A DNA stretch of 42,151 nt, taken from positions 1 to 42,151 of the forward strand of contig DASYZB010000157.1 in assembly GCA_035946615.1 (NCBI GenBank). Direction: 5' to 3'. Each line of letters begins with the position of its first letter. Position 1 is the first letter of the stretch. Shown one piece after another: positions 1 through 42,151 of the stretch. The stretch is from Verrucomicrobiia bacterium (GTDB taxonomy: Bacteria > Verrucomicrobiota > Verrucomicrobiia > Limisphaerales > UBA8199). The notes under the pieces were generated by a model. It worked only from the letters and a program-made list of their open reading frames with translations. It was not told where the DNA came from and did not search any database. The position numbers and the translations under genes are program-made.

Positions 1-471
1 AGCAACCGCCATCCCGGTATGAATCCCATGCCGCTGAAACCAGCCCTGTGGGGTCTCCAGGACAAACCGGATATTATCGCTGGCTGCGAGCACGGCGTTG
101 GTGTCAAACGAGTGCAATTCATGCAGCTCCTGAATAATGCCCTCCTCGTCAATGTAAGCCGCTGAAAGGGGCAGCGGACAATTCTTCATCCAGAAGGAAG
201 CCCGTTGAGTGTAAGGCAGCGGAAAGAGCATCCCGGCATTTTCGTCCATGTTGGTGCGGAACATCATTCCAGTGCGTTCCTGTTGGAGAGTCAAAGCCAG
301 CTCAGCTATCATCTCCTGCGGCCCAACATAGATTTTCATTGTTTGCAACCTCGGTTGAGCCTGGGTGGGCTCGCTTGGGTCCGCCGGAGGTGAGGCAACC
401 GCCTCGGGTCTGCCGCACCCGGCGCACAGTGCTCCTGCCAAAAGGAGCACAGAGAGAGAGAGTCCGTTCAT
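1..471 (-). CDS. DUF192 family lipoprotein, C-terminus cut by window edge
   Basis: Reading the minus strand from an ATG at 471 gives an open frame with no stop to base 1. The first 20 residues form a short signal peptide (MNGLSLSVLLLAGALCAGC) ending in a Cys that could be lipidated, although the lipobox is not ideal. A Pro-rich linker follows. The body matches DUF192/COG1430: RTGMMFR near residue 65, a hydrophobic FPLP block, then FWMKNC and, near the edge, a VLETPQGW-like block. The family is about 110-130 residues of mature protein, so only some 10-15 residues are probably missing. The function of DUF192 is unknown; members are often exported. It is divergent from the oxidoreductase gene with about 50 bp between starts. 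Family call firm; start and lipidation moderately sure. Confidence 0.8.
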   Translation of the reverse strand, partial: MNGLSLSVLLLAGALCAGCGRPEAVASPPADPSEPTQAQPRLQTMKIYVGPQEMIAELALTLQQERTGMMFRTNMDENAGMLFPLPYTQRASFWMKNCPLPLSAAYIDEEGIIQELHELHSFDTNAVLAASDNIRFVLETPQGWFQRHGIHTGMAVA

Positions 472-523
472 TGGCCGATATTATGAAGGAAAGGGCCGGC
501 GTTTTCAATCCGAAAGGCTTGCA

Positions 524-1996
524 ATGGCGCCGGGCTCCCGGCAGAGTGGCACAATGAAATCGAGGGTGTTGCCCTTCCGTCCGAATCCCGGGTCTGAGCG
601 CTCTGCGCCGGGGGCAGCGTGGTCGCGCCGGCAGTTTCTGCGGGCCGGGGCGCTAAGCGCTGTGGCTGCGCCCTGGCTGGTTTCCTGCGCAAATCTTCGG
701 CCCGCGCCTCAAGCCAGGAAGATTGCGCCCGGTTCGAAGTTGCAGCATGCCTGCATTGGGGTGGCTGGAATGGGTTGGGGGGATCTCCATAACTTTCTTT
801 CCCATCCGCGAGTCGAGATCGTCGCCCTGTGCGACGTGGATTCCAACAACCTCGATGCCGCAGCCAAAGTGGTTCCGGGGGCGCGGCGTTACTCGGATTG
901 GCGCGAGTTGCTTGAAAAGGAGTCCAACGTGGATTCGGTCAATGTGACTGTCCCGGACCACATGCATTTTTCGATAGCCTACAACGCCGTTCAGAGGGGG
1001 AAGAACGTCTATTGCCAGAAACCGCTGTGTCATGATGTGGCGGAGGTGCGGGCTTTGACGCAGGCGGCTATTAGGCGGGGCGTGATAACGCAATTGGGCA
1101 CGCAGGTCGCGTCGAGCATTCATGATCGTACGGCGGTGATCTGGCTTAAAGAGGGGCGCATTGGAAAGGTGACGCATGCCTATCTGTGCTCGAACCGGCC
1201 AGGGGCTGTGGAGACCTACCGGCTCAAGGGACCACGACCCGCCGTCGGCCAGGACCCACCGGCATCGCTGCAATGGAATCTTTGGCTCGGCACGGCCCCC
1301 GTGCGCCCCTATGCGCCCGATATTTATCATCCGACCAAGTGGCGGGCCTGGCAGGACTTTGGCACCGGTTGGTCGGGCGACATTGGGTGTCACATTTTCG
1401 ATCCGGTGTGGAAGGGAATTAGCCTGACCCCGCCGCTCACGGTCAGAGCCGAGGTGCAGCAATCCTGGAAAGATTCTCCCGAGCGGCGCGCCGACAATTG
1501 GCCGCAAGGAGACCATATCACCTGGACCTTCCCAGGCAACGAGCAGATTGCCGGCAAGGAACTGCTCCTGGAATGGTTCGATGGCGCCTATTATCCCCCG
1601 GAGCACATCCGCAAACTCTACTCCGAAGACCTCACCGAGTATCCCCCCGAATCCTCGATGTTGATTGGAACGGAGGGTTCCCTGCTCATCCCGCACAACG
1701 CGCCCCCACAATTGTTGCCGGAGGAAAAGTTCAAGGATGTCAAACGGCCTCAACTCCCGCCGCGCAATCACTATCATCATTTTGTCGATGCCTGCCTTGG
1801 CGGCCCCAATACCGAATCGTATTTCGCTCAAACAGGGCCAATGACGGAAGCCATCCTGCTCGGGACCTTGGCGATTCGGATGCCTGAACAAGAACTGGAA
1901 TGGGACCCGGTCGAGCTCAAGATCAAAAACATGGCGGAAGTAAACCATTACCTTCAACGCAGATACAGGGATGGCTGGCACGTCGGCAAGTTTTAG
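524..1996 (+). CDS. Gfo/Idh/MocA family oxidoreductase with Tat signal
   Basis: A 490-residue NAD(P)-dependent oxidoreductase-like protein. The N-terminus has a twin-arginine motif (SRRQFLRAG) followed by a hydrophobic stretch ending near SC, so it is probably exported, folded, by Tat and may be lipid-anchored. The Rossmann domain starts at IGVAGMGWG, with CDVD at the end of the second strand and CQKPLCHD in place of the usual EKP. The C-terminal half contains WNLWLGTAP and a WSGDIGCH block typical of the large Verrucomicrobia/Planctomycetes subfamily. Substrates are usually sugars or cyclitols; the exact one cannot be read here. I chose ATG 524 because GAAAGG lies six bases upstream; ATG 554 is also possible and gives a shorter n-region. 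The frame stays open upstream to about 365, but that part overlaps the divergent gene. Confidence 0.9.
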   Translation: MAPGSRQSGTMKSRVLPFRPNPGSERSAPGAAWSRRQFLRAGALSAVAAPWLVSCANLRPAPQARKIAPGSKLQHACIGVAGMGWGDLHNFLSHPRVEIVALCDVDSNNLDAAAKVVPGARRYSDWRELLEKESNVDSVNVTVPDHMHFSIAYNAVQRGKNVYCQKPLCHDVAEVRALTQAAIRRGVITQLGTQVASSIHDRTAVIWLKEGRIGKVTHAYLCSNRPGAVETYRLKGPRPAVGQDPPASLQWNLWLGTAPVRPYAPDIYHPTKWRAWQDFGTGWSGDIGCHIFDPVWKGISLTPPLTVRAEVQQSWKDSPERRADNWPQGDHITWTFPGNEQIAGKELLLEWFDGAYYPPEHIRKLYSEDLTEYPPESSMLIGTEGSLLIPHNAPPQLLPEEKFKDVKRPQLPPRNHYHHFVDACLGGPNTESYFAQTGPMTEAILLGTLAIRMPEQELEWDPVELKIKNMAEVNHYLQRRYRDGWHVGKF

Positions 1997-2152
1997 TTAG
2001 GAGAGGGCGCGTCCCGGGCGCAGGAGGCGCCAAAGCACGCACAGCCCAAGCCCGTGGTTCCAAACCTTTGGTGGCGCGCCCCATTGCCATTGCGTTTGGG
2101 CGACTGTTGCGCGAAACGCGGTCTCCCTCTCCTCCAAAGGCGGAGGTGCGCT

Positions 2153-2620
2153 CTAACCTGAGCCTAATTCAAGCCGACCGGCGTCCGGGGTGCGCACTTG
2201 CGGGCCAGATTGGAGGGCGGGCATCGCGCCACGGATGCGAGGGCCATCGGGTGCGAGCAAGTCCGAAATTGTCCGGCGCAATTCGCCCAGGGTAAAGGGC
2301 TTGGGAAGAATCGCATCAACCGGGTTGTCGCGGCTCCAGACCTGTGCGGCGTACGCGGTAATCATCAGGATAGGCAGGCTGGGCACAAGACACTTGAGGG
2401 TTCGGGCCAACTCGTCGCCGCGCATTTCCGGCATGGAATAATCGGTGATGACGAGGTCGAAATCTCCCGGCACAAACAAGTAGCAGGCTTCCTTGCCGTT
2501 GGCGGCCTCTTTGACCTGGTGCGCATCGAGGGCAAGGAGGAGCTTGAGGGCATCACGCGTGCCGGGCTCGTCATCGACGATGAGAATCCGCTTTCCAACC
2601 ACTCTTCCCGGCTCAGGCAT
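2153..2620 (-). CDS. Receiver-only response regulator
   Basis: About 155 residues with one CheY-like receiver domain. The acidic pair is D16-D17 (ILIVDDEPG), the phospho-acceptor is D60 in VITDYSMPEM, the switch threonine lies in MITAY and the conserved lysine in PKPFT near residue 107. The last 35 residues are a variable tail with no output domain. Members act as phosphorelay intermediates or bind partner proteins. There is no kinase next door; the nearest is at 6997-8373. The start is uncertain: ATG 2620 begins close to the domain and has no Shine-Dalgarno, and an ATG at 2710 adds 30 residues that look non-conserved. It stands alone between the oxidoreductase and a non-coding stretch. Confidence 0.85.
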   Translation of the reverse strand: MPEPGRVVGKRILIVDDEPGTRDALKLLLALDAHQVKEAANGKEACYLFVPGDFDLVITDYSMPEMRGDELARTLKCLVPSLPILMITAYAAQVWSRDNPVDAILPKPFTLGELRRTISDLLAPDGPRIRGAMPALQSGPQVRTPDAGRLELGSG

Positions 2621-3081
2621 AATGTCTGAAACCAGATTGGCACAGCCAGGCCGGGGGCTCAACCAGGGGAAAGCTGAGAATGTTCCCGGGGATTCTCCGG
2701 GCGTAAACATAGGGGCCGGGCCGTAGAGACCACGATTATTGGGGAAGACTGGCTGCTGCCTGGCAAAATGGAACGAAAGGTCCGCGGAAAAACCGAAAAG
2801 AAAAAATCGGGACGGGAACGTTTTTTCCTACTTGATTCAGTGCCCTAATGGGCGACCCCGTTACACAATCGTTCGCACGTTATGCACCCAAGCAGAAGCA
2901 CGCACCCCAACTGTATCCCACGGGATCGACAATCGCCCATTATAAAACCGCGCGGTGCTTATAACCAACGGCGCCGAGACGAGTCCCGGCTCAGCATTTG
3001 CTTTGGTTCTCATAATGATCTTCCGGTCAATTCCCCCGTGGCAATTCGACTCTCGACGGTACAGGAACGAACACAATCATT
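2621..3081. other. Non-coding stretch
   Basis: About 460 bases between a receiver gene and the DUF2231 gene. Short open frames exist on both strands but none has a recognisable domain, a good ribosome site or coding-like composition. The part around 2780-2830 is A-rich on the plus strand. I see no RNA gene or clear hairpin terminator. It probably contains the promoter of the leftward regulator gene near its left end. Confidence 0.4.
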
Positions 3082-3606
3082 TCAGTCGGTGTCCAGCACC
3101 CCCGCAGTGCGGCTCGCAGCCTCAGCAGGGGGCGGTTTTGTGGTCGCCACTTGAACGCCGGCACCGTGGCGATACACCAATGCGCCGCCGCGATGACCGG
3201 TTTCATATATGCCGTAAGCCGCAGCAACTGAGACCAGCGCGGCCACGACGGCCACGACGGCCACGGCACGTGCTATCCGTGGCCATCGGGCCGTTATCAC
3301 CGAACCTCCAGCGGCGAACGCAGCTAAAATGCTCATTGCCAAAGTCCGTTTCGCCCACCTCTCATGGTCATCCACCAGGTCATTGACCTGAGGCGCGGTG
3401 TTCTCTACGAGTCCCCCATCAGATTCGCCTGACTCCACCGCGCCCCAGGTGCCCACCGCTCCCAGCACCAGTAGGCCCGCTGCCAGCGCCGGGACACCGT
3501 ACTTGCGCACAAACACCGCAGCGATCGTGACCACAGCCCCAAGCAGCAGCAGCACAATTGGGAAATGGACCACTGCAGGGTGGAGAGGATTGGGCAGAAG
3601 ATTCAT
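3082..3606 (-). CDS. DUF2231 family membrane protein
   Basis: 174 residues. The N-terminus has the family signature LHPAVVHFPIVLLLLG, followed by about four membrane helices (roughly residues 8-31, 35-58, 89-110 and 112-135). The C-terminal GHRGGALVYRHGAGV block is the second conserved part of DUF2231. Histidines in both blocks could bind a metal or haem, which is an inference. It lies 27 bases downstream of the exported rubrerythrin on the same strand and is probably co-transcribed with it, so a role in redox or oxygen defence at the inner membrane is plausible. The biochemical function of the family is not established. Confidence 0.85.
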   Translation of the reverse strand: MNLLPNPLHPAVVHFPIVLLLLGAVVTIAAVFVRKYGVPALAAGLLVLGAVGTWGAVESGESDGGLVENTAPQVNDLVDDHERWAKRTLAMSILAAFAAGGSVITARWPRIARAVAVVAVVAALVSVAAAYGIYETGHRGGALVYRHGAGVQVATTKPPPAEAASRTAGVLDTD

Positions 3607-3633
3607 AAAGCAATCCGTTGTTTGGCCGCGGCC

Positions 3634-4242
3634 CTAGTTGATTCTCTCGTATTCACTCACCGACTCACGGCAACTCGGACAATTGCGGTTTGGCAATTTC
3701 GTCGTCGTGTAGCCGCATACTTTGCACACATAAATGGGCCCGTCCTGCTTTTGCCCGAGGCTGTCCAGGGCTTCCCGGTAGAGCTTGGCATGTTCAGCTT
3801 CCGCTTTTTCGGCATACAGGAAAGTCCGGGTGGCCTCCTTTGCCTCATCGGCTTTGGCCTGTTTAAGGAAATCGGGATACATCGTGTCCCGCTTATAGCT
3901 CTCGCCTTTGATCGCTGCCTGGAGATTCTCGGCAGTGGCGCCGATTTTGATTTCATCGAGCTTGAAATCTTTGATCTTTCCGCCGAGCACCGAAATCGCC
4001 TGTTTGTGATTTTCCTTGTGGATCGATTCCGCTCGCGCCGCAGCCCTAAAGAGACGAGCTGCCTGGCCGTGTCCTTCAGCCTCGGCCCTTTTCGAAAAGG
4101 CTTCATAACGGTGAGCCGCGTTGGATTCGCCCTGAAACGCGGTGTTCAAATTGTCGAGCGTCTGTTGAGAGACTTTGGCTTCGGCAGCGATAACCGCCGC
4201 CACGAGGACGGCGCCAATCAGGAGCAAGAATTGTTGTTTCAT
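3634..4242 (-). CDS. Rubrerythrin with N-terminal signal peptide
   Basis: 202 residues. Residues 1-22 form a Sec-type signal (MKQQFLLLIGAVLVAAVIAAEA). Residues 25-150 are the ferritin-like diiron domain, with the ligand motifs GESNAAHRY, ARAESIHKENH, KGESY and AEAEHAKLY supplying the Glu and His ligands. The C-terminus is a rubredoxin-like knuckle, CKVCGY then CPSC. Rubrerythrins reduce hydrogen peroxide, usually in the cytoplasm of anaerobes and microaerophiles; an exported copy is less common. Its electron donor here is unknown; the DUF2231 membrane protein encoded just downstream is the obvious candidate partner. Start ATG 4242 is supported by the complete signal peptide. Family call is very firm, export moderately firm. 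Confidence 0.95.
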   Translation of the reverse strand: MKQQFLLLIGAVLVAAVIAAEAKVSQQTLDNLNTAFQGESNAAHRYEAFSKRAEAEGHGQAARLFRAAARAESIHKENHKQAISVLGGKIKDFKLDEIKIGATAENLQAAIKGESYKRDTMYPDFLKQAKADEAKEATRTFLYAEKAEAEHAKLYREALDSLGQKQDGPIYVCKVCGYTTTKLPNRNCPSCRESVSEYERIN

Positions 4243-4324
4243 AGTGTTAAGCTAAAGTTGGAGATTTCTAGTTTTTGCACAGTCCCGCTGCACAAGAGCG
4301 CCAGTGGCGCATCCGGCCTGCTAC

Positions 4325-4621
4325 CTACTCTGTGACCGTGAGCAGTGAGTTCATCCCGCCGAATGGATTGGGAATCCCCTCCTTTGCAAGCGGATCAGGA
4401 ATCCATTTTCCATCGGCCACAAACAAGTACTCGTACCTACCCGGCGGTAGTATCAATTCTTTCACCCATTTACCCTTTGCTATGAGTTGAGCCGCCTCCG
4501 GCTGCCAACCGTTGAAAGAGCCGGCTATCGCGACGACACTGGCCAATGAGTGGTTGAATTCAATTTGAATTGGCTTTGCGCCATTGTTTGGCCGTTTGTG
4601 GCTGTTGTTTTTCTTTCGCAT
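4325..4621 (-). CDS. Small glycogen-binding E-set (AMPK1-CBM/CBM48-like) protein
   Basis: 98 residues, a stand-alone domain of the type found in AMPK beta subunits and CBM48 enzymes. The lysine-rich first 18 residues are followed by the beta-sandwich: VVAIAGSFNGWQP, KGKWVKELILPPGRYEYLF, then DGKWIPDP and a final NSLLTVTE strand. The Trp and Lys in SFNGW...GKW correspond to the carbohydrate-contacting positions of the family. It lacks any catalytic domain. It is the last gene of a leftward run, 19 bases after a receiver gene, so it may link stored glycogen or another glucan to the signalling proteins upstream; this link is inference. I chose ATG 4621 because upstream residues of the open frame overlap the preceding gene. 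Confidence 0.85.
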   Translation of the reverse strand: MRKKNNSHKRPNNGAKPIQIEFNHSLASVVAIAGSFNGWQPEAAQLIAKGKWVKELILPPGRYEYLFVADGKWIPDPLAKEGIPNPFGGMNSLLTVTE

Positions 4622-4640
4622 AGTTTTGATTGGTGATGTT

Positions 4641-5123
4641 TTATTCGTTAATTCCCCAGCCGCTATACGCCGCCGGGTAGTCCAATACGCGGCGCGGACG
4701 ATGGGACGCACTCACGTGTAAGCCGGGCCTCCGTGGAGCCAGGTAGCGAAACTCCTTCCATGGAGACGGATTTCTTAGCAGTTCGCGAACAAATGTGATC
4801 AAATTGCCCAGAGCAAAGGGCTTTTCCGCGACTCCGTCCAAGCGCTCACGAACCGCGATCTCGCTGCCCTCGGTTCGTTCCGTAACGCCGATGATTCGCA
4901 CGCTTGCATTCAATTGGGCCACCCTTGAAAGCCCGTTGGAAATTCTGTCCCCGGGCACGTCCAGGTCGACCAACAGCAGGTCCGCCGTCCTGATGTGGAA
5001 GTGCTCCATCGCCTCCTCGATACTGGCGGCATGGAAGACGTCATAATTGTTCGCGATCAATTTGTTGCGCAATTGCGAGTAGCACCGCGGTTCACTGTCA
5101 ACTATCAAAACATGCTTCTTCAT
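4641..5123 (-). CDS. Receiver-only response regulator with altered acidic pocket
   Basis: 160 residues, a receiver domain to about residue 120 and a basic, Arg-rich tail. The phospho-acceptor is D53 in LLLVDLDVPG and the lysine is in AEKPF. The acidic pair that normally reads DD or DE is changed: D9 is followed by Ser (IVDSEP), with Glu one residue later. This may weaken magnesium binding or shift its position. The start overlaps the stop of the upstream receiver gene by four bases (ATGA), so the two are translationally coupled. No DNA-binding or enzymatic output domain is present. Confidence 0.88.
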   Translation of the reverse strand: MKKHVLIVDSEPRCYSQLRNKLIANNYDVFHAASIEEAMEHFHIRTADLLLVDLDVPGDRISNGLSRVAQLNASVRIIGVTERTEGSEIAVRERLDGVAEKPFALGNLITFVRELLRNPSPWKEFRYLAPRRPGLHVSASHRPRRVLDYPAAYSGWGINE

Positions 5124-5611
5124 AACTGATGGCGCACCCTTGGCTCTTTCCGTCTCACTCTAAGCGAGCTTTGAACGGACGCTACGGCGGGGGCTGGCTG
5201 AAAACAGCGTGTCGATTGCTCGACTCCCACCAGCCGTTTAAGGCGCTTCTCCGGAGGTTCCAGAAGCAGTTCGGCGATGGTCTTGAGGAGCAAGGGAACA
5301 TCCAATGGCTTTTGCATTAAAGCACCAACGCCCGCCGCAACCGCCAACTCCGATTGCTTGGCCCTGCCGGTAATGATGATGACGGGAACCAGGGGGCGGT
5401 TCGAAGTCACCCGCTCGAAAATCTCCCAGCCGCTCTTATTCGGGAGATTCAGGTCCAACAACAGCAGATCGATTTTATTGCGACCTAGTTCATCGAGTGC
5501 TTCCGCGCCCTCGGCAGCCGCAACCACCTCGTAGCCCTCGGCCTGCAACAATTTTTGCAGCGATTGACGTATCTGCTCGTCATCGTCCAGCACCATGATT
5601 CTTTTCTTCAT
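5120..5611 (-). CDS. Receiver-only response regulator
   Basis: 163 residues. The receiver has D9-D10-D11 (VLDDDEQ), phospho-acceptor D53 in LLLDLNLPNKSGW, switch Thr in IIITGRA and Lys in MQKPLDVPLLL. The remaining 40 residues are a basic, probably disordered tail rich in Arg, Val and Ser. It is closely similar to the next regulator upstream (5649-6158), sharing LLLLDLNLP, PVIIITGRA and KPLDVPLLL, so the two look like a fairly recent tandem duplication. A 37-base gap separates them. It probably receives phosphate from a histidine kinase without being a transcription factor itself. Confidence 0.9.
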   Translation of the reverse strand: MKKRIMVLDDDEQIRQSLQKLLQAEGYEVVAAAEGAEALDELGRNKIDLLLLDLNLPNKSGWEIFERVTSNRPLVPVIIITGRAKQSELAVAAGVGALMQKPLDVPLLLKTIAELLLEPPEKRLKRLVGVEQSTRCFQPAPAVASVQSSLRVRRKEPRVRHQL

Positions 5612-5648
5612 AGATTGATTCGTCGCACCCTTGCCTTTCGTGTTGTGT

Positions 5649-6158
5649 CTAATCCTTCTCTGTGAGATGCCACGCGCGGTCGGTCAGGGGGCAAGGCACA
5701 GTAAAGCGGTCGTTCAGCATTTGGCGAAACAGCCGCTCGTCACAGGAAAGAAATCTGAAACTGGAGGATCGCCGGCTGGAGCGTTGTGCCCGGATTTCCA
5801 TCGGCTCAGCCAGAAGTTCGCGGATGGTTTGCAGCAGCAGCGGGACATCCAGCGGCTTTTCCATCAGGGCATCGGCCCGCGATTTTTCGGCCAGTTCACG
5901 TTGGTTCGCACGGCCGGTGATGATAATGACGGGCAGCAAAGGATTGACTTTCGCCAGCCAATCCAGGGTCGCCCAGCCGTTTTTTCCGGGCAGATTGAGA
6001 TCCAGGAGCAGCAGGTCAATTCTTCCGGTTCCGCACCTTTCCACTGCATCTTTACCGGTTTCGGCCACCAGCACTTCATAGTTCTCAGCCCGCAGAACCT
6101 TGTTTAGGGCCTCCCGGATCGATTTCTCGTCATCGACCACAAGAATTTTCTCCGTCAT
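5649..6158 (-). CDS. Receiver-only response regulator
   Basis: 169 residues. All canonical receiver residues are present: D9-D10 (VVDDEKS), D53 in LLLDLNLPGKNGW, Thr in IIITGRA and Lys in MEKPLDVPLLL. After the domain (about residue 120) a basic tail begins with a run of Arg and Ser and ends without a known fold. The start overlaps the end of the universal stress gene by four bases, so it is the second gene of the operon. It is the closest paralogue of the following regulator. The stress gene, this gene and its neighbours may form a small phosphorelay, but the kinase partner is not proven. Confidence 0.9.
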   Translation of the reverse strand: MTEKILVVDDEKSIREALNKVLRAENYEVLVAETGKDAVERCGTGRIDLLLLDLNLPGKNGWATLDWLAKVNPLLPVIIITGRANQRELAEKSRADALMEKPLDVPLLLQTIRELLAEPMEIRAQRSSRRSSSFRFLSCDERLFRQMLNDRFTVPCPLTDRAWHLTEKD

Positions 6159-6736
6159 ATGATTGGCTCTGCTTTTCGGTCGTTGACCGATATCGGCTCT
6201 TGCGCAAGGAATTCAGGTTCGTTCTCCCGCACGACCAGCACCGGATACCCGGCGTGCCGCACCACCTTTTCTGCTGTACTCCCCAGCAGCACCCGGGCCA
6301 CTCCGCTCCGCCCGTGGGTCGAGAGAATGATTAGATCAATCTCCAACTCACTGGCGGCCCCAACAATCTCGCGGTACGGTTCGCCTCGTTTCAGGACCGT
6401 TTCAGTCCGTACGATGTGACAAACCGACTTTCGCAAATCCTCCAATTCCGCCTTGGCTTCCGCGGTTGGATCAATGTCGGCCAACTCCAATGTGGGTGGA
6501 TAACTTTGCAGGACGAAGATGAGCGTAAGATCAGCTCCGAATTGCCTGGCGAACGGCGCTGCATCATGCAGGGCTTTCCTTGAGCAGGCCGAGAAGTCAA
6601 CGGACACAAGAATTTTTTTCAGTGTGAATCTCGGCACGGCTAGCCCTTCAGCTTGGGCGTGAAGCGGCAGTTGTGCCTCGCGGGTGCTGAGTTCCACCGC
6701 TAGTCCGCCCGCCTTTCTGGTTGGTTTGAATTTCAT
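6155..6736 (-). CDS. Universal stress protein (UspA family)
   Basis: 193 residues. A roughly 38-residue N-terminal extension is followed by one Usp domain beginning KKILVSVDFSACS. The ATP-binding motif G-2x-G-9x-G-S/T is intact as GRSGVARVLLGSTAEKV, with VRHAGYPVLVVRE closing the fold, so this is likely an ATP-binding member. Usp proteins support survival under starvation, hypoxia or oxidative stress, but their direct action is rarely known. I chose ATG 6736 because GAGG lies about six bases upstream; a GTG at 6748 has no such site. It is the first gene of a leftward operon (Usp, two or three receivers, glycogen-binding protein). A sigma-54-like promoter about 130 bases upstream faces it. Confidence 0.93.
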   Translation of the reverse strand: MKFKPTRKAGGLAVELSTREAQLPLHAQAEGLAVPRFTLKKILVSVDFSACSRKALHDAAPFARQFGADLTLIFVLQSYPPTLELADIDPTAEAKAELEDLRKSVCHIVRTETVLKRGEPYREIVGAASELEIDLIILSTHGRSGVARVLLGSTAEKVVRHAGYPVLVVRENEPEFLAQEPISVNDRKAEPII

Positions 6737-6864
6737 AGCACACCTCACTCAATCGCCGGCACCTGCTGTGCGTCCTGCTGTTTCATGCGTTTCGAACTTT
6801 TCATCGCCCTTGGCACTCTTTCTGATACATGATTGCCGTGGTCGAGCCTGCGGGTTTGATCCTA

Positions 6865-6879
6865 GCTGGACGTGTGCCA
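6865..6879 (-). promoter_or_regulatory. Candidate sigma-54 (-24/-12) promoter for the stress operon
   Basis: On the minus strand the sequence reads TGGCACACGTCCAGC. The -24 part TGGCAC matches the consensus perfectly and the -24 GG and -12 GC are exactly ten bases apart, as sigma-54 requires; the TT of the -12 TTGC is replaced by CA. It points towards the universal stress gene, whose start is about 130 bases downstream. The divergent neighbour encodes an NtrC-type sigma-54 activator. Found by eye only; one site can occur by chance. Confidence 0.45.
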
Positions 6880-6954
6880 GCGGTGATTTCGCTCTCTAGG
6901 CCCTAAAAACACTGCAAATATGAGCTTTCCGGGACAGGCGGGACCGCTCTCAAA

Positions 6955-6992
6955 TGACCAGCGGACGTTCATCTGTGGTCAGCGGCTGGTCA
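6955..6992. promoter_or_regulatory. Perfect inverted repeat, candidate enhancer/operator
   Basis: TGACCAGC at 6955-6962 and GCTGGTCA at 6985-6992 form a perfect 8-base inverted repeat with half-site centres 30 bases (about three helical turns) apart. It ends four bases before the kinase start and lies about 75-115 bases upstream of the candidate sigma-54 promoter of the divergent operon, a usual distance for an NtrC-type binding site. A related half site (TGGTCAGC) lies between the arms. It could alternatively form an mRNA hairpin limiting kinase translation. Confidence 0.4.
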
Positions 6993-6996
6993 CATC

Positions 6997-8373
6997 ATGA
7001 CTGCTTCGCGGAGATTTTTGAGGTTTGGCCTGGCCGTCGCTTTGACGTCGATTTTGGTCGCCTGGGCGGTCCGGACGACTTGGCGTGAAGTCCACCATCT
7101 CCGTGCGAGTTTTGCGCTTGTGGAAAGCGACAGTTTCCACCTGTCCGATTATATCGAAGCCCCCATTCGGAACATGAATGAGGCGCTGCTTGACCACGAT
7201 TTGCGTAGGGATGAAGCCAGCAAGAGGAGATTTCTGGAAGGCGGCGAAAAATTGAAGAAGTGGATAGGCGCGCACGCGGGCTCGTTTACCGCCTCTGACC
7301 AGCGCGAAAAACTGGCTCAAGTCGAGGCGGCTCTCGAAGTATACCTGAGCCGGGGAGCAAAACTCATGGAGGAACATGCCACCTCCGATGGGAAACCCGC
7401 ATTGGAGCAAGTCGAAAATAATGCCGCCCCACTACTCGCGCTGTGCGACAGCCTGGCAGCGACGGAGCGGGTCGCGCTTGCCGAATTCATGCAGGAATCA
7501 CATCGGTCGCTCAGTTGGGTGGAGGGCCTCCTGCTGGTGTCATTGATGCTGGTGGTCGGTCTCGGAGTGGTAGTAGGCTTGTCGGGCTACCGTGAACTCC
7601 TGGCGCCACTGCGCAACCAGTTGCGGCAAAGCCGCGCAATTATCGAACGTCATGAGAAACTGGCCTCGCTTGGCACGCTCGCGGCGGGCGTGGCCCATGA
7701 GATCCGCAACCCGCTAACAGCGATCAACGTGCGGATTCACAGCCTCAAGCGCAGCCTGGTCAGTGGTTCCTCCGAACACGAGGACGCCACCGTTATTGAT
7801 AATGAGATCAAACGTCTGGAGGGTATCGTGCAGGCATTTCTGCAGTTTGCCCGCCCGGCGGAGCCGAAACTTGTGACGGTTTCGGCCGATAGCCTGCTGG
7901 TTAGGGTTCGGGCGCTTTTCGGCGGGCAATTGGAAAAGGCTGCGATTCAACTCCTGCTGGAATCCCCTCCTGACCTGTGGGTGAGAGTTGATCCACAGCA
8001 AATTGAGCAGGTCCTGATCAACCTGGTCCAGAACGCAGCCGAGAGCATTGAGCGCGATGGAATGATCCGCCTCCGGGCCCGCAAGGAAGCCGCGCGCTTA
8101 GGCGGCCGATCCGGCCCGGTCGTTGTGCTGGAGGTCAGCGATACGGGCAAGGGGATTCCGCCAGAGGTGCAGAAGCGGATTTTCGATCCATTCTTCACGA
8201 CAAAGGAAGAAGGCACGGGCTTAGGTCTTTCAATCGCGACGCGAATCGTCGAACAGCAAGGCGGCGCGCTGCAGTTTACGACCCAACAAGGCCGGGGCAC
8301 AACCTTCAGCCTGCTCTTGCCGGAAGCAGAACGCCATTCGGATGAAAACTCGACCAAAGATACAAATCATTGA
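6997..8373 (+). CDS. Membrane sensor histidine kinase, NtrB/ZraS-like
   Basis: 458 residues. One membrane helix (about 8-27), a periplasmic sensing region of some 145 residues (predicted mostly helical, resembling four-helix-bundle sensors), and a second helix (about 176-198). The HisKA motif is GVAHEIRNPLTA with phospho-acceptor H234. The ATPase domain has the N box (NLVQNAAES), G1 box (DTGKGI), F box (FDPFFTTK) and G2 box (GTGLGLS). The stop lies 32 bases inside the following NtrC-type gene, so the two form a coupled two-component pair. The signal cannot be told from the sequence. It may also phosphorylate the receiver-only proteins encoded divergently, which is inference. No strong ribosome site precedes ATG 6997; the inverted repeat occupies that position. 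Confidence 0.93.
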   Translation: MTASRRFLRFGLAVALTSILVAWAVRTTWREVHHLRASFALVESDSFHLSDYIEAPIRNMNEALLDHDLRRDEASKRRFLEGGEKLKKWIGAHAGSFTASDQREKLAQVEAALEVYLSRGAKLMEEHATSDGKPALEQVENNAAPLLALCDSLAATERVALAEFMQESHRSLSWVEGLLLVSLMLVVGLGVVVGLSGYRELLAPLRNQLRQSRAIIERHEKLASLGTLAAGVAHEIRNPLTAINVRIHSLKRSLVSGSSEHEDATVIDNEIKRLEGIVQAFLQFARPAEPKLVTVSADSLLVRVRALFGGQLEKAAIQLLLESPPDLWVRVDPQQIEQVLINLVQNAAESIERDGMIRLRARKEAARLGGRSGPVVVLEVSDTGKGIPPEVQKRIFDPFFTTKEEGTGLGLSIATRIVEQQGGALQFTTQQGRGTTFSLLLPEAERHSDENSTKDTNH

Positions 8374-9778
8374 AGACGACTCAAGTATTGCCGAGTCTCT
8401 AAAGAAGGAGTTGCACGCCGAAGGCTATGACGTGGCTATGGCAACCAGGGGCGATGACGGCTTAGCTGCCGCTGTCAAGGATTCGTGCGACCTGGTTATT
8501 ACCGATCTAAAAATGCCCGGCCTGTCTGGTCTTCAACTGGTTGAAAAACTTCACACCGCCAAGCCGAAGCTGCCGATCATCATGATCACCGCCTTCGGCA
8601 CAACGGAAACAGCGATCGAGGCTACCAAATTGGGCGCTTACGATTACCTCCTCAAACCTTTTGACACGGCGGAGTTGCTGAAGCTGGTTGCTGCCGCTGT
8701 CACCAGCAGCCGGATGATGTCCGAGCCGTTGGAACTCGGAAAGGCCGAGCCATCGCAGCCAGCAATTATTGGCTCGTGCCGCGCAATGCAGGCCATTTAC
8801 AAAGAAATCGGGCGTGTTGCGGCTACTCCGGTTACGGTGTTAATCCGTGGCGAGACCGGAACGGGAAAGGAACTGGTGGCCCGCGCCATTTACCAACATA
8901 GCCATCGTGCGGCCCAGCCATTCATCGCGGTGAATTGCGCGGCAATACCTGAGACGCTGCTGGAAAGTGAGTTGTTTGGGCACGAACGAGGTTCGTTCAC
9001 GGGCGCTCATGCGCGTCGGATTGGCCGGTTCGAGCAGGCCAATCGAGGTACAATTCTCCTGGATGAAATCGGGGATCTGAGCCTCGGCACCCAGGTTAAA
9101 CTGCTTCGGATTCTACAGGAAAAATACCTTCAGCGGCTGGGCGGCAATGACAAGATCTCTGTCGATGTGCGGGTTCTGGCCGCGACACACCGGGATCTTG
9201 AAGCGGCCATGAAGGATAAGCTCTTTCGAGAGGACCTCTTCTATCGGCTGAGCTCGGTTACGATAACTTTGCCCCCGCTCCGCGAGCGCGCCGATGACAT
9301 CCCGGAGTTGGTGAAATATTCGCTGCAACGCTCTGCGCTGGAAGTTGGGGTGGAATCGCCTTCGATACAACCCGATGCGATTAGCTTTCTCCAGGCACAG
9401 CTCTGGCCCGGCAACGTGCGCGAACTGGAAAATGTAGTGCGTCACGCGTTACTTCTCGCCCGCGGCTACCCTGTAACCGTGGAGCACGCCCAGCAGGCCT
9501 ATGCTGGAGTGCGGAGACCCATACACTACTCAGAGCAGACTCTTTCAGGCTATTTTACCGAATTACTCACTCGCGCGCGTCGAGGCGAGCTGCTTGATGC
9601 CAGAGCCTCCATGATCGAAGAAATGGAGCGGGAATTGTTCAGCCGAGCCATCGCGATGGCCAACGGAAACCAGGCGAAGGCAGCGCGATGGCTGGGCGTA
9701 AGCCGCACGACGATGCGGGAGAAGCTTGTTCATTTTGGGCTGCACACCGGTTGTGAGGCCCTCGAAGGGCCTGATTAA
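8342..9778 (+). CDS. Sigma-54-dependent response regulator, NtrC family
   Basis: 478 residues in three parts. The receiver (1-120) has phospho-acceptor D55 (VITDLKMPG) and Lys in LLKPFD. The AAA+ domain has Walker A GETGTGKE (170-177), the sigma-54 contact loop GSFTGA (217-222, where GAFTGA is usual; the Ser variant is seen in active members), Walker B ILLDEIGD (near 241) and the WPGNVREL block. The C-terminus ends in a Fis-type helix-turn-helix (NGNQAKAARWLGVSRTTM). It opens promoters with sigma-54 RNA polymerase when phosphorylated, presumably by the kinase it overlaps. Likely targets include the divergent stress operon, given the -24/-12-like site there. Confidence 0.95.
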   Translation: MKTRPKIQIIEDDSSIAESLKKELHAEGYDVAMATRGDDGLAAAVKDSCDLVITDLKMPGLSGLQLVEKLHTAKPKLPIIMITAFGTTETAIEATKLGAYDYLLKPFDTAELLKLVAAAVTSSRMMSEPLELGKAEPSQPAIIGSCRAMQAIYKEIGRVAATPVTVLIRGETGTGKELVARAIYQHSHRAAQPFIAVNCAAIPETLLESELFGHERGSFTGAHARRIGRFEQANRGTILLDEIGDLSLGTQVKLLRILQEKYLQRLGGNDKISVDVRVLAATHRDLEAAMKDKLFREDLFYRLSSVTITLPPLRERADDIPELVKYSLQRSALEVGVESPSIQPDAISFLQAQLWPGNVRELENVVRHALLLARGYPVTVEHAQQAYAGVRRPIHYSEQTLSGYFTELLTRARRGELLDARASMIEEMERELFSRAIAMANGNQAKAARWLGVSRTTMREKLVHFGLHTGCEALEGPD

Positions 9779-9922
9779 CCGTGCAGATTCACAATAACTT
9801 TCACTTTCCGCTTTTATGAGTTACCTGGGAACAGGCTTACAAGAGTCCGATATCAACGAGGCTGTGCATGGACCGCCTGGCGATCACATGCTTGGCCAGC
9901 GGAAAAGAGAAAGACGAAACCC

Positions 9923-10450
9923 ATGAATCCGAAGTTCCTTGTCAGGAGCGAGACCGATGCCGATGTGAGCGCGATAAGGGAGGTGACCGTTGCCGCGTTT
10001 AGGACCCTGGAGATCAGCAACCACACCGAGCAGTTCATCATCGAGGCACTACGCATCGCCAAGGCCCTCACAGTATCGCTTGTCGCAGAAGTAGATGGAC
10101 GGGTGGTAGGCCATATTGCGTTCTCGCCCGTGATCATTTCTGACGGCACTCGGAAGTGGTACGGCCTTGGATCTGTTTCAGTGTCGCCGACGTACCAGCG
10201 CCAAGGCATCGGCCAAACTCTCATACGGGAGGGGCTGTCACGGCTGAAAGAACTGAATGCGCAGGGCTGCTGTCTCGTAGGACATCCGGATTACTACAGG
10301 AGATTCGGGTTCAAAAACATGCCCGAACTTGAGCTCCAGGGAGTGCCGCACGTTGGGAGTTGCTTTTTGCTGCATTCCGCCGCAGAATGGCTAAGCCTGT
10401 TGAGCAGGCACATAAAACACCGCTATGGGTTCACTGAAGAAACGTCGTAA
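9923..10450 (+). CDS. GNAT family N-acetyltransferase (COG3153-like)
   Basis: 175 residues. The acetyl-CoA binding region reads GLGSVSVSPTYQRQGIGQTLI, with the Q/R-x-x-G-x-G/A signature at QRQGIG, and is preceded by the VVGHIAFSPV strand. The later GCCLVGHPDYYRRFGF block is characteristic of the YhbS/COG3153 branch. Members acetylate small amines or proteins; the substrate is unknown. A weak purine-rich site (AGAAAGACG) lies upstream of ATG 9923. Its last 26 bases overlap the start of the tiny basic protein gene in another frame, suggesting translational coupling. Confidence 0.9.
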   Translation: MNPKFLVRSETDADVSAIREVTVAAFRTLEISNHTEQFIIEALRIAKALTVSLVAEVDGRVVGHIAFSPVIISDGTRKWYGLGSVSVSPTYQRQGIGQTLIREGLSRLKELNAQGCCLVGHPDYYRRFGFKNMPELELQGVPHVGSCFLLHSAAEWLSLLSRHIKHRYGFTEETS

Positions 10451-10526
10451 ATCGAAGATTAATAAACATAAACGGCGCAAAAAGTTGCGCGCCCATCGTC
10501 ATAAGAAGCGCACCTGGCAGAAGTAG
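10425..10526 (+). CDS. AURKAIP1/COX24-domain small basic protein (bS22/mS38-like)
   Basis: A 33-residue frame, MGSLKKRRKSKINKHKRRKK followed by LRAHRHKKRTWQK and TAG. More than half of the residues are Lys, Arg or His. The pattern KKRR-x-K-x-x-K-H-K-R-R-K-x-L-R-x-x-R matches the AURKAIP1/COX24 domain (DUF1713) that is shared by mitochondrial ribosomal protein mS38 and the mycobacterial small-subunit protein bS22. It is therefore probably a small ribosomal-subunit protein that wraps rRNA near the decoding region; this function is by homology only. It begins inside the end of the acetyltransferase gene and has no strong ribosome site of its own. Easily missed because of its length. Confidence 0.85.
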   Translation: MGSLKKRRKSKINKHKRRKKLRAHRHKKRTWQK

Positions 10527-10591
10527 CTCGGGCTCGGGCTACTGATTTGTCTTTCGCTCTCCGCGTTTGAGGAAGGAGGTGTTTGGTCATC

Positions 10592-12337
10592 ATGCTGTGT
10601 AATCGCTGGTTTTTGGGGATAATGGCCGGGGTGAGTTTATTGCTCGTCACCGGTTGCCGGTCAGCCCCAAAACAAGGTCGAGATGCAAACGGCCAGACGC
10701 CTGGTCCTGTCATGGCGCGAGGTAAAGGGCAAGGCAAGGACTGGCCTGCCGACAAGCTCGCCGAGGCCCACGCCCATTATGCCGCCGCTATCGTCTATGA
10801 GATGGAGGAGAATACACAGGCGGCCCTGGAGGAGTATTACCAGGCGGCCCTGAACGACCCGGACAACGAGGCGCTCATCCTGGAGGTCTCGCGCCGGTTA
10901 TTGCAGCAGAAGCAGCCTGAAAAGGCGCTGGCGGTTGTATCGGCTGCCGCGGCCCGGCCCCGTGCCACCGGCGCGATTTTTGCGCGCTTGGGAATGATTG
11001 ATGCCCAATTGGGAAAGAACGAACAGGCCGCAGCCGCCAACCGGGCTGCCATCAAGCGTTCACCGGACTCTTTGGCTGGTTACCAGAATTTAGTGTTGCT
11101 GGCTCTTCAGAAAAAGCAGTCCCCGGAGGCCTTGAAGGTGCTGGAGGCGGCGGGGCGCCAGCCCAAAGCGGATGCGGATTTTCTGGTTGGACTGGCTGAG
11201 CTATGCGCCAGTGTCGCACTGCAGTCCCCGTCCGAGAAAGAGAAACTCGACGCCCAGGCCCTGGCGGCTCTCAAGCGCGCAGACAAGCTCAATCCTGCCG
11301 GGATGCAATTGCGCCTCAGGCTCGCAGACAGCTTCGCTGCATTGGGCGAGACCGGCAGAGCGGCAGCCCTTTACCTGGATTTGGTCAAAAAGCTGCCGGA
11401 CGTGCCGTTCATCCGCGAGCGAGTGCATGCCAAACTTGCCAGTATTTACTTGCGCGGAAGCGACAACAAGAAAGCCATCGAGCAGTTCGAAGCCGTTATT
11501 CGCGATGATCCGACCAATCCGCAGGCTTACTTCTACCTTGGCCGCCTGTATTATGAGGCCAAAGATTCAGCCCATGCGGCTGATTGCTTCAGCAAGACCA
11601 TTGTGCTCAATCCCGGGGCTGAGGAGGCTTATTGCTACCTGGCTCTTTCTCAGATTGGCATCAATCAATCGCAAGAGGCCCTGGCGACGCTGGACAAAGC
11701 GCGCCAGAAATTCCCGCAAGATTTTGATGTGGAACTCATCACCGCCCTGGCCTATACCCGGCAGAAGGCCTATCCCCAGGCCATCCGTCATTACACCGCC
11801 GCTGAGGTGATTGCCAAAGCAACCGAACCGGCGCGTTTGAATCAGGAGTTCTATTTCGAGATCGGAGCCGCTTACGAGCGCACGGGTGATTACACGCAGG
11901 CAGAGGATTATTTCCAAAAATGCCTCCAACTCGCCCCGGATTTCAGCGAGGCGCTCAATTACCTCGGCTATATGTGGGCCGAGCACGGTGTCAAACTCGA
12001 CCGGGCACGTGGACTCATCCAGAAAGCCCTGCAAAAGGAACCGCAAAACCCCGCCTACCTGGACAGCCTGGGTTGGGTGCTCTTCAAGTTAAAACAGCCC
12101 CAGGACGCCTTGGGCTATATCCTCAAAGCGGTGCAGTTGTCCAAGGACCCTGACCCAACCGTCCTTGATCACCTCGGCGATATCTACGCTGCTCTCGATC
12201 AGCCGCAGAAGGCACGCGAGGCATGGACCAAATCCTTGACCCTCGAAGCCAATGAACAGGTCCGCCGCAAACTCGAGGTCGTCCCGCCTGCGCCGGGCCA
12301 GGCTCCGAATCCCAAAAGCCCGGAGCAGCACGAATAA
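10592..12337 (+). CDS. Tetratricopeptide-repeat lipoprotein
   Basis: 581 residues. The signal peptide ends in the lipobox LVTGC (near residue 22), so the protein is predicted to be lipidated and exported. From about residue 50 to 555 it is built of some 12-14 TPR units, for example the block AYFYLGRLYYEAKDSAHAAD and ALNYLGYMWAEHG. The end is Pro-rich and probably unstructured. TPR lipoproteins scaffold envelope complexes; no partner can be named from the sequence. A strong Shine-Dalgarno (AAGGAGGT, 10573-10580) precedes. ATG 10592 is 11 bases after it and keeps the signal intact; a TTG at 10583 is too close. Followed after 19 bases by the DUF2203 gene, probably the same transcript. Confidence 0.9.
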   Translation: MLCNRWFLGIMAGVSLLLVTGCRSAPKQGRDANGQTPGPVMARGKGQGKDWPADKLAEAHAHYAAAIVYEMEENTQAALEEYYQAALNDPDNEALILEVSRRLLQQKQPEKALAVVSAAAARPRATGAIFARLGMIDAQLGKNEQAAAANRAAIKRSPDSLAGYQNLVLLALQKKQSPEALKVLEAAGRQPKADADFLVGLAELCASVALQSPSEKEKLDAQALAALKRADKLNPAGMQLRLRLADSFAALGETGRAAALYLDLVKKLPDVPFIRERVHAKLASIYLRGSDNKKAIEQFEAVIRDDPTNPQAYFYLGRLYYEAKDSAHAADCFSKTIVLNPGAEEAYCYLALSQIGINQSQEALATLDKARQKFPQDFDVELITALAYTRQKAYPQAIRHYTAAEVIAKATEPARLNQEFYFEIGAAYERTGDYTQAEDYFQKCLQLAPDFSEALNYLGYMWAEHGVKLDRARGLIQKALQKEPQNPAYLDSLGWVLFKLKQPQDALGYILKAVQLSKDPDPTVLDHLGDIYAALDQPQKAREAWTKSLTLEANEQVRRKLEVVPPAPGQAPNPKSPEQHE

Positions 12338-12356
12338 ACCTCAAGGAGAGGGTTGT

Positions 12357-12749
12357 ATGGCTCACCAGTTCCGAAAGCATTATACGCGCGCCCAGGCGCG
12401 GCGCTTGCTGCCAGAGGTTCGCCAGTGGCTCAAGCGGTTGAGCGATTTGCGCGCGGCTCTCGAAGAGCTGGATAAACGCCTCGAAATTGTGCGAACACCG
12501 GGCGCCGATTTGGGCGGGGATGTGGTGAACAATTGGGTGCGCACCATCGCCGAGCTCAAAAACGTTTTGATGGAGTTTTTCCAGCGCGAAATCCAAATCA
12601 AGGACCTCCAACGCGGCCTTATCGATTTCCCGGCTATCATCGGGGGCCGGGAGGTTTTCCTTTGTTGGGAAGAGGGCGAAGAGGACATCGAATTCTGGCA
12701 CGAGCTGGACAGCGGCTACTCAGGACGCGAGAAGTTGGAAGGGGAGTAG
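12357..12749 (+). CDS. DUF2203 family protein
   Basis: 130 residues, cytoplasmic. It has the family layout: an N-terminal FRKHYTRAQARRLLPEVRQW helix, a middle coiled region, then the conserved end with GLIDFPAIIGGREVFLCW, EEDIEFWHELDSGYSGR. DUF2203 has no established biochemical function. Start ATG 12357 is fixed by a strong ribosome site (AAGGAGAGG). It sits 19 bases downstream of the TPR lipoprotein and converges with the next gene, with only seven bases between stops. Confidence 0.9.
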   Translation: MAHQFRKHYTRAQARRLLPEVRQWLKRLSDLRAALEELDKRLEIVRTPGADLGGDVVNNWVRTIAELKNVLMEFFQREIQIKDLQRGLIDFPAIIGGREVFLCWEEGEEDIEFWHELDSGYSGREKLEGE

Positions 12750-12756
12750 GGTATTG

Positions 12757-13575
12757 TCAGTAATCCCACTGATAATAAACCTCGTACACATCCACCCTGC
12801 CGCCGGGGAAATAGTTATTGGCGGCGAGCAAAAAGGTGCGGCTGGCGCTGTCGAACGTCAGAGTGCGCGGTTCAGAGGGCTGGTTAGGATCATAGATGCT
12901 GAACAGGATTTGGTTTCCAGCAGGTCTGGCCTTAAAGACAACGACCGCATGGTTGATGGTGAGGCTCGGAAAACGGACCAAGTGAACGATAAGCGGGTGG
13001 GTGGGAGAGAGATGAGCCAGGAGATGTTGAGCGACTCGCTCCTGCTCGCGGCGGGTAAAAGGCAGGATCATCCGCCAGTGACCGCGCTGAAAATAGCATT
13101 GCAATGAACTGCCGCATTCGTGCTTGAGGAGCTTTTCCTGCTCGTGGCTGAAGTCACGCAAATCGGCATAGCCCGGTATGACAATCTTTTGATTTTCAGA
13201 CAGGGGTTTTCGCAGGTTGGTCGCCACCACCCGACGAATAAGCCGCCGATAAGTCCGCTCGTCAGCTATTGTCAGTTGTGGCTCAAAACGCGCGTTCTCA
13301 AAAAACTGGACCGCCGAACGCGCCACAACGAAACAATGCTGAGCGTACGAAGGTTTCGGCTCACGGCGGTGGCTCGTCCAGGCGCCGTTGGTATTGTAGC
13401 CATACTCCCACAACAGTTCATTCGGGTAAGAGAAAGTGTCCTTGGCGAATTCAAATGGCCTTTGGGGCGGGTCCGCCATCAGACGCGGTCCGGTACAGCC
13501 GCAAACCAGCGTCAACGGCAGCAAAACCAGCGCCGCAAAGCCACAGCCTAACGGCGCAATGCATTTGGAATGCAC
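12757..13575 (-). CDS. Lipoprotein resembling C39/papain-like peptidases
   Basis: About 272 residues from a GTG at 13575. Residues 5-25 form a signal peptide (APLGCGFAALVLLPLTLVC) with a possible lipidated Cys. The rest contains an arrangement typical of cysteine-peptidase folds: QHCFVVARSAVQFF (candidate nucleophile Cys), INHAVVVFKA (candidate His) and IYDPNQP (candidate Asn/Asp). I know this Cys-His-Asn order from C39-like and papain-like domains, but I cannot confirm the family, and the Cys block lacks the usual preceding Gln spacing. Activity is uncertain. The open frame extends 92 codons upstream, but that part looks like a dispersed intergenic repeat and overlaps the hicB end. Function unknown. 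Confidence 0.6.
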   Translation of the reverse strand: MHSKCIAPLGCGFAALVLLPLTLVCGCTGPRLMADPPQRPFEFAKDTFSYPNELLWEYGYNTNGAWTSHRREPKPSYAQHCFVVARSAVQFFENARFEPQLTIADERTYRRLIRRVVATNLRKPLSENQKIVIPGYADLRDFSHEQEKLLKHECGSSLQCYFQRGHWRMILPFTRREQERVAQHLLAHLSPTHPLIVHLVRFPSLTINHAVVVFKARPAGNQILFSIYDPNQPSEPRTLTFDSASRTFLLAANNYFPGGRVDVYEVYYQWDY

Positions 13576-13768
13576 CGTGTCCCGGCCCTTGTTGAGCGTG
13601 TTCGCGAGCAGCCTTCGCAGAGCGCCGGCAAACGCCCTTCTCCGGAGGCTTCGCGACGCTCTCTGCCGCTGCACGTATGGTTTCTTACGCGGCTTCAATA
13701 ATCCTGCTTGCTTGAAGCAAAGTTTGAAGGCTGGCAGGCAAATATAGATCGCGCTGTAGAGACCGCCG
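13576..13768. repeat. Possible dispersed repeat between hicB and the lipoprotein gene
   Basis: This spacer translates on the minus strand as an Arg/Leu/Ala-rich stretch continuous with the lipoprotein frame (SLRRRAFAGALRRLLANTL). Its composition differs from both flanking genes, and it includes the palindrome CTCCGGAG at 13651-13658 and several GC-rich inverted segments. I suspect a multicopy intergenic element but cannot count copies from one window. Confidence 0.3.
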
Positions 13769-14185
13769 TTAAGCGGGTTCTCGAGCAATTGGCATCTTCG
13801 AATACACCCACGGGTAGTATTTACTCCTTTCGTGCCGGGGGATTGTTCCACCCGCGACTTGAACCAGCGGGATCGGACAGTTAGGTCTCAATGCTGCTGG
13901 ATGAGGCGGTCGATTAGTCCGCTGATCCTGCATCCCCACTGCTCGCAATTGCTCCTCTGCTTTTCGCTGTTCGCGTGCGACATCCTCTGCCGTCATCGGC
14001 GCGGGGACTGGCCTTCCTTCTTCGGTGGCAACTTCGATCCAAGCACCAATCGCATCGCGCAAATTAGCGATTGCCTGTTCAGGGGTCTCGCCATCGGGCA
14101 TGCAACCTGGAAGTTGAAATGGAATAGCTAGATACGCCCTGTCTTCAGGGCTCCATAGGATTTGGACTGGGTAATCGTGTTTCAT
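13769..14185 (-). CDS. hicB: HicB-type antitoxin
   Basis: 138 residues. Residues 1-65 are the partial RNase-H-like HicB fold: VQILWSPEDRAYLAIPFQLPG, then GETPEQAIANLRDAIGAWIE. The segment from 66 to 90 (MTAEDVAREQRKAEEQLRA) is helical. The remaining 45 residues are Pro/Arg-rich and do not resemble HicB; another frame there ends earlier with a helical ISGLIDRLIQQH, so the tail may be frameshifted. HicB neutralises HicA and often represses the pair. Its ATG overlaps the hicA stop by four bases. Because hicA is frameshifted, the antitoxin may now be an orphan. Confidence 0.85.
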   Translation of the reverse strand: MKHDYPVQILWSPEDRAYLAIPFQLPGCMPDGETPEQAIANLRDAIGAWIEVATEEGRPVPAPMTAEDVAREQRKAEEQLRAVGMQDQRTNRPPHPAALRPNCPIPLVQVAGGTIPRHERSKYYPWVYSKMPIAREPA

Positions 14186-14419
14186 AAATTAAACAGATTG
14201 ATGATCATGCGAACCTGCCTAACCTGATATGGCTTGGCTTTACCATCGCGTCCGGGCTGTAAAATCACAATAGGCTCGATGCCTTCCTTTGAAAAAATGT
14301 GGTGGCTTGCTTTGATTAAATCCCAAACGGGTCACAAGCTGGCACAAATCTTCAAATTGGATGTTAGCATTCGCAGTGCCGCTCAAGATGCGCTGCTTCG
14401 TCATTTCGTATTTGCTCAT
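14182..14419 (-). pseudogene. hicA: HicA-type mRNA interferase toxin, frameshifted
   Basis: From ATG 14419 the first frame reads like the start of HicA: KQRILSGTANANIQFEDLCQ and LVTRLGF. It then loses similarity. From about 14330 a second frame resumes the family exactly: ASHHIFSKEG, IVILQPGRDGKAKPYQVRQV, ending at a TGA that overlaps the hicB start by four bases. SHHIF carries the catalytic His of HicA. The spacing between GF and SHH is too short by a non-multiple of three, so a small deletion near 14320-14335 (or a sequencing error) broke the gene. HicA cleaves mRNA in translation-dependent fashion; as read here no full toxin would be made. Confidence 0.8.
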
Positions 14420-14673
14420 TCCGCCGCTTGGGGTGGATATGATTCTTATCTGCCGCGATCTTAGCGTCAATACCTGTTGGACGAAAAAATGCAGACATCT
14501 TTTTAATAATATAGCATGAGGCGATAACAAACGTAATGGGTTTTGATCTGGCCCGTGTCTAATTTGTGGACACCAAACTGAATGGCACCAATGGAGGTTG
14601 TCTTTCCTTTGCCGTTTTCATATTTTTCCTCGCTCACATAAAGAACTGATTTAGGCCCGACGTGTAACTGGCA

Positions 14674-15954
14674 ATGCTCTACGAGTCCTGGCGCCGAACG
14701 GCGCGCTCCCATCCTGACCACCTCGCCCTGTGGGATTTGGCCCAGAATCATTGCTGGACCTTTGCACAACTGGTCTCTGCCACAGTGAACGGGCCGCGAG
14801 CAGCCGATGGGATCGCGTTCCCGTCAGGGGCCTCTGTGGACTTTGTTTTTTCAGTCCTGCGGGCGTGGCGGTCTGGGCAGGTTGTCTGCCCGCTTGAACC
14901 AGACCAGGAGCGGCCACAGATTTGTCAAGAGTTGCCGCGCGAAGTCGTCCATCTCAAGACAACTTCGGCTACAACTGGCGTCCCGCGACTGGTGGCATTT
15001 ACCGCGGCGCAGTTGGCGGCGGACGCCCAAAACATTGTTGGGACGATGGGGCTGCGGCCAGATTGGCCCAATTTAGGGGTCATTTCGCTCGCCCATTCGT
15101 ACGGTTTTTCCAATCTCGTGCTGCCACTGCTGTTACATGGGATTCCTCTAATCCTGGCCGGGTCAGCCCTGCCGGAAGCGATTCGGCGGGCCAGCGAAGG
15201 GCACCCGGCCATTACCCTTGCGGCAGTGCCAGCTCTTTGGCAAACGTGGCAACAGGCCGGCGTCATTCCTTCAAATATCCGGCTGGCCATCTCAGCGGGC
15301 GCGCCGCTTCCTCTGGCCCTCGAACAGAATATCTTCGCTCGGCACGGTCTCAAGCTTCACAATTTTTACGGGAGCAGCGAGTGTGGGGGGATTGCGTATG
15401 ACGCCACAACGGAGCCGCGCCGGGATGCTGCCTGCGCAGGAACCCCGTTGCGCAATGTGCAGGTTTCCATCGCCCAAGACGGCTGCATCGAAGCGCGCGG
15501 GCAGGCTGTTGGCTGGGGTTATTGGCCCGAACCTGCCGGGAATCTCTGTGGAGGCGTTTTTCGCTCCGGAGACCTCGGCGAGATTTCAGAGGGCCGGGTT
15601 TATTTGCGAGGCCGCGCGACGGACCAGATCAATGTGGCAGGCCGCAAGGTGTTGCCGGAGGCTATCGAGAAGGTCCTGGCCGCTCATCCGCATGTGCGGG
15701 CGTGTCTGGCCTTTGGAGTGCCCAGCGCGGACACCCAGCGTGGAGAGACCATTGTGGCGTGTGTCGCCGGGAACCCGCAGGTGACTGGCGAATCGCTTAA
15801 ACAATTTGCTATGGACAAATTGCCGGCATGGCAGGTGCCGCGCAAATGGTGGCTGGTCGATTCATTGGACACCAATCATCGCGGGAAAATCTCCCGAGCT
15901 GAATGGCGAAAGAGGTTTTTGGAGAAGGCGGGAGGAGGTAAAGACGAGGTATGA
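14674..15954 (+). CDS. AMP-dependent acyl-CoA synthetase/ligase (ANL superfamily)
   Basis: 426 residues, shorter than the usual 500-550 because the N-terminal part is compact. The P-loop-like motif is TTSATTGVPRLV, the adenine motif NFYGSSECGG, the hinge SGDLG...GRATDQINVAGRKV, and the C-terminal catalytic Lys lies in NHRGKISR. It should activate a carboxylate as acyl-AMP and transfer it to CoA or another thiol. The substrate, possibly a fatty or aryl acid, is not readable. No carrier protein or polyketide gene is nearby, so it stands alone. The last 79 bases overlap the convergent beta-galactosidase gene. ATG 14674 lacks a good ribosome site but fits the family start. Confidence 0.88.
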   Translation: MLYESWRRTARSHPDHLALWDLAQNHCWTFAQLVSATVNGPRAADGIAFPSGASVDFVFSVLRAWRSGQVVCPLEPDQERPQICQELPREVVHLKTTSATTGVPRLVAFTAAQLAADAQNIVGTMGLRPDWPNLGVISLAHSYGFSNLVLPLLLHGIPLILAGSALPEAIRRASEGHPAITLAAVPALWQTWQQAGVIPSNIRLAISAGAPLPLALEQNIFARHGLKLHNFYGSSECGGIAYDATTEPRRDAACAGTPLRNVQVSIAQDGCIEARGQAVGWGYWPEPAGNLCGGVFRSGDLGEISEGRVYLRGRATDQINVAGRKVLPEAIEKVLAAHPHVRACLAFGVPSADTQRGETIVACVAGNPQVTGESLKQFAMDKLPAWQVPRKWWLVDSLDTNHRGKISRAEWRKRFLEKAGGGKDEV

Positions 15955-18629
15955 GCGGACGAACAAATTGCCCGAGGACGAACTCCGCGGGAAAAATGAA
16001 GGTAGATCGTCCCTTGATATGGCGCGCTCACCAAGGGCGTGGTTGATTGGGGGCCGAGCTGCGCCGGGACGTGGAATTTGGTTCCCATCGGCGGAATATC
16101 ACGCACCACAGAAAGATTTCCCGGCGGGCAATTTACCCTCGTCCTTCCAGACAGCTTCGCCGGCGGAAATTTCGGAGTGCCGACGCGCACGAAGGTTTTT
16201 TCATCGGGAAGCATCATCGTGAGCGCGCCTTCAGTGGTCGCCAGCTTCAGCCAGCGCACATTGGCAAAGTAGCCGGCGAACTCGGGATACACCCAGTCCT
16301 TGTAGCCGGTCTCGGTCGTATTGTAGGCGGTTTCCCACACGCCGAATGTTTCGCCTTTCAGCCGGTTGCGCCAGACGCGGTACGGTCCGTCGCCCAGCCA
16401 CATTTTATTGAGCATTTTTTCCTCGGGATAATCAAACGCCACCCCCGGGTCGTTCGTCTGCACTGCGGGATCAACGGAGTAGTCCAACTTGAGCCATCCC
16501 GAATTTAACATCGTCCACTGCGCATTTGAAATCGGCTCGCTCGTCAGCGAAAAATCTTTTCCATCGACTTTGACACCGAGCAGTTGTCCCGTTGCCGCGG
16601 CGACGCGCGCTTCGGTCCCGCCACTCTTTAATTGCAATTCATTGCCCGCATTCACCGTCGCGACCGGCGAACCACTCGGCGTAAAATCATTGTGTGGCCG
16701 TAGCGGATAAACCCATGTCCACAATTCCTGACCGATTGGATTGCGTGCCGTCACGCCCAGCGCATCAGCGTTTTGCCAATCTGCCGGCAGGCCAAGCCTC
16801 AGTTTCCCGAAATGGCCGGGAGCGACTTTGGGGCTGGTGATCTTGCCCCGGGCAACGTCATGGAACCCCGCCGCTTGTCCGAACTTGCGCAATTGCCAGG
16901 TGAACCCGCATTGGGCCAAGCTTGTGAATTGGTAACGGTTTTCCACCGGTAAACTGCCTTTAAAATGCATGGGCAATGCGTCTGGAAGTTGCACAGGCGA
17001 CCAGACCTGCTTGATGGTGTAGTAGCTGGCTTCCTTTTCGCGGAAAGGCCCAAGAATGCCGTCAGGCGCCCAATTGCCTTTCACGTCGATTGCGTTGTTC
17101 AAATCGCCCCGCCGCACGCCCTCGTCGGCGAACACCCAAAGGAACCCGCCGGCAGCTACTCGACTGCCGCGCATCGCATTCCAATAATCCTCCAAACCCG
17201 CGCCCAGGCCGCCATCGTAAAGCCCATGCAGAAATTCCGTGGGCATGTAAACCAGAGTGCGCGAAAGCCCCCGCAGCAGAGACCTGTAGTCGGGATAGTG
17301 TGGATCATCAATGTTACCAAACTTTGCCCAGGGGTGGTTGACCACCCGGTGCTGCGGATCGAGTTGCTCAAAGTCAGTGTCCAGGTTGGTATTCCAACCG
17401 CCTTCGTTGCCGTTGTCCCAGATAATGATGCTGGGATGATTCACATCCCGGGAAATCATTTCCTTCACGTGTTGGCGGCCCACTTGGGTGTCGTACTTGT
17501 GCTGCCAGCCGCCGAGTTCGTCCAGAACGTACAGCCCCTTTTCATCACACAAGTCCAGGAATGCCTCGTCAGGCGGGTAATGCGACATGCGCACGGCGTT
17601 CATGTTCATGTCTTGAATCAGGCTGACGTCCAGATCGGCAATGCGGTCGGAGGACGAGCGCCCCAGAGTCGGCCACGCGACGTGGTGACAGACCCCTTTG
17701 AGCATGGTGTGCCGGCCATTGACAAAGAGGCCTTCGCCCGAGCGCACTTCAATCGTCCGAAATCCAAAGCGCTGGTTGAGTTCGTGCAGAACAGTCGCGC
17801 CCTGCTTGAGTTGCACCAGGGCACTGTAAAGCGCGGGCGTTTCCGCGCTCCATAATCTCGGTGCGGAAATCTTCATGGCGACGCGCCCCGCCGCAACCGG
17901 GACGGAAACGGGTTTGCCGATGGTCCGGCCCTGTGCGTCTTGCAGCGTGACTTTCACACTGTCCGCGTTGCCTTCGCCGCTGAGATAATAATCCATTTTG
18001 AAGGCGCCGCCGGCGCGTGCGTCTATCGCCACGCGCTCTAAGAACTGCGCCGGCTGGGCCTGCAACCAAACAGGCCGGAAAATTCCGCCAAAAACCCAGT
18101 AATCGGCATTGCGCTCGGCATTGTTGACCGAAGCGTTTGAAGATTTGTCGCTGACGGACACTTCCAGCAGGTTCTCTTGACCAAACTTGAGCAGCGCGGT
18201 GATGTCATATTTGAACCGATAGAAGGCGCCTTGATGCAACGGCCCGGCTTGCTTGCCATTAATTTTAACCGCTGCATCGGTCATGACACCATCGAAAACA
18301 ATAAAGACGCGCTTTGCACGCCACTCGGCGGGAACACTAAAATGATTTCGGTAGTCCCCACGAATGGGCGTGTAGTTTTTATCCTCAAGGCCGTAACGAA
18401 ATTTGCCGAAACCTTGCAATTCCCAGCATGAGGGCACGGCGATGTTGGTCCAGAAGCCGCTGTTGCGTCCGCCATCGCAATAAAAATCCCACGGCGCAGT
18501 GTGCTCGGCGTCGGTGCCGGAAAGATACTGGCGGATGGTTTCCTGCGCCATGGCTTGCCGCGTTCGGGAGCTGCTTATTGCCGCTGCCAGCGCAATGACA
18601 ATCAGTGTTTGTGCGCAAAGCCTTCTCAT
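15876..18629 (-). CDS. Exported GH2 family beta-galactosidase-like glycoside hydrolase
   Basis: 917 residues. A Sec signal (residues 1-28, ending QAMA) is followed by the GH2 sugar-binding jelly roll (WDFYCDG to about 200), the Ig-like middle domain ending RFGFRTIEVR, and the catalytic barrel (FVNGRHTMLKGVCHH onward). The acid/base Glu is in WDNGNEGG (about E409) and the probable nucleophile in MPTEFLHG (about E465). A large C-terminal domain follows. It removes terminal beta-linked sugars, probably galactose, outside the cytoplasm. Conserved similarity seems to end near GTIYLHF; the last 30 residues run antisense into the neighbouring gene, suggesting a lost stop. ATG 18629 is ten bases after the rhamnosidase stop, so the two are one operon. 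Confidence 0.92.
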   Translation of the reverse strand: MRRLCAQTLIVIALAAAISSSRTRQAMAQETIRQYLSGTDAEHTAPWDFYCDGGRNSGFWTNIAVPSCWELQGFGKFRYGLEDKNYTPIRGDYRNHFSVPAEWRAKRVFIVFDGVMTDAAVKINGKQAGPLHQGAFYRFKYDITALLKFGQENLLEVSVSDKSSNASVNNAERNADYWVFGGIFRPVWLQAQPAQFLERVAIDARAGGAFKMDYYLSGEGNADSVKVTLQDAQGRTIGKPVSVPVAAGRVAMKISAPRLWSAETPALYSALVQLKQGATVLHELNQRFGFRTIEVRSGEGLFVNGRHTMLKGVCHHVAWPTLGRSSSDRIADLDVSLIQDMNMNAVRMSHYPPDEAFLDLCDEKGLYVLDELGGWQHKYDTQVGRQHVKEMISRDVNHPSIIIWDNGNEGGWNTNLDTDFEQLDPQHRVVNHPWAKFGNIDDPHYPDYRSLLRGLSRTLVYMPTEFLHGLYDGGLGAGLEDYWNAMRGSRVAAGGFLWVFADEGVRRGDLNNAIDVKGNWAPDGILGPFREKEASYYTIKQVWSPVQLPDALPMHFKGSLPVENRYQFTSLAQCGFTWQLRKFGQAAGFHDVARGKITSPKVAPGHFGKLRLGLPADWQNADALGVTARNPIGQELWTWVYPLRPHNDFTPSGSPVATVNAGNELQLKSGGTEARVAAATGQLLGVKVDGKDFSLTSEPISNAQWTMLNSGWLKLDYSVDPAVQTNDPGVAFDYPEEKMLNKMWLGDGPYRVWRNRLKGETFGVWETAYNTTETGYKDWVYPEFAGYFANVRWLKLATTEGALTMMLPDEKTFVRVGTPKFPPAKLSGRTRVNCPPGNLSVVRDIPPMGTKFHVPAQLGPQSTTPLVSAPYQGTIYLHFSRGVRPRAICSSAHTSSLPPPAFSKNLFRHSAREIFPR

Positions 18630-18639
18630 TTCCGCTTTG

Positions 18640-21177
18640 CTAATGGTCCACTGGGTTCTTGCCTGGAGACAGAGCCTGTTGGTCGCCCTGCCAGGAAAAG
18701 ACGCCGCTAACGGCGCCGGGCAACTCGATGGCGCCGCGGCAATGGCCGCGTTCAAACGCCAGGTCCAGCCCAATGAAACCCTCGGGATGCGGCGTGCGGC
18801 TGCTAATGCGGGGGAGGCTGCCGGGCAGCGGGGCGATACGAGCGGTGCGAAAGCCCGGCGAGGCCGGGCGAACGCCGGCGAGGCTGGCGTGCAGATGGAA
18901 CAAGGGATGACTGCCCCAGCCGTGGCAATCCGAACGCGTGTTGCCGGGCATTTCAACAGGGGTCTTTAGCCCTTGTTTGACCAGGTCTTTCCAGAACTTC
19001 ATGCGTTGGACAATCAGGTCGCCGCGTCCGAATTTCTGCCAGGTTTCCAGCAGGTAGAAGCTGAAGTAAATGGTGGCGCGCTTGAGGTCCGGCGCCGTCA
19101 GGAGCTGTTCGAAGCAACGACTGGCCTGTGCGCCAGCGACCGTGTCGGTCAGGAGAGCCAGGCACTGCGCGTGCTCGCTAAACTCCGTCTGGGCGAGGTT
19201 GTCGGCGATTAAACCCCGCGACTGGTTCCAGAACTTGGCTTGAAGGGCAGCGGCCAACGACCTCGCTTTGGAGCGCAACCGCTGGGCCAAGAGCGGTTCC
19301 TGGAGGAAATCCTCCACCTCGGCCGATTTCTGCAAGGCATAAAGGTAGAGCAGGTTGTTCAGGGCCGAGAGGCCGTGTTCGCCATCAGGCGCGTAGCCCT
19401 CCTGCCATTGGGGCACCCAATCCATGAACGACCAGCCGGGCAACCCACTCAGAAGCCCATCGCTGTTCACATAAGGGTCGAATTCCTCCAGCATAGAACG
19501 CAAGCCGATGACGCGCGCCTTCAGGAAATCGGCATCGTTGTGCCAGAAGGTAAAATCGTTGAGCATCAACGCCCAAATCATCGAAAAGGTGGGCGATAGT
19601 TGAGGAATGAACGCAGGGTAGCGTTCATTGACAAAACCCCAATTCCGGCGCGAGAAATCGAACAACTCGAGCGCGCGCTTGATTAGGCGGTCGTCGCGTG
19701 TCATCACCCCGGTGGTCAGGACCTCAAGGCGCGTATCGCCAACATACATCAATTGCTCGTAAAAAGGGCAATCCATAAAGGTCTCATGCGAGCACATCTG
19801 AATGCCGCGCACAGCAAGCCCGATAACACCCGGGAGCTGCGGGTCCCCGGCGTCAAAAGCCCCTTCGTTCTCGCAAGGATAGCGGCTCTCGTTGAGAGCC
19901 AGACCATGAAGGGTCAATGGCGCAGCCGCTGTTTTAATCGAGACCAGGCACCAACGGCCTGCCCGCCACCAAAGCGTCGAGAATTTCCGGTTTGCACCGC
20001 CGCCTGGCAGGAAGGTGTCGGTCATCCCACGGAAAGTTTTGCCGATAAACTCGCCACGATTGCCTTTGGCTTCCGAGCCCGGCAGATAAAGCGACTCAGC
20101 CCAAGACCAGGCGATGCTTGCCCCGGCGCCGCCGCTGACTTCGCACAGCGGGTAGGCGCAGTAATAATTCTCCAGGTCCCAAAGGACGAATCGCTCGGAG
20201 TGGGACGGGATTACGATAGGCTGGCGGCTCTGGAGCAGGGCATCCCACTTGGGGAGGTCCGGGTCTTTGGTCTGCTCGGCGCGGACAGGAACTCCTGACC
20301 CGAGCAGTCCCTTGCCCATCGCCACCACGCGGCCCGGGGCAAGCTCGTGGTCAATTTGATCGGGCAACCGGGTGGGAAAAAGCTTCCAACCAGCCGCGGT
20401 CTCGCCATATGAATTGCTGCGGACCGGCGAGCGAACAGTCTGGGGTTTAACATACTCGCCCTCCTTCCATTGCGGCCCGCAATCGTGCGCGATGAGTTCG
20501 GCGCCCACAAAAAAGACCCCTGGAGCAAACTCGTAACCTTCCAGCCGGGCAACTTCCCAGGCGGCCTTGCCGGTGGTGAGTTGCTCGTCGGATGGGCCTT
20601 CGGCCTTGAGGACGAAGCCGCCACGCCAGGAAAGCTGGGCAACCGGCTGGCGCGGGCCGATGCTCCAGACCAGGGCTTCCACCCGGTGGCTGCCTGCCGC
20701 CAGCACCATGTCGTAAGTCGCATAAGACCAGCGCTCGACGTCGCAGCGGTCCGGACCGCGCGCGATGCGGATCCCATCCAGGAACAACTCGAAACGTTCA
20801 TCGGCGCTGACATGGATGCGAACCGGGGAGGCTGGCGCTTCAAACTCTTTGCGGAACCGCAGCAGCACGGGTTGGCTCCAACCCCCATAGAAAAACTCCT
20901 TGTGCGCCGGGGCTGGGCTGCCGGGAGCCTCGGGATACCAGAGCCACGCCGCGTCATCAATAGGTTGCACGCGATAGATTCCGGTGTTTCCGAGATGCAG
21001 GCGCTGCGGCAAAAAGGCCTTGCGAACTTCAAATCCAGCCCCCCGGCGCGGTGCGAGGGCTTCAGCGCCGGACTCAATCTGCGCTGAGTAGCCCAGCCGG
21101 GCGAGGCATGGAGCCAGCGTCGCTCCGGCCACACCTTTGGCACAGGCCGTAAGGAATTCACGCCGGGTGGGTTTCAT
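18640..21177 (-). CDS. Tat-exported alpha-L-rhamnosidase-like protein (GH78)
   Basis: 845 residues. The start has a twin-arginine motif (TRREFLTACAKG) and an Ala-rich hydrophobic stretch. Two or three beta domains occupy about residues 50-400 (for example VRIHVSADERFELFLDG, the GH78 sugar-binding fold). The (alpha/alpha)6 barrel carries the family signature DCPFYEQLMYVGDTRLE and the later TRSDCHGWGSHPL block, both around the active site; the Glu and Asp residues in them are the likely acid and base. It is predicted to release terminal rhamnose from plant or algal polysaccharides. With the GH2 enzyme ten bases downstream it forms a small saccharolytic operon. No transporter or sigma/anti-sigma pair is adjacent. 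Confidence 0.9.
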   Translation of the reverse strand: MKPTRREFLTACAKGVAGATLAPCLARLGYSAQIESGAEALAPRRGAGFEVRKAFLPQRLHLGNTGIYRVQPIDDAAWLWYPEAPGSPAPAHKEFFYGGWSQPVLLRFRKEFEAPASPVRIHVSADERFELFLDGIRIARGPDRCDVERWSYATYDMVLAAGSHRVEALVWSIGPRQPVAQLSWRGGFVLKAEGPSDEQLTTGKAAWEVARLEGYEFAPGVFFVGAELIAHDCGPQWKEGEYVKPQTVRSPVRSNSYGETAAGWKLFPTRLPDQIDHELAPGRVVAMGKGLLGSGVPVRAEQTKDPDLPKWDALLQSRQPIVIPSHSERFVLWDLENYYCAYPLCEVSGGAGASIAWSWAESLYLPGSEAKGNRGEFIGKTFRGMTDTFLPGGGANRKFSTLWWRAGRWCLVSIKTAAAPLTLHGLALNESRYPCENEGAFDAGDPQLPGVIGLAVRGIQMCSHETFMDCPFYEQLMYVGDTRLEVLTTGVMTRDDRLIKRALELFDFSRRNWGFVNERYPAFIPQLSPTFSMIWALMLNDFTFWHNDADFLKARVIGLRSMLEEFDPYVNSDGLLSGLPGWSFMDWVPQWQEGYAPDGEHGLSALNNLLYLYALQKSAEVEDFLQEPLLAQRLRSKARSLAAALQAKFWNQSRGLIADNLAQTEFSEHAQCLALLTDTVAGAQASRCFEQLLTAPDLKRATIYFSFYLLETWQKFGRGDLIVQRMKFWKDLVKQGLKTPVEMPGNTRSDCHGWGSHPLFHLHASLAGVRPASPGFRTARIAPLPGSLPRISSRTPHPEGFIGLDLAFERGHCRGAIELPGAVSGVFSWQGDQQALSPGKNPVDH

Positions 21178-21296
21178 TCATTCAGGAGCGCGCGAGAGAC
21201 AAATTTTTGCGCGTGTGAAGTGACAACTGCATGCGCTGAGCTTTGCGCCAGGACGTACGGCCTGTCCAGAAAAACTTCCGGCTATCACCCACACGA

Positions 21297-22271
21297 TCAA
21301 TCCAAGGGCCCTTGACCTCGCGCACGCAGGCCTTGGGCCAGACCGGACGAAGCGGCCTGGAGCAGCGGTCCTTGCGGAAGTTGCTGCAGCCATTGGCCTG
21401 CCGCCTGAGGGTCCTGCGCCGCCCAAATCGCAAGCAAATTCTCCGCAGCGGCGGTGCGAACCGGCCCATCCGGGAACAGCAGCACCCACGCGGCAGCGGC
21501 TTGGGGAGCGCTCAAGGCCCACCGCTGAACTACCGCTACGGCAGCGCGCGACTGTTCGCTTCCGGCGGGTAAACTCGCTACCTGCGATGCCGCAGTCGCT
21601 GGGTCCTGCACCGCCGTGGCGATGGCGATGCCTGAAACCAAACGCTCCCGCAAATTTGAATCGTCCACAGATGACGCCCACGCCGCCGCTCCCGAGGCAT
21701 CAATTGCTGTCCACTGGCTGATTGCGTGGACCAGCGCGTTATCACGCGCCTGGCTTGGGGGAAGCGAGCCTGCAAGCTCCAAGGCAGTCTGCGGGTCTAT
21801 TCTCGCGGCCTCGTTAGCCACCCCAAGCACAGCCGGTTCTTTGCCGCTGTCCTCCGGCAGAGAACCCACCCATTGACAGGCGGCACGCAGGTCCAAGTCA
21901 GCCCACGCAATCGCCACTTGTTCCAGAGCCTCACCGCGGAACCGACCAGTCACTTGAGCTGCCCAGGCGGCCGCCGACGCCGGCTCCTTTTCGGCCCAGC
22001 GACGAAGCAACACTTGCGGCGATTCCGGACCACTCGAGTGGGCATCATCAAGTTGGCCAGCCGTCAAAACCGGAGCGGAGACGGCGAAAGCAGGAATCTG
22101 TGGCTCGGCGGCTTCCGCGCAACGCACGGGGCGAGGCGCCGTCCCGGGTTCGGCCACGTCTTGTTTGCTGGATTTAGCGCGGGGCAAGTGAAGAAGCCAA
22201 ACCATCACTATCACGGCCAAAAAAGTGAAGGCGCCATTTCGGACCAGGCGAACAATCTGAAAACTGCCCAT
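21297..22271 (-). CDS. Membrane-anchored W/DP-repeat protein
   Basis: 324 residues. One N-terminal membrane helix (NGAFTFLAVIVMVWLLHL, residues 12-30) is followed by a Pro/Ala-rich linker and then six or seven helical repeats of 33-36 residues with the pattern W-x(3)-DP-x-x-A-A-x-W-x(3)-LP-x-G. Examples are AIWAAQDPQAAGQWLQQLP and AIAWADLDLRAACQWVGSLP. Such repeats are common in Verrucomicrobiota and resemble TPR/HEAT scaffolds; no function is known. ATG 22271 starts at the membrane helix; the upstream extension lacks coding character. It lies between the FN3 protein and the rhamnosidase on the same strand, with a 119-base gap downstream. Confidence 0.75.
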   Translation of the reverse strand: MGSFQIVRLVRNGAFTFLAVIVMVWLLHLPRAKSSKQDVAEPGTAPRPVRCAEAAEPQIPAFAVSAPVLTAGQLDDAHSSGPESPQVLLRRWAEKEPASAAAWAAQVTGRFRGEALEQVAIAWADLDLRAACQWVGSLPEDSGKEPAVLGVANEAARIDPQTALELAGSLPPSQARDNALVHAISQWTAIDASGAAAWASSVDDSNLRERLVSGIAIATAVQDPATAASQVASLPAGSEQSRAAVAVVQRWALSAPQAAAAWVLLFPDGPVRTAAAENLLAIWAAQDPQAAGQWLQQLPQGPLLQAASSGLAQGLRARGQGPLD

Positions 22272-22302
22272 ACAACGTGAAGAAGCAAGTGCAGTGGGCC
22301 AG

Positions 22303-23742
22303 TCAGGGTACGATGGTAGCGTTGGTGAAGGCGACGCTCTCCAGGGCGTTAGTGCTGCCCGAGCACACGGCAAAACCCATGTACACGCTCGAGGCCATCG
22401 CTATGGAAGCCGAACTGACCCGCGTCCAATTCGACCCATTGGTCGATTTATAGATGTACCATTTTGAATTGGAGCGGACTACTCGCACCCAGGTATTGGG
22501 CAGGACACCTGAACCCGAAGCTTTAGAAGTCGTCGTCCCGGAGGTGCTGCTCCGCATTTTTGAGTCAAACGCCCCCGAGGGCGAGATGCCCATAAACACG
22601 TATCGGGCTCCTGGAGTGAGCGTCTCGCGGACCATCACCCCTGCAAGCGCGCCGGTCCCCCTGCTCTGTATCGAGCTGATCTGCGCTCGAATCTCACCAT
22701 TGCCTGTCATTGGTTGAAACACAAAATAGAAGCTATCGGCCGTGCCGGTCAGGTTCCCGGCCCCGCTCAGCGCGTAAAGGCCGCCATTGATGGATGCGCT
22801 CCCGGCCAAGCCCACAGTCCCAATATCCAGGGATTGCCAGGGAGGAGGCAGGGCAGGGGCCTGCGCCAACGCGACGGTCACTTGCGCCGGAGAGGAAGCA
22901 ACCGTGCCAACTGAGTCAAAAATGGCCGCCGCGCTTAGAAGGTGGCTTCCCACCGTGGCGTTAGTCCACGTGTACGAATATGGAGGCGAAGCTTCCGCCG
23001 CGATTAGGTTTGAACCATCAAGGAATTGGACCTGGTTAATCACATGTCCATTCGGCGTTACGGTGGCAGCCAGATTGATCGTTGCCGGAGCTGTATAATT
23101 GGCGCCATCCGATGGCGAAGTCAGAGCGATAAACGGGAGCGGATTGGTGACGGTCACAGGCGCCGCTGCTGATGAAACCAAGTTTCCCCCATCGTAGAGC
23201 GCCGCCGCGCTAAGCACATAGCTGCCAGCGCTGACGTTGCTCCAGACGCAGGTGTATGGCGCGGCAGCCGCCTGGGCGATCAGGTTCGAGCCGCTGTAAA
23301 ACTTGACACTGTTGATCGTATGGCCGTTGGCCGTCACGCTCGCAGAGCACGCGATATTCGCGGGACCCATATAGGAAGCACCTGAAACCGGAGCCGTCAG
23401 TGAAACCACAGGAAGCGCATTCGACGGGGTATAGGTGATCTGGTTTGAATAGGGGCTCTCCAGCCCGTCGGTGTCGTACGCGGTCACAGCGAAAAAGTAC
23501 GTCACCCCGCCCGTGAGGCCCGAGACCGTGGCGTTGGTTGCCGTCCCAACACTGAGCACGTTCGTGTAGGTCTGGCTGGCAACCCCTTGATAAACACGAT
23601 ACCCGGCGAGCGTCGGGTCCGAACTTGGGTTCCATGCAAGGGTAACGGAGTTCGCGGTTGGCGCGCCAAAACCGACTAAGGCGAGCATCCAGAAAATGTT
23701 TGAGAGCCGGCGGTGGGATAAACTTTTGAGCTGCGCTGCCAT
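22303..23742 (-). CDS. Secreted FN3/Ig-like multidomain protein
   Basis: 479 residues. A signal peptide (to about residue 30, ending PTANS) precedes a fibronectin type III domain (31-107: SVTLAWNPSSDPTLAGYRVY, then TYFFAVTAYDTDGLES). Two bacterial Ig-like repeats follow, each starting PVVSLTAPVSGASY or FIALTSPSDGANY and containing INSVKFYSGSNLIA or INQVQFLDGSNLIA. The last 180 residues form a lectin-like beta-sandwich of the type found in DUF1349-like proteins (SFYFVFQPMTGNGEIRA, GVMVRETLTPGARYVFMGI). It is probably a surface or secreted carbohydrate-binding protein. It has no PEP-CTERM or LPXTG tail. A stem-loop lies upstream. Confidence 0.85.
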   Translation of the reverse strand: MAAQLKSLSHRRLSNIFWMLALVGFGAPTANSVTLAWNPSSDPTLAGYRVYQGVASQTYTNVLSVGTATNATVSGLTGGVTYFFAVTAYDTDGLESPYSNQITYTPSNALPVVSLTAPVSGASYMGPANIACSASVTANGHTINSVKFYSGSNLIAQAAAAPYTCVWSNVSAGSYVLSAAALYDGGNLVSSAAAPVTVTNPLPFIALTSPSDGANYTAPATINLAATVTPNGHVINQVQFLDGSNLIAAEASPPYSYTWTNATVGSHLLSAAAIFDSVGTVASSPAQVTVALAQAPALPPPWQSLDIGTVGLAGSASINGGLYALSGAGNLTGTADSFYFVFQPMTGNGEIRAQISSIQSRGTGALAGVMVRETLTPGARYVFMGISPSGAFDSKMRSSTSGTTTSKASGSGVLPNTWVRVVRSNSKWYIYKSTNGSNWTRVSSASIAMASSVYMGFAVCSGSTNALESVAFTNATIVP

Positions 23743-23797
23743 ACGCTGGTTCTTAGGCAGCGCATGAACTGCTAACCACTAGGAGGTTCCTTGATTC

Positions 23798-23818
23798 ACA
23801 TTAGGCGATTCCTAATGT
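23798..23818. promoter_or_regulatory. Stem-loop / palindromic operator candidate
   Basis: ACATTAGG, five-base spacer CGATT, CCTAATGT: a perfect 8-base inverted repeat, centred about 65 bases upstream of the FN3 protein start on the minus strand. No T-tract follows, so it is more likely an operator or an RNA structure in the leader than a terminator. Confidence 0.35.
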
Positions 23819-24180
23819 CATCCTGGGAAAAGCCTGGGACACAATTTACTGCCAGATGTTCGCCATTGGTTCCGAAGTGCGCTACAGCCCCGGTGTGTGC
23901 ATGGGCGCTCGCAAGGCCGTGATTTTGGAGAAGGTTATTCCGTCTTTTTTGTGTCAATCGATGGCAGCCCCAACGTGGCGGACTTCTACTTCAGATTATA
24001 ATCAAACTGTACCACTACCCGAATTCGGAATCTCCGCAGGTTAAGTTGAGAAGGATTGCTCTCCCACACCTGGTACAAGGCAGGATTGATAGCTTTGGGA
24101 TGACACGAGTACACGAGTGGCAATTACCGGTCGTTCAGCCTGGCGTAGCCGGCGATCCGATTCAACCAAGAGCCATGAAA

Positions 24181-24213
24181 GTGATCCCCGCAATCAGAAA
24201 CAGTGATCCCCGC
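24181..24213. repeat. Two direct copies of GTGATCCCCGC, 22 bases apart
   Basis: Copies at 24181-24191 and 24203-24213, each preceded by A. Tandem short repeats with a TGATCCCC core recall the ends of IS21-family elements, but no transposase remnant is present, so this is at most an abandoned end. Confidence 0.3.
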
Positions 24214-24535
24214 TCGCAACAAGATCCGGCATATTTCCCGCCCCTATTACTCAAAATACCGCAACAGTATTTCACCAACTCTTGGGGCGATATTTTCGTT
24301 ACCCGTGCTGGCGAAAACGGCAAGGACGTAGCTCTGTTCATCGTGCACTGGGATAACGCCAGAGGCACCTTTTCTAACACCAAGATTCCCTATGGCAACC
24401 AAGGTGCACCGTTTTACGGCGAATATATCGAACACGGCGCACCGGGCACTCCCCGCACACCCGCAGCGCGAGTTGGGCCGCTTCGATGGGCGGCAGCCTC
24501 CAGTGCTGCGCCAACTCCGTAGTGGTCTTGAAAGC

Positions 24536-24581
24536 AACAAAGAAAAAAGAAAAAAGCCCCTTCGCTCATGCGAAGAGGCTT
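24536..24581 (-). terminator. Intrinsic terminator of the leftward ATP-grasp gene
   Basis: On the minus strand a hairpin of AAGCC/GGCTT plus CTTCGC/GCGAAG (one mismatch, four-base loop; 24554-24581) is followed directly by a long T-rich run interrupted by single C residues (24536-24553). It lies 67 bases after the stop at 24649. Confidence 0.85.
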
Positions 24582-24648
24582 ATCCAGTAAAACGTTGAAG
24601 ATCTGTTATGCCTGTTATCTCCCGTTCAATCGACGCGCTTTTAAGCTT

Positions 24649-25707
24649 TTAAATAGACGCCGCGAAGTCCAAAGACCCCGGGGCATCACTTGCCACACCA
24701 CTGAGGATGTCTTCGATTATCGCATCTTGCGGCCACAACTGCCGGCTATGAAAGGTCAGCTCTCGATCCCAGAATCCAGGGCACGTTTGTACAAATTCCG
24801 CCACAAAGCGGTAACAAACTTCCAATATGACCGGTTGGCGCCCAGGGCCATAGACAAAATCGAACGCCAAACAGCGGGAACCGATCTTGGCCGCGGCTTC
24901 CAAAGCGCGCCGCACACACTCCAGGTCCACAGCCCTCGGGTCCCAATCAATCCGGCCACTCCCAGAAGCCCGGAAATCATTGGGCCGCACAAAGCGGCGG
25001 TAGGCAAATGCGCGCTGCCCGATGACCGTCACCCGCGTATCATGCGGATTGTCCGGGAGGAAATCCTGGAAGAACACGTAACCTCGCTCCCGAGGCGCTG
25101 CGCATCGATAGCGCGCCAGGTTTCGGATGGACTGGGGCAGCCGGCGCAGCACCGCCAGCCAGTCTCGCTGCCTTTTGTGTTTGAACAGCTTGGTCTGAAA
25201 ATCGCCAAGAAGGGGCTGGACCGGTGAAAACCCGCGGCCAAACGCCCGCTGAATCAACCCTCGCGCCTCTGCTTTGGACCTGACCAGCCTCACGTTGGAG
25301 GAGGCCGCCCCGGTTCTCAGCTTCCACACCTTTGGATAATTTGAACTTTGCGCCCATTGGTTTGCCTCCTGTGCGCTGTAAAAAATAAAGGTCGGGCAGC
25401 AGGGAATCTCCAGGGCCTTGAACAAGTGGTACTGAGCCACTTTGTCATCATAATGCCAATATTCAGCGGCCCCGGGAAAGACCGCGATGCCCATTAGCTC
25501 CAAAGACTGCACCAAGCCGCGCGCCGCTGAGGTCTTGCCATCAAAAAGGGGCAAATCAAACAGCACAGCGTGCGCGCCCGCTTCCCGCACGCGGCTCAAG
25601 GTATCCGGAGCAAAGACGTCCAGAGTAACAAAAGGAACCCGGCGCTGCGCGCAATAATTAATCCACCGATCGGACCAGGACCCGGGCACAGGATGAATGC
25701 AAATCAT
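24649..25707 (-). CDS. ATP-grasp domain protein (RimK-like), polysaccharide-locus type
   Basis: 352 residues. The N-terminal 90 residues form a Rossmann-like pre-ATP-grasp domain (HPVPGSWSDRWINYC). The ATP-grasp core has KVAQYHLFKALEIPCCPTFI, a GAASSNVRLV loop, YVFFQDFLPDNPHDTRVTVIG and FRASG. The metal-binding block reads PVILEVCYRFV, where classical members have E-x-N; here Asn is replaced by Cys. The family joins a carboxylate to an amine or other nucleophile through an acyl phosphate. The acceptor is unknown; given the setting it may modify the polysaccharide or a linked peptide. It shares the core block with the ATP-grasp protein at 38436-39683. It is followed by an intrinsic terminator and is divergent from the NusG-like gene. 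Confidence 0.82.
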   Translation of the reverse strand: MICIHPVPGSWSDRWINYCAQRRVPFVTLDVFAPDTLSRVREAGAHAVLFDLPLFDGKTSAARGLVQSLELMGIAVFPGAAEYWHYDDKVAQYHLFKALEIPCCPTFIFYSAQEANQWAQSSNYPKVWKLRTGAASSNVRLVRSKAEARGLIQRAFGRGFSPVQPLLGDFQTKLFKHKRQRDWLAVLRRLPQSIRNLARYRCAAPRERGYVFFQDFLPDNPHDTRVTVIGQRAFAYRRFVRPNDFRASGSGRIDWDPRAVDLECVRRALEAAAKIGSRCLAFDFVYGPGRQPVILEVCYRFVAEFVQTCPGFWDRELTFHSRQLWPQDAIIEDILSGVASDAPGSLDFAASI

Positions 25708-25721
25708 GAGCTCAAAACGGC

Positions 25722-25741
25722 GTCCAGAGGAATTTCTGGAC
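25722..25741. promoter_or_regulatory. Perfect inverted repeat in the divergent promoter
   Basis: GTCCAGA (25722-25728) and TCTGGAC (25735-25741) flank a six-base GGAATT core. It lies in the 70-base gap between the starts of the ATP-grasp gene and the NusG-like gene, so a dimeric regulator bound here could control both. Confidence 0.35.
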
Positions 25742-25777
25742 AGCTAAAGGCAACAACCGTAGAAATCTGGAACTCTC

Positions 25778-26311
25778 ATGCCGACTGAATTGCTCAATGA
25801 CCCTCTGACACCCCCGCCTGATTCTCTCTGGTTTGTCGCCCACACCCGCCCGCGCTGCGAGAAAAAGCTGGCCCAACATTGCCGCCGCGAGAATATCCGC
25901 GCAACCCTCCCCCTTTATCGCGTCGTCCATCGCTACCACGGTAAGACCCGAAAAACTGCCGCCTTCCAGAAACCTCTATTCCCGGGTTACGTCTTCCTCC
26001 AACTCAACCCGGAGCAACGGCCCAAGGTCCTGCAAAGCGATTGCGTGGCCAAATTGCTTGAAGTGGTCAGCCAGGATTTGTTCATCGAGCAATTGCGGGC
26101 GGTCCTCCTGGCTATCGAGTCGAACCTCGAAATTGGCCTCGCTCACGATATCAGAGAAGGCCAGCGCGTCCGGATTGTCAAAGGGCCGCTTCAAGGCCTC
26201 GAGGGCCTGGTCGAGCAACGTTTTGGTCCTTCAACGGTCTTGCTGCGAATTGATTTCATTGGGCAGGCCGCCGCCCTTCAGATGGCGCCCGATGAGTTCG
26301 AGCCGGTATGA
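25778..26311 (+). CDS. NusG-like transcription antiterminator (RfaH/UpxY/LoaP type)
   Basis: 177 residues. The NGN domain starts SLWFVAHTRPRCEKKLAQHC and includes KPLFPGYVFLQL, the RNA-polymerase contact face. The KOW domain is near the end (IREGQRVRIVKGPLQGLEG). Specialised NusG paralogues travel with long polysaccharide operons and suppress premature termination in them. Here the gene faces the opposite way to the polysaccharide operon and its last 56 bases overlap the convergent CapD-like gene. It must therefore act in trans on that operon. It shares a divergent promoter region with the leftward ATP-grasp gene. Confidence 0.92.
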   Translation: MPTELLNDPLTPPPDSLWFVAHTRPRCEKKLAQHCRRENIRATLPLYRVVHRYHGKTRKTAAFQKPLFPGYVFLQLNPEQRPKVLQSDCVAKLLEVVSQDLFIEQLRAVLLAIESNLEIGLAHDIREGQRVRIVKGPLQGLEGLVEQRFGPSTVLLRIDFIGQAAALQMAPDEFEPV

Positions 26312-28289
26312 CTCGACTCCATAACTTCCCAACCAGGACTGGCTCAGGCTGGTTCGGCTTATTTGGCGACCGTATTTCCTGTTGCTGGTACTCTGGCACG
26401 GCCACATTCAGCAGGATTTTTAACTCCTGCGCGTTTGAGGAGTTGAGTCCGCTCTGCAGCAATTCCAGGTTTGCTGCGAGCGTCTCCCGCTCTGGCGGAT
26501 TACCTCGCAATCTCATGATCTTTGGGTGCGTCGTCCGGCTAACCGACTCTTCCGAATAAGAAATCTCCTCAAACAACTTTTCTCCCGGCCTGGTTCCTAT
26601 AAATGCGACCTGGATGTCTTTGCCGGGCTCAAACCCATAAAGCTGGATCATTTGCTTGGCAAGATCGACGATTCGCACCGGCTCGCCCATGTCCAGCACA
26701 AATATCTCGCCCCCGTTCCCCTCGACTGTGCTCTGAAGCACCAAACCGACCGCCTCGGGTATGGTCATAAAATAACGCGTCATCAACGGGTGGGTGACTG
26801 TGACCGGCCCTCCGGCGGCAATCTGCTCCTTGAATAAGGGCACGACGCTGCCCGATGACCCCAGCACATTGCCGAAGCGCACGGCCATTAACCTGGTTGG
26901 GGTATGATTGCGCGCCTGCAAGTCCTGAAGAACCATCTCCGCCAGCCTCTTGCTGGCGCCCATCACGCTCGTCGGGTTAATGGCCTTGTCTGTCGAAATC
27001 AGAACGAACCGCTCGACGCCGTGCTCGATCGAGAGCTTCGCAACTTGTGCAGTGCCGAAGACGTTGTTCTGGATCGCTTCGTCCGGCTGGCTCTCCATCA
27101 TCGGGACGTGCTTGTGCGCGGCGGCATGAAACACCAGTTCGGGCAAGTGCGTTTCGAAAATATGCCGCATGCGCCTCTCATCCAGAATATCAGCCACCAA
27201 CGGACGAATCCCCCGGCTGTACCCAGCCCGGATTAAGTCCTGTTCCACCGCGAAAAGTTGCACTTCCGACCTTTCCACCAGAAGCAACTCGGCCGCCCCG
27301 TAACTGGCCGCCTGCCTGGATAGCTCGCTTCCGATGCTTCCCCCGGCCCCGGTCACCATCACGCGACGCCCCGCAAGCAGGCTGCGGATTTCCTCCCGCT
27401 GCAGCCGCACCGGCTCGCGTCCAAGCAAATCCTCGATTTGCACGTTGCGCAAATGGCTCACGCAGAACTTGCCCACAGCCAGCTCAGCCAGAGACGGCAC
27501 GGTTTTATACTCCAAACCGCTTCGCCGGATGAGTTCCAGGATTTCCTTGATCCGAGTGGCGCGCGCCGATGGAATGCTCAGGATGAGTTCATCCATTTGA
27601 TAGCTTTGGGCCACTCCGTTTGCCAGCAACTCCGGAGGGCCCAGCACCGGAATATCCAGCGCGTGCGCCCCCCATTTGCTGGGGTCATCATCAAAAAAGG
27701 CCACCGGTTCCAGGCCCGACTTTGGGTCCGTCCTGAGTTCCTGGGCCAGCAATAGGCCGGCGTTGCCGGCGCCTATAATCGCCACCCGGCGCTTGCGATG
27801 CCTCCCGTCGCGTCTCAAGCCCAATAGCCGCGAGAAATGGTCCAGGCGGTAAAGCCGCCAGACATAACACATCGAGCTGAGGAGCAGCAGCCCCAGCAGC
27901 ATATCGATCAGGATGACCCCGAACGGGAGGGCATAACCCAATCCAAAACGCCAACGCACGAGCGCCAACGTGGCGCCCGACCAAAACATTGCCCAAACCA
28001 TCCGCATCATCGCCGGTATCCCAAAATACGCCGGCAGCAGATGAAACTGGTGAAAGGCGTATAGAAAGAAAAGCTGTAGAGGAACCACCCCTGCCATGAT
28101 AGGAAAGAGATACTTGCCCTGCTCAGGCGGCAAATCTAAATCAAATCGCACCTCAAATGCCAGCCATAACCCCAGCGTTAGCGCGCTGCTGTAAATCAGC
28201 AGAAACTTTCCGGCCCGCCGCAATCCGACCCCCGGCGGCAGCGCGCTTACCAAATCAATGCCCCTCTTCCGACCCCTTAGGATACTCAT
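26256..28289 (-). CDS. CapD/FlaA1/WbpM-type nucleotide-sugar dehydratase/epimerase
   Basis: 677 residues. Four membrane helices occupy about residues 25-155, then a first Rossmann domain (VAIIGAGNAGLLLAQEL, about 169), and the catalytic SDR domain starting RVMVTGAGGSIGSELSRQ (about 310). The family signature STDKAINPTSVMGASKRLAE carries the Lys of the SDR active site; Tyr of the usual YxxxK is changed to Met, as is common in this family. It converts UDP-GlcNAc to a 4-keto-6-deoxy sugar (4,6-dehydratase), the substrate for the aminotransferase in this operon. ATG 28289 overlaps the initiating transferase by four bases. It is the last gene of the leftward operon and converges with the NusG-like gene. 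Confidence 0.92.
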   Translation of the reverse strand: MSILRGRKRGIDLVSALPPGVGLRRAGKFLLIYSSALTLGLWLAFEVRFDLDLPPEQGKYLFPIMAGVVPLQLFFLYAFHQFHLLPAYFGIPAMMRMVWAMFWSGATLALVRWRFGLGYALPFGVILIDMLLGLLLLSSMCYVWRLYRLDHFSRLLGLRRDGRHRKRRVAIIGAGNAGLLLAQELRTDPKSGLEPVAFFDDDPSKWGAHALDIPVLGPPELLANGVAQSYQMDELILSIPSARATRIKEILELIRRSGLEYKTVPSLAELAVGKFCVSHLRNVQIEDLLGREPVRLQREEIRSLLAGRRVMVTGAGGSIGSELSRQAASYGAAELLLVERSEVQLFAVEQDLIRAGYSRGIRPLVADILDERRMRHIFETHLPELVFHAAAHKHVPMMESQPDEAIQNNVFGTAQVAKLSIEHGVERFVLISTDKAINPTSVMGASKRLAEMVLQDLQARNHTPTRLMAVRFGNVLGSSGSVVPLFKEQIAAGGPVTVTHPLMTRYFMTIPEAVGLVLQSTVEGNGGEIFVLDMGEPVRIVDLAKQMIQLYGFEPGKDIQVAFIGTRPGEKLFEEISYSEESVSRTTHPKIMRLRGNPPERETLAANLELLQSGLNSSNAQELKILLNVAVPEYQQQEIRSPNKPNQPEPVLVGKLWSRVIPARTHRAPSEGRRPAQ

Positions 28290-28885
28290 AAATCAACCCT
28301 TTCCGTTCCCGGCAGCAATGTGCGAAGGATAATCTTGGTGTCTTCCCAGCGGCTGGCTTGTCGCGCATAGGCCAGGCTCAGTTCAATTTTTCGCGGCATA
28401 ATGTCCTGGATGTAAACCCGGTCCAGGTCCCGAGCGCCCTCGAGGAGCCGCTCTTCATCCCTGAATCTGAGCGCCGCTGGATCGGTAATGCCCGGTTTGA
28501 GTGCCAATATCCGGCGTTGGTGCTCGCTATACAAGGCCACATAGCGGGGAACCTCTGGACGCGGCCCGACAAAACTCATTTCCCCGACCAACACATTCCA
28601 GAGCTGCGGCAACTCATCCAGCTTCGCCCGGCGCAGCACTTTGCCAATTCGGGTAACCCGCGGGTCGCCGGCTTGTGTGACACTCGGGCCTCTCGCCTCG
28701 GCCCCAGGGACCATCGTTCGAAACTTCACGATTTGAAACGGTTTGCCCCCCAACCCTGCCCGGGTCTGACGGAATAAAATCGGCCCGCCATCAGACAGTT
28801 TTACCGCAATGGCAATGAGCAGGAATAGCGGCCAAAGCAACAGCAGCCCTAAAGAAGCCAGCACCAAATCGTAAATACGCTTCAA
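28286..28885 (-). CDS. Initiating sugar-phosphate transferase (WcaJ/PglC-type)
   Basis: 199 residues, the short catalytic form without the N-terminal helices of long WbaP/WcaJ enzymes. One hydrophobic re-entrant helix ([20 protein letters not shown]) is followed by the conserved core: [61 protein letters not shown] and KPGIT. It transfers a sugar phosphate from a UDP-sugar to undecaprenyl phosphate, beginning each repeat unit. Its substrate is plausibly the product of the CapD/aminotransferase pair beside it, as with PglC after PglF/PglE, but this is inference. The stop overlaps the CapD start. Confidence 0.93.
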
Positions 28886-28962
28886 GGCCAGTTCTTATTG
28901 ACACGCATGCTGATCAATAGCAAAAAGGACGGAGAGCAAAAGACTCGCTGGGGCTTCATCCT

Positions 28963-30177
28963 TCATCCCTCAACCTTCACCTTTATCCCGGTTTTTAGGT
29001 TCCTGGCGATGATCTCGTGTATCGTTTCGGCGATATAGACGATTTGCTCCTCAGTCATTGCCGGGAAAATAGGCAGGCTGACCAGTTCTTCGTATGCTCC
29101 GGCTGCGACGGGAAACTCTTCCCGATTGTATCCATACGTTTGGCGATAGTACGGATGCATGTGCAACGGCATCCAATGCACGCTGGCCCCAATACCGCGT
29201 TTCTTGAGCTCGCCGATAAATTCCGCCCGCCCAATGCTTAACGCACCCAGCCTTAGCCGAATTGCGTACAGGTGCCAGGAATGAATCCGGTTTGGCAACT
29301 CGCGCGGCAATTGCAACTCATCCATATCAGACAAGAGCCGCGAGTAGGTCCGAGCCACCCGCGCGCGTTGCGCGTGCAACCCATCCGCCTTTCGCACCTG
29401 GTGAATTCCAATAGACGAGGCGATGTCGGTCAGGTTGTATTTAAACCCGGGCGCGATGATTTCATAGTACCAGGCCCCGTCCGCAGTGAACCGATTCCAC
29501 GCATCCCGAGAAATCCCGTGCAAGGCCATCACCCGCATGCGCTCCGCGTAATCCGCATTGCCCGTGCATGCCATCCCCCCTTCCCCCGTCGTAATGCACT
29601 TGTTCGCGTAAAATGAGTAGCAGGAAATGTCTGAAAAACTGCCCACCGGCAGCCAGGGCGATTGCTCATCGTGCCGGTACTTGCCTGGGCAACAATGCGC
29701 AGCATCCTCAATGACCCGTATCCGGCGCGCGCGCGTCAGTTCGAGCAGGCCTGTCACATCTCCAATTTGGCCCCCGTAATGCATTGGGATAGCGATACGC
29801 ACATCGAGACCCCGCCCGCGAGCTTCCTCAAGCCGCCGATGCGCGTCGGCCATGTCCATGTTCAAATCATCCTCCCGGCAGTCCACCAGCACCGGGGTTG
29901 CTTTAAAGTAGCGCACCACCTCGGCAGTCGCGGCAAAGGTCAGCGTTGGGACCAAAACACCCTCTCCTTCTTTTAAGCCGACTGCCTCCAACGCCAGGTG
30001 CAACGCCGCTGTGCAGGAATTCACCGCCACAACGTGTTCCAAGCCGATATACTCGCTGAAGGCCTGTTCAAATGCCTTGGTCTTCGGCCCGGTTGTCAGC
30101 CAGCCCGACCGCAGCGTGTCCACCACCTCCTTGACCTCCTCCTCGGTAATGGTTGGTTTGAAAAAGGGGATTTGCAT
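28963..30177 (-). CDS. DegT/DnrJ/EryC1/StrS sugar aminotransferase
   Basis: 404 residues, PLP-dependent fold type I. Landmarks are IPFFKPTITEEEV at the start, VAVNSCTAALHLAL, VLVPTLTFAATAEVV, VIEDAAHCC, and the PLP Lys near residue 193 in SCYSFYANKCITTGEGG. It aminates a 4-keto sugar, most likely the 4-keto-6-deoxy product of the CapD-type enzyme two genes on, giving a UDP-amino sugar for the initiating transferase. I chose ATG 30177 (GAGG four to seven bases upstream); a longer frame overlaps the hydrolase gene. The stop is embedded in a GGATGAAGGATGAA repeat, similar to another gene end in this operon. Confidence 0.92.
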   Translation of the reverse strand: MQIPFFKPTITEEEVKEVVDTLRSGWLTTGPKTKAFEQAFSEYIGLEHVVAVNSCTAALHLALEAVGLKEGEGVLVPTLTFAATAEVVRYFKATPVLVDCREDDLNMDMADAHRRLEEARGRGLDVRIAIPMHYGGQIGDVTGLLELTRARRIRVIEDAAHCCPGKYRHDEQSPWLPVGSFSDISCYSFYANKCITTGEGGMACTGNADYAERMRVMALHGISRDAWNRFTADGAWYYEIIAPGFKYNLTDIASSIGIHQVRKADGLHAQRARVARTYSRLLSDMDELQLPRELPNRIHSWHLYAIRLRLGALSIGRAEFIGELKKRGIGASVHWMPLHMHPYYRQTYGYNREEFPVAAGAYEELVSLPIFPAMTEEQIVYIAETIHEIIARNLKTGIKVKVEG

Positions 30178-30182
30178 TTGCC

Positions 30183-31136
30183 TCAAGATTCTGCCTGAGC
30201 AACCAACCCTGGCTCCGGCGTGGCCCCGAATTCCCCGTTTGTGCTGGACTTGCCATCCAGCCTTCCCAGCCACTTCGTTATAGCTCTCAAAACAGCGGAA
30301 GGCCCCTCATTCTCAACAAACGAATGAGTTGTGCCTTGGATTTCTACTTCTTCCAGGTCCCCTGCGCGCGGCTGCTGAACATAACCGGCGTAATCGAATC
30401 CGGGCGCAGAGCCCTTTGCGGGTTGGGCTGCGATCAGCAGAACCGGAGTTCCTCGCGCCAGCACAGAATCGAGGGCCTCGAGAAGCTTCAGGTTGGCATC
30501 TGCTGGCAGTCCGCCTGAGGCTCCGCTGCCCCGCCATTGCATCACCCTTCGATAGAGCGCGCTGACATAAGGTTCCCATCGGCTCTCGATGACCCAGTCG
30601 TGCGCGCGCGCCTTGCTTTCCCGTGCTATCTCGACTGCCCTTCTGCGGAATGATTTTGCTGGCCCCTTTGTGCCAGGAGCTGCCACTCCTCGAGACAGGA
30701 AAAAAGGCAAATCCAAGAGGATGAGACCGCTGGTTGCAAGGCTCTCGGAACAGGCGGCTGCGAAGACGGCTGTTATTGCCCCTCCGCAGACGCCAAAAAG
30801 CGCTAACTCCGAAAGCCCATTGGATTCACACAACGCCTGAGCCAGAGCCTCGGCAACTGACGCGTGGCCTCCCTGTTGAATATGTCTATACAGCTCCAAG
30901 TATTGCCCCGGCAATTCGCCTTCCGAATCGCCAAGCCCGGGCAAATCAAAACGAAAACAGGGCCATCCCTGGTTCGCCAACTCGTCAGCGAGATGGACGT
31001 TGAGGTCTCCGCGCCCGGAACGAGGCTGGACGCCGGAATTAAAAAATAATATCCCGCGTTCGCCTGCAACAGGTCCAATATGCCGTGTGCCGTGCAAACG
31101 GAGCCCATCCACCTCGATGATCAAGGCTTCACGCAT
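30183..31136 (-). CDS. Alpha/beta hydrolase, exosortase-associated hydrolase 1-like
   Basis: 317 residues. The fold is recognisable from GILFFNSGVQPRSGRGDLNV, RFDLPGLGDSEG, the nucleophile elbow LFGVCGGA and a late TTHSFVE His block. The nucleophile position (C117) is Cys rather than Ser. This Cys elbow and the partner gene match the pair of hydrolases that accompany exosortase-type polysaccharide loci (TIGR03100). The reaction is unknown. It overlaps the second hydrolase by eight bases and precedes the aminotransferase by five, so all are one transcript. The last 20 residues are Gly/Glu-rich and probably unstructured. Confidence 0.8.
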   Translation of the reverse strand: MREALIIEVDGLRLHGTRHIGPVAGERGILFFNSGVQPRSGRGDLNVHLADELANQGWPCFRFDLPGLGDSEGELPGQYLELYRHIQQGGHASVAEALAQALCESNGLSELALFGVCGGAITAVFAAACSESLATSGLILLDLPFFLSRGVAAPGTKGPAKSFRRRAVEIARESKARAHDWVIESRWEPYVSALYRRVMQWRGSGASGGLPADANLKLLEALDSVLARGTPVLLIAAQPAKGSAPGFDYAGYVQQPRAGDLEEVEIQGTTHSFVENEGPSAVLRAITKWLGRLDGKSSTNGEFGATPEPGLVAQAES

Positions 31137-31977
31137 GATTGTGTTCGGGCTTTTGTATTACTCTCTTTAGAATCCAATCCAGATTCCTACCGAAGAATTC
31201 CGTAAAATCCGGATTGAGCGGATACTCCGGCACAATCGCCGCCCTGGGGTTCATCGCCCGGAAGAGGTTCACCGAGCGCATCAACGGCGCCATGTTTTCG
31301 CCCAGTTCAATATGGTTCCACGGCCGGCCTGTGATTGACTCCACACCCTCTCCCTCTGAAGCGCAGGCGCTATCCAGAGCGAGTGCCTCTGAACTGTTCC
31401 ACAGCTCCGCGGACCACCGATAGCCATCCACTTCCAGCGGCTCTCCTGCCTTTACTTGTCCGATATATTCCTGAGCTGATTTCCTTTCACAGTGCTTGAG
31501 CAGAATCATGTCCATCGAAAGGCGAGCCATCAGTCCCTGTTTCAAAACGTCCCTAGCCCGAAGAGGCGGTGACCACATCAGTAAGGCATCGCCGCTTCCT
31601 GCTGCGAAGGCCTTTTGCGCCAGCAACGCACCCATACCCAGCCCGTGCAGCACCAGGCGGCCAGCAGGATAATTTGATCTCAACCAGGCGCTCGCCTGCT
31701 GGATGTCCTCGATCCAATCGCGAAAAGTTATTTCGCTGAACTGTCCGGTGCTTTCCCCGGTGCCAGTATAGTCAAACCGCGCTGCCAGCACGTTTCGGCT
31801 CGCAAGGAAGCGGCCCCACTTGACCCACCCCGCCAGCGAATAGAGCCGATCTGTCGCAAAGGGCCCGCAAAGCAACACACAAGCCGCTGGCGCCTCGCAC
31901 TCGTACACGACGCTGTACAGCTCTCTTTGCCCAAGCGCCAAGTACTGCGCCTTTTCAATAGCCGCTCGATACGACAT
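31129..31977 (-). CDS. Alpha/beta hydrolase, exosortase-associated hydrolase 2-like, no nucleophile Ser
   Basis: 282 residues. It opens with a short beta meander (YSVVYECEAPAACVLLCGPF), then LAARFDYTGTGESTGQFSEI and the elbow LHGLGMGALLAQ. In place of G-x-S-x-G it has G-L-G-M-G, so the usual Ser is Gly (G114). This resembles the second hydrolase of exosortase loci (TIGR03101), where the elbow is also not canonical. It may bind an acyl or lipid-linked substrate without classic hydrolysis, or act with its partner; this is inference. ATG 31977 is preferred over 32043, which would overlap the glycosyltransferase more deeply. It overlaps that gene by 23 bases. Confidence 0.78.
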   Translation of the reverse strand: MSYRAAIEKAQYLALGQRELYSVVYECEAPAACVLLCGPFATDRLYSLAGWVKWGRFLASRNVLAARFDYTGTGESTGQFSEITFRDWIEDIQQASAWLRSNYPAGRLVLHGLGMGALLAQKAFAAGSGDALLMWSPPLRARDVLKQGLMARLSMDMILLKHCERKSAQEYIGQVKAGEPLEVDGYRWSAELWNSSEALALDSACASEGEGVESITGRPWNHIELGENMAPLMRSVNLFRAMNPRAAIVPEYPLNPDFTEFFGRNLDWILKRVIQKPEHNHA

Positions 31978-33250
31978 TTTCCTGAGGAGTCCGTAACATG
32001 TCCTGGTACCTCCCGCTTTCTGCTGCTCCGATGAGCATGTCACCGAGCCGTTGCACGCCGCGCGTTTTGCTCAGGTGCTCCAACGCGTAGCTCCGCCCGC
32101 TTAAACCGCGCTCCGCTAAATCTTCAGGTTCCAAAAAGGTCATTTCCTTCATCTTCTGCGCCAGGGCATCGGCTTCCTCCGGTGGAATCACCCAACCGCA
32201 ACGGGCGGTCCTGATTAGTCGCGCCGAATCGCTCTGCTCATCCACCGATGCCACAACCGGCTTCGCTGAAAGCATGTAAGACGAAAGCTTGGACGGAATG
32301 GAACTAATGGCAGCCCCTCGACGGACCGGCAACAGGCACACGTCCGCCAATGCCTGGAGCAACGGAACGCGTTTCACATTCGGCTCGGAAAGGAATCGTA
32401 TTTTGCCCGGGCAACGCTTTGCTAACTCCAGGCAGGCTGGCTTGCGAGTTCCTTCGCCCGCGATCACGAGCTGCCCTCCGCTCAAAGACGCTCTGGAGAA
32501 GCCTTCGATCAAATGCTCCACTCCGGCGACAGGGCCGATGTTCCCTAAAAACAGAAAGGTGAAACGATCTGTAGGCACACCGTACGCCTGGGCTGCCTCT
32601 TCCCGCTCCGGCAGCACCAGGAATGGTGTTTCATCTTGCCACGTCCCCACCACCGCCACGCGCTGGGCCGGCAACCCCCGCGACCTGATGTAAGTCTGGC
32701 GCATAGCCTCCGAAATCACCACCAGCGGATTGGACCTCCAGGCGTTCCACCGGTCCAATGTCACGAGGGCGCGTCCGGTCAGCCATTGAACCCACCCGGG
32801 CACCTTTAGCAAAGCCGATTCAGGGTAGAGGTCCATGATGTGTGCGATGTGCGCCACGCCGAGACGCGCAGCCCTCCGCGCTATCCAGGCCTGGGCTAGC
32901 ATCGGCCAGGTCGCCGAATAGACTGCATCCGGCAACGGGCCGCCTTCCCAGACAAACCGGCTCGACCACCGCCCGAAACTCCAACTCTCCAGCATCCGGC
33001 CAGCAAACCGCGATTGGGGCGCAACCCTCGATGGAACCCGCACCACTGACACCCCTTCCCGCCTCTCCCGCTCCACCGCCCCGCGGAGGGGCTTGGGGTA
33101 ATCAAGCGCGCCTGGGCGGCTCGGATAAGGACAAATCACTTTTGCGTCATGTCCTTTTGCCGCCAGGTACAATGCCAGATCACTGGCCATTCTGCCTGAA
33201 ACCGTCGGCTCCGGCGGGAATTCCGACGTTACAATGACAAATCGGCGCAT
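31955..33250 (-). CDS. GT4-family glycosyltransferase (WbuB-like)
   Basis: 431 residues, GT-B fold. The N-terminal domain has FPPEPTVSGRMASDLALYLAAKGH and the Gly-rich loop of the acceptor side. The C-terminal domain has FTFLFLGNIGPVAGVEHLIEG and the sugar-nucleotide site, with SSIPSKLSSYMLSAKPVVAS where GT4 members carry E-x(7)-E; the first Glu is replaced here by Ser/Ile and the site resembles the WbuB branch (fucosamine/aminosugar transferases). It adds one sugar to the lipid-linked repeat unit on the cytoplasmic face. It lies between an acetyltransferase (four-base gap) and hydrolase 2. Confidence 0.88.
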   Translation of the reverse strand: MRRFVIVTSEFPPEPTVSGRMASDLALYLAAKGHDAKVICPYPSRPGALDYPKPLRGAVERERREGVSVVRVPSRVAPQSRFAGRMLESWSFGRWSSRFVWEGGPLPDAVYSATWPMLAQAWIARRAARLGVAHIAHIMDLYPESALLKVPGWVQWLTGRALVTLDRWNAWRSNPLVVISEAMRQTYIRSRGLPAQRVAVVGTWQDETPFLVLPEREEAAQAYGVPTDRFTFLFLGNIGPVAGVEHLIEGFSRASLSGGQLVIAGEGTRKPACLELAKRCPGKIRFLSEPNVKRVPLLQALADVCLLPVRRGAAISSIPSKLSSYMLSAKPVVASVDEQSDSARLIRTARCGWVIPPEEADALAQKMKEMTFLEPEDLAERGLSGRSYALEHLSKTRGVQRLGDMLIGAAESGRYQDMLRTPQENVVSSGY

Positions 33251-33254
33251 GACA

Positions 33255-33878
33255 TCAAGACTTGCCCTGAGCTGGTCCTTGGTCTTGAAGCCTCACTCTT
33301 GAACGCAACTCCCGCTTTTTAAGAAATCGCGCTGGATTGCCCCCAACTACCTCCCAGGCCTCCACGGGCTTGACCACCACAGCCCCCGCTGCCACCACCG
33401 CCCCTTCTCCCAAACGCACGCCCATTCCTACAAAGCAACGTGCCGCAACCCAGGCGCGCGGGCCCAGGCAGATTGGCCTGCTCATCAAACGATTTGACGG
33501 GTCGGTGATATCATGACTGGCAGTGCAAAGGTAGGAATACTGGCTGACCACTGCGCCGGGTTCCAAAGTCACCTTGGCCACGTTATAGCAATCGACCTGC
33601 TCGGCCATGGCCGTCTGTTCACCCATCTCCAGGTTCCAGGGCGCCCAGATTCTTGTGCTGGGATAGACCAGCGCCGTTTGATGCACCTTCGCCCCAAAAC
33701 ACCTTAACAACCATCGTCGCCAACCAAAACACGGGCGCGGGCTCAGACGGAACAGAATTAGCCAAACCATCCCCCAAAGACCCCGCGCGCATCTGTTCGC
33801 AAAGGACCAACTGCTTGTCTGGCCCGGCAGAGCGGCTAACGCCCCCGCCGGTTGATCGATGGCCGGTTCAATGCGCAT
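33255..33878 (-). CDS. Hexapeptide acetyltransferase (WcaF/colanic-acid type)
   Basis: 207 residues. A membrane-proximal N-terminus (GLWGMVWLILFRLSPRPCFG) precedes the left-handed beta-helix, with repeats such as VHQTALVYPSTRIWAPWNL, VTLEPGAVVSQYSYLC and VRLGEGAVVAAGAVVVKPV. The catalytic His is in TASHDITDP and the end has VGGNPARFLKKRE. The SHDI block is characteristic of WcaF-like sugar O-acetyltransferases that use acetyl-CoA. It probably acetylates a hydroxyl of the repeat unit. It is one of two such enzymes in the operon and sits between two glycosyltransferases. Confidence 0.88.
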   Translation of the reverse strand: MRIEPAIDQPAGALAALPGQTSSWSFANRCARGLWGMVWLILFRLSPRPCFGWRRWLLRCFGAKVHQTALVYPSTRIWAPWNLEMGEQTAMAEQVDCYNVAKVTLEPGAVVSQYSYLCTASHDITDPSNRLMSRPICLGPRAWVAARCFVGMGVRLGEGAVVAAGAVVVKPVEAWEVVGGNPARFLKKRELRSRVRLQDQGPAQGKS

Positions 33879-33907
33879 CTGTTTGTATCACCATCAAGGC
33901 TCATCCT

Positions 33908-35197
33908 TCATCCTCTCAACAGTTCTCTATAAACCCCATCCAACTTTTTCATAAACTCCCTGGCTGAATGATGCAGCTCCACCCGGCGCCGCCCGCGCTT
34001 TCCCATCTCATCCCGCAACTGTGTGGAGCCTATCAACCTTCGAATGGCAGCAGTAAGCCCCTCAACATCCCCCGGTTTAACCAGCAACCCGCTGTGGCCT
34101 TCCGAGATTATCTCCGGAATCCCCCCCACTGCCGTCGCAACCACCGGCAATTGATAGGCCATCGCTTCCAGGACCGACAGGGGCACACCCTCCCCATACG
34201 AAGGCAGTACGAAAATATCTGCACCGCTGAACAGCGCTGCCTTCTCGCCTCCGAAGACAGGTCCTGTGGTTCTAACCAGGTCACCAACTCCCTCTCTTGC
34301 AATCAATTCCCTGACCTGTGTCTCTACAGCCACGGAATCCATCGGTCCGGCCAACACCAATTCCAAGTTGGCGGCTCCATCGCGCCTCAATGACGCAACC
34401 GCCCTGATAAGGTCAAAAATCCCTTTTGCCCGCCCGATATTCCCGATGAAAAACAAAACAGTTCTTCCTGAAGGCGCTTTCGGTTCGCGCGGCAAATCCG
34501 GCAAAGCTGTAAAATTGTACAATACGACCGACTTCGAATTCAATCGGTGGGCATCTGGCGTATTCAAGCGGGCTGCCAACTCGTGTTGGATGCCCTCCGA
34601 CATCAGCACCATCCGATCAAACGTCCCCAGCAACAGCTTGATCTGGAACCATCGGAGCCAATCCATCTTCCCCGCCAGCAATGTGGCGTAGGATGCATGA
34701 TGAATATGGCCGGCCACTTTGCATCGCCCGAACAGCTTGACCAGCCAGACCAATGCCAGGTCCTTCAACAACGCCCAATCACGGCTGGTATGGATATGGA
34801 CGAGCTCCGGCCTCTCCTTGCGGACTCGCTTCACCAGGGCAACCGCGTGACCCAAAAACCGCCGCACATTCACCAGGTTCAACCGATTCACCGAACCATA
34901 CTCCCGGCGCGTGGTATCCGTATTAAAAGTGCTGACCTGGTATGGAAGGTCCCATGCCTCCAGCATCTGCCTGAGCATCGTTCCAATTCCACCGACGTAA
35001 TTTCCGGACGGCGGCACCGGCCCCACTTGGAGTATCCGCACCCGCGTCTGTAAATCCTGACCCGTCAGCCGTTCTTGCAAAAGCGATCCCTCACAGGATG
35101 GGGCCGTGTGCCTGCAAATCTCGGTGGCTCTAAAACCAGGCGATGCCTTTGGCCACTCCACGCTCGCGGGTTGTGGTTTCTGTGAAAGTTGGGTCAT
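33908..35197 (-). CDS. GT4-family glycosyltransferase
   Basis: About 429 residues, GT-B fold. A roughly 50-residue N-terminal extension precedes the domain start RVRILQVGPVPPSGNYVGGI. The C-terminal domain shows TVLFFIGNIGRAKGIFDLIRA and the GT4 signature PSYGEGVPLSVLEAMAYQLP, with E-x(7)-E intact, then VVATAVGGIPEIISEG. It transfers a sugar from a nucleotide donor with retention. Either ATG 35197 or 35221 may be used; the true start may be further in, near the domain. The stop overlaps a GGATGAAGGATGA repeat like the aminotransferase gene. Confidence 0.92.
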   Translation of the reverse strand: MTQLSQKPQPASVEWPKASPGFRATEICRHTAPSCEGSLLQERLTGQDLQTRVRILQVGPVPPSGNYVGGIGTMLRQMLEAWDLPYQVSTFNTDTTRREYGSVNRLNLVNVRRFLGHAVALVKRVRKERPELVHIHTSRDWALLKDLALVWLVKLFGRCKVAGHIHHASYATLLAGKMDWLRWFQIKLLLGTFDRMVLMSEGIQHELAARLNTPDAHRLNSKSVVLYNFTALPDLPREPKAPSGRTVLFFIGNIGRAKGIFDLIRAVASLRRDGAANLELVLAGPMDSVAVETQVRELIAREGVGDLVRTTGPVFGGEKAALFSGADIFVLPSYGEGVPLSVLEAMAYQLPVVATAVGGIPEIISEGHSGLLVKPGDVEGLTAAIRRLIGSTQLRDEMGKRGRRRVELHHSAREFMKKLDGVYRELLRG

Positions 35198-35273
35198 CTT
35201 ATTATACTGGGAGGACCGCAAGAAGGACTACACACCAAGGACCCTCTTCCAGATTTGGAATTATTTGGAATGG

Positions 35274-35966
35274 TCAATGTGTATCTCTTCGCGCGCAAAT
35301 AAAATACGAACTCTCCTCCTCCCCCGGCGTTCTTTGTGTTCTTTGGCGGCTTTCTCGGGATAACTCTTCGAGGTATCCGCGCTCCAACCTCTGGTCCGTT
35401 GGGTAGAGTTTCTTTTCATGGGCCAATATTTCCTCCACACCCCACCGGAATCGCACGAGTTTAGCAGGGTTCCCCGCGACGATCGCATAGGGAGGCACGT
35501 CGTGGGTGACCACCGAGCCGGCCGCCACAATGGCTCCGCGCCTGATGATGACGCCCTTGAGAATGAGGGCCCGGGCGCCCAACCATACGTCATGCTCGAT
35601 AATCACGTCCTGGTCGTCTTCCGCCCGCTTGCTGTTCACATCTCGCATCGCTTCCCCAACCACTGATGTGTTGTGGTTCCCCGCAATGATCATCACGCCA
35701 GGACCTAACATCACTTTGTTCCCCAGATAAATCCTGGACCTCGCAGCCATGAGCACGGCGCCGCGGCCCAGAACGACATCGTTCCCCAAATGAATGTTTT
35801 CAAAGGTGTAATATCCGTCCGGATCAAATCGCAAATTCCTGCCCCGCGTCCCAAAGAGGCTCTGCATGACAGACTCCCGCGCCCGGCGCACGAGCCGTTG
35901 CGCGCCAAACAAGCCCCAGGCCAATGGCCATCTCAAATGATCACTGGCTCGCATGGGAATCCGCAT
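35274..35966 (-). CDS. Hexapeptide-repeat O-acetyltransferase
   Basis: 230 residues. The beta-helix runs from about residue 50 ([39 protein letters not shown]) to about 180. The catalytic His is in AGNHNTS, and the C-terminal part has [37 protein letters not shown] and [11 protein letters not shown]. It resembles maltose/sugar O-acetyltransferases of polysaccharide loci. The last 25 residues (from about SRQRTQ) fall in DNA with an AAAGAACACAAAGAACG core that looks like a dispersed intergenic repeat, so the natural end may have been lost. Upstream GAGGAA supports ATG 35966. It lies 14 bases after a glycosyltransferase gene. Confidence 0.9.
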
Positions 35967-35980
35967 TTGTTAGCAGTTCC

Positions 35981-37183
35981 TCAGCCCTTGCATCCTTGCC
36001 CTGAACAAGCGCACTGAACCGAATCGACCAGCCCCGGCTCCGCCGGCCAATGACGCACCGGGACCTCTCGCCCCGTTGCCGCTGCCTCAAGCAGCCTCTG
36101 ATAGGCGTTAACCGCATGCTCGGGCGAAAAAAGTACCTCCGCTTTGCGCCGCGATTCAACCCCCATCGCGAGCCGGGCTTCGCGGGAAAGACCACAAAAA
36201 TCAAGGAGCGCTCGCGCCATATCTTCCGGATGTTGCGGCTCGAACAGGAATCCATTCACTCCCTGATCGACAAGAATATCCGCGTCCCCAATCCTGCTCG
36301 CCAGCACGGGCAAACCACATGCCATCCCTTCGCATACGGCATTCGGCAATCCTTCCGCCAGTGACGGCAACGCTACCGCATCCGCCTCCTGATACCGCGA
36401 AATAATCGCCTTATCCTTTTCATGCAAATGAAATGACCGCGCCAGACCCAATCCCCGGATCAATTCCTGGCACTCCTCGAAATATCTCCTGTCCTCGCTT
36501 CCTTGGCGCAGGAGCGGAAACCCCCCATACCAGTCGATTTGCAACTTAAGGGTTGGATGCTGCGATAAGGCCATCGCAACGGCTCGAATCAGACCCAGTG
36601 TGTTTTTTCTGGGCTGGTAACTGGCGGCAACAACCAGGCGAATCGGCCCGGAGCCATGCCGCCGGGCCGATCCGGCAGGTTTAAAGCTCTCCAAATCCAG
36701 GCAATTGTAAATGGTAGCAATCCTCGCTGCGCTTTTTCCGAGCACCTGCGCCAATGCCCTTCGATTCGCATGTGAGTTTGTCGTAATACAATCTGCCAAC
36801 CGATGAAATCCCCTCTTCCAATTCGGCGCCTTCCCATTGCCGTTCATTTCCAGACGTTCTGAAACCACCAGGCCCCACGGACGCTTCGGCAAGCCCGCTA
36901 GTTCCGCATACAGACAAGGGCCTTCAAGAAAAGCCAGCACGGCATCAGGGGCCTCGCAAAGCAACCGCTTTCTCAATGCCACCGGCCGGCCCAGCCTGCT
37001 CCGCGCCCTGAGCCGCTCGACTCCAACCCCGTTCGCATCCAGCATCGGCCGAAAGAACATGTCCTCATGGTACGTGATGAACGAAACGGAATGACCCGCT
37101 TTGCGAAAGAAAACCCCCAGCGTTGTCAACTGACGCTGGGCGCCCCCGGCTCCTAAATTGTCGATAAAACAAACGATCTTCAC
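35981..37183 (-). CDS. GT4-family glycosyltransferase
   Basis: 400 residues, GT-B fold. The start KIVCFIDNLGAGGAQRQLTT is typical of GT4. The C-terminal half shows IRLVVAASYQPRKNTLGLIR and the signature LPSLAEGLPNAVCEGMACGL with E-x(7)-E intact, then PVLASRIGDADILVDQGVNG. I chose GTG 37183, which overlaps the stop of the O-antigen ligase gene by four bases and begins directly at the domain; a TTG at 37216 would add 11 unlikely residues. The tail after residue 375 is Cys-containing and variable. The sugar transferred is not readable. Confidence 0.92.
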   Translation of the reverse strand: MKIVCFIDNLGAGGAQRQLTTLGVFFRKAGHSVSFITYHEDMFFRPMLDANGVGVERLRARSRLGRPVALRKRLLCEAPDAVLAFLEGPCLYAELAGLPKRPWGLVVSERLEMNGNGKAPNWKRGFHRLADCITTNSHANRRALAQVLGKSAARIATIYNCLDLESFKPAGSARRHGSGPIRLVVAASYQPRKNTLGLIRAVAMALSQHPTLKLQIDWYGGFPLLRQGSEDRRYFEECQELIRGLGLARSFHLHEKDKAIISRYQEADAVALPSLAEGLPNAVCEGMACGLPVLASRIGDADILVDQGVNGFLFEPQHPEDMARALLDFCGLSREARLAMGVESRRKAEVLFSPEHAVNAYQRLLEAAATGREVPVRHWPAEPGLVDSVQCACSGQGCKG

Positions 37184-38418
37184 GTCATCCCTGTCCGTTC
37201 CTGTAAATACCCGCAAATGCCGGCATACATGGGAACGAACTCCCTCGAGTCAAATAGAACCGCAAATATCGAGAAGATTGTGAAAATGGCCCAAAAGGTA
37301 AGAAGCCCCACACTGAAACCGCCACCCAGCCGCCTCATTCGAAAAAGTTGAAGCCCCGGCAGAAAATAAAAAACTGCCAGCAGCGCCATTCCAACCAGGC
37401 CCGCATTGCACAATACCTCGCCAAAGGTCGTGTGCGAATACACCCCGAATTCGGAGAGCCTGCTGAACCCCTCAAATCCGCATCCAAATAGCGGATGAGC
37501 CGCCCACAATTCAAAAACCCTTGTCAACATCGCAAAACGCAATTCGCTGGAACTGTCAGAGGCTATTCCTCGGCTAAATGGCTCCAGGAGCCTGTCCACA
37601 AAAGGCAGTCTGCTGAATAACAAGCCACCCAAAACCGCCATAAGCGCCAGCAGCACCGCCATTTTCACTGGGCGCCACCGGCGCATTCCTCCTTGGCCCG
37701 CAGCCATCCAGGGCACCGCCAGGATGAGACAACCCAGTCCCAGCATCGCTTTGCGGGAGCCGCTGAAAAAGCAAATCGCCAGCCCAGCCCCCAGGCCAAT
37801 GGCCGCAAGCGGCCAGCGCCACCATTTCCGGCAATTAAAAAAGACAATGCACGCGCCCAACATCAACATCACCCCGTAAATGCCTGCATCGTTCGCGTTG
37901 TCAAATGTCCCCGCAAATCGGTCCTTTTCGCTAAGAGAAGAGCCGGCCATTGAGGTCCCAAGCGCACGAATCTGGCGCCAGTTCATCCCGAGCGTCACCA
38001 ACCCGCTCGCGCAATAGGTCCCGAATAACAGCAATAACCGGTCTTTCGAACGGAAAACGATATGACAGGCCAGCGCCAGCACGCAGACCTTGATCAGAGT
38101 TAGGTACTCCGGCCAAACCTCCGGGTCTGACAATAGTGTGATGCTCCAAAAAAGCACCAGGACCGCATAAGACACCATGGATAAATGCACGCCCGGAATG
38201 CGCTTTAAGAGCGTCGTTAAAGCCAGCCCTGTCCCGAGCACCGCAAAGGCCTGAGGAATAAACGACAAATTCTCGGCCGTCGAAAAGATCGGAACACTGG
38301 CTATCGCCAGACTGCAAACAACCGCCGCGATTCGCTCCAATGCGCTCTCATAGGGCATCTCCAGAGCGGGCGCCCTTCCCAAGGCCACCGCTCCACTTGC
38401 CATTCGCGCAGTCGTCAT
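37180..38418 (-). CDS. O-antigen ligase/polymerase (Wzy/WaaL-type)
   Basis: 412 residues, about 10-12 membrane helices. The large periplasmic loop has the family signature HPLFGCGFEGFSRL, then YSHTTFGEVLCNAGLVG, the Wzy_C/O-antigen-ligase block that holds the catalytic His and Arg region. FSGSRKAMLGLG marks an earlier conserved loop. It polymerises repeat units or transfers the polymer to an acceptor at the outer face of the inner membrane. There is no flippase (Wzx) or Wza/Wzc export gene in the window; these may lie to the right. It is coupled to the next glycosyltransferase by a four-base overlap. Confidence 0.9.
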   Translation of the reverse strand: MTTARMASGAVALGRAPALEMPYESALERIAAVVCSLAIASVPIFSTAENLSFIPQAFAVLGTGLALTTLLKRIPGVHLSMVSYAVLVLFWSITLLSDPEVWPEYLTLIKVCVLALACHIVFRSKDRLLLLFGTYCASGLVTLGMNWRQIRALGTSMAGSSLSEKDRFAGTFDNANDAGIYGVMLMLGACIVFFNCRKWWRWPLAAIGLGAGLAICFFSGSRKAMLGLGCLILAVPWMAAGQGGMRRWRPVKMAVLLALMAVLGGLLFSRLPFVDRLLEPFSRGIASDSSSELRFAMLTRVFELWAAHPLFGCGFEGFSRLSEFGVYSHTTFGEVLCNAGLVGMALLAVFYFLPGLQLFRMRRLGGGFSVGLLTFWAIFTIFSIFAVLFDSREFVPMYAGICGYLQERTGMT

Positions 38419-38435
38419 TTTTTATGTGGGACCGG

Positions 38436-39683
38436 CTACCGCGGCAGCGACTTTGACTGCCCTACAACCTCTCTTTCGACCTCTGCGGCTTCCGCCCCTT
38501 TCGCATCCTTCGGGGTTCGATGTTCGACGTTGGGTGTCCAATGCTGATCGCCGTTCCCGCCTCTTCCAACCTTTGGAATGTAATCCGCTAACAAAAACTC
38601 CCGCAGCGCCAGCTCATGTACCCAGTACCGCCCAGGCTCAAATCGCCAGTTGCCATCTTCGTCAAAGTGGTAAGCGCCTGGTTTGTCATGCACATGCAAT
38701 TGCTCCGGGGTTTCCACTTGGCAGACGGGTGAAAACTCAATCACGTGAAAGTCCCCTTCGCGGTCTCTCACCATGTCCACCACCAACATTGGGCTGCGCA
38801 CCGCCCGGTTCAACTCGAGCGCAATGGCCATCGCCCTTCGGGGTAAATCTCTCTTCTCCACCAGGTTCATCCCTGATGCCCGAAAATCCCCCGCAGGGAC
38901 CTTCCGGTAATAGCCGAAAACCAAGTCCCCGACCACAATCACCCGGATGTCATATCCGTCGTTTGGAATGAAATCCTGAAAATAGACATATCCCTTCTGC
39001 CGCGCATAATTGACATGTGTCTTGCGCCCGCCCCAGCTAAACGCTTGGTGAACGATCCTTCGGGCATGTGCCGCGTTGCTCACCAACTCCACACCAATCG
39101 AGCCCGACCCGGGCACGATCTTGGACAATGCCGGGTAGCTCAACCCGGCGACCATCCGCAACGCATCTTGGCAATCGTGTGAAATATGAGTCTTTGCAAA
39201 AGGGATGCCGCAGGAATTCGCGATATACGCCTCCAGTTTCTTGTCCTCATATAACAAGGCGTGCGCCGCCGACGGATAGGTTGATTTACCTAAGTAGTTC
39301 TCCAAAAACCAATACTTCTCCCGCAGCTCCTGCAGGTGATGCAGTTCGCAAGACCAAATCCCGATAATAACGTCGAATCCCCCGGCGCGCTGCAGCCAAT
39401 CGTGCGCGTGAATATCATAAATGTCGTGCTCGAACCCGTTCTTCTGCAGGAACCGGCAGTACTTTGTCCAGCGCGGATAGGGTTCCAGGTCTCGAACTAC
39501 CCCCACGCGCGGCCTGGGCAGACTGGCAGGCCAATCGATTCCTACCATTTCCGCGTTTTCAATCTGTCCTCGATCATCCCGCGAACAATCCTCCGAGCCC
39601 GGAAAATGCCGGCGCACCCGGCAGTACCAGGCCGTCTTCATTACCCGCCGGACGAAAAATGACTCCTTTAATCTCCGCAACAT
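38436..39683 (-). CDS. ATP-grasp domain protein (RimK-like), second copy
   Basis: 415 residues. A 60-residue basic N-terminus is followed by a pre-ATP-grasp domain (RVGVVRDLEPYPRWTKYCRF) and the core: LYEDKKLEAYIANSCGIPFA, the Gly-rich loop KIVPGSGSIGVELV, YVYFQDFIPNDGYDIRVIVV and PAGDFRASGMN. The metal block HVIEFSPVCQ has Ser where ATP-grasp enzymes usually have Asn in E-x-N. It should form an acyl phosphate and ligate it to an amine or similar; substrates are unknown. The last 38 residues (from QHWTPNVEHRTP) match the style of a dispersed repeat found at many gene ends in this phylum, so the real end is probably earlier. It follows the phosphatase gene by about 100 bases. Confidence 0.85.
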   Translation of the reverse strand: MLRRLKESFFVRRVMKTAWYCRVRRHFPGSEDCSRDDRGQIENAEMVGIDWPASLPRPRVGVVRDLEPYPRWTKYCRFLQKNGFEHDIYDIHAHDWLQRAGGFDVIIGIWSCELHHLQELREKYWFLENYLGKSTYPSAAHALLYEDKKLEAYIANSCGIPFAKTHISHDCQDALRMVAGLSYPALSKIVPGSGSIGVELVSNAAHARRIVHQAFSWGGRKTHVNYARQKGYVYFQDFIPNDGYDIRVIVVGDLVFGYYRKVPAGDFRASGMNLVEKRDLPRRAMAIALELNRAVRSPMLVVDMVRDREGDFHVIEFSPVCQVETPEQLHVHDKPGAYHFDEDGNWRFEPGRYWVHELALREFLLADYIPKVGRGGNGDQHWTPNVEHRTPKDAKGAEAAEVEREVVGQSKSLPR

Positions 39684-39787
39684 AGAAGCGATTTCAGGCT
39701 TCTTCCGTTCTGTTCAATTCTCCAGAGGGTCGCCCTTCCCAAAACACCGCAAGGCGCTTGGCGCGACCTGGTTCCCAATACTCTGCA

Positions 39788-40414
39788 TCACCAACTCACC
39801 ACTTCCCCCCGACCCAACCGAACCACGCTCTCACCCGTCAGTTTCTCGCCGGCAAACCGGAAGCGGGCGAGTTCAAGATTACCGGGGAAGAGTGCGAGCG
39901 ACTCGATGCAATTCAGGCCACGGAGCAGGCCGTTGAAAAGCTGCAGGAACACCCCATGCGATACCACCAACACCTCGCGTCCGCTGTAATTGATGAACAA
40001 AAACCGGCGGAACTCTTTCGCGCGTTCCCAAACATCCTCGAGGGCCTCGCCCCCTTTCGGATTCACCGTATGCAAATCATAGCCGACCTGTATCAATAGC
40101 ACCGGCGGTTTTACCTCCCGCACCTCGTCCCAGGTCAGCCCTTCCAGAATCCCAAATCGTCGCTCGCTGCACAAGGGCGTCTGCACGATGGGTGTGTTTC
40201 CTCGGGAGAGAATCCGCGCTGTCTCCAAGGCTCGCTTCAAAGGCGATGTGATTACCGCGTCAAATCGCGCCCGAGCCAGTTTGGCCGCCGCACTGCGGGC
40301 TTCGCGCAGGCCCGCTTTGCTCAGGGGGACATCGAGCGTTCCGGCGTAGCGCCGTTGGGCGTTGTAATGGGTATAGGCGTGCCGGATGGTGCTGATGCGG
40401 GTTTGTCGTGCCAT
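39788..40414 (-). CDS. Histidine phosphatase (phosphoglycerate mutase-like)
   Basis: 208 residues. The catalytic His is in the opening motif STIRHAYTHYN (RHG with Ala in place of Gly), with the second Arg in TSPLKRALETA, the Glu in ERRFGILEGLTW and the closing VVSHGVF. All four core residues (two His, two Arg) appear present, so it should be active, either as a mutase or, more often in this branch, as a phosphatase on a small phosphate ester. It overlaps the enolase-like gene by 94 bases, and with it recalls two successive glycolytic enzymes placed in a polysaccharide locus. Substrate unknown. Confidence 0.87.
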   Translation of the reverse strand: MARQTRISTIRHAYTHYNAQRRYAGTLDVPLSKAGLREARSAAAKLARARFDAVITSPLKRALETARILSRGNTPIVQTPLCSERRFGILEGLTWDEVREVKPPVLLIQVGYDLHTVNPKGGEALEDVWERAKEFRRFLFINYSGREVLVVSHGVFLQLFNGLLRGLNCIESLALFPGNLELARFRFAGEKLTGESVVRLGRGEVVSW

Positions 40415-41592
40415 ACAGGTTCGTTCGCCCAGCGCAGAATCGAGTTGAGCCTCATCACGGAGGAATAATCGGTCATGAGCGGCCCGATCTTGATGTAATC
40501 CACTCCATAAATACAGCTCAGAGTCGAAACAAACGTCTCTTCGGTGCTGACCGAGCGGTGCGATGCAATCGTTAATTGACCATGCCGCTGGGCGGCCTCA
40601 ACCGCCCGGCAAGCGGCGGTAATTGTTCCCGCTTGGTTGGGTTTGATAATCACGCCATGGGTGCACCCCCGTATCGACCCATCCTCAATCCGGAGCGCAT
40701 CGGAGGAATAAAAATTATCACCAATCACATGACAGCATTTCACTGACCCGCTCAATTCTCTCCACGCCTCCTGGTCCTTCTCTCCAAAAGGGTCCTCCAA
40801 AAATCCAATCCCGAACTCCCGAATTAATCCGGCCCAATACTCTCCAAATTCCTCGCCCGAATACGAGGAGTTGTCCGTGACTGCCAGTTGGTAGCGTTGC
40901 CCTGTCCAAAGGTCCCCCGCCGACGCATCCACCATCAAATCAAACTCGTTCCCCAATCCAAGCTCGCCCAGAATCGCTAACAAAAACTCAAGGCATTCCC
41001 GGTTATCCCGCGCTCCGAGCCGATAAACCGGGTTCCCTGACACTAGCTCCATCCCGTGCTTCCGCAGCTTTTCCCTAACCTTCCTCTGCACCTGGCCATG
41101 CAACTCGATCACCTTCTCAACTTCATGGCTCCGCGCTACCAGGAGGTATTCAGCAAAATCGCTTAAGACCGGGTTTGTATAGGCATGCCGGCTCCCGTTT
41201 AAGATGTTGCAGCACAACCGGGGCGTGCCCGATTCGCGAACCCGCGCTCCCAAGCGCTCCATTCCGGGACATGACACCGTTTTTGCATTGAAAAAGGCCA
41301 GCGACAAGCTGAAAACATTGTTCCGCCCGAATTCACCGATGTGCCGTTGCAGAAAATTATCGAATTCCTGCTGCTCCATTTCGAGCCCGATGCACCCTTG
41401 CGATTGAATGAGACACAAAACCGCCTCGGGCGACAGCACCCTTTGGTCGCCCTCATAAATGCTAATCGTTTCCCCTTGAGGCGACGCACCTACTCCCAAC
41501 GAGCCATCATCCAACTCGATAACGAATTCATTCGTGAACTCTACATGCGAGTTGATCACCCGCCTCCACCCAATCTTTTGAATGCCCGCCAT
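40321..41592 (-). CDS. Divergent enolase homologue
   Basis: 423 residues, colinear with enolase through residue 390. Retained residues are H136 (NGSRHAYTN), E148 (AEYLLV), metal ligands D222 (VDASAG), E266 (FLEDPF) and D292 (GDNFYSSD), K317 (IIKPNQAGT), H345-R346 (ASHRSVSTEET) and K368 (YIKIGPL). Two catalytic parts differ: the loop normally S-G-A-S-T-G is PQGETIS, and the GDEGG motif with the general acid/base Glu is replaced by SGNPV (185-189). It is therefore unlikely to be the housekeeping enolase and may dehydrate another phosphorylated acid; enolase-like paralogues of this type occur in phosphonate pathways. The final 33 residues overlap the phosphatase gene. No ribosome site is obvious. 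Confidence 0.85.
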   Translation of the reverse strand: MAGIQKIGWRRVINSHVEFTNEFVIELDDGSLGVGASPQGETISIYEGDQRVLSPEAVLCLIQSQGCIGLEMEQQEFDNFLQRHIGEFGRNNVFSLSLAFFNAKTVSCPGMERLGARVRESGTPRLCCNILNGSRHAYTNPVLSDFAEYLLVARSHEVEKVIELHGQVQRKVREKLRKHGMELVSGNPVYRLGARDNRECLEFLLAILGELGLGNEFDLMVDASAGDLWTGQRYQLAVTDNSSYSGEEFGEYWAGLIREFGIGFLEDPFGEKDQEAWRELSGSVKCCHVIGDNFYSSDALRIEDGSIRGCTHGVIIKPNQAGTITAACRAVEAAQRHGQLTIASHRSVSTEETFVSTLSCIYGVDYIKIGPLMTDYSSVMRLNSILRWANEPVWHDKPASAPSGTPIPITTPNGATPERSMSP

Positions 41593-41678
41593 CTTGTCTT
41601 TGCCTAACCCGACTCTCCCCTATCCTTACAAAACCCGCAATCCCTGCGCTAAATTGAAATTCGACGAAAATCAAAAAT

Positions 41679-42151
41679 CTACAAACCGCTCCAAATCCTC
41701 AAATTCCCCGGCGGCGCCAGAGTGTGCTGCATCGCTCCAATATCGGGCAAAGCCCCCCGTGGGACCCCAAAAAAATCGACCGTCACATTCCCCATCGGCA
41801 GGGCCGCAAATGCGGCAGGCGACGAGGCCCCAATCCGGAACCAGCCAGGCGACAGTTGCCCTGGCCCTGTTCCACTAACCTTCAGCAAGCCCGGCGAGCC
41901 GATCACGTCCCCTCCCCCGCTCGCAGAGGCAGGCGGCGTTTTCGACCAAAGATTATGTGAGAAAGTAATTCCCTGCGGGTTCTGCACCACCGCTACGGGC
42001 AACGTGCCTTCCTGTAGAAAAATGTTATTTTCCACAACCGAATTTGTGTGTGTGCCGGTCAACAGCTTCAAACCCGTCTCCACCACTGAATCGGCAAACG
42101 TGTTGTATGCAATCACCACGTTCACCAGCCCGCCCCCCGATGGCCCCGACC
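41679..42151 (-). CDS. Right-handed beta-helix protein, C-terminal part (cut by window edge)
   Basis: The minus-strand frame runs from the window edge to a stop at 41679, about 157 residues. The first half has beta-helix rungs: NVVIAYNTFADS, SVVENNIFLQEG, GITFSHNLWSK, the N-x-F/L pattern of parallel beta-helix (PF13229-type) proteins. The second half (FRIGASSPA, VTVDFFGVPRGALPDIGAMQ) is the usual closing block of secreted beta-helix proteins that bind or cleave polysaccharides. It is probably exported, though the N-terminus is outside. Its position at the head of the operon suggests a polysaccharide lyase, epimerase or modifying role, which is inference. A GTG at 42125 would be an internal codon, not the start. 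Confidence 0.8.
   Translation of the reverse strand, partial: SGPSGGGLVNVVIAYNTFADSVVETGLKLLTGTHTNSVVENNIFLQEGTLPVAVVQNPQGITFSHNLWSKTPPASASGGGDVIGSPGLLKVSGTGPGQLSPGWFRIGASSPAAFAALPMGNVTVDFFGVPRGALPDIGAMQHTLAPPGNLRIWSGL

Follow-up and report, generated by a model that had tools for sequence, protein, structure and literature searches.

An enolase-like gene paired with a histidine phosphatase and an ATP-grasp gene hints at an undescribed route to a polymer-bound small acid

Few known enzymes are as conserved as enolase (EC 4.2.1.11; TIGR01060, PF00113). In phosphinothricin synthesis an enolase homologue with a non-glycolytic role makes carboxyphosphonoenolpyruvate. One enolase study identifies E211 as the general acid and L1/Ser39 as the Mg2 lid, and describes an S39N enolase that retains basal activity with its site open (PMC4450660). 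In Neisseria, PglB2, an ATP-grasp/phosphoglycosyl transferase, makes the glyceramido sugar GATDH, according to a second source (PMC11130364). The open-licence literature yielded no account that joins enolase, ATP-grasp, phosphoglycerate mutase and polysaccharide in a gene cluster, nothing linking glyceric acid, O-polysaccharide and ATP-grasp, nothing linking ATP-grasp, carboxyethyl, lysine and capsular polysaccharide, nothing linking ATP-grasp with GATDH and nothing relevant on divergent enolase paralogues; for a phosphonate enolase homologue, two reviews treat enolase, in the parts accessible, solely as a drug target.

The window, meaning the whole stretch of DNA analysed, is a complete contig (C157, 42151 bases). 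As a sequence-only reading of it had noted, and as profile matches confirm, it carries three adjacent leftward genes, the first two overlapping:

40321-41592, minus strand: enolase-like protein, 423 aa, with L1 (ASTGEH) deleted and SGNPV replacing GDEGG
39788-40414, minus strand: histidine phosphatase (branch 1), 208 aa, His_Phos_1 E=1e-37
38436-39683, minus strand: RimK-like ATP-grasp ligase, 415 aa, Pfam RimK E=4e-11

This gene set hints at an undescribed route in which a small acid is made and then attached to a polymer.

The enolase-like protein and its active site

The enolase-like protein matches Pfam Enolase_C (E=3.3e-27) but reaches only 125.7 bits against the NCBIfam eno model (TIGR01060), whose curated cut-off is 300. 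In the alignment, D246, E295, D320, K345, H373, R374, S375, K396, H159 and E168 are kept and the SHRS motif is retained, so that the metal ligands, both lysines and the SHR motif stand as first reported. Sites are numbered as in the yeast enzyme. Unlike canonical enolase, the protein has a 6-residue gap that takes out ASTGEH including Ser39, which bears out the altered substrate loop noted earlier, and a 3-residue insert after H159; Q167 is lost and D321 is replaced by Asn. The E211 site reads V-S-G-N-P-V, with no acidic residue. The sequence-only reading had called this the loss of the general acid/base Glu; the Glu is lost and corresponds to the general acid, but the base is Lys345, which is kept.

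We found three relatives, two in Latescibacterota assemblies and one in a Caldisericota assembly. The enolase tree that had been suggested places the four variants in a clade of their own (support 100/100) on a very long branch; these four are the entire known membership, and all come from MAGs, in which a misbinned contig is possible. The three acidic Mg ligands, the base Lys345 and Lys396 are present in 4/4 variant rows covering the sites, the L1 lid loop is missing in 4/4 rows covering the loop, and none of the six motif residues at the E211 site is acidic in 4/4 rows covering the motif. In the variant rows, acidic residues occur a few positions beyond this motif. The window protein is also about 30 residues longer at its C-terminus than relatives L031 and L032.

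Two SAR-type divergent enolases (L003, L022) were considered as members and rejected, having kept DEGG and the ASTG loop and belonging to a different clade. Three scans of viral contigs returned no relative. Plasmid records gave 340 matches, all below 60% identity; among the 20 of these listed, which were matched on overall identity and not on motifs, identity is 25-29% and 13/20 are annotated as enolase; the genes around one plasmid match (L059) gave no further clue. The gene is absent from 319 other genomes of the same order (E<=1e-45).

Partner genes and their distribution

The enolase-like and phosphatase genes overlap by 94 bp (40321-40414). Residues R11, H12, R61, E84 and H153 of the phosphatase, which we take to be catalytic, are invariant in 3 rows, and in the PDB it comes closest to a phosphatase (1ebb, 1h2e) and to phosphoserine phosphatase 1 (4ij5). 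Like enzymes of the PspA phosphoserine phosphatase and alpha-ribazole phosphatase kind it is a branch-1 histidine phosphatase, but it forms its own subtype, scoring under the cut-off for all 19 NCBIfam models matched. This subtype is absent (E<=1e-30) from the same 319 genomes that lack the enolase-like gene. In 3/4 loci an intact phosphatase gene (51-53% identical) lies directly downstream of the enolase-like gene; on the Caldisericota contig a 43-codon remnant of it follows instead, ahead of an ATP-grasp gene. Counting this remnant, the two genes adjoin in 4/4 loci.

The window ATP-grasp exceeds the cut-off of the RimK Pfam model (43.3 bits against 21), and its Caldisericota homologue is 38% identical. 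The gene order enolase-like, phosphatase, ATP-grasp is common to the window and the Caldisericota contig, and glycosyltransferases lie nearby in both phyla. Neither Latescibacterota assembly yielded such an ATP-grasp, and the visible neighbours there, few of which were scanned, do not resemble polysaccharide genes. Co-occurrence of all three genes, which the sequence-only reading had proposed as a check, therefore holds for the phosphatase (4/4 loci, one remnant) but for the ATP-grasp only in 2/4. Structure prediction with AlphaFold2 was too poor for use, with a mean pLDDT of 45.9 for the enolase-like protein and 42.1 for the ATP-grasp.

The surrounding polysaccharide genes

Downstream of the three genes the window continues on the same strand with the following:

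37180-38418, minus strand: O-antigen ligase/polymerase (Wzy_C)
35981-37216, minus strand: glycosyltransferase
35274-35966, minus strand: hexapeptide acyltransferase, best NCBIfam match TIGR03308
33908-35221, minus strand: glycosyltransferase
33255-33878, minus strand: WcaF-type acyltransferase, 160.4 bits against a cut-off of 192; Pfam hexapeptide matches also below cut-off
31955-33250, minus strand: glycosyltransferase
31129-32043, minus strand: alpha/beta hydrolase, best NCBIfam match TIGR03101, below cut-off
30183-31136, minus strand: alpha/beta hydrolase, best NCBIfam match TIGR03100, below cut-off
28963-30273, minus strand: DegT/DnrJ sugar aminotransferase (amino sugar supply), by profile matches
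28286-28885, minus strand: phosphoglycosyl transferase (Bac_transf), by profile matches
26256-28289, minus strand: UDP-sugar 4,6-dehydratase (Polysacc_synt_2), by profile matches
24649-25707, minus strand: second ATP-grasp, sharing 27% identity with the first one, no Pfam match

Neither the dehydratase nor the aminotransferase reaches the cut-off of its best NCBIfam model. An opposite-strand NusG-like gene separates the second ATP-grasp from the cluster.

The three genes had been placed at the head of an operon. This position is not demonstrable, because the contig ends, a same-strand partial ORF (41679-42149) stops 86 bp upstream of the enolase-like gene, and the 3 promoter-like matches in 37000-42151 are no excess over shuffles (mean 2.0, sd 1.3). 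The arrangement nevertheless goes beyond chance, since other phyla carry the same enolase-like/phosphatase pair and the third-codon G+C of the three genes resembles that of their neighbours.

The dehydratase, aminotransferase, phosphoglycosyl transferase and ATP-grasp of a GATDH-type set are all present in the window. Its genes are separate, however, with no fusion as in PglB2, and the likeness is one of description, not of PglB2 sequence; the accounts of PglB2/GATDH, in their available parts, name no enolase-like gene or phosphatase.

A candidate route and its alternatives

Reasoning from the sequences, we tentatively favour a scheme in which the three enzymes produce a small hydroxy-acid and attach it to the polysaccharide. 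The enolase-like enzyme would bind a 2-phospho-carboxylate of the 2-phosphoglycerate class, because the phosphate-binding Arg/Ser, the carboxylate-binding Lys and the metal ligands are kept, and Lys345 would take the C2 proton to give a C2 enolate. Without Glu211 and the Ser39 lid the C3 hydroxide would not be expelled, so other enolate chemistry would have to follow; the simplest would be epimerisation at C2. A larger substrate would fit into the open site as well. The coupled phosphatase could then strip the 2-phosphate, leaving a glycerate-class acid and pulling the preceding step forward. Where present, the ATP-grasp would activate the carboxylate as an acyl phosphate and form an amide with an amino sugar, presumably supplied by the cluster's own dehydratase and aminotransferase. 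Since D-glycerate needs no special enolase, the scheme requires an unusual product. In its full form, in which an enolase-fold enzyme that does not dehydrate epimerises or rearranges a 2-phosphoglycerate-class acid, works with a dedicated phosphatase and, in part of the lineages, supplies a ligase that adds a rare acid such as L-glycerate to a surface polysaccharide, we consider it unlikely.

The phosphatase in 4/4 loci (one remnant), the order of the trio in two phyla and the active-site pattern support this route. So do the joint absence of the phosphatase subtype and the enolase-like gene from the 319 other genomes of the order, the separate canonical enolase in G000 and G444, the PglB2 precedent and four distant ATP-grasp relatives in polysaccharide surroundings, three of them adjoining an AlaDH/PNT-family gene. 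The Latescibacterota loci, with neither ATP-grasp nor polysaccharide-like genes among their visible neighbours, the truncated Caldisericota phosphatase and the small membership of four, all from MAGs, speak against it; the missing ATP-grasp and the degenerate phosphatase also speak against regarding the three genes as a fixed unit. If the route is right, a family that drops the acid and the lid while keeping the other site residues would show how the enolase fold reaches a new reaction, would connect central carbon metabolism with a new polysaccharide decoration and would warn annotators not to label such genes glycolytic enolase.

The enolase-like protein and phosphatase might instead form a two-gene unit making a free metabolite, such as a solute, with the ATP-grasp an independent decoration enzyme and a chance neighbour in polysaccharide loci. 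Both Latescibacterota carry the pair without the ligase, with no polysaccharide genes recognised on the visible sides, and ATP-grasp relatives have quite different partners: four distant ones lie in polysaccharide surroundings, 3/4 adjoining an AlaDH/PNT-family gene, which beside the E. coli relative is annotated N5-(carboxyethyl)ornithine synthase. These loci (E. coli plasmid NZ_AP027746.1; L050, L051) resemble the window in that a polysaccharide cluster holds a ligase directly next to an enzyme acting on small molecules, but the partner enzyme is another one and the ligases are 27-28% identical to the window's. However, the trio order with glycosyltransferases alongside recurs in two phyla, and the window and Caldisericota ligases are mutual closest matches among seven compared, which makes a two-gene unit somewhat improbable.

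Still less probable is an enzyme that attaches a bulky group to C3 of a PEP-like molecule or takes one off, as proposed for the phosphinothricin homologue, giving a phosphonate- or ether-like product. The lost loop and acid may leave space for a group other than water, and the acyltransferase at 35274-35966 has a phosphonate-named family as its best NCBIfam match, although far below cut-off (76.4 bits against 201.65 for TIGR03308). The phosphinothricin homologue, compared here by description, belongs to a phosphonate/phosphinate pathway. PEP mutase (TIGR02320, E<=0.001) was found in 0/4 variant-bearing genomes, three of them small or partial assemblies and one known to be >90% complete, in a search whose 14 control genomes included 6 matched below cut-off, none above and no positive control. 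This result makes phosphonate chemistry less likely. Of the unusual carboxylate first proposed, the glycerate-like form fits the cluster and the PglB2/GATDH precedent, whereas the phosphonate-like form is not supported.

Equally improbable is a weak or degenerate enolase that serves as a spare or moonlighting copy with no new reaction. The score far under the enolase cut-off and the basal activity of the open S39N enzyme might suggest this, but the gene keeps its partner, and the catalytic residues and the variant motifs NSHVEFTNEF, HAYTNPVLSDF and KPNQAGT are invariant in the three full-length rows, which share 45-52% identity with the window. The sequence-only reading had counted the lack of a canonical enolase elsewhere in the genome against its proposal; one that keeps GDEGG lies on a separate contig (G000:C132). 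A separate canonical enolase is also present in genome G444.

Active-site residues of the enolase-like protein

The enolase-like protein matches Enolase_C (E=3.3e-27) but its TIGR01060 score, 125.7 bits, is well below the cut-off of 300. We compared its active site with those of 27 other enolases by alignment, numbering positions by the residues of yeast enolase. D246, E295, D320, K345, K396, H159, E168, H373, R374 and S375 are all kept. Six residues of lid loop L1, ASTGEH, Ser39 included, are missing, three residues are inserted after H159, and Q167 is not retained. At the V-G-D-E-G-G site the protein has V-S-G-N-P-V, and none of the four variant rows that cover the motif has an acidic residue within it, whichever position aligns to Glu211; acidic residues are present a few positions after it. 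The alignment thus bears out the metal ligands, Lys residues, SGNPV replacement and changed loop described in the sequence-only reading.

According to PMC4450660, Glu211 is the general acid in the loss of hydroxide, and an S39N enolase retains basal activity with an open site. Given these roles, the residues kept and lost would leave the enolase-like protein with the machinery for binding a 2-phospho acid and removing its C2 proton, the dehydration acid and lid being gone.

Epimerisation of 2-phosphoglycerate would account for the need of a special enolase, because D-glycerate is obtainable with a phosphatase alone. A phosphonate-like product, also proposed from sequence, fares less well, as PEP mutase was found in none of the four variant genomes, yet no control genome passed the cut-off either; weakly in favor of phosphonate chemistry, the top NCBIfam match of an acyltransferase (35274-35966) is a phosphonate-named family, scoring 76.4 bits where the cut-off is 201.65. 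We know of no description of this gene set, and nothing was found in the open-licence literature.

Another divergent enolase kind, with DEGGYW, SAR for SHR and Asp for E168, is present at loci L028 (7881-10113) and L029 (9664-12239), in one genome of the window's order and one of its class. Each adjoins an APH-type kinase gene, and this is possibly a second repurposed enolase.

Relatives and the phosphatase partner

Scanning 84,980 species genomes with one protein query, which reaches close relatives only, gave 26 pattern matches, two of them encoding relatives: L031 from Latescibacteria (52% identity) and L032 from Caldisericota (43-45%). Profile searches (E<=1e-50) yielded one further relative, genome G459, among 80 genomes of the L031 phylum, and none among 54 genomes of the L032 phylum besides G444, the L032 genome itself; the window's own genome belongs to neither of these two sets. 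Among 320 genomes of the window's order, the window alone matched (E<=1e-45). Single-protein searches returned matches of at most 30% identity in 45 of 57 other relatives (E<=1e-10) and 6 of 386 other phylum genomes (E<=1e-27), the genome sets searched overlapping. Twenty-five such hits were taken as loci (19 and 6, respectively), 23 of which keep the GDEGG motif and two of which are SAR-type; the remainder were judged from score alone. The G459 gene is interrupted by two contig ends (L038 and L039). The known members thus number four, all in fragmented assemblies, where a contig may be misbinned.

The enolase tree suggested in the sequence-only reading recovered a separate clade, with the four variants on one side of a branch (support 100/100) lying approximately 10 changes per site from the 27 other enolases, which is saturation; long branches meet here, and four rows, including those of the window and L032, have odd composition. 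Label shuffles were equally clustered in 64 of 500 cases, with few labelled rows. The case for a single variant group draws as much on their 45-52% identity and shared motifs as on the tree. A canonical enolase, whose absence had been named as evidence against the proposal, was found elsewhere in the window's genome, and G444 likewise carries one; none was reported for G443, the 1.5 Mb assembly containing L031.

The phosphatase gene immediately follows the enolase-like gene in the window, L031 and L038, and identity to the window phosphatase is 51 and 53% in the latter two. L032 differs: its enolase-like gene ends in an ATGA overlap with what is left of the same phosphatase, a stretch of 43 codons in which RH has become RY and a stop is present; the ATP-grasp gene comes next. 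This degenerate remnant (L032 1282-1413) lies between two intact partner genes and is due either to decay of the gene or to faulty assembly. A search of 319 other genomes of the window's order (E<=1e-30) detected no phosphatase of this subtype. The proposed co-occurrence of all three genes holds in the window and, with the phosphatase remnant, in L032, where the ATP-grasp proteins are third and 38% identical; it does not extend to G443 or G459, in which no ATP-grasp was found at E<=1e-8. All four known loci therefore keep the enolase-like and phosphatase genes together, the L032 phosphatase in decayed form, with the ligase as an optional addition.

The polysaccharide gene row

The window is an entire contig of a 5.6 Mb assembly that is 96% complete. 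Its polysaccharide genes run in series:

41592 down to 26256, minus strand, first part: enolase-like, histidine phosphatase, ATP-grasp, Wzy_C ligase
Same row, minus strand: three glycosyltransferases, two acyltransferases, two alpha/beta hydrolases
Same row, minus strand: DegT aminotransferase, phosphoglycosyl transferase, 4,6-dehydratase
24649-25707: second ATP-grasp, past an opposite-strand NusG-like gene

The NusG-like gene (25778-26311, plus strand) shares 56 bp with the end of the dehydratase gene. The two alpha/beta hydrolases are adjacent (30183-32043) and are kin of exosortase A-associated hydrolases 1 and 2, with scores below cut-off.

Neisseria PglB2, as described in PMC11130364 and PMC6959607, is an ATP grasp/phosphoglycosyl transferase that produces a glyceramido sugar. 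Like that pathway, the window has dehydratase, aminotransferase, phosphoglycosyl transferase and ATP-grasp counterparts, which by analogy makes an amino sugar a plausible acceptor.

Ligase branches and neighboring genes

Besides the window's own, three of 387 phylum genomes encode a related ATP-grasp at E<=1e-25 (L049, L050 and L051). Within the neighborhoods, scanned in part, the L049 gene adjoins a Wzy_C ligase, like the window's, the L050 gene adjoins a glycosyltransferase and an AlaDH/PNT gene, and the L051 gene adjoins an AlaDH/PNT gene. Capsule synthesis (PGA_cap) genes lie nearby in L049 (11738-12982) and L051 (9972-11162). The sole plasmid match, from E. coli, belongs to a capsule cluster, and the gene right after it carries the annotation N(5)-(carboxyethyl)ornithine synthase. 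This ATP-grasp is annotated 'hypothetical protein' (L058 8857-10933, NZ_AP027746.1), and IS91 transposases flank the capsule cluster on both sides. The pairing of ATP-grasp with this synthase or AlaDH/PNT (L058, L050 and L051) suggests polymers carrying a carboxyethyl amino acid.

The L050, L051 and E. coli ligases are nearest one another (33-41%), and those of the window and L032 are nearest each other (40%). In this small set, ligase branches therefore match the adjoining small-molecule enzyme, which supports a role for the enolase-like/phosphatase pair in providing the acid for attachment.
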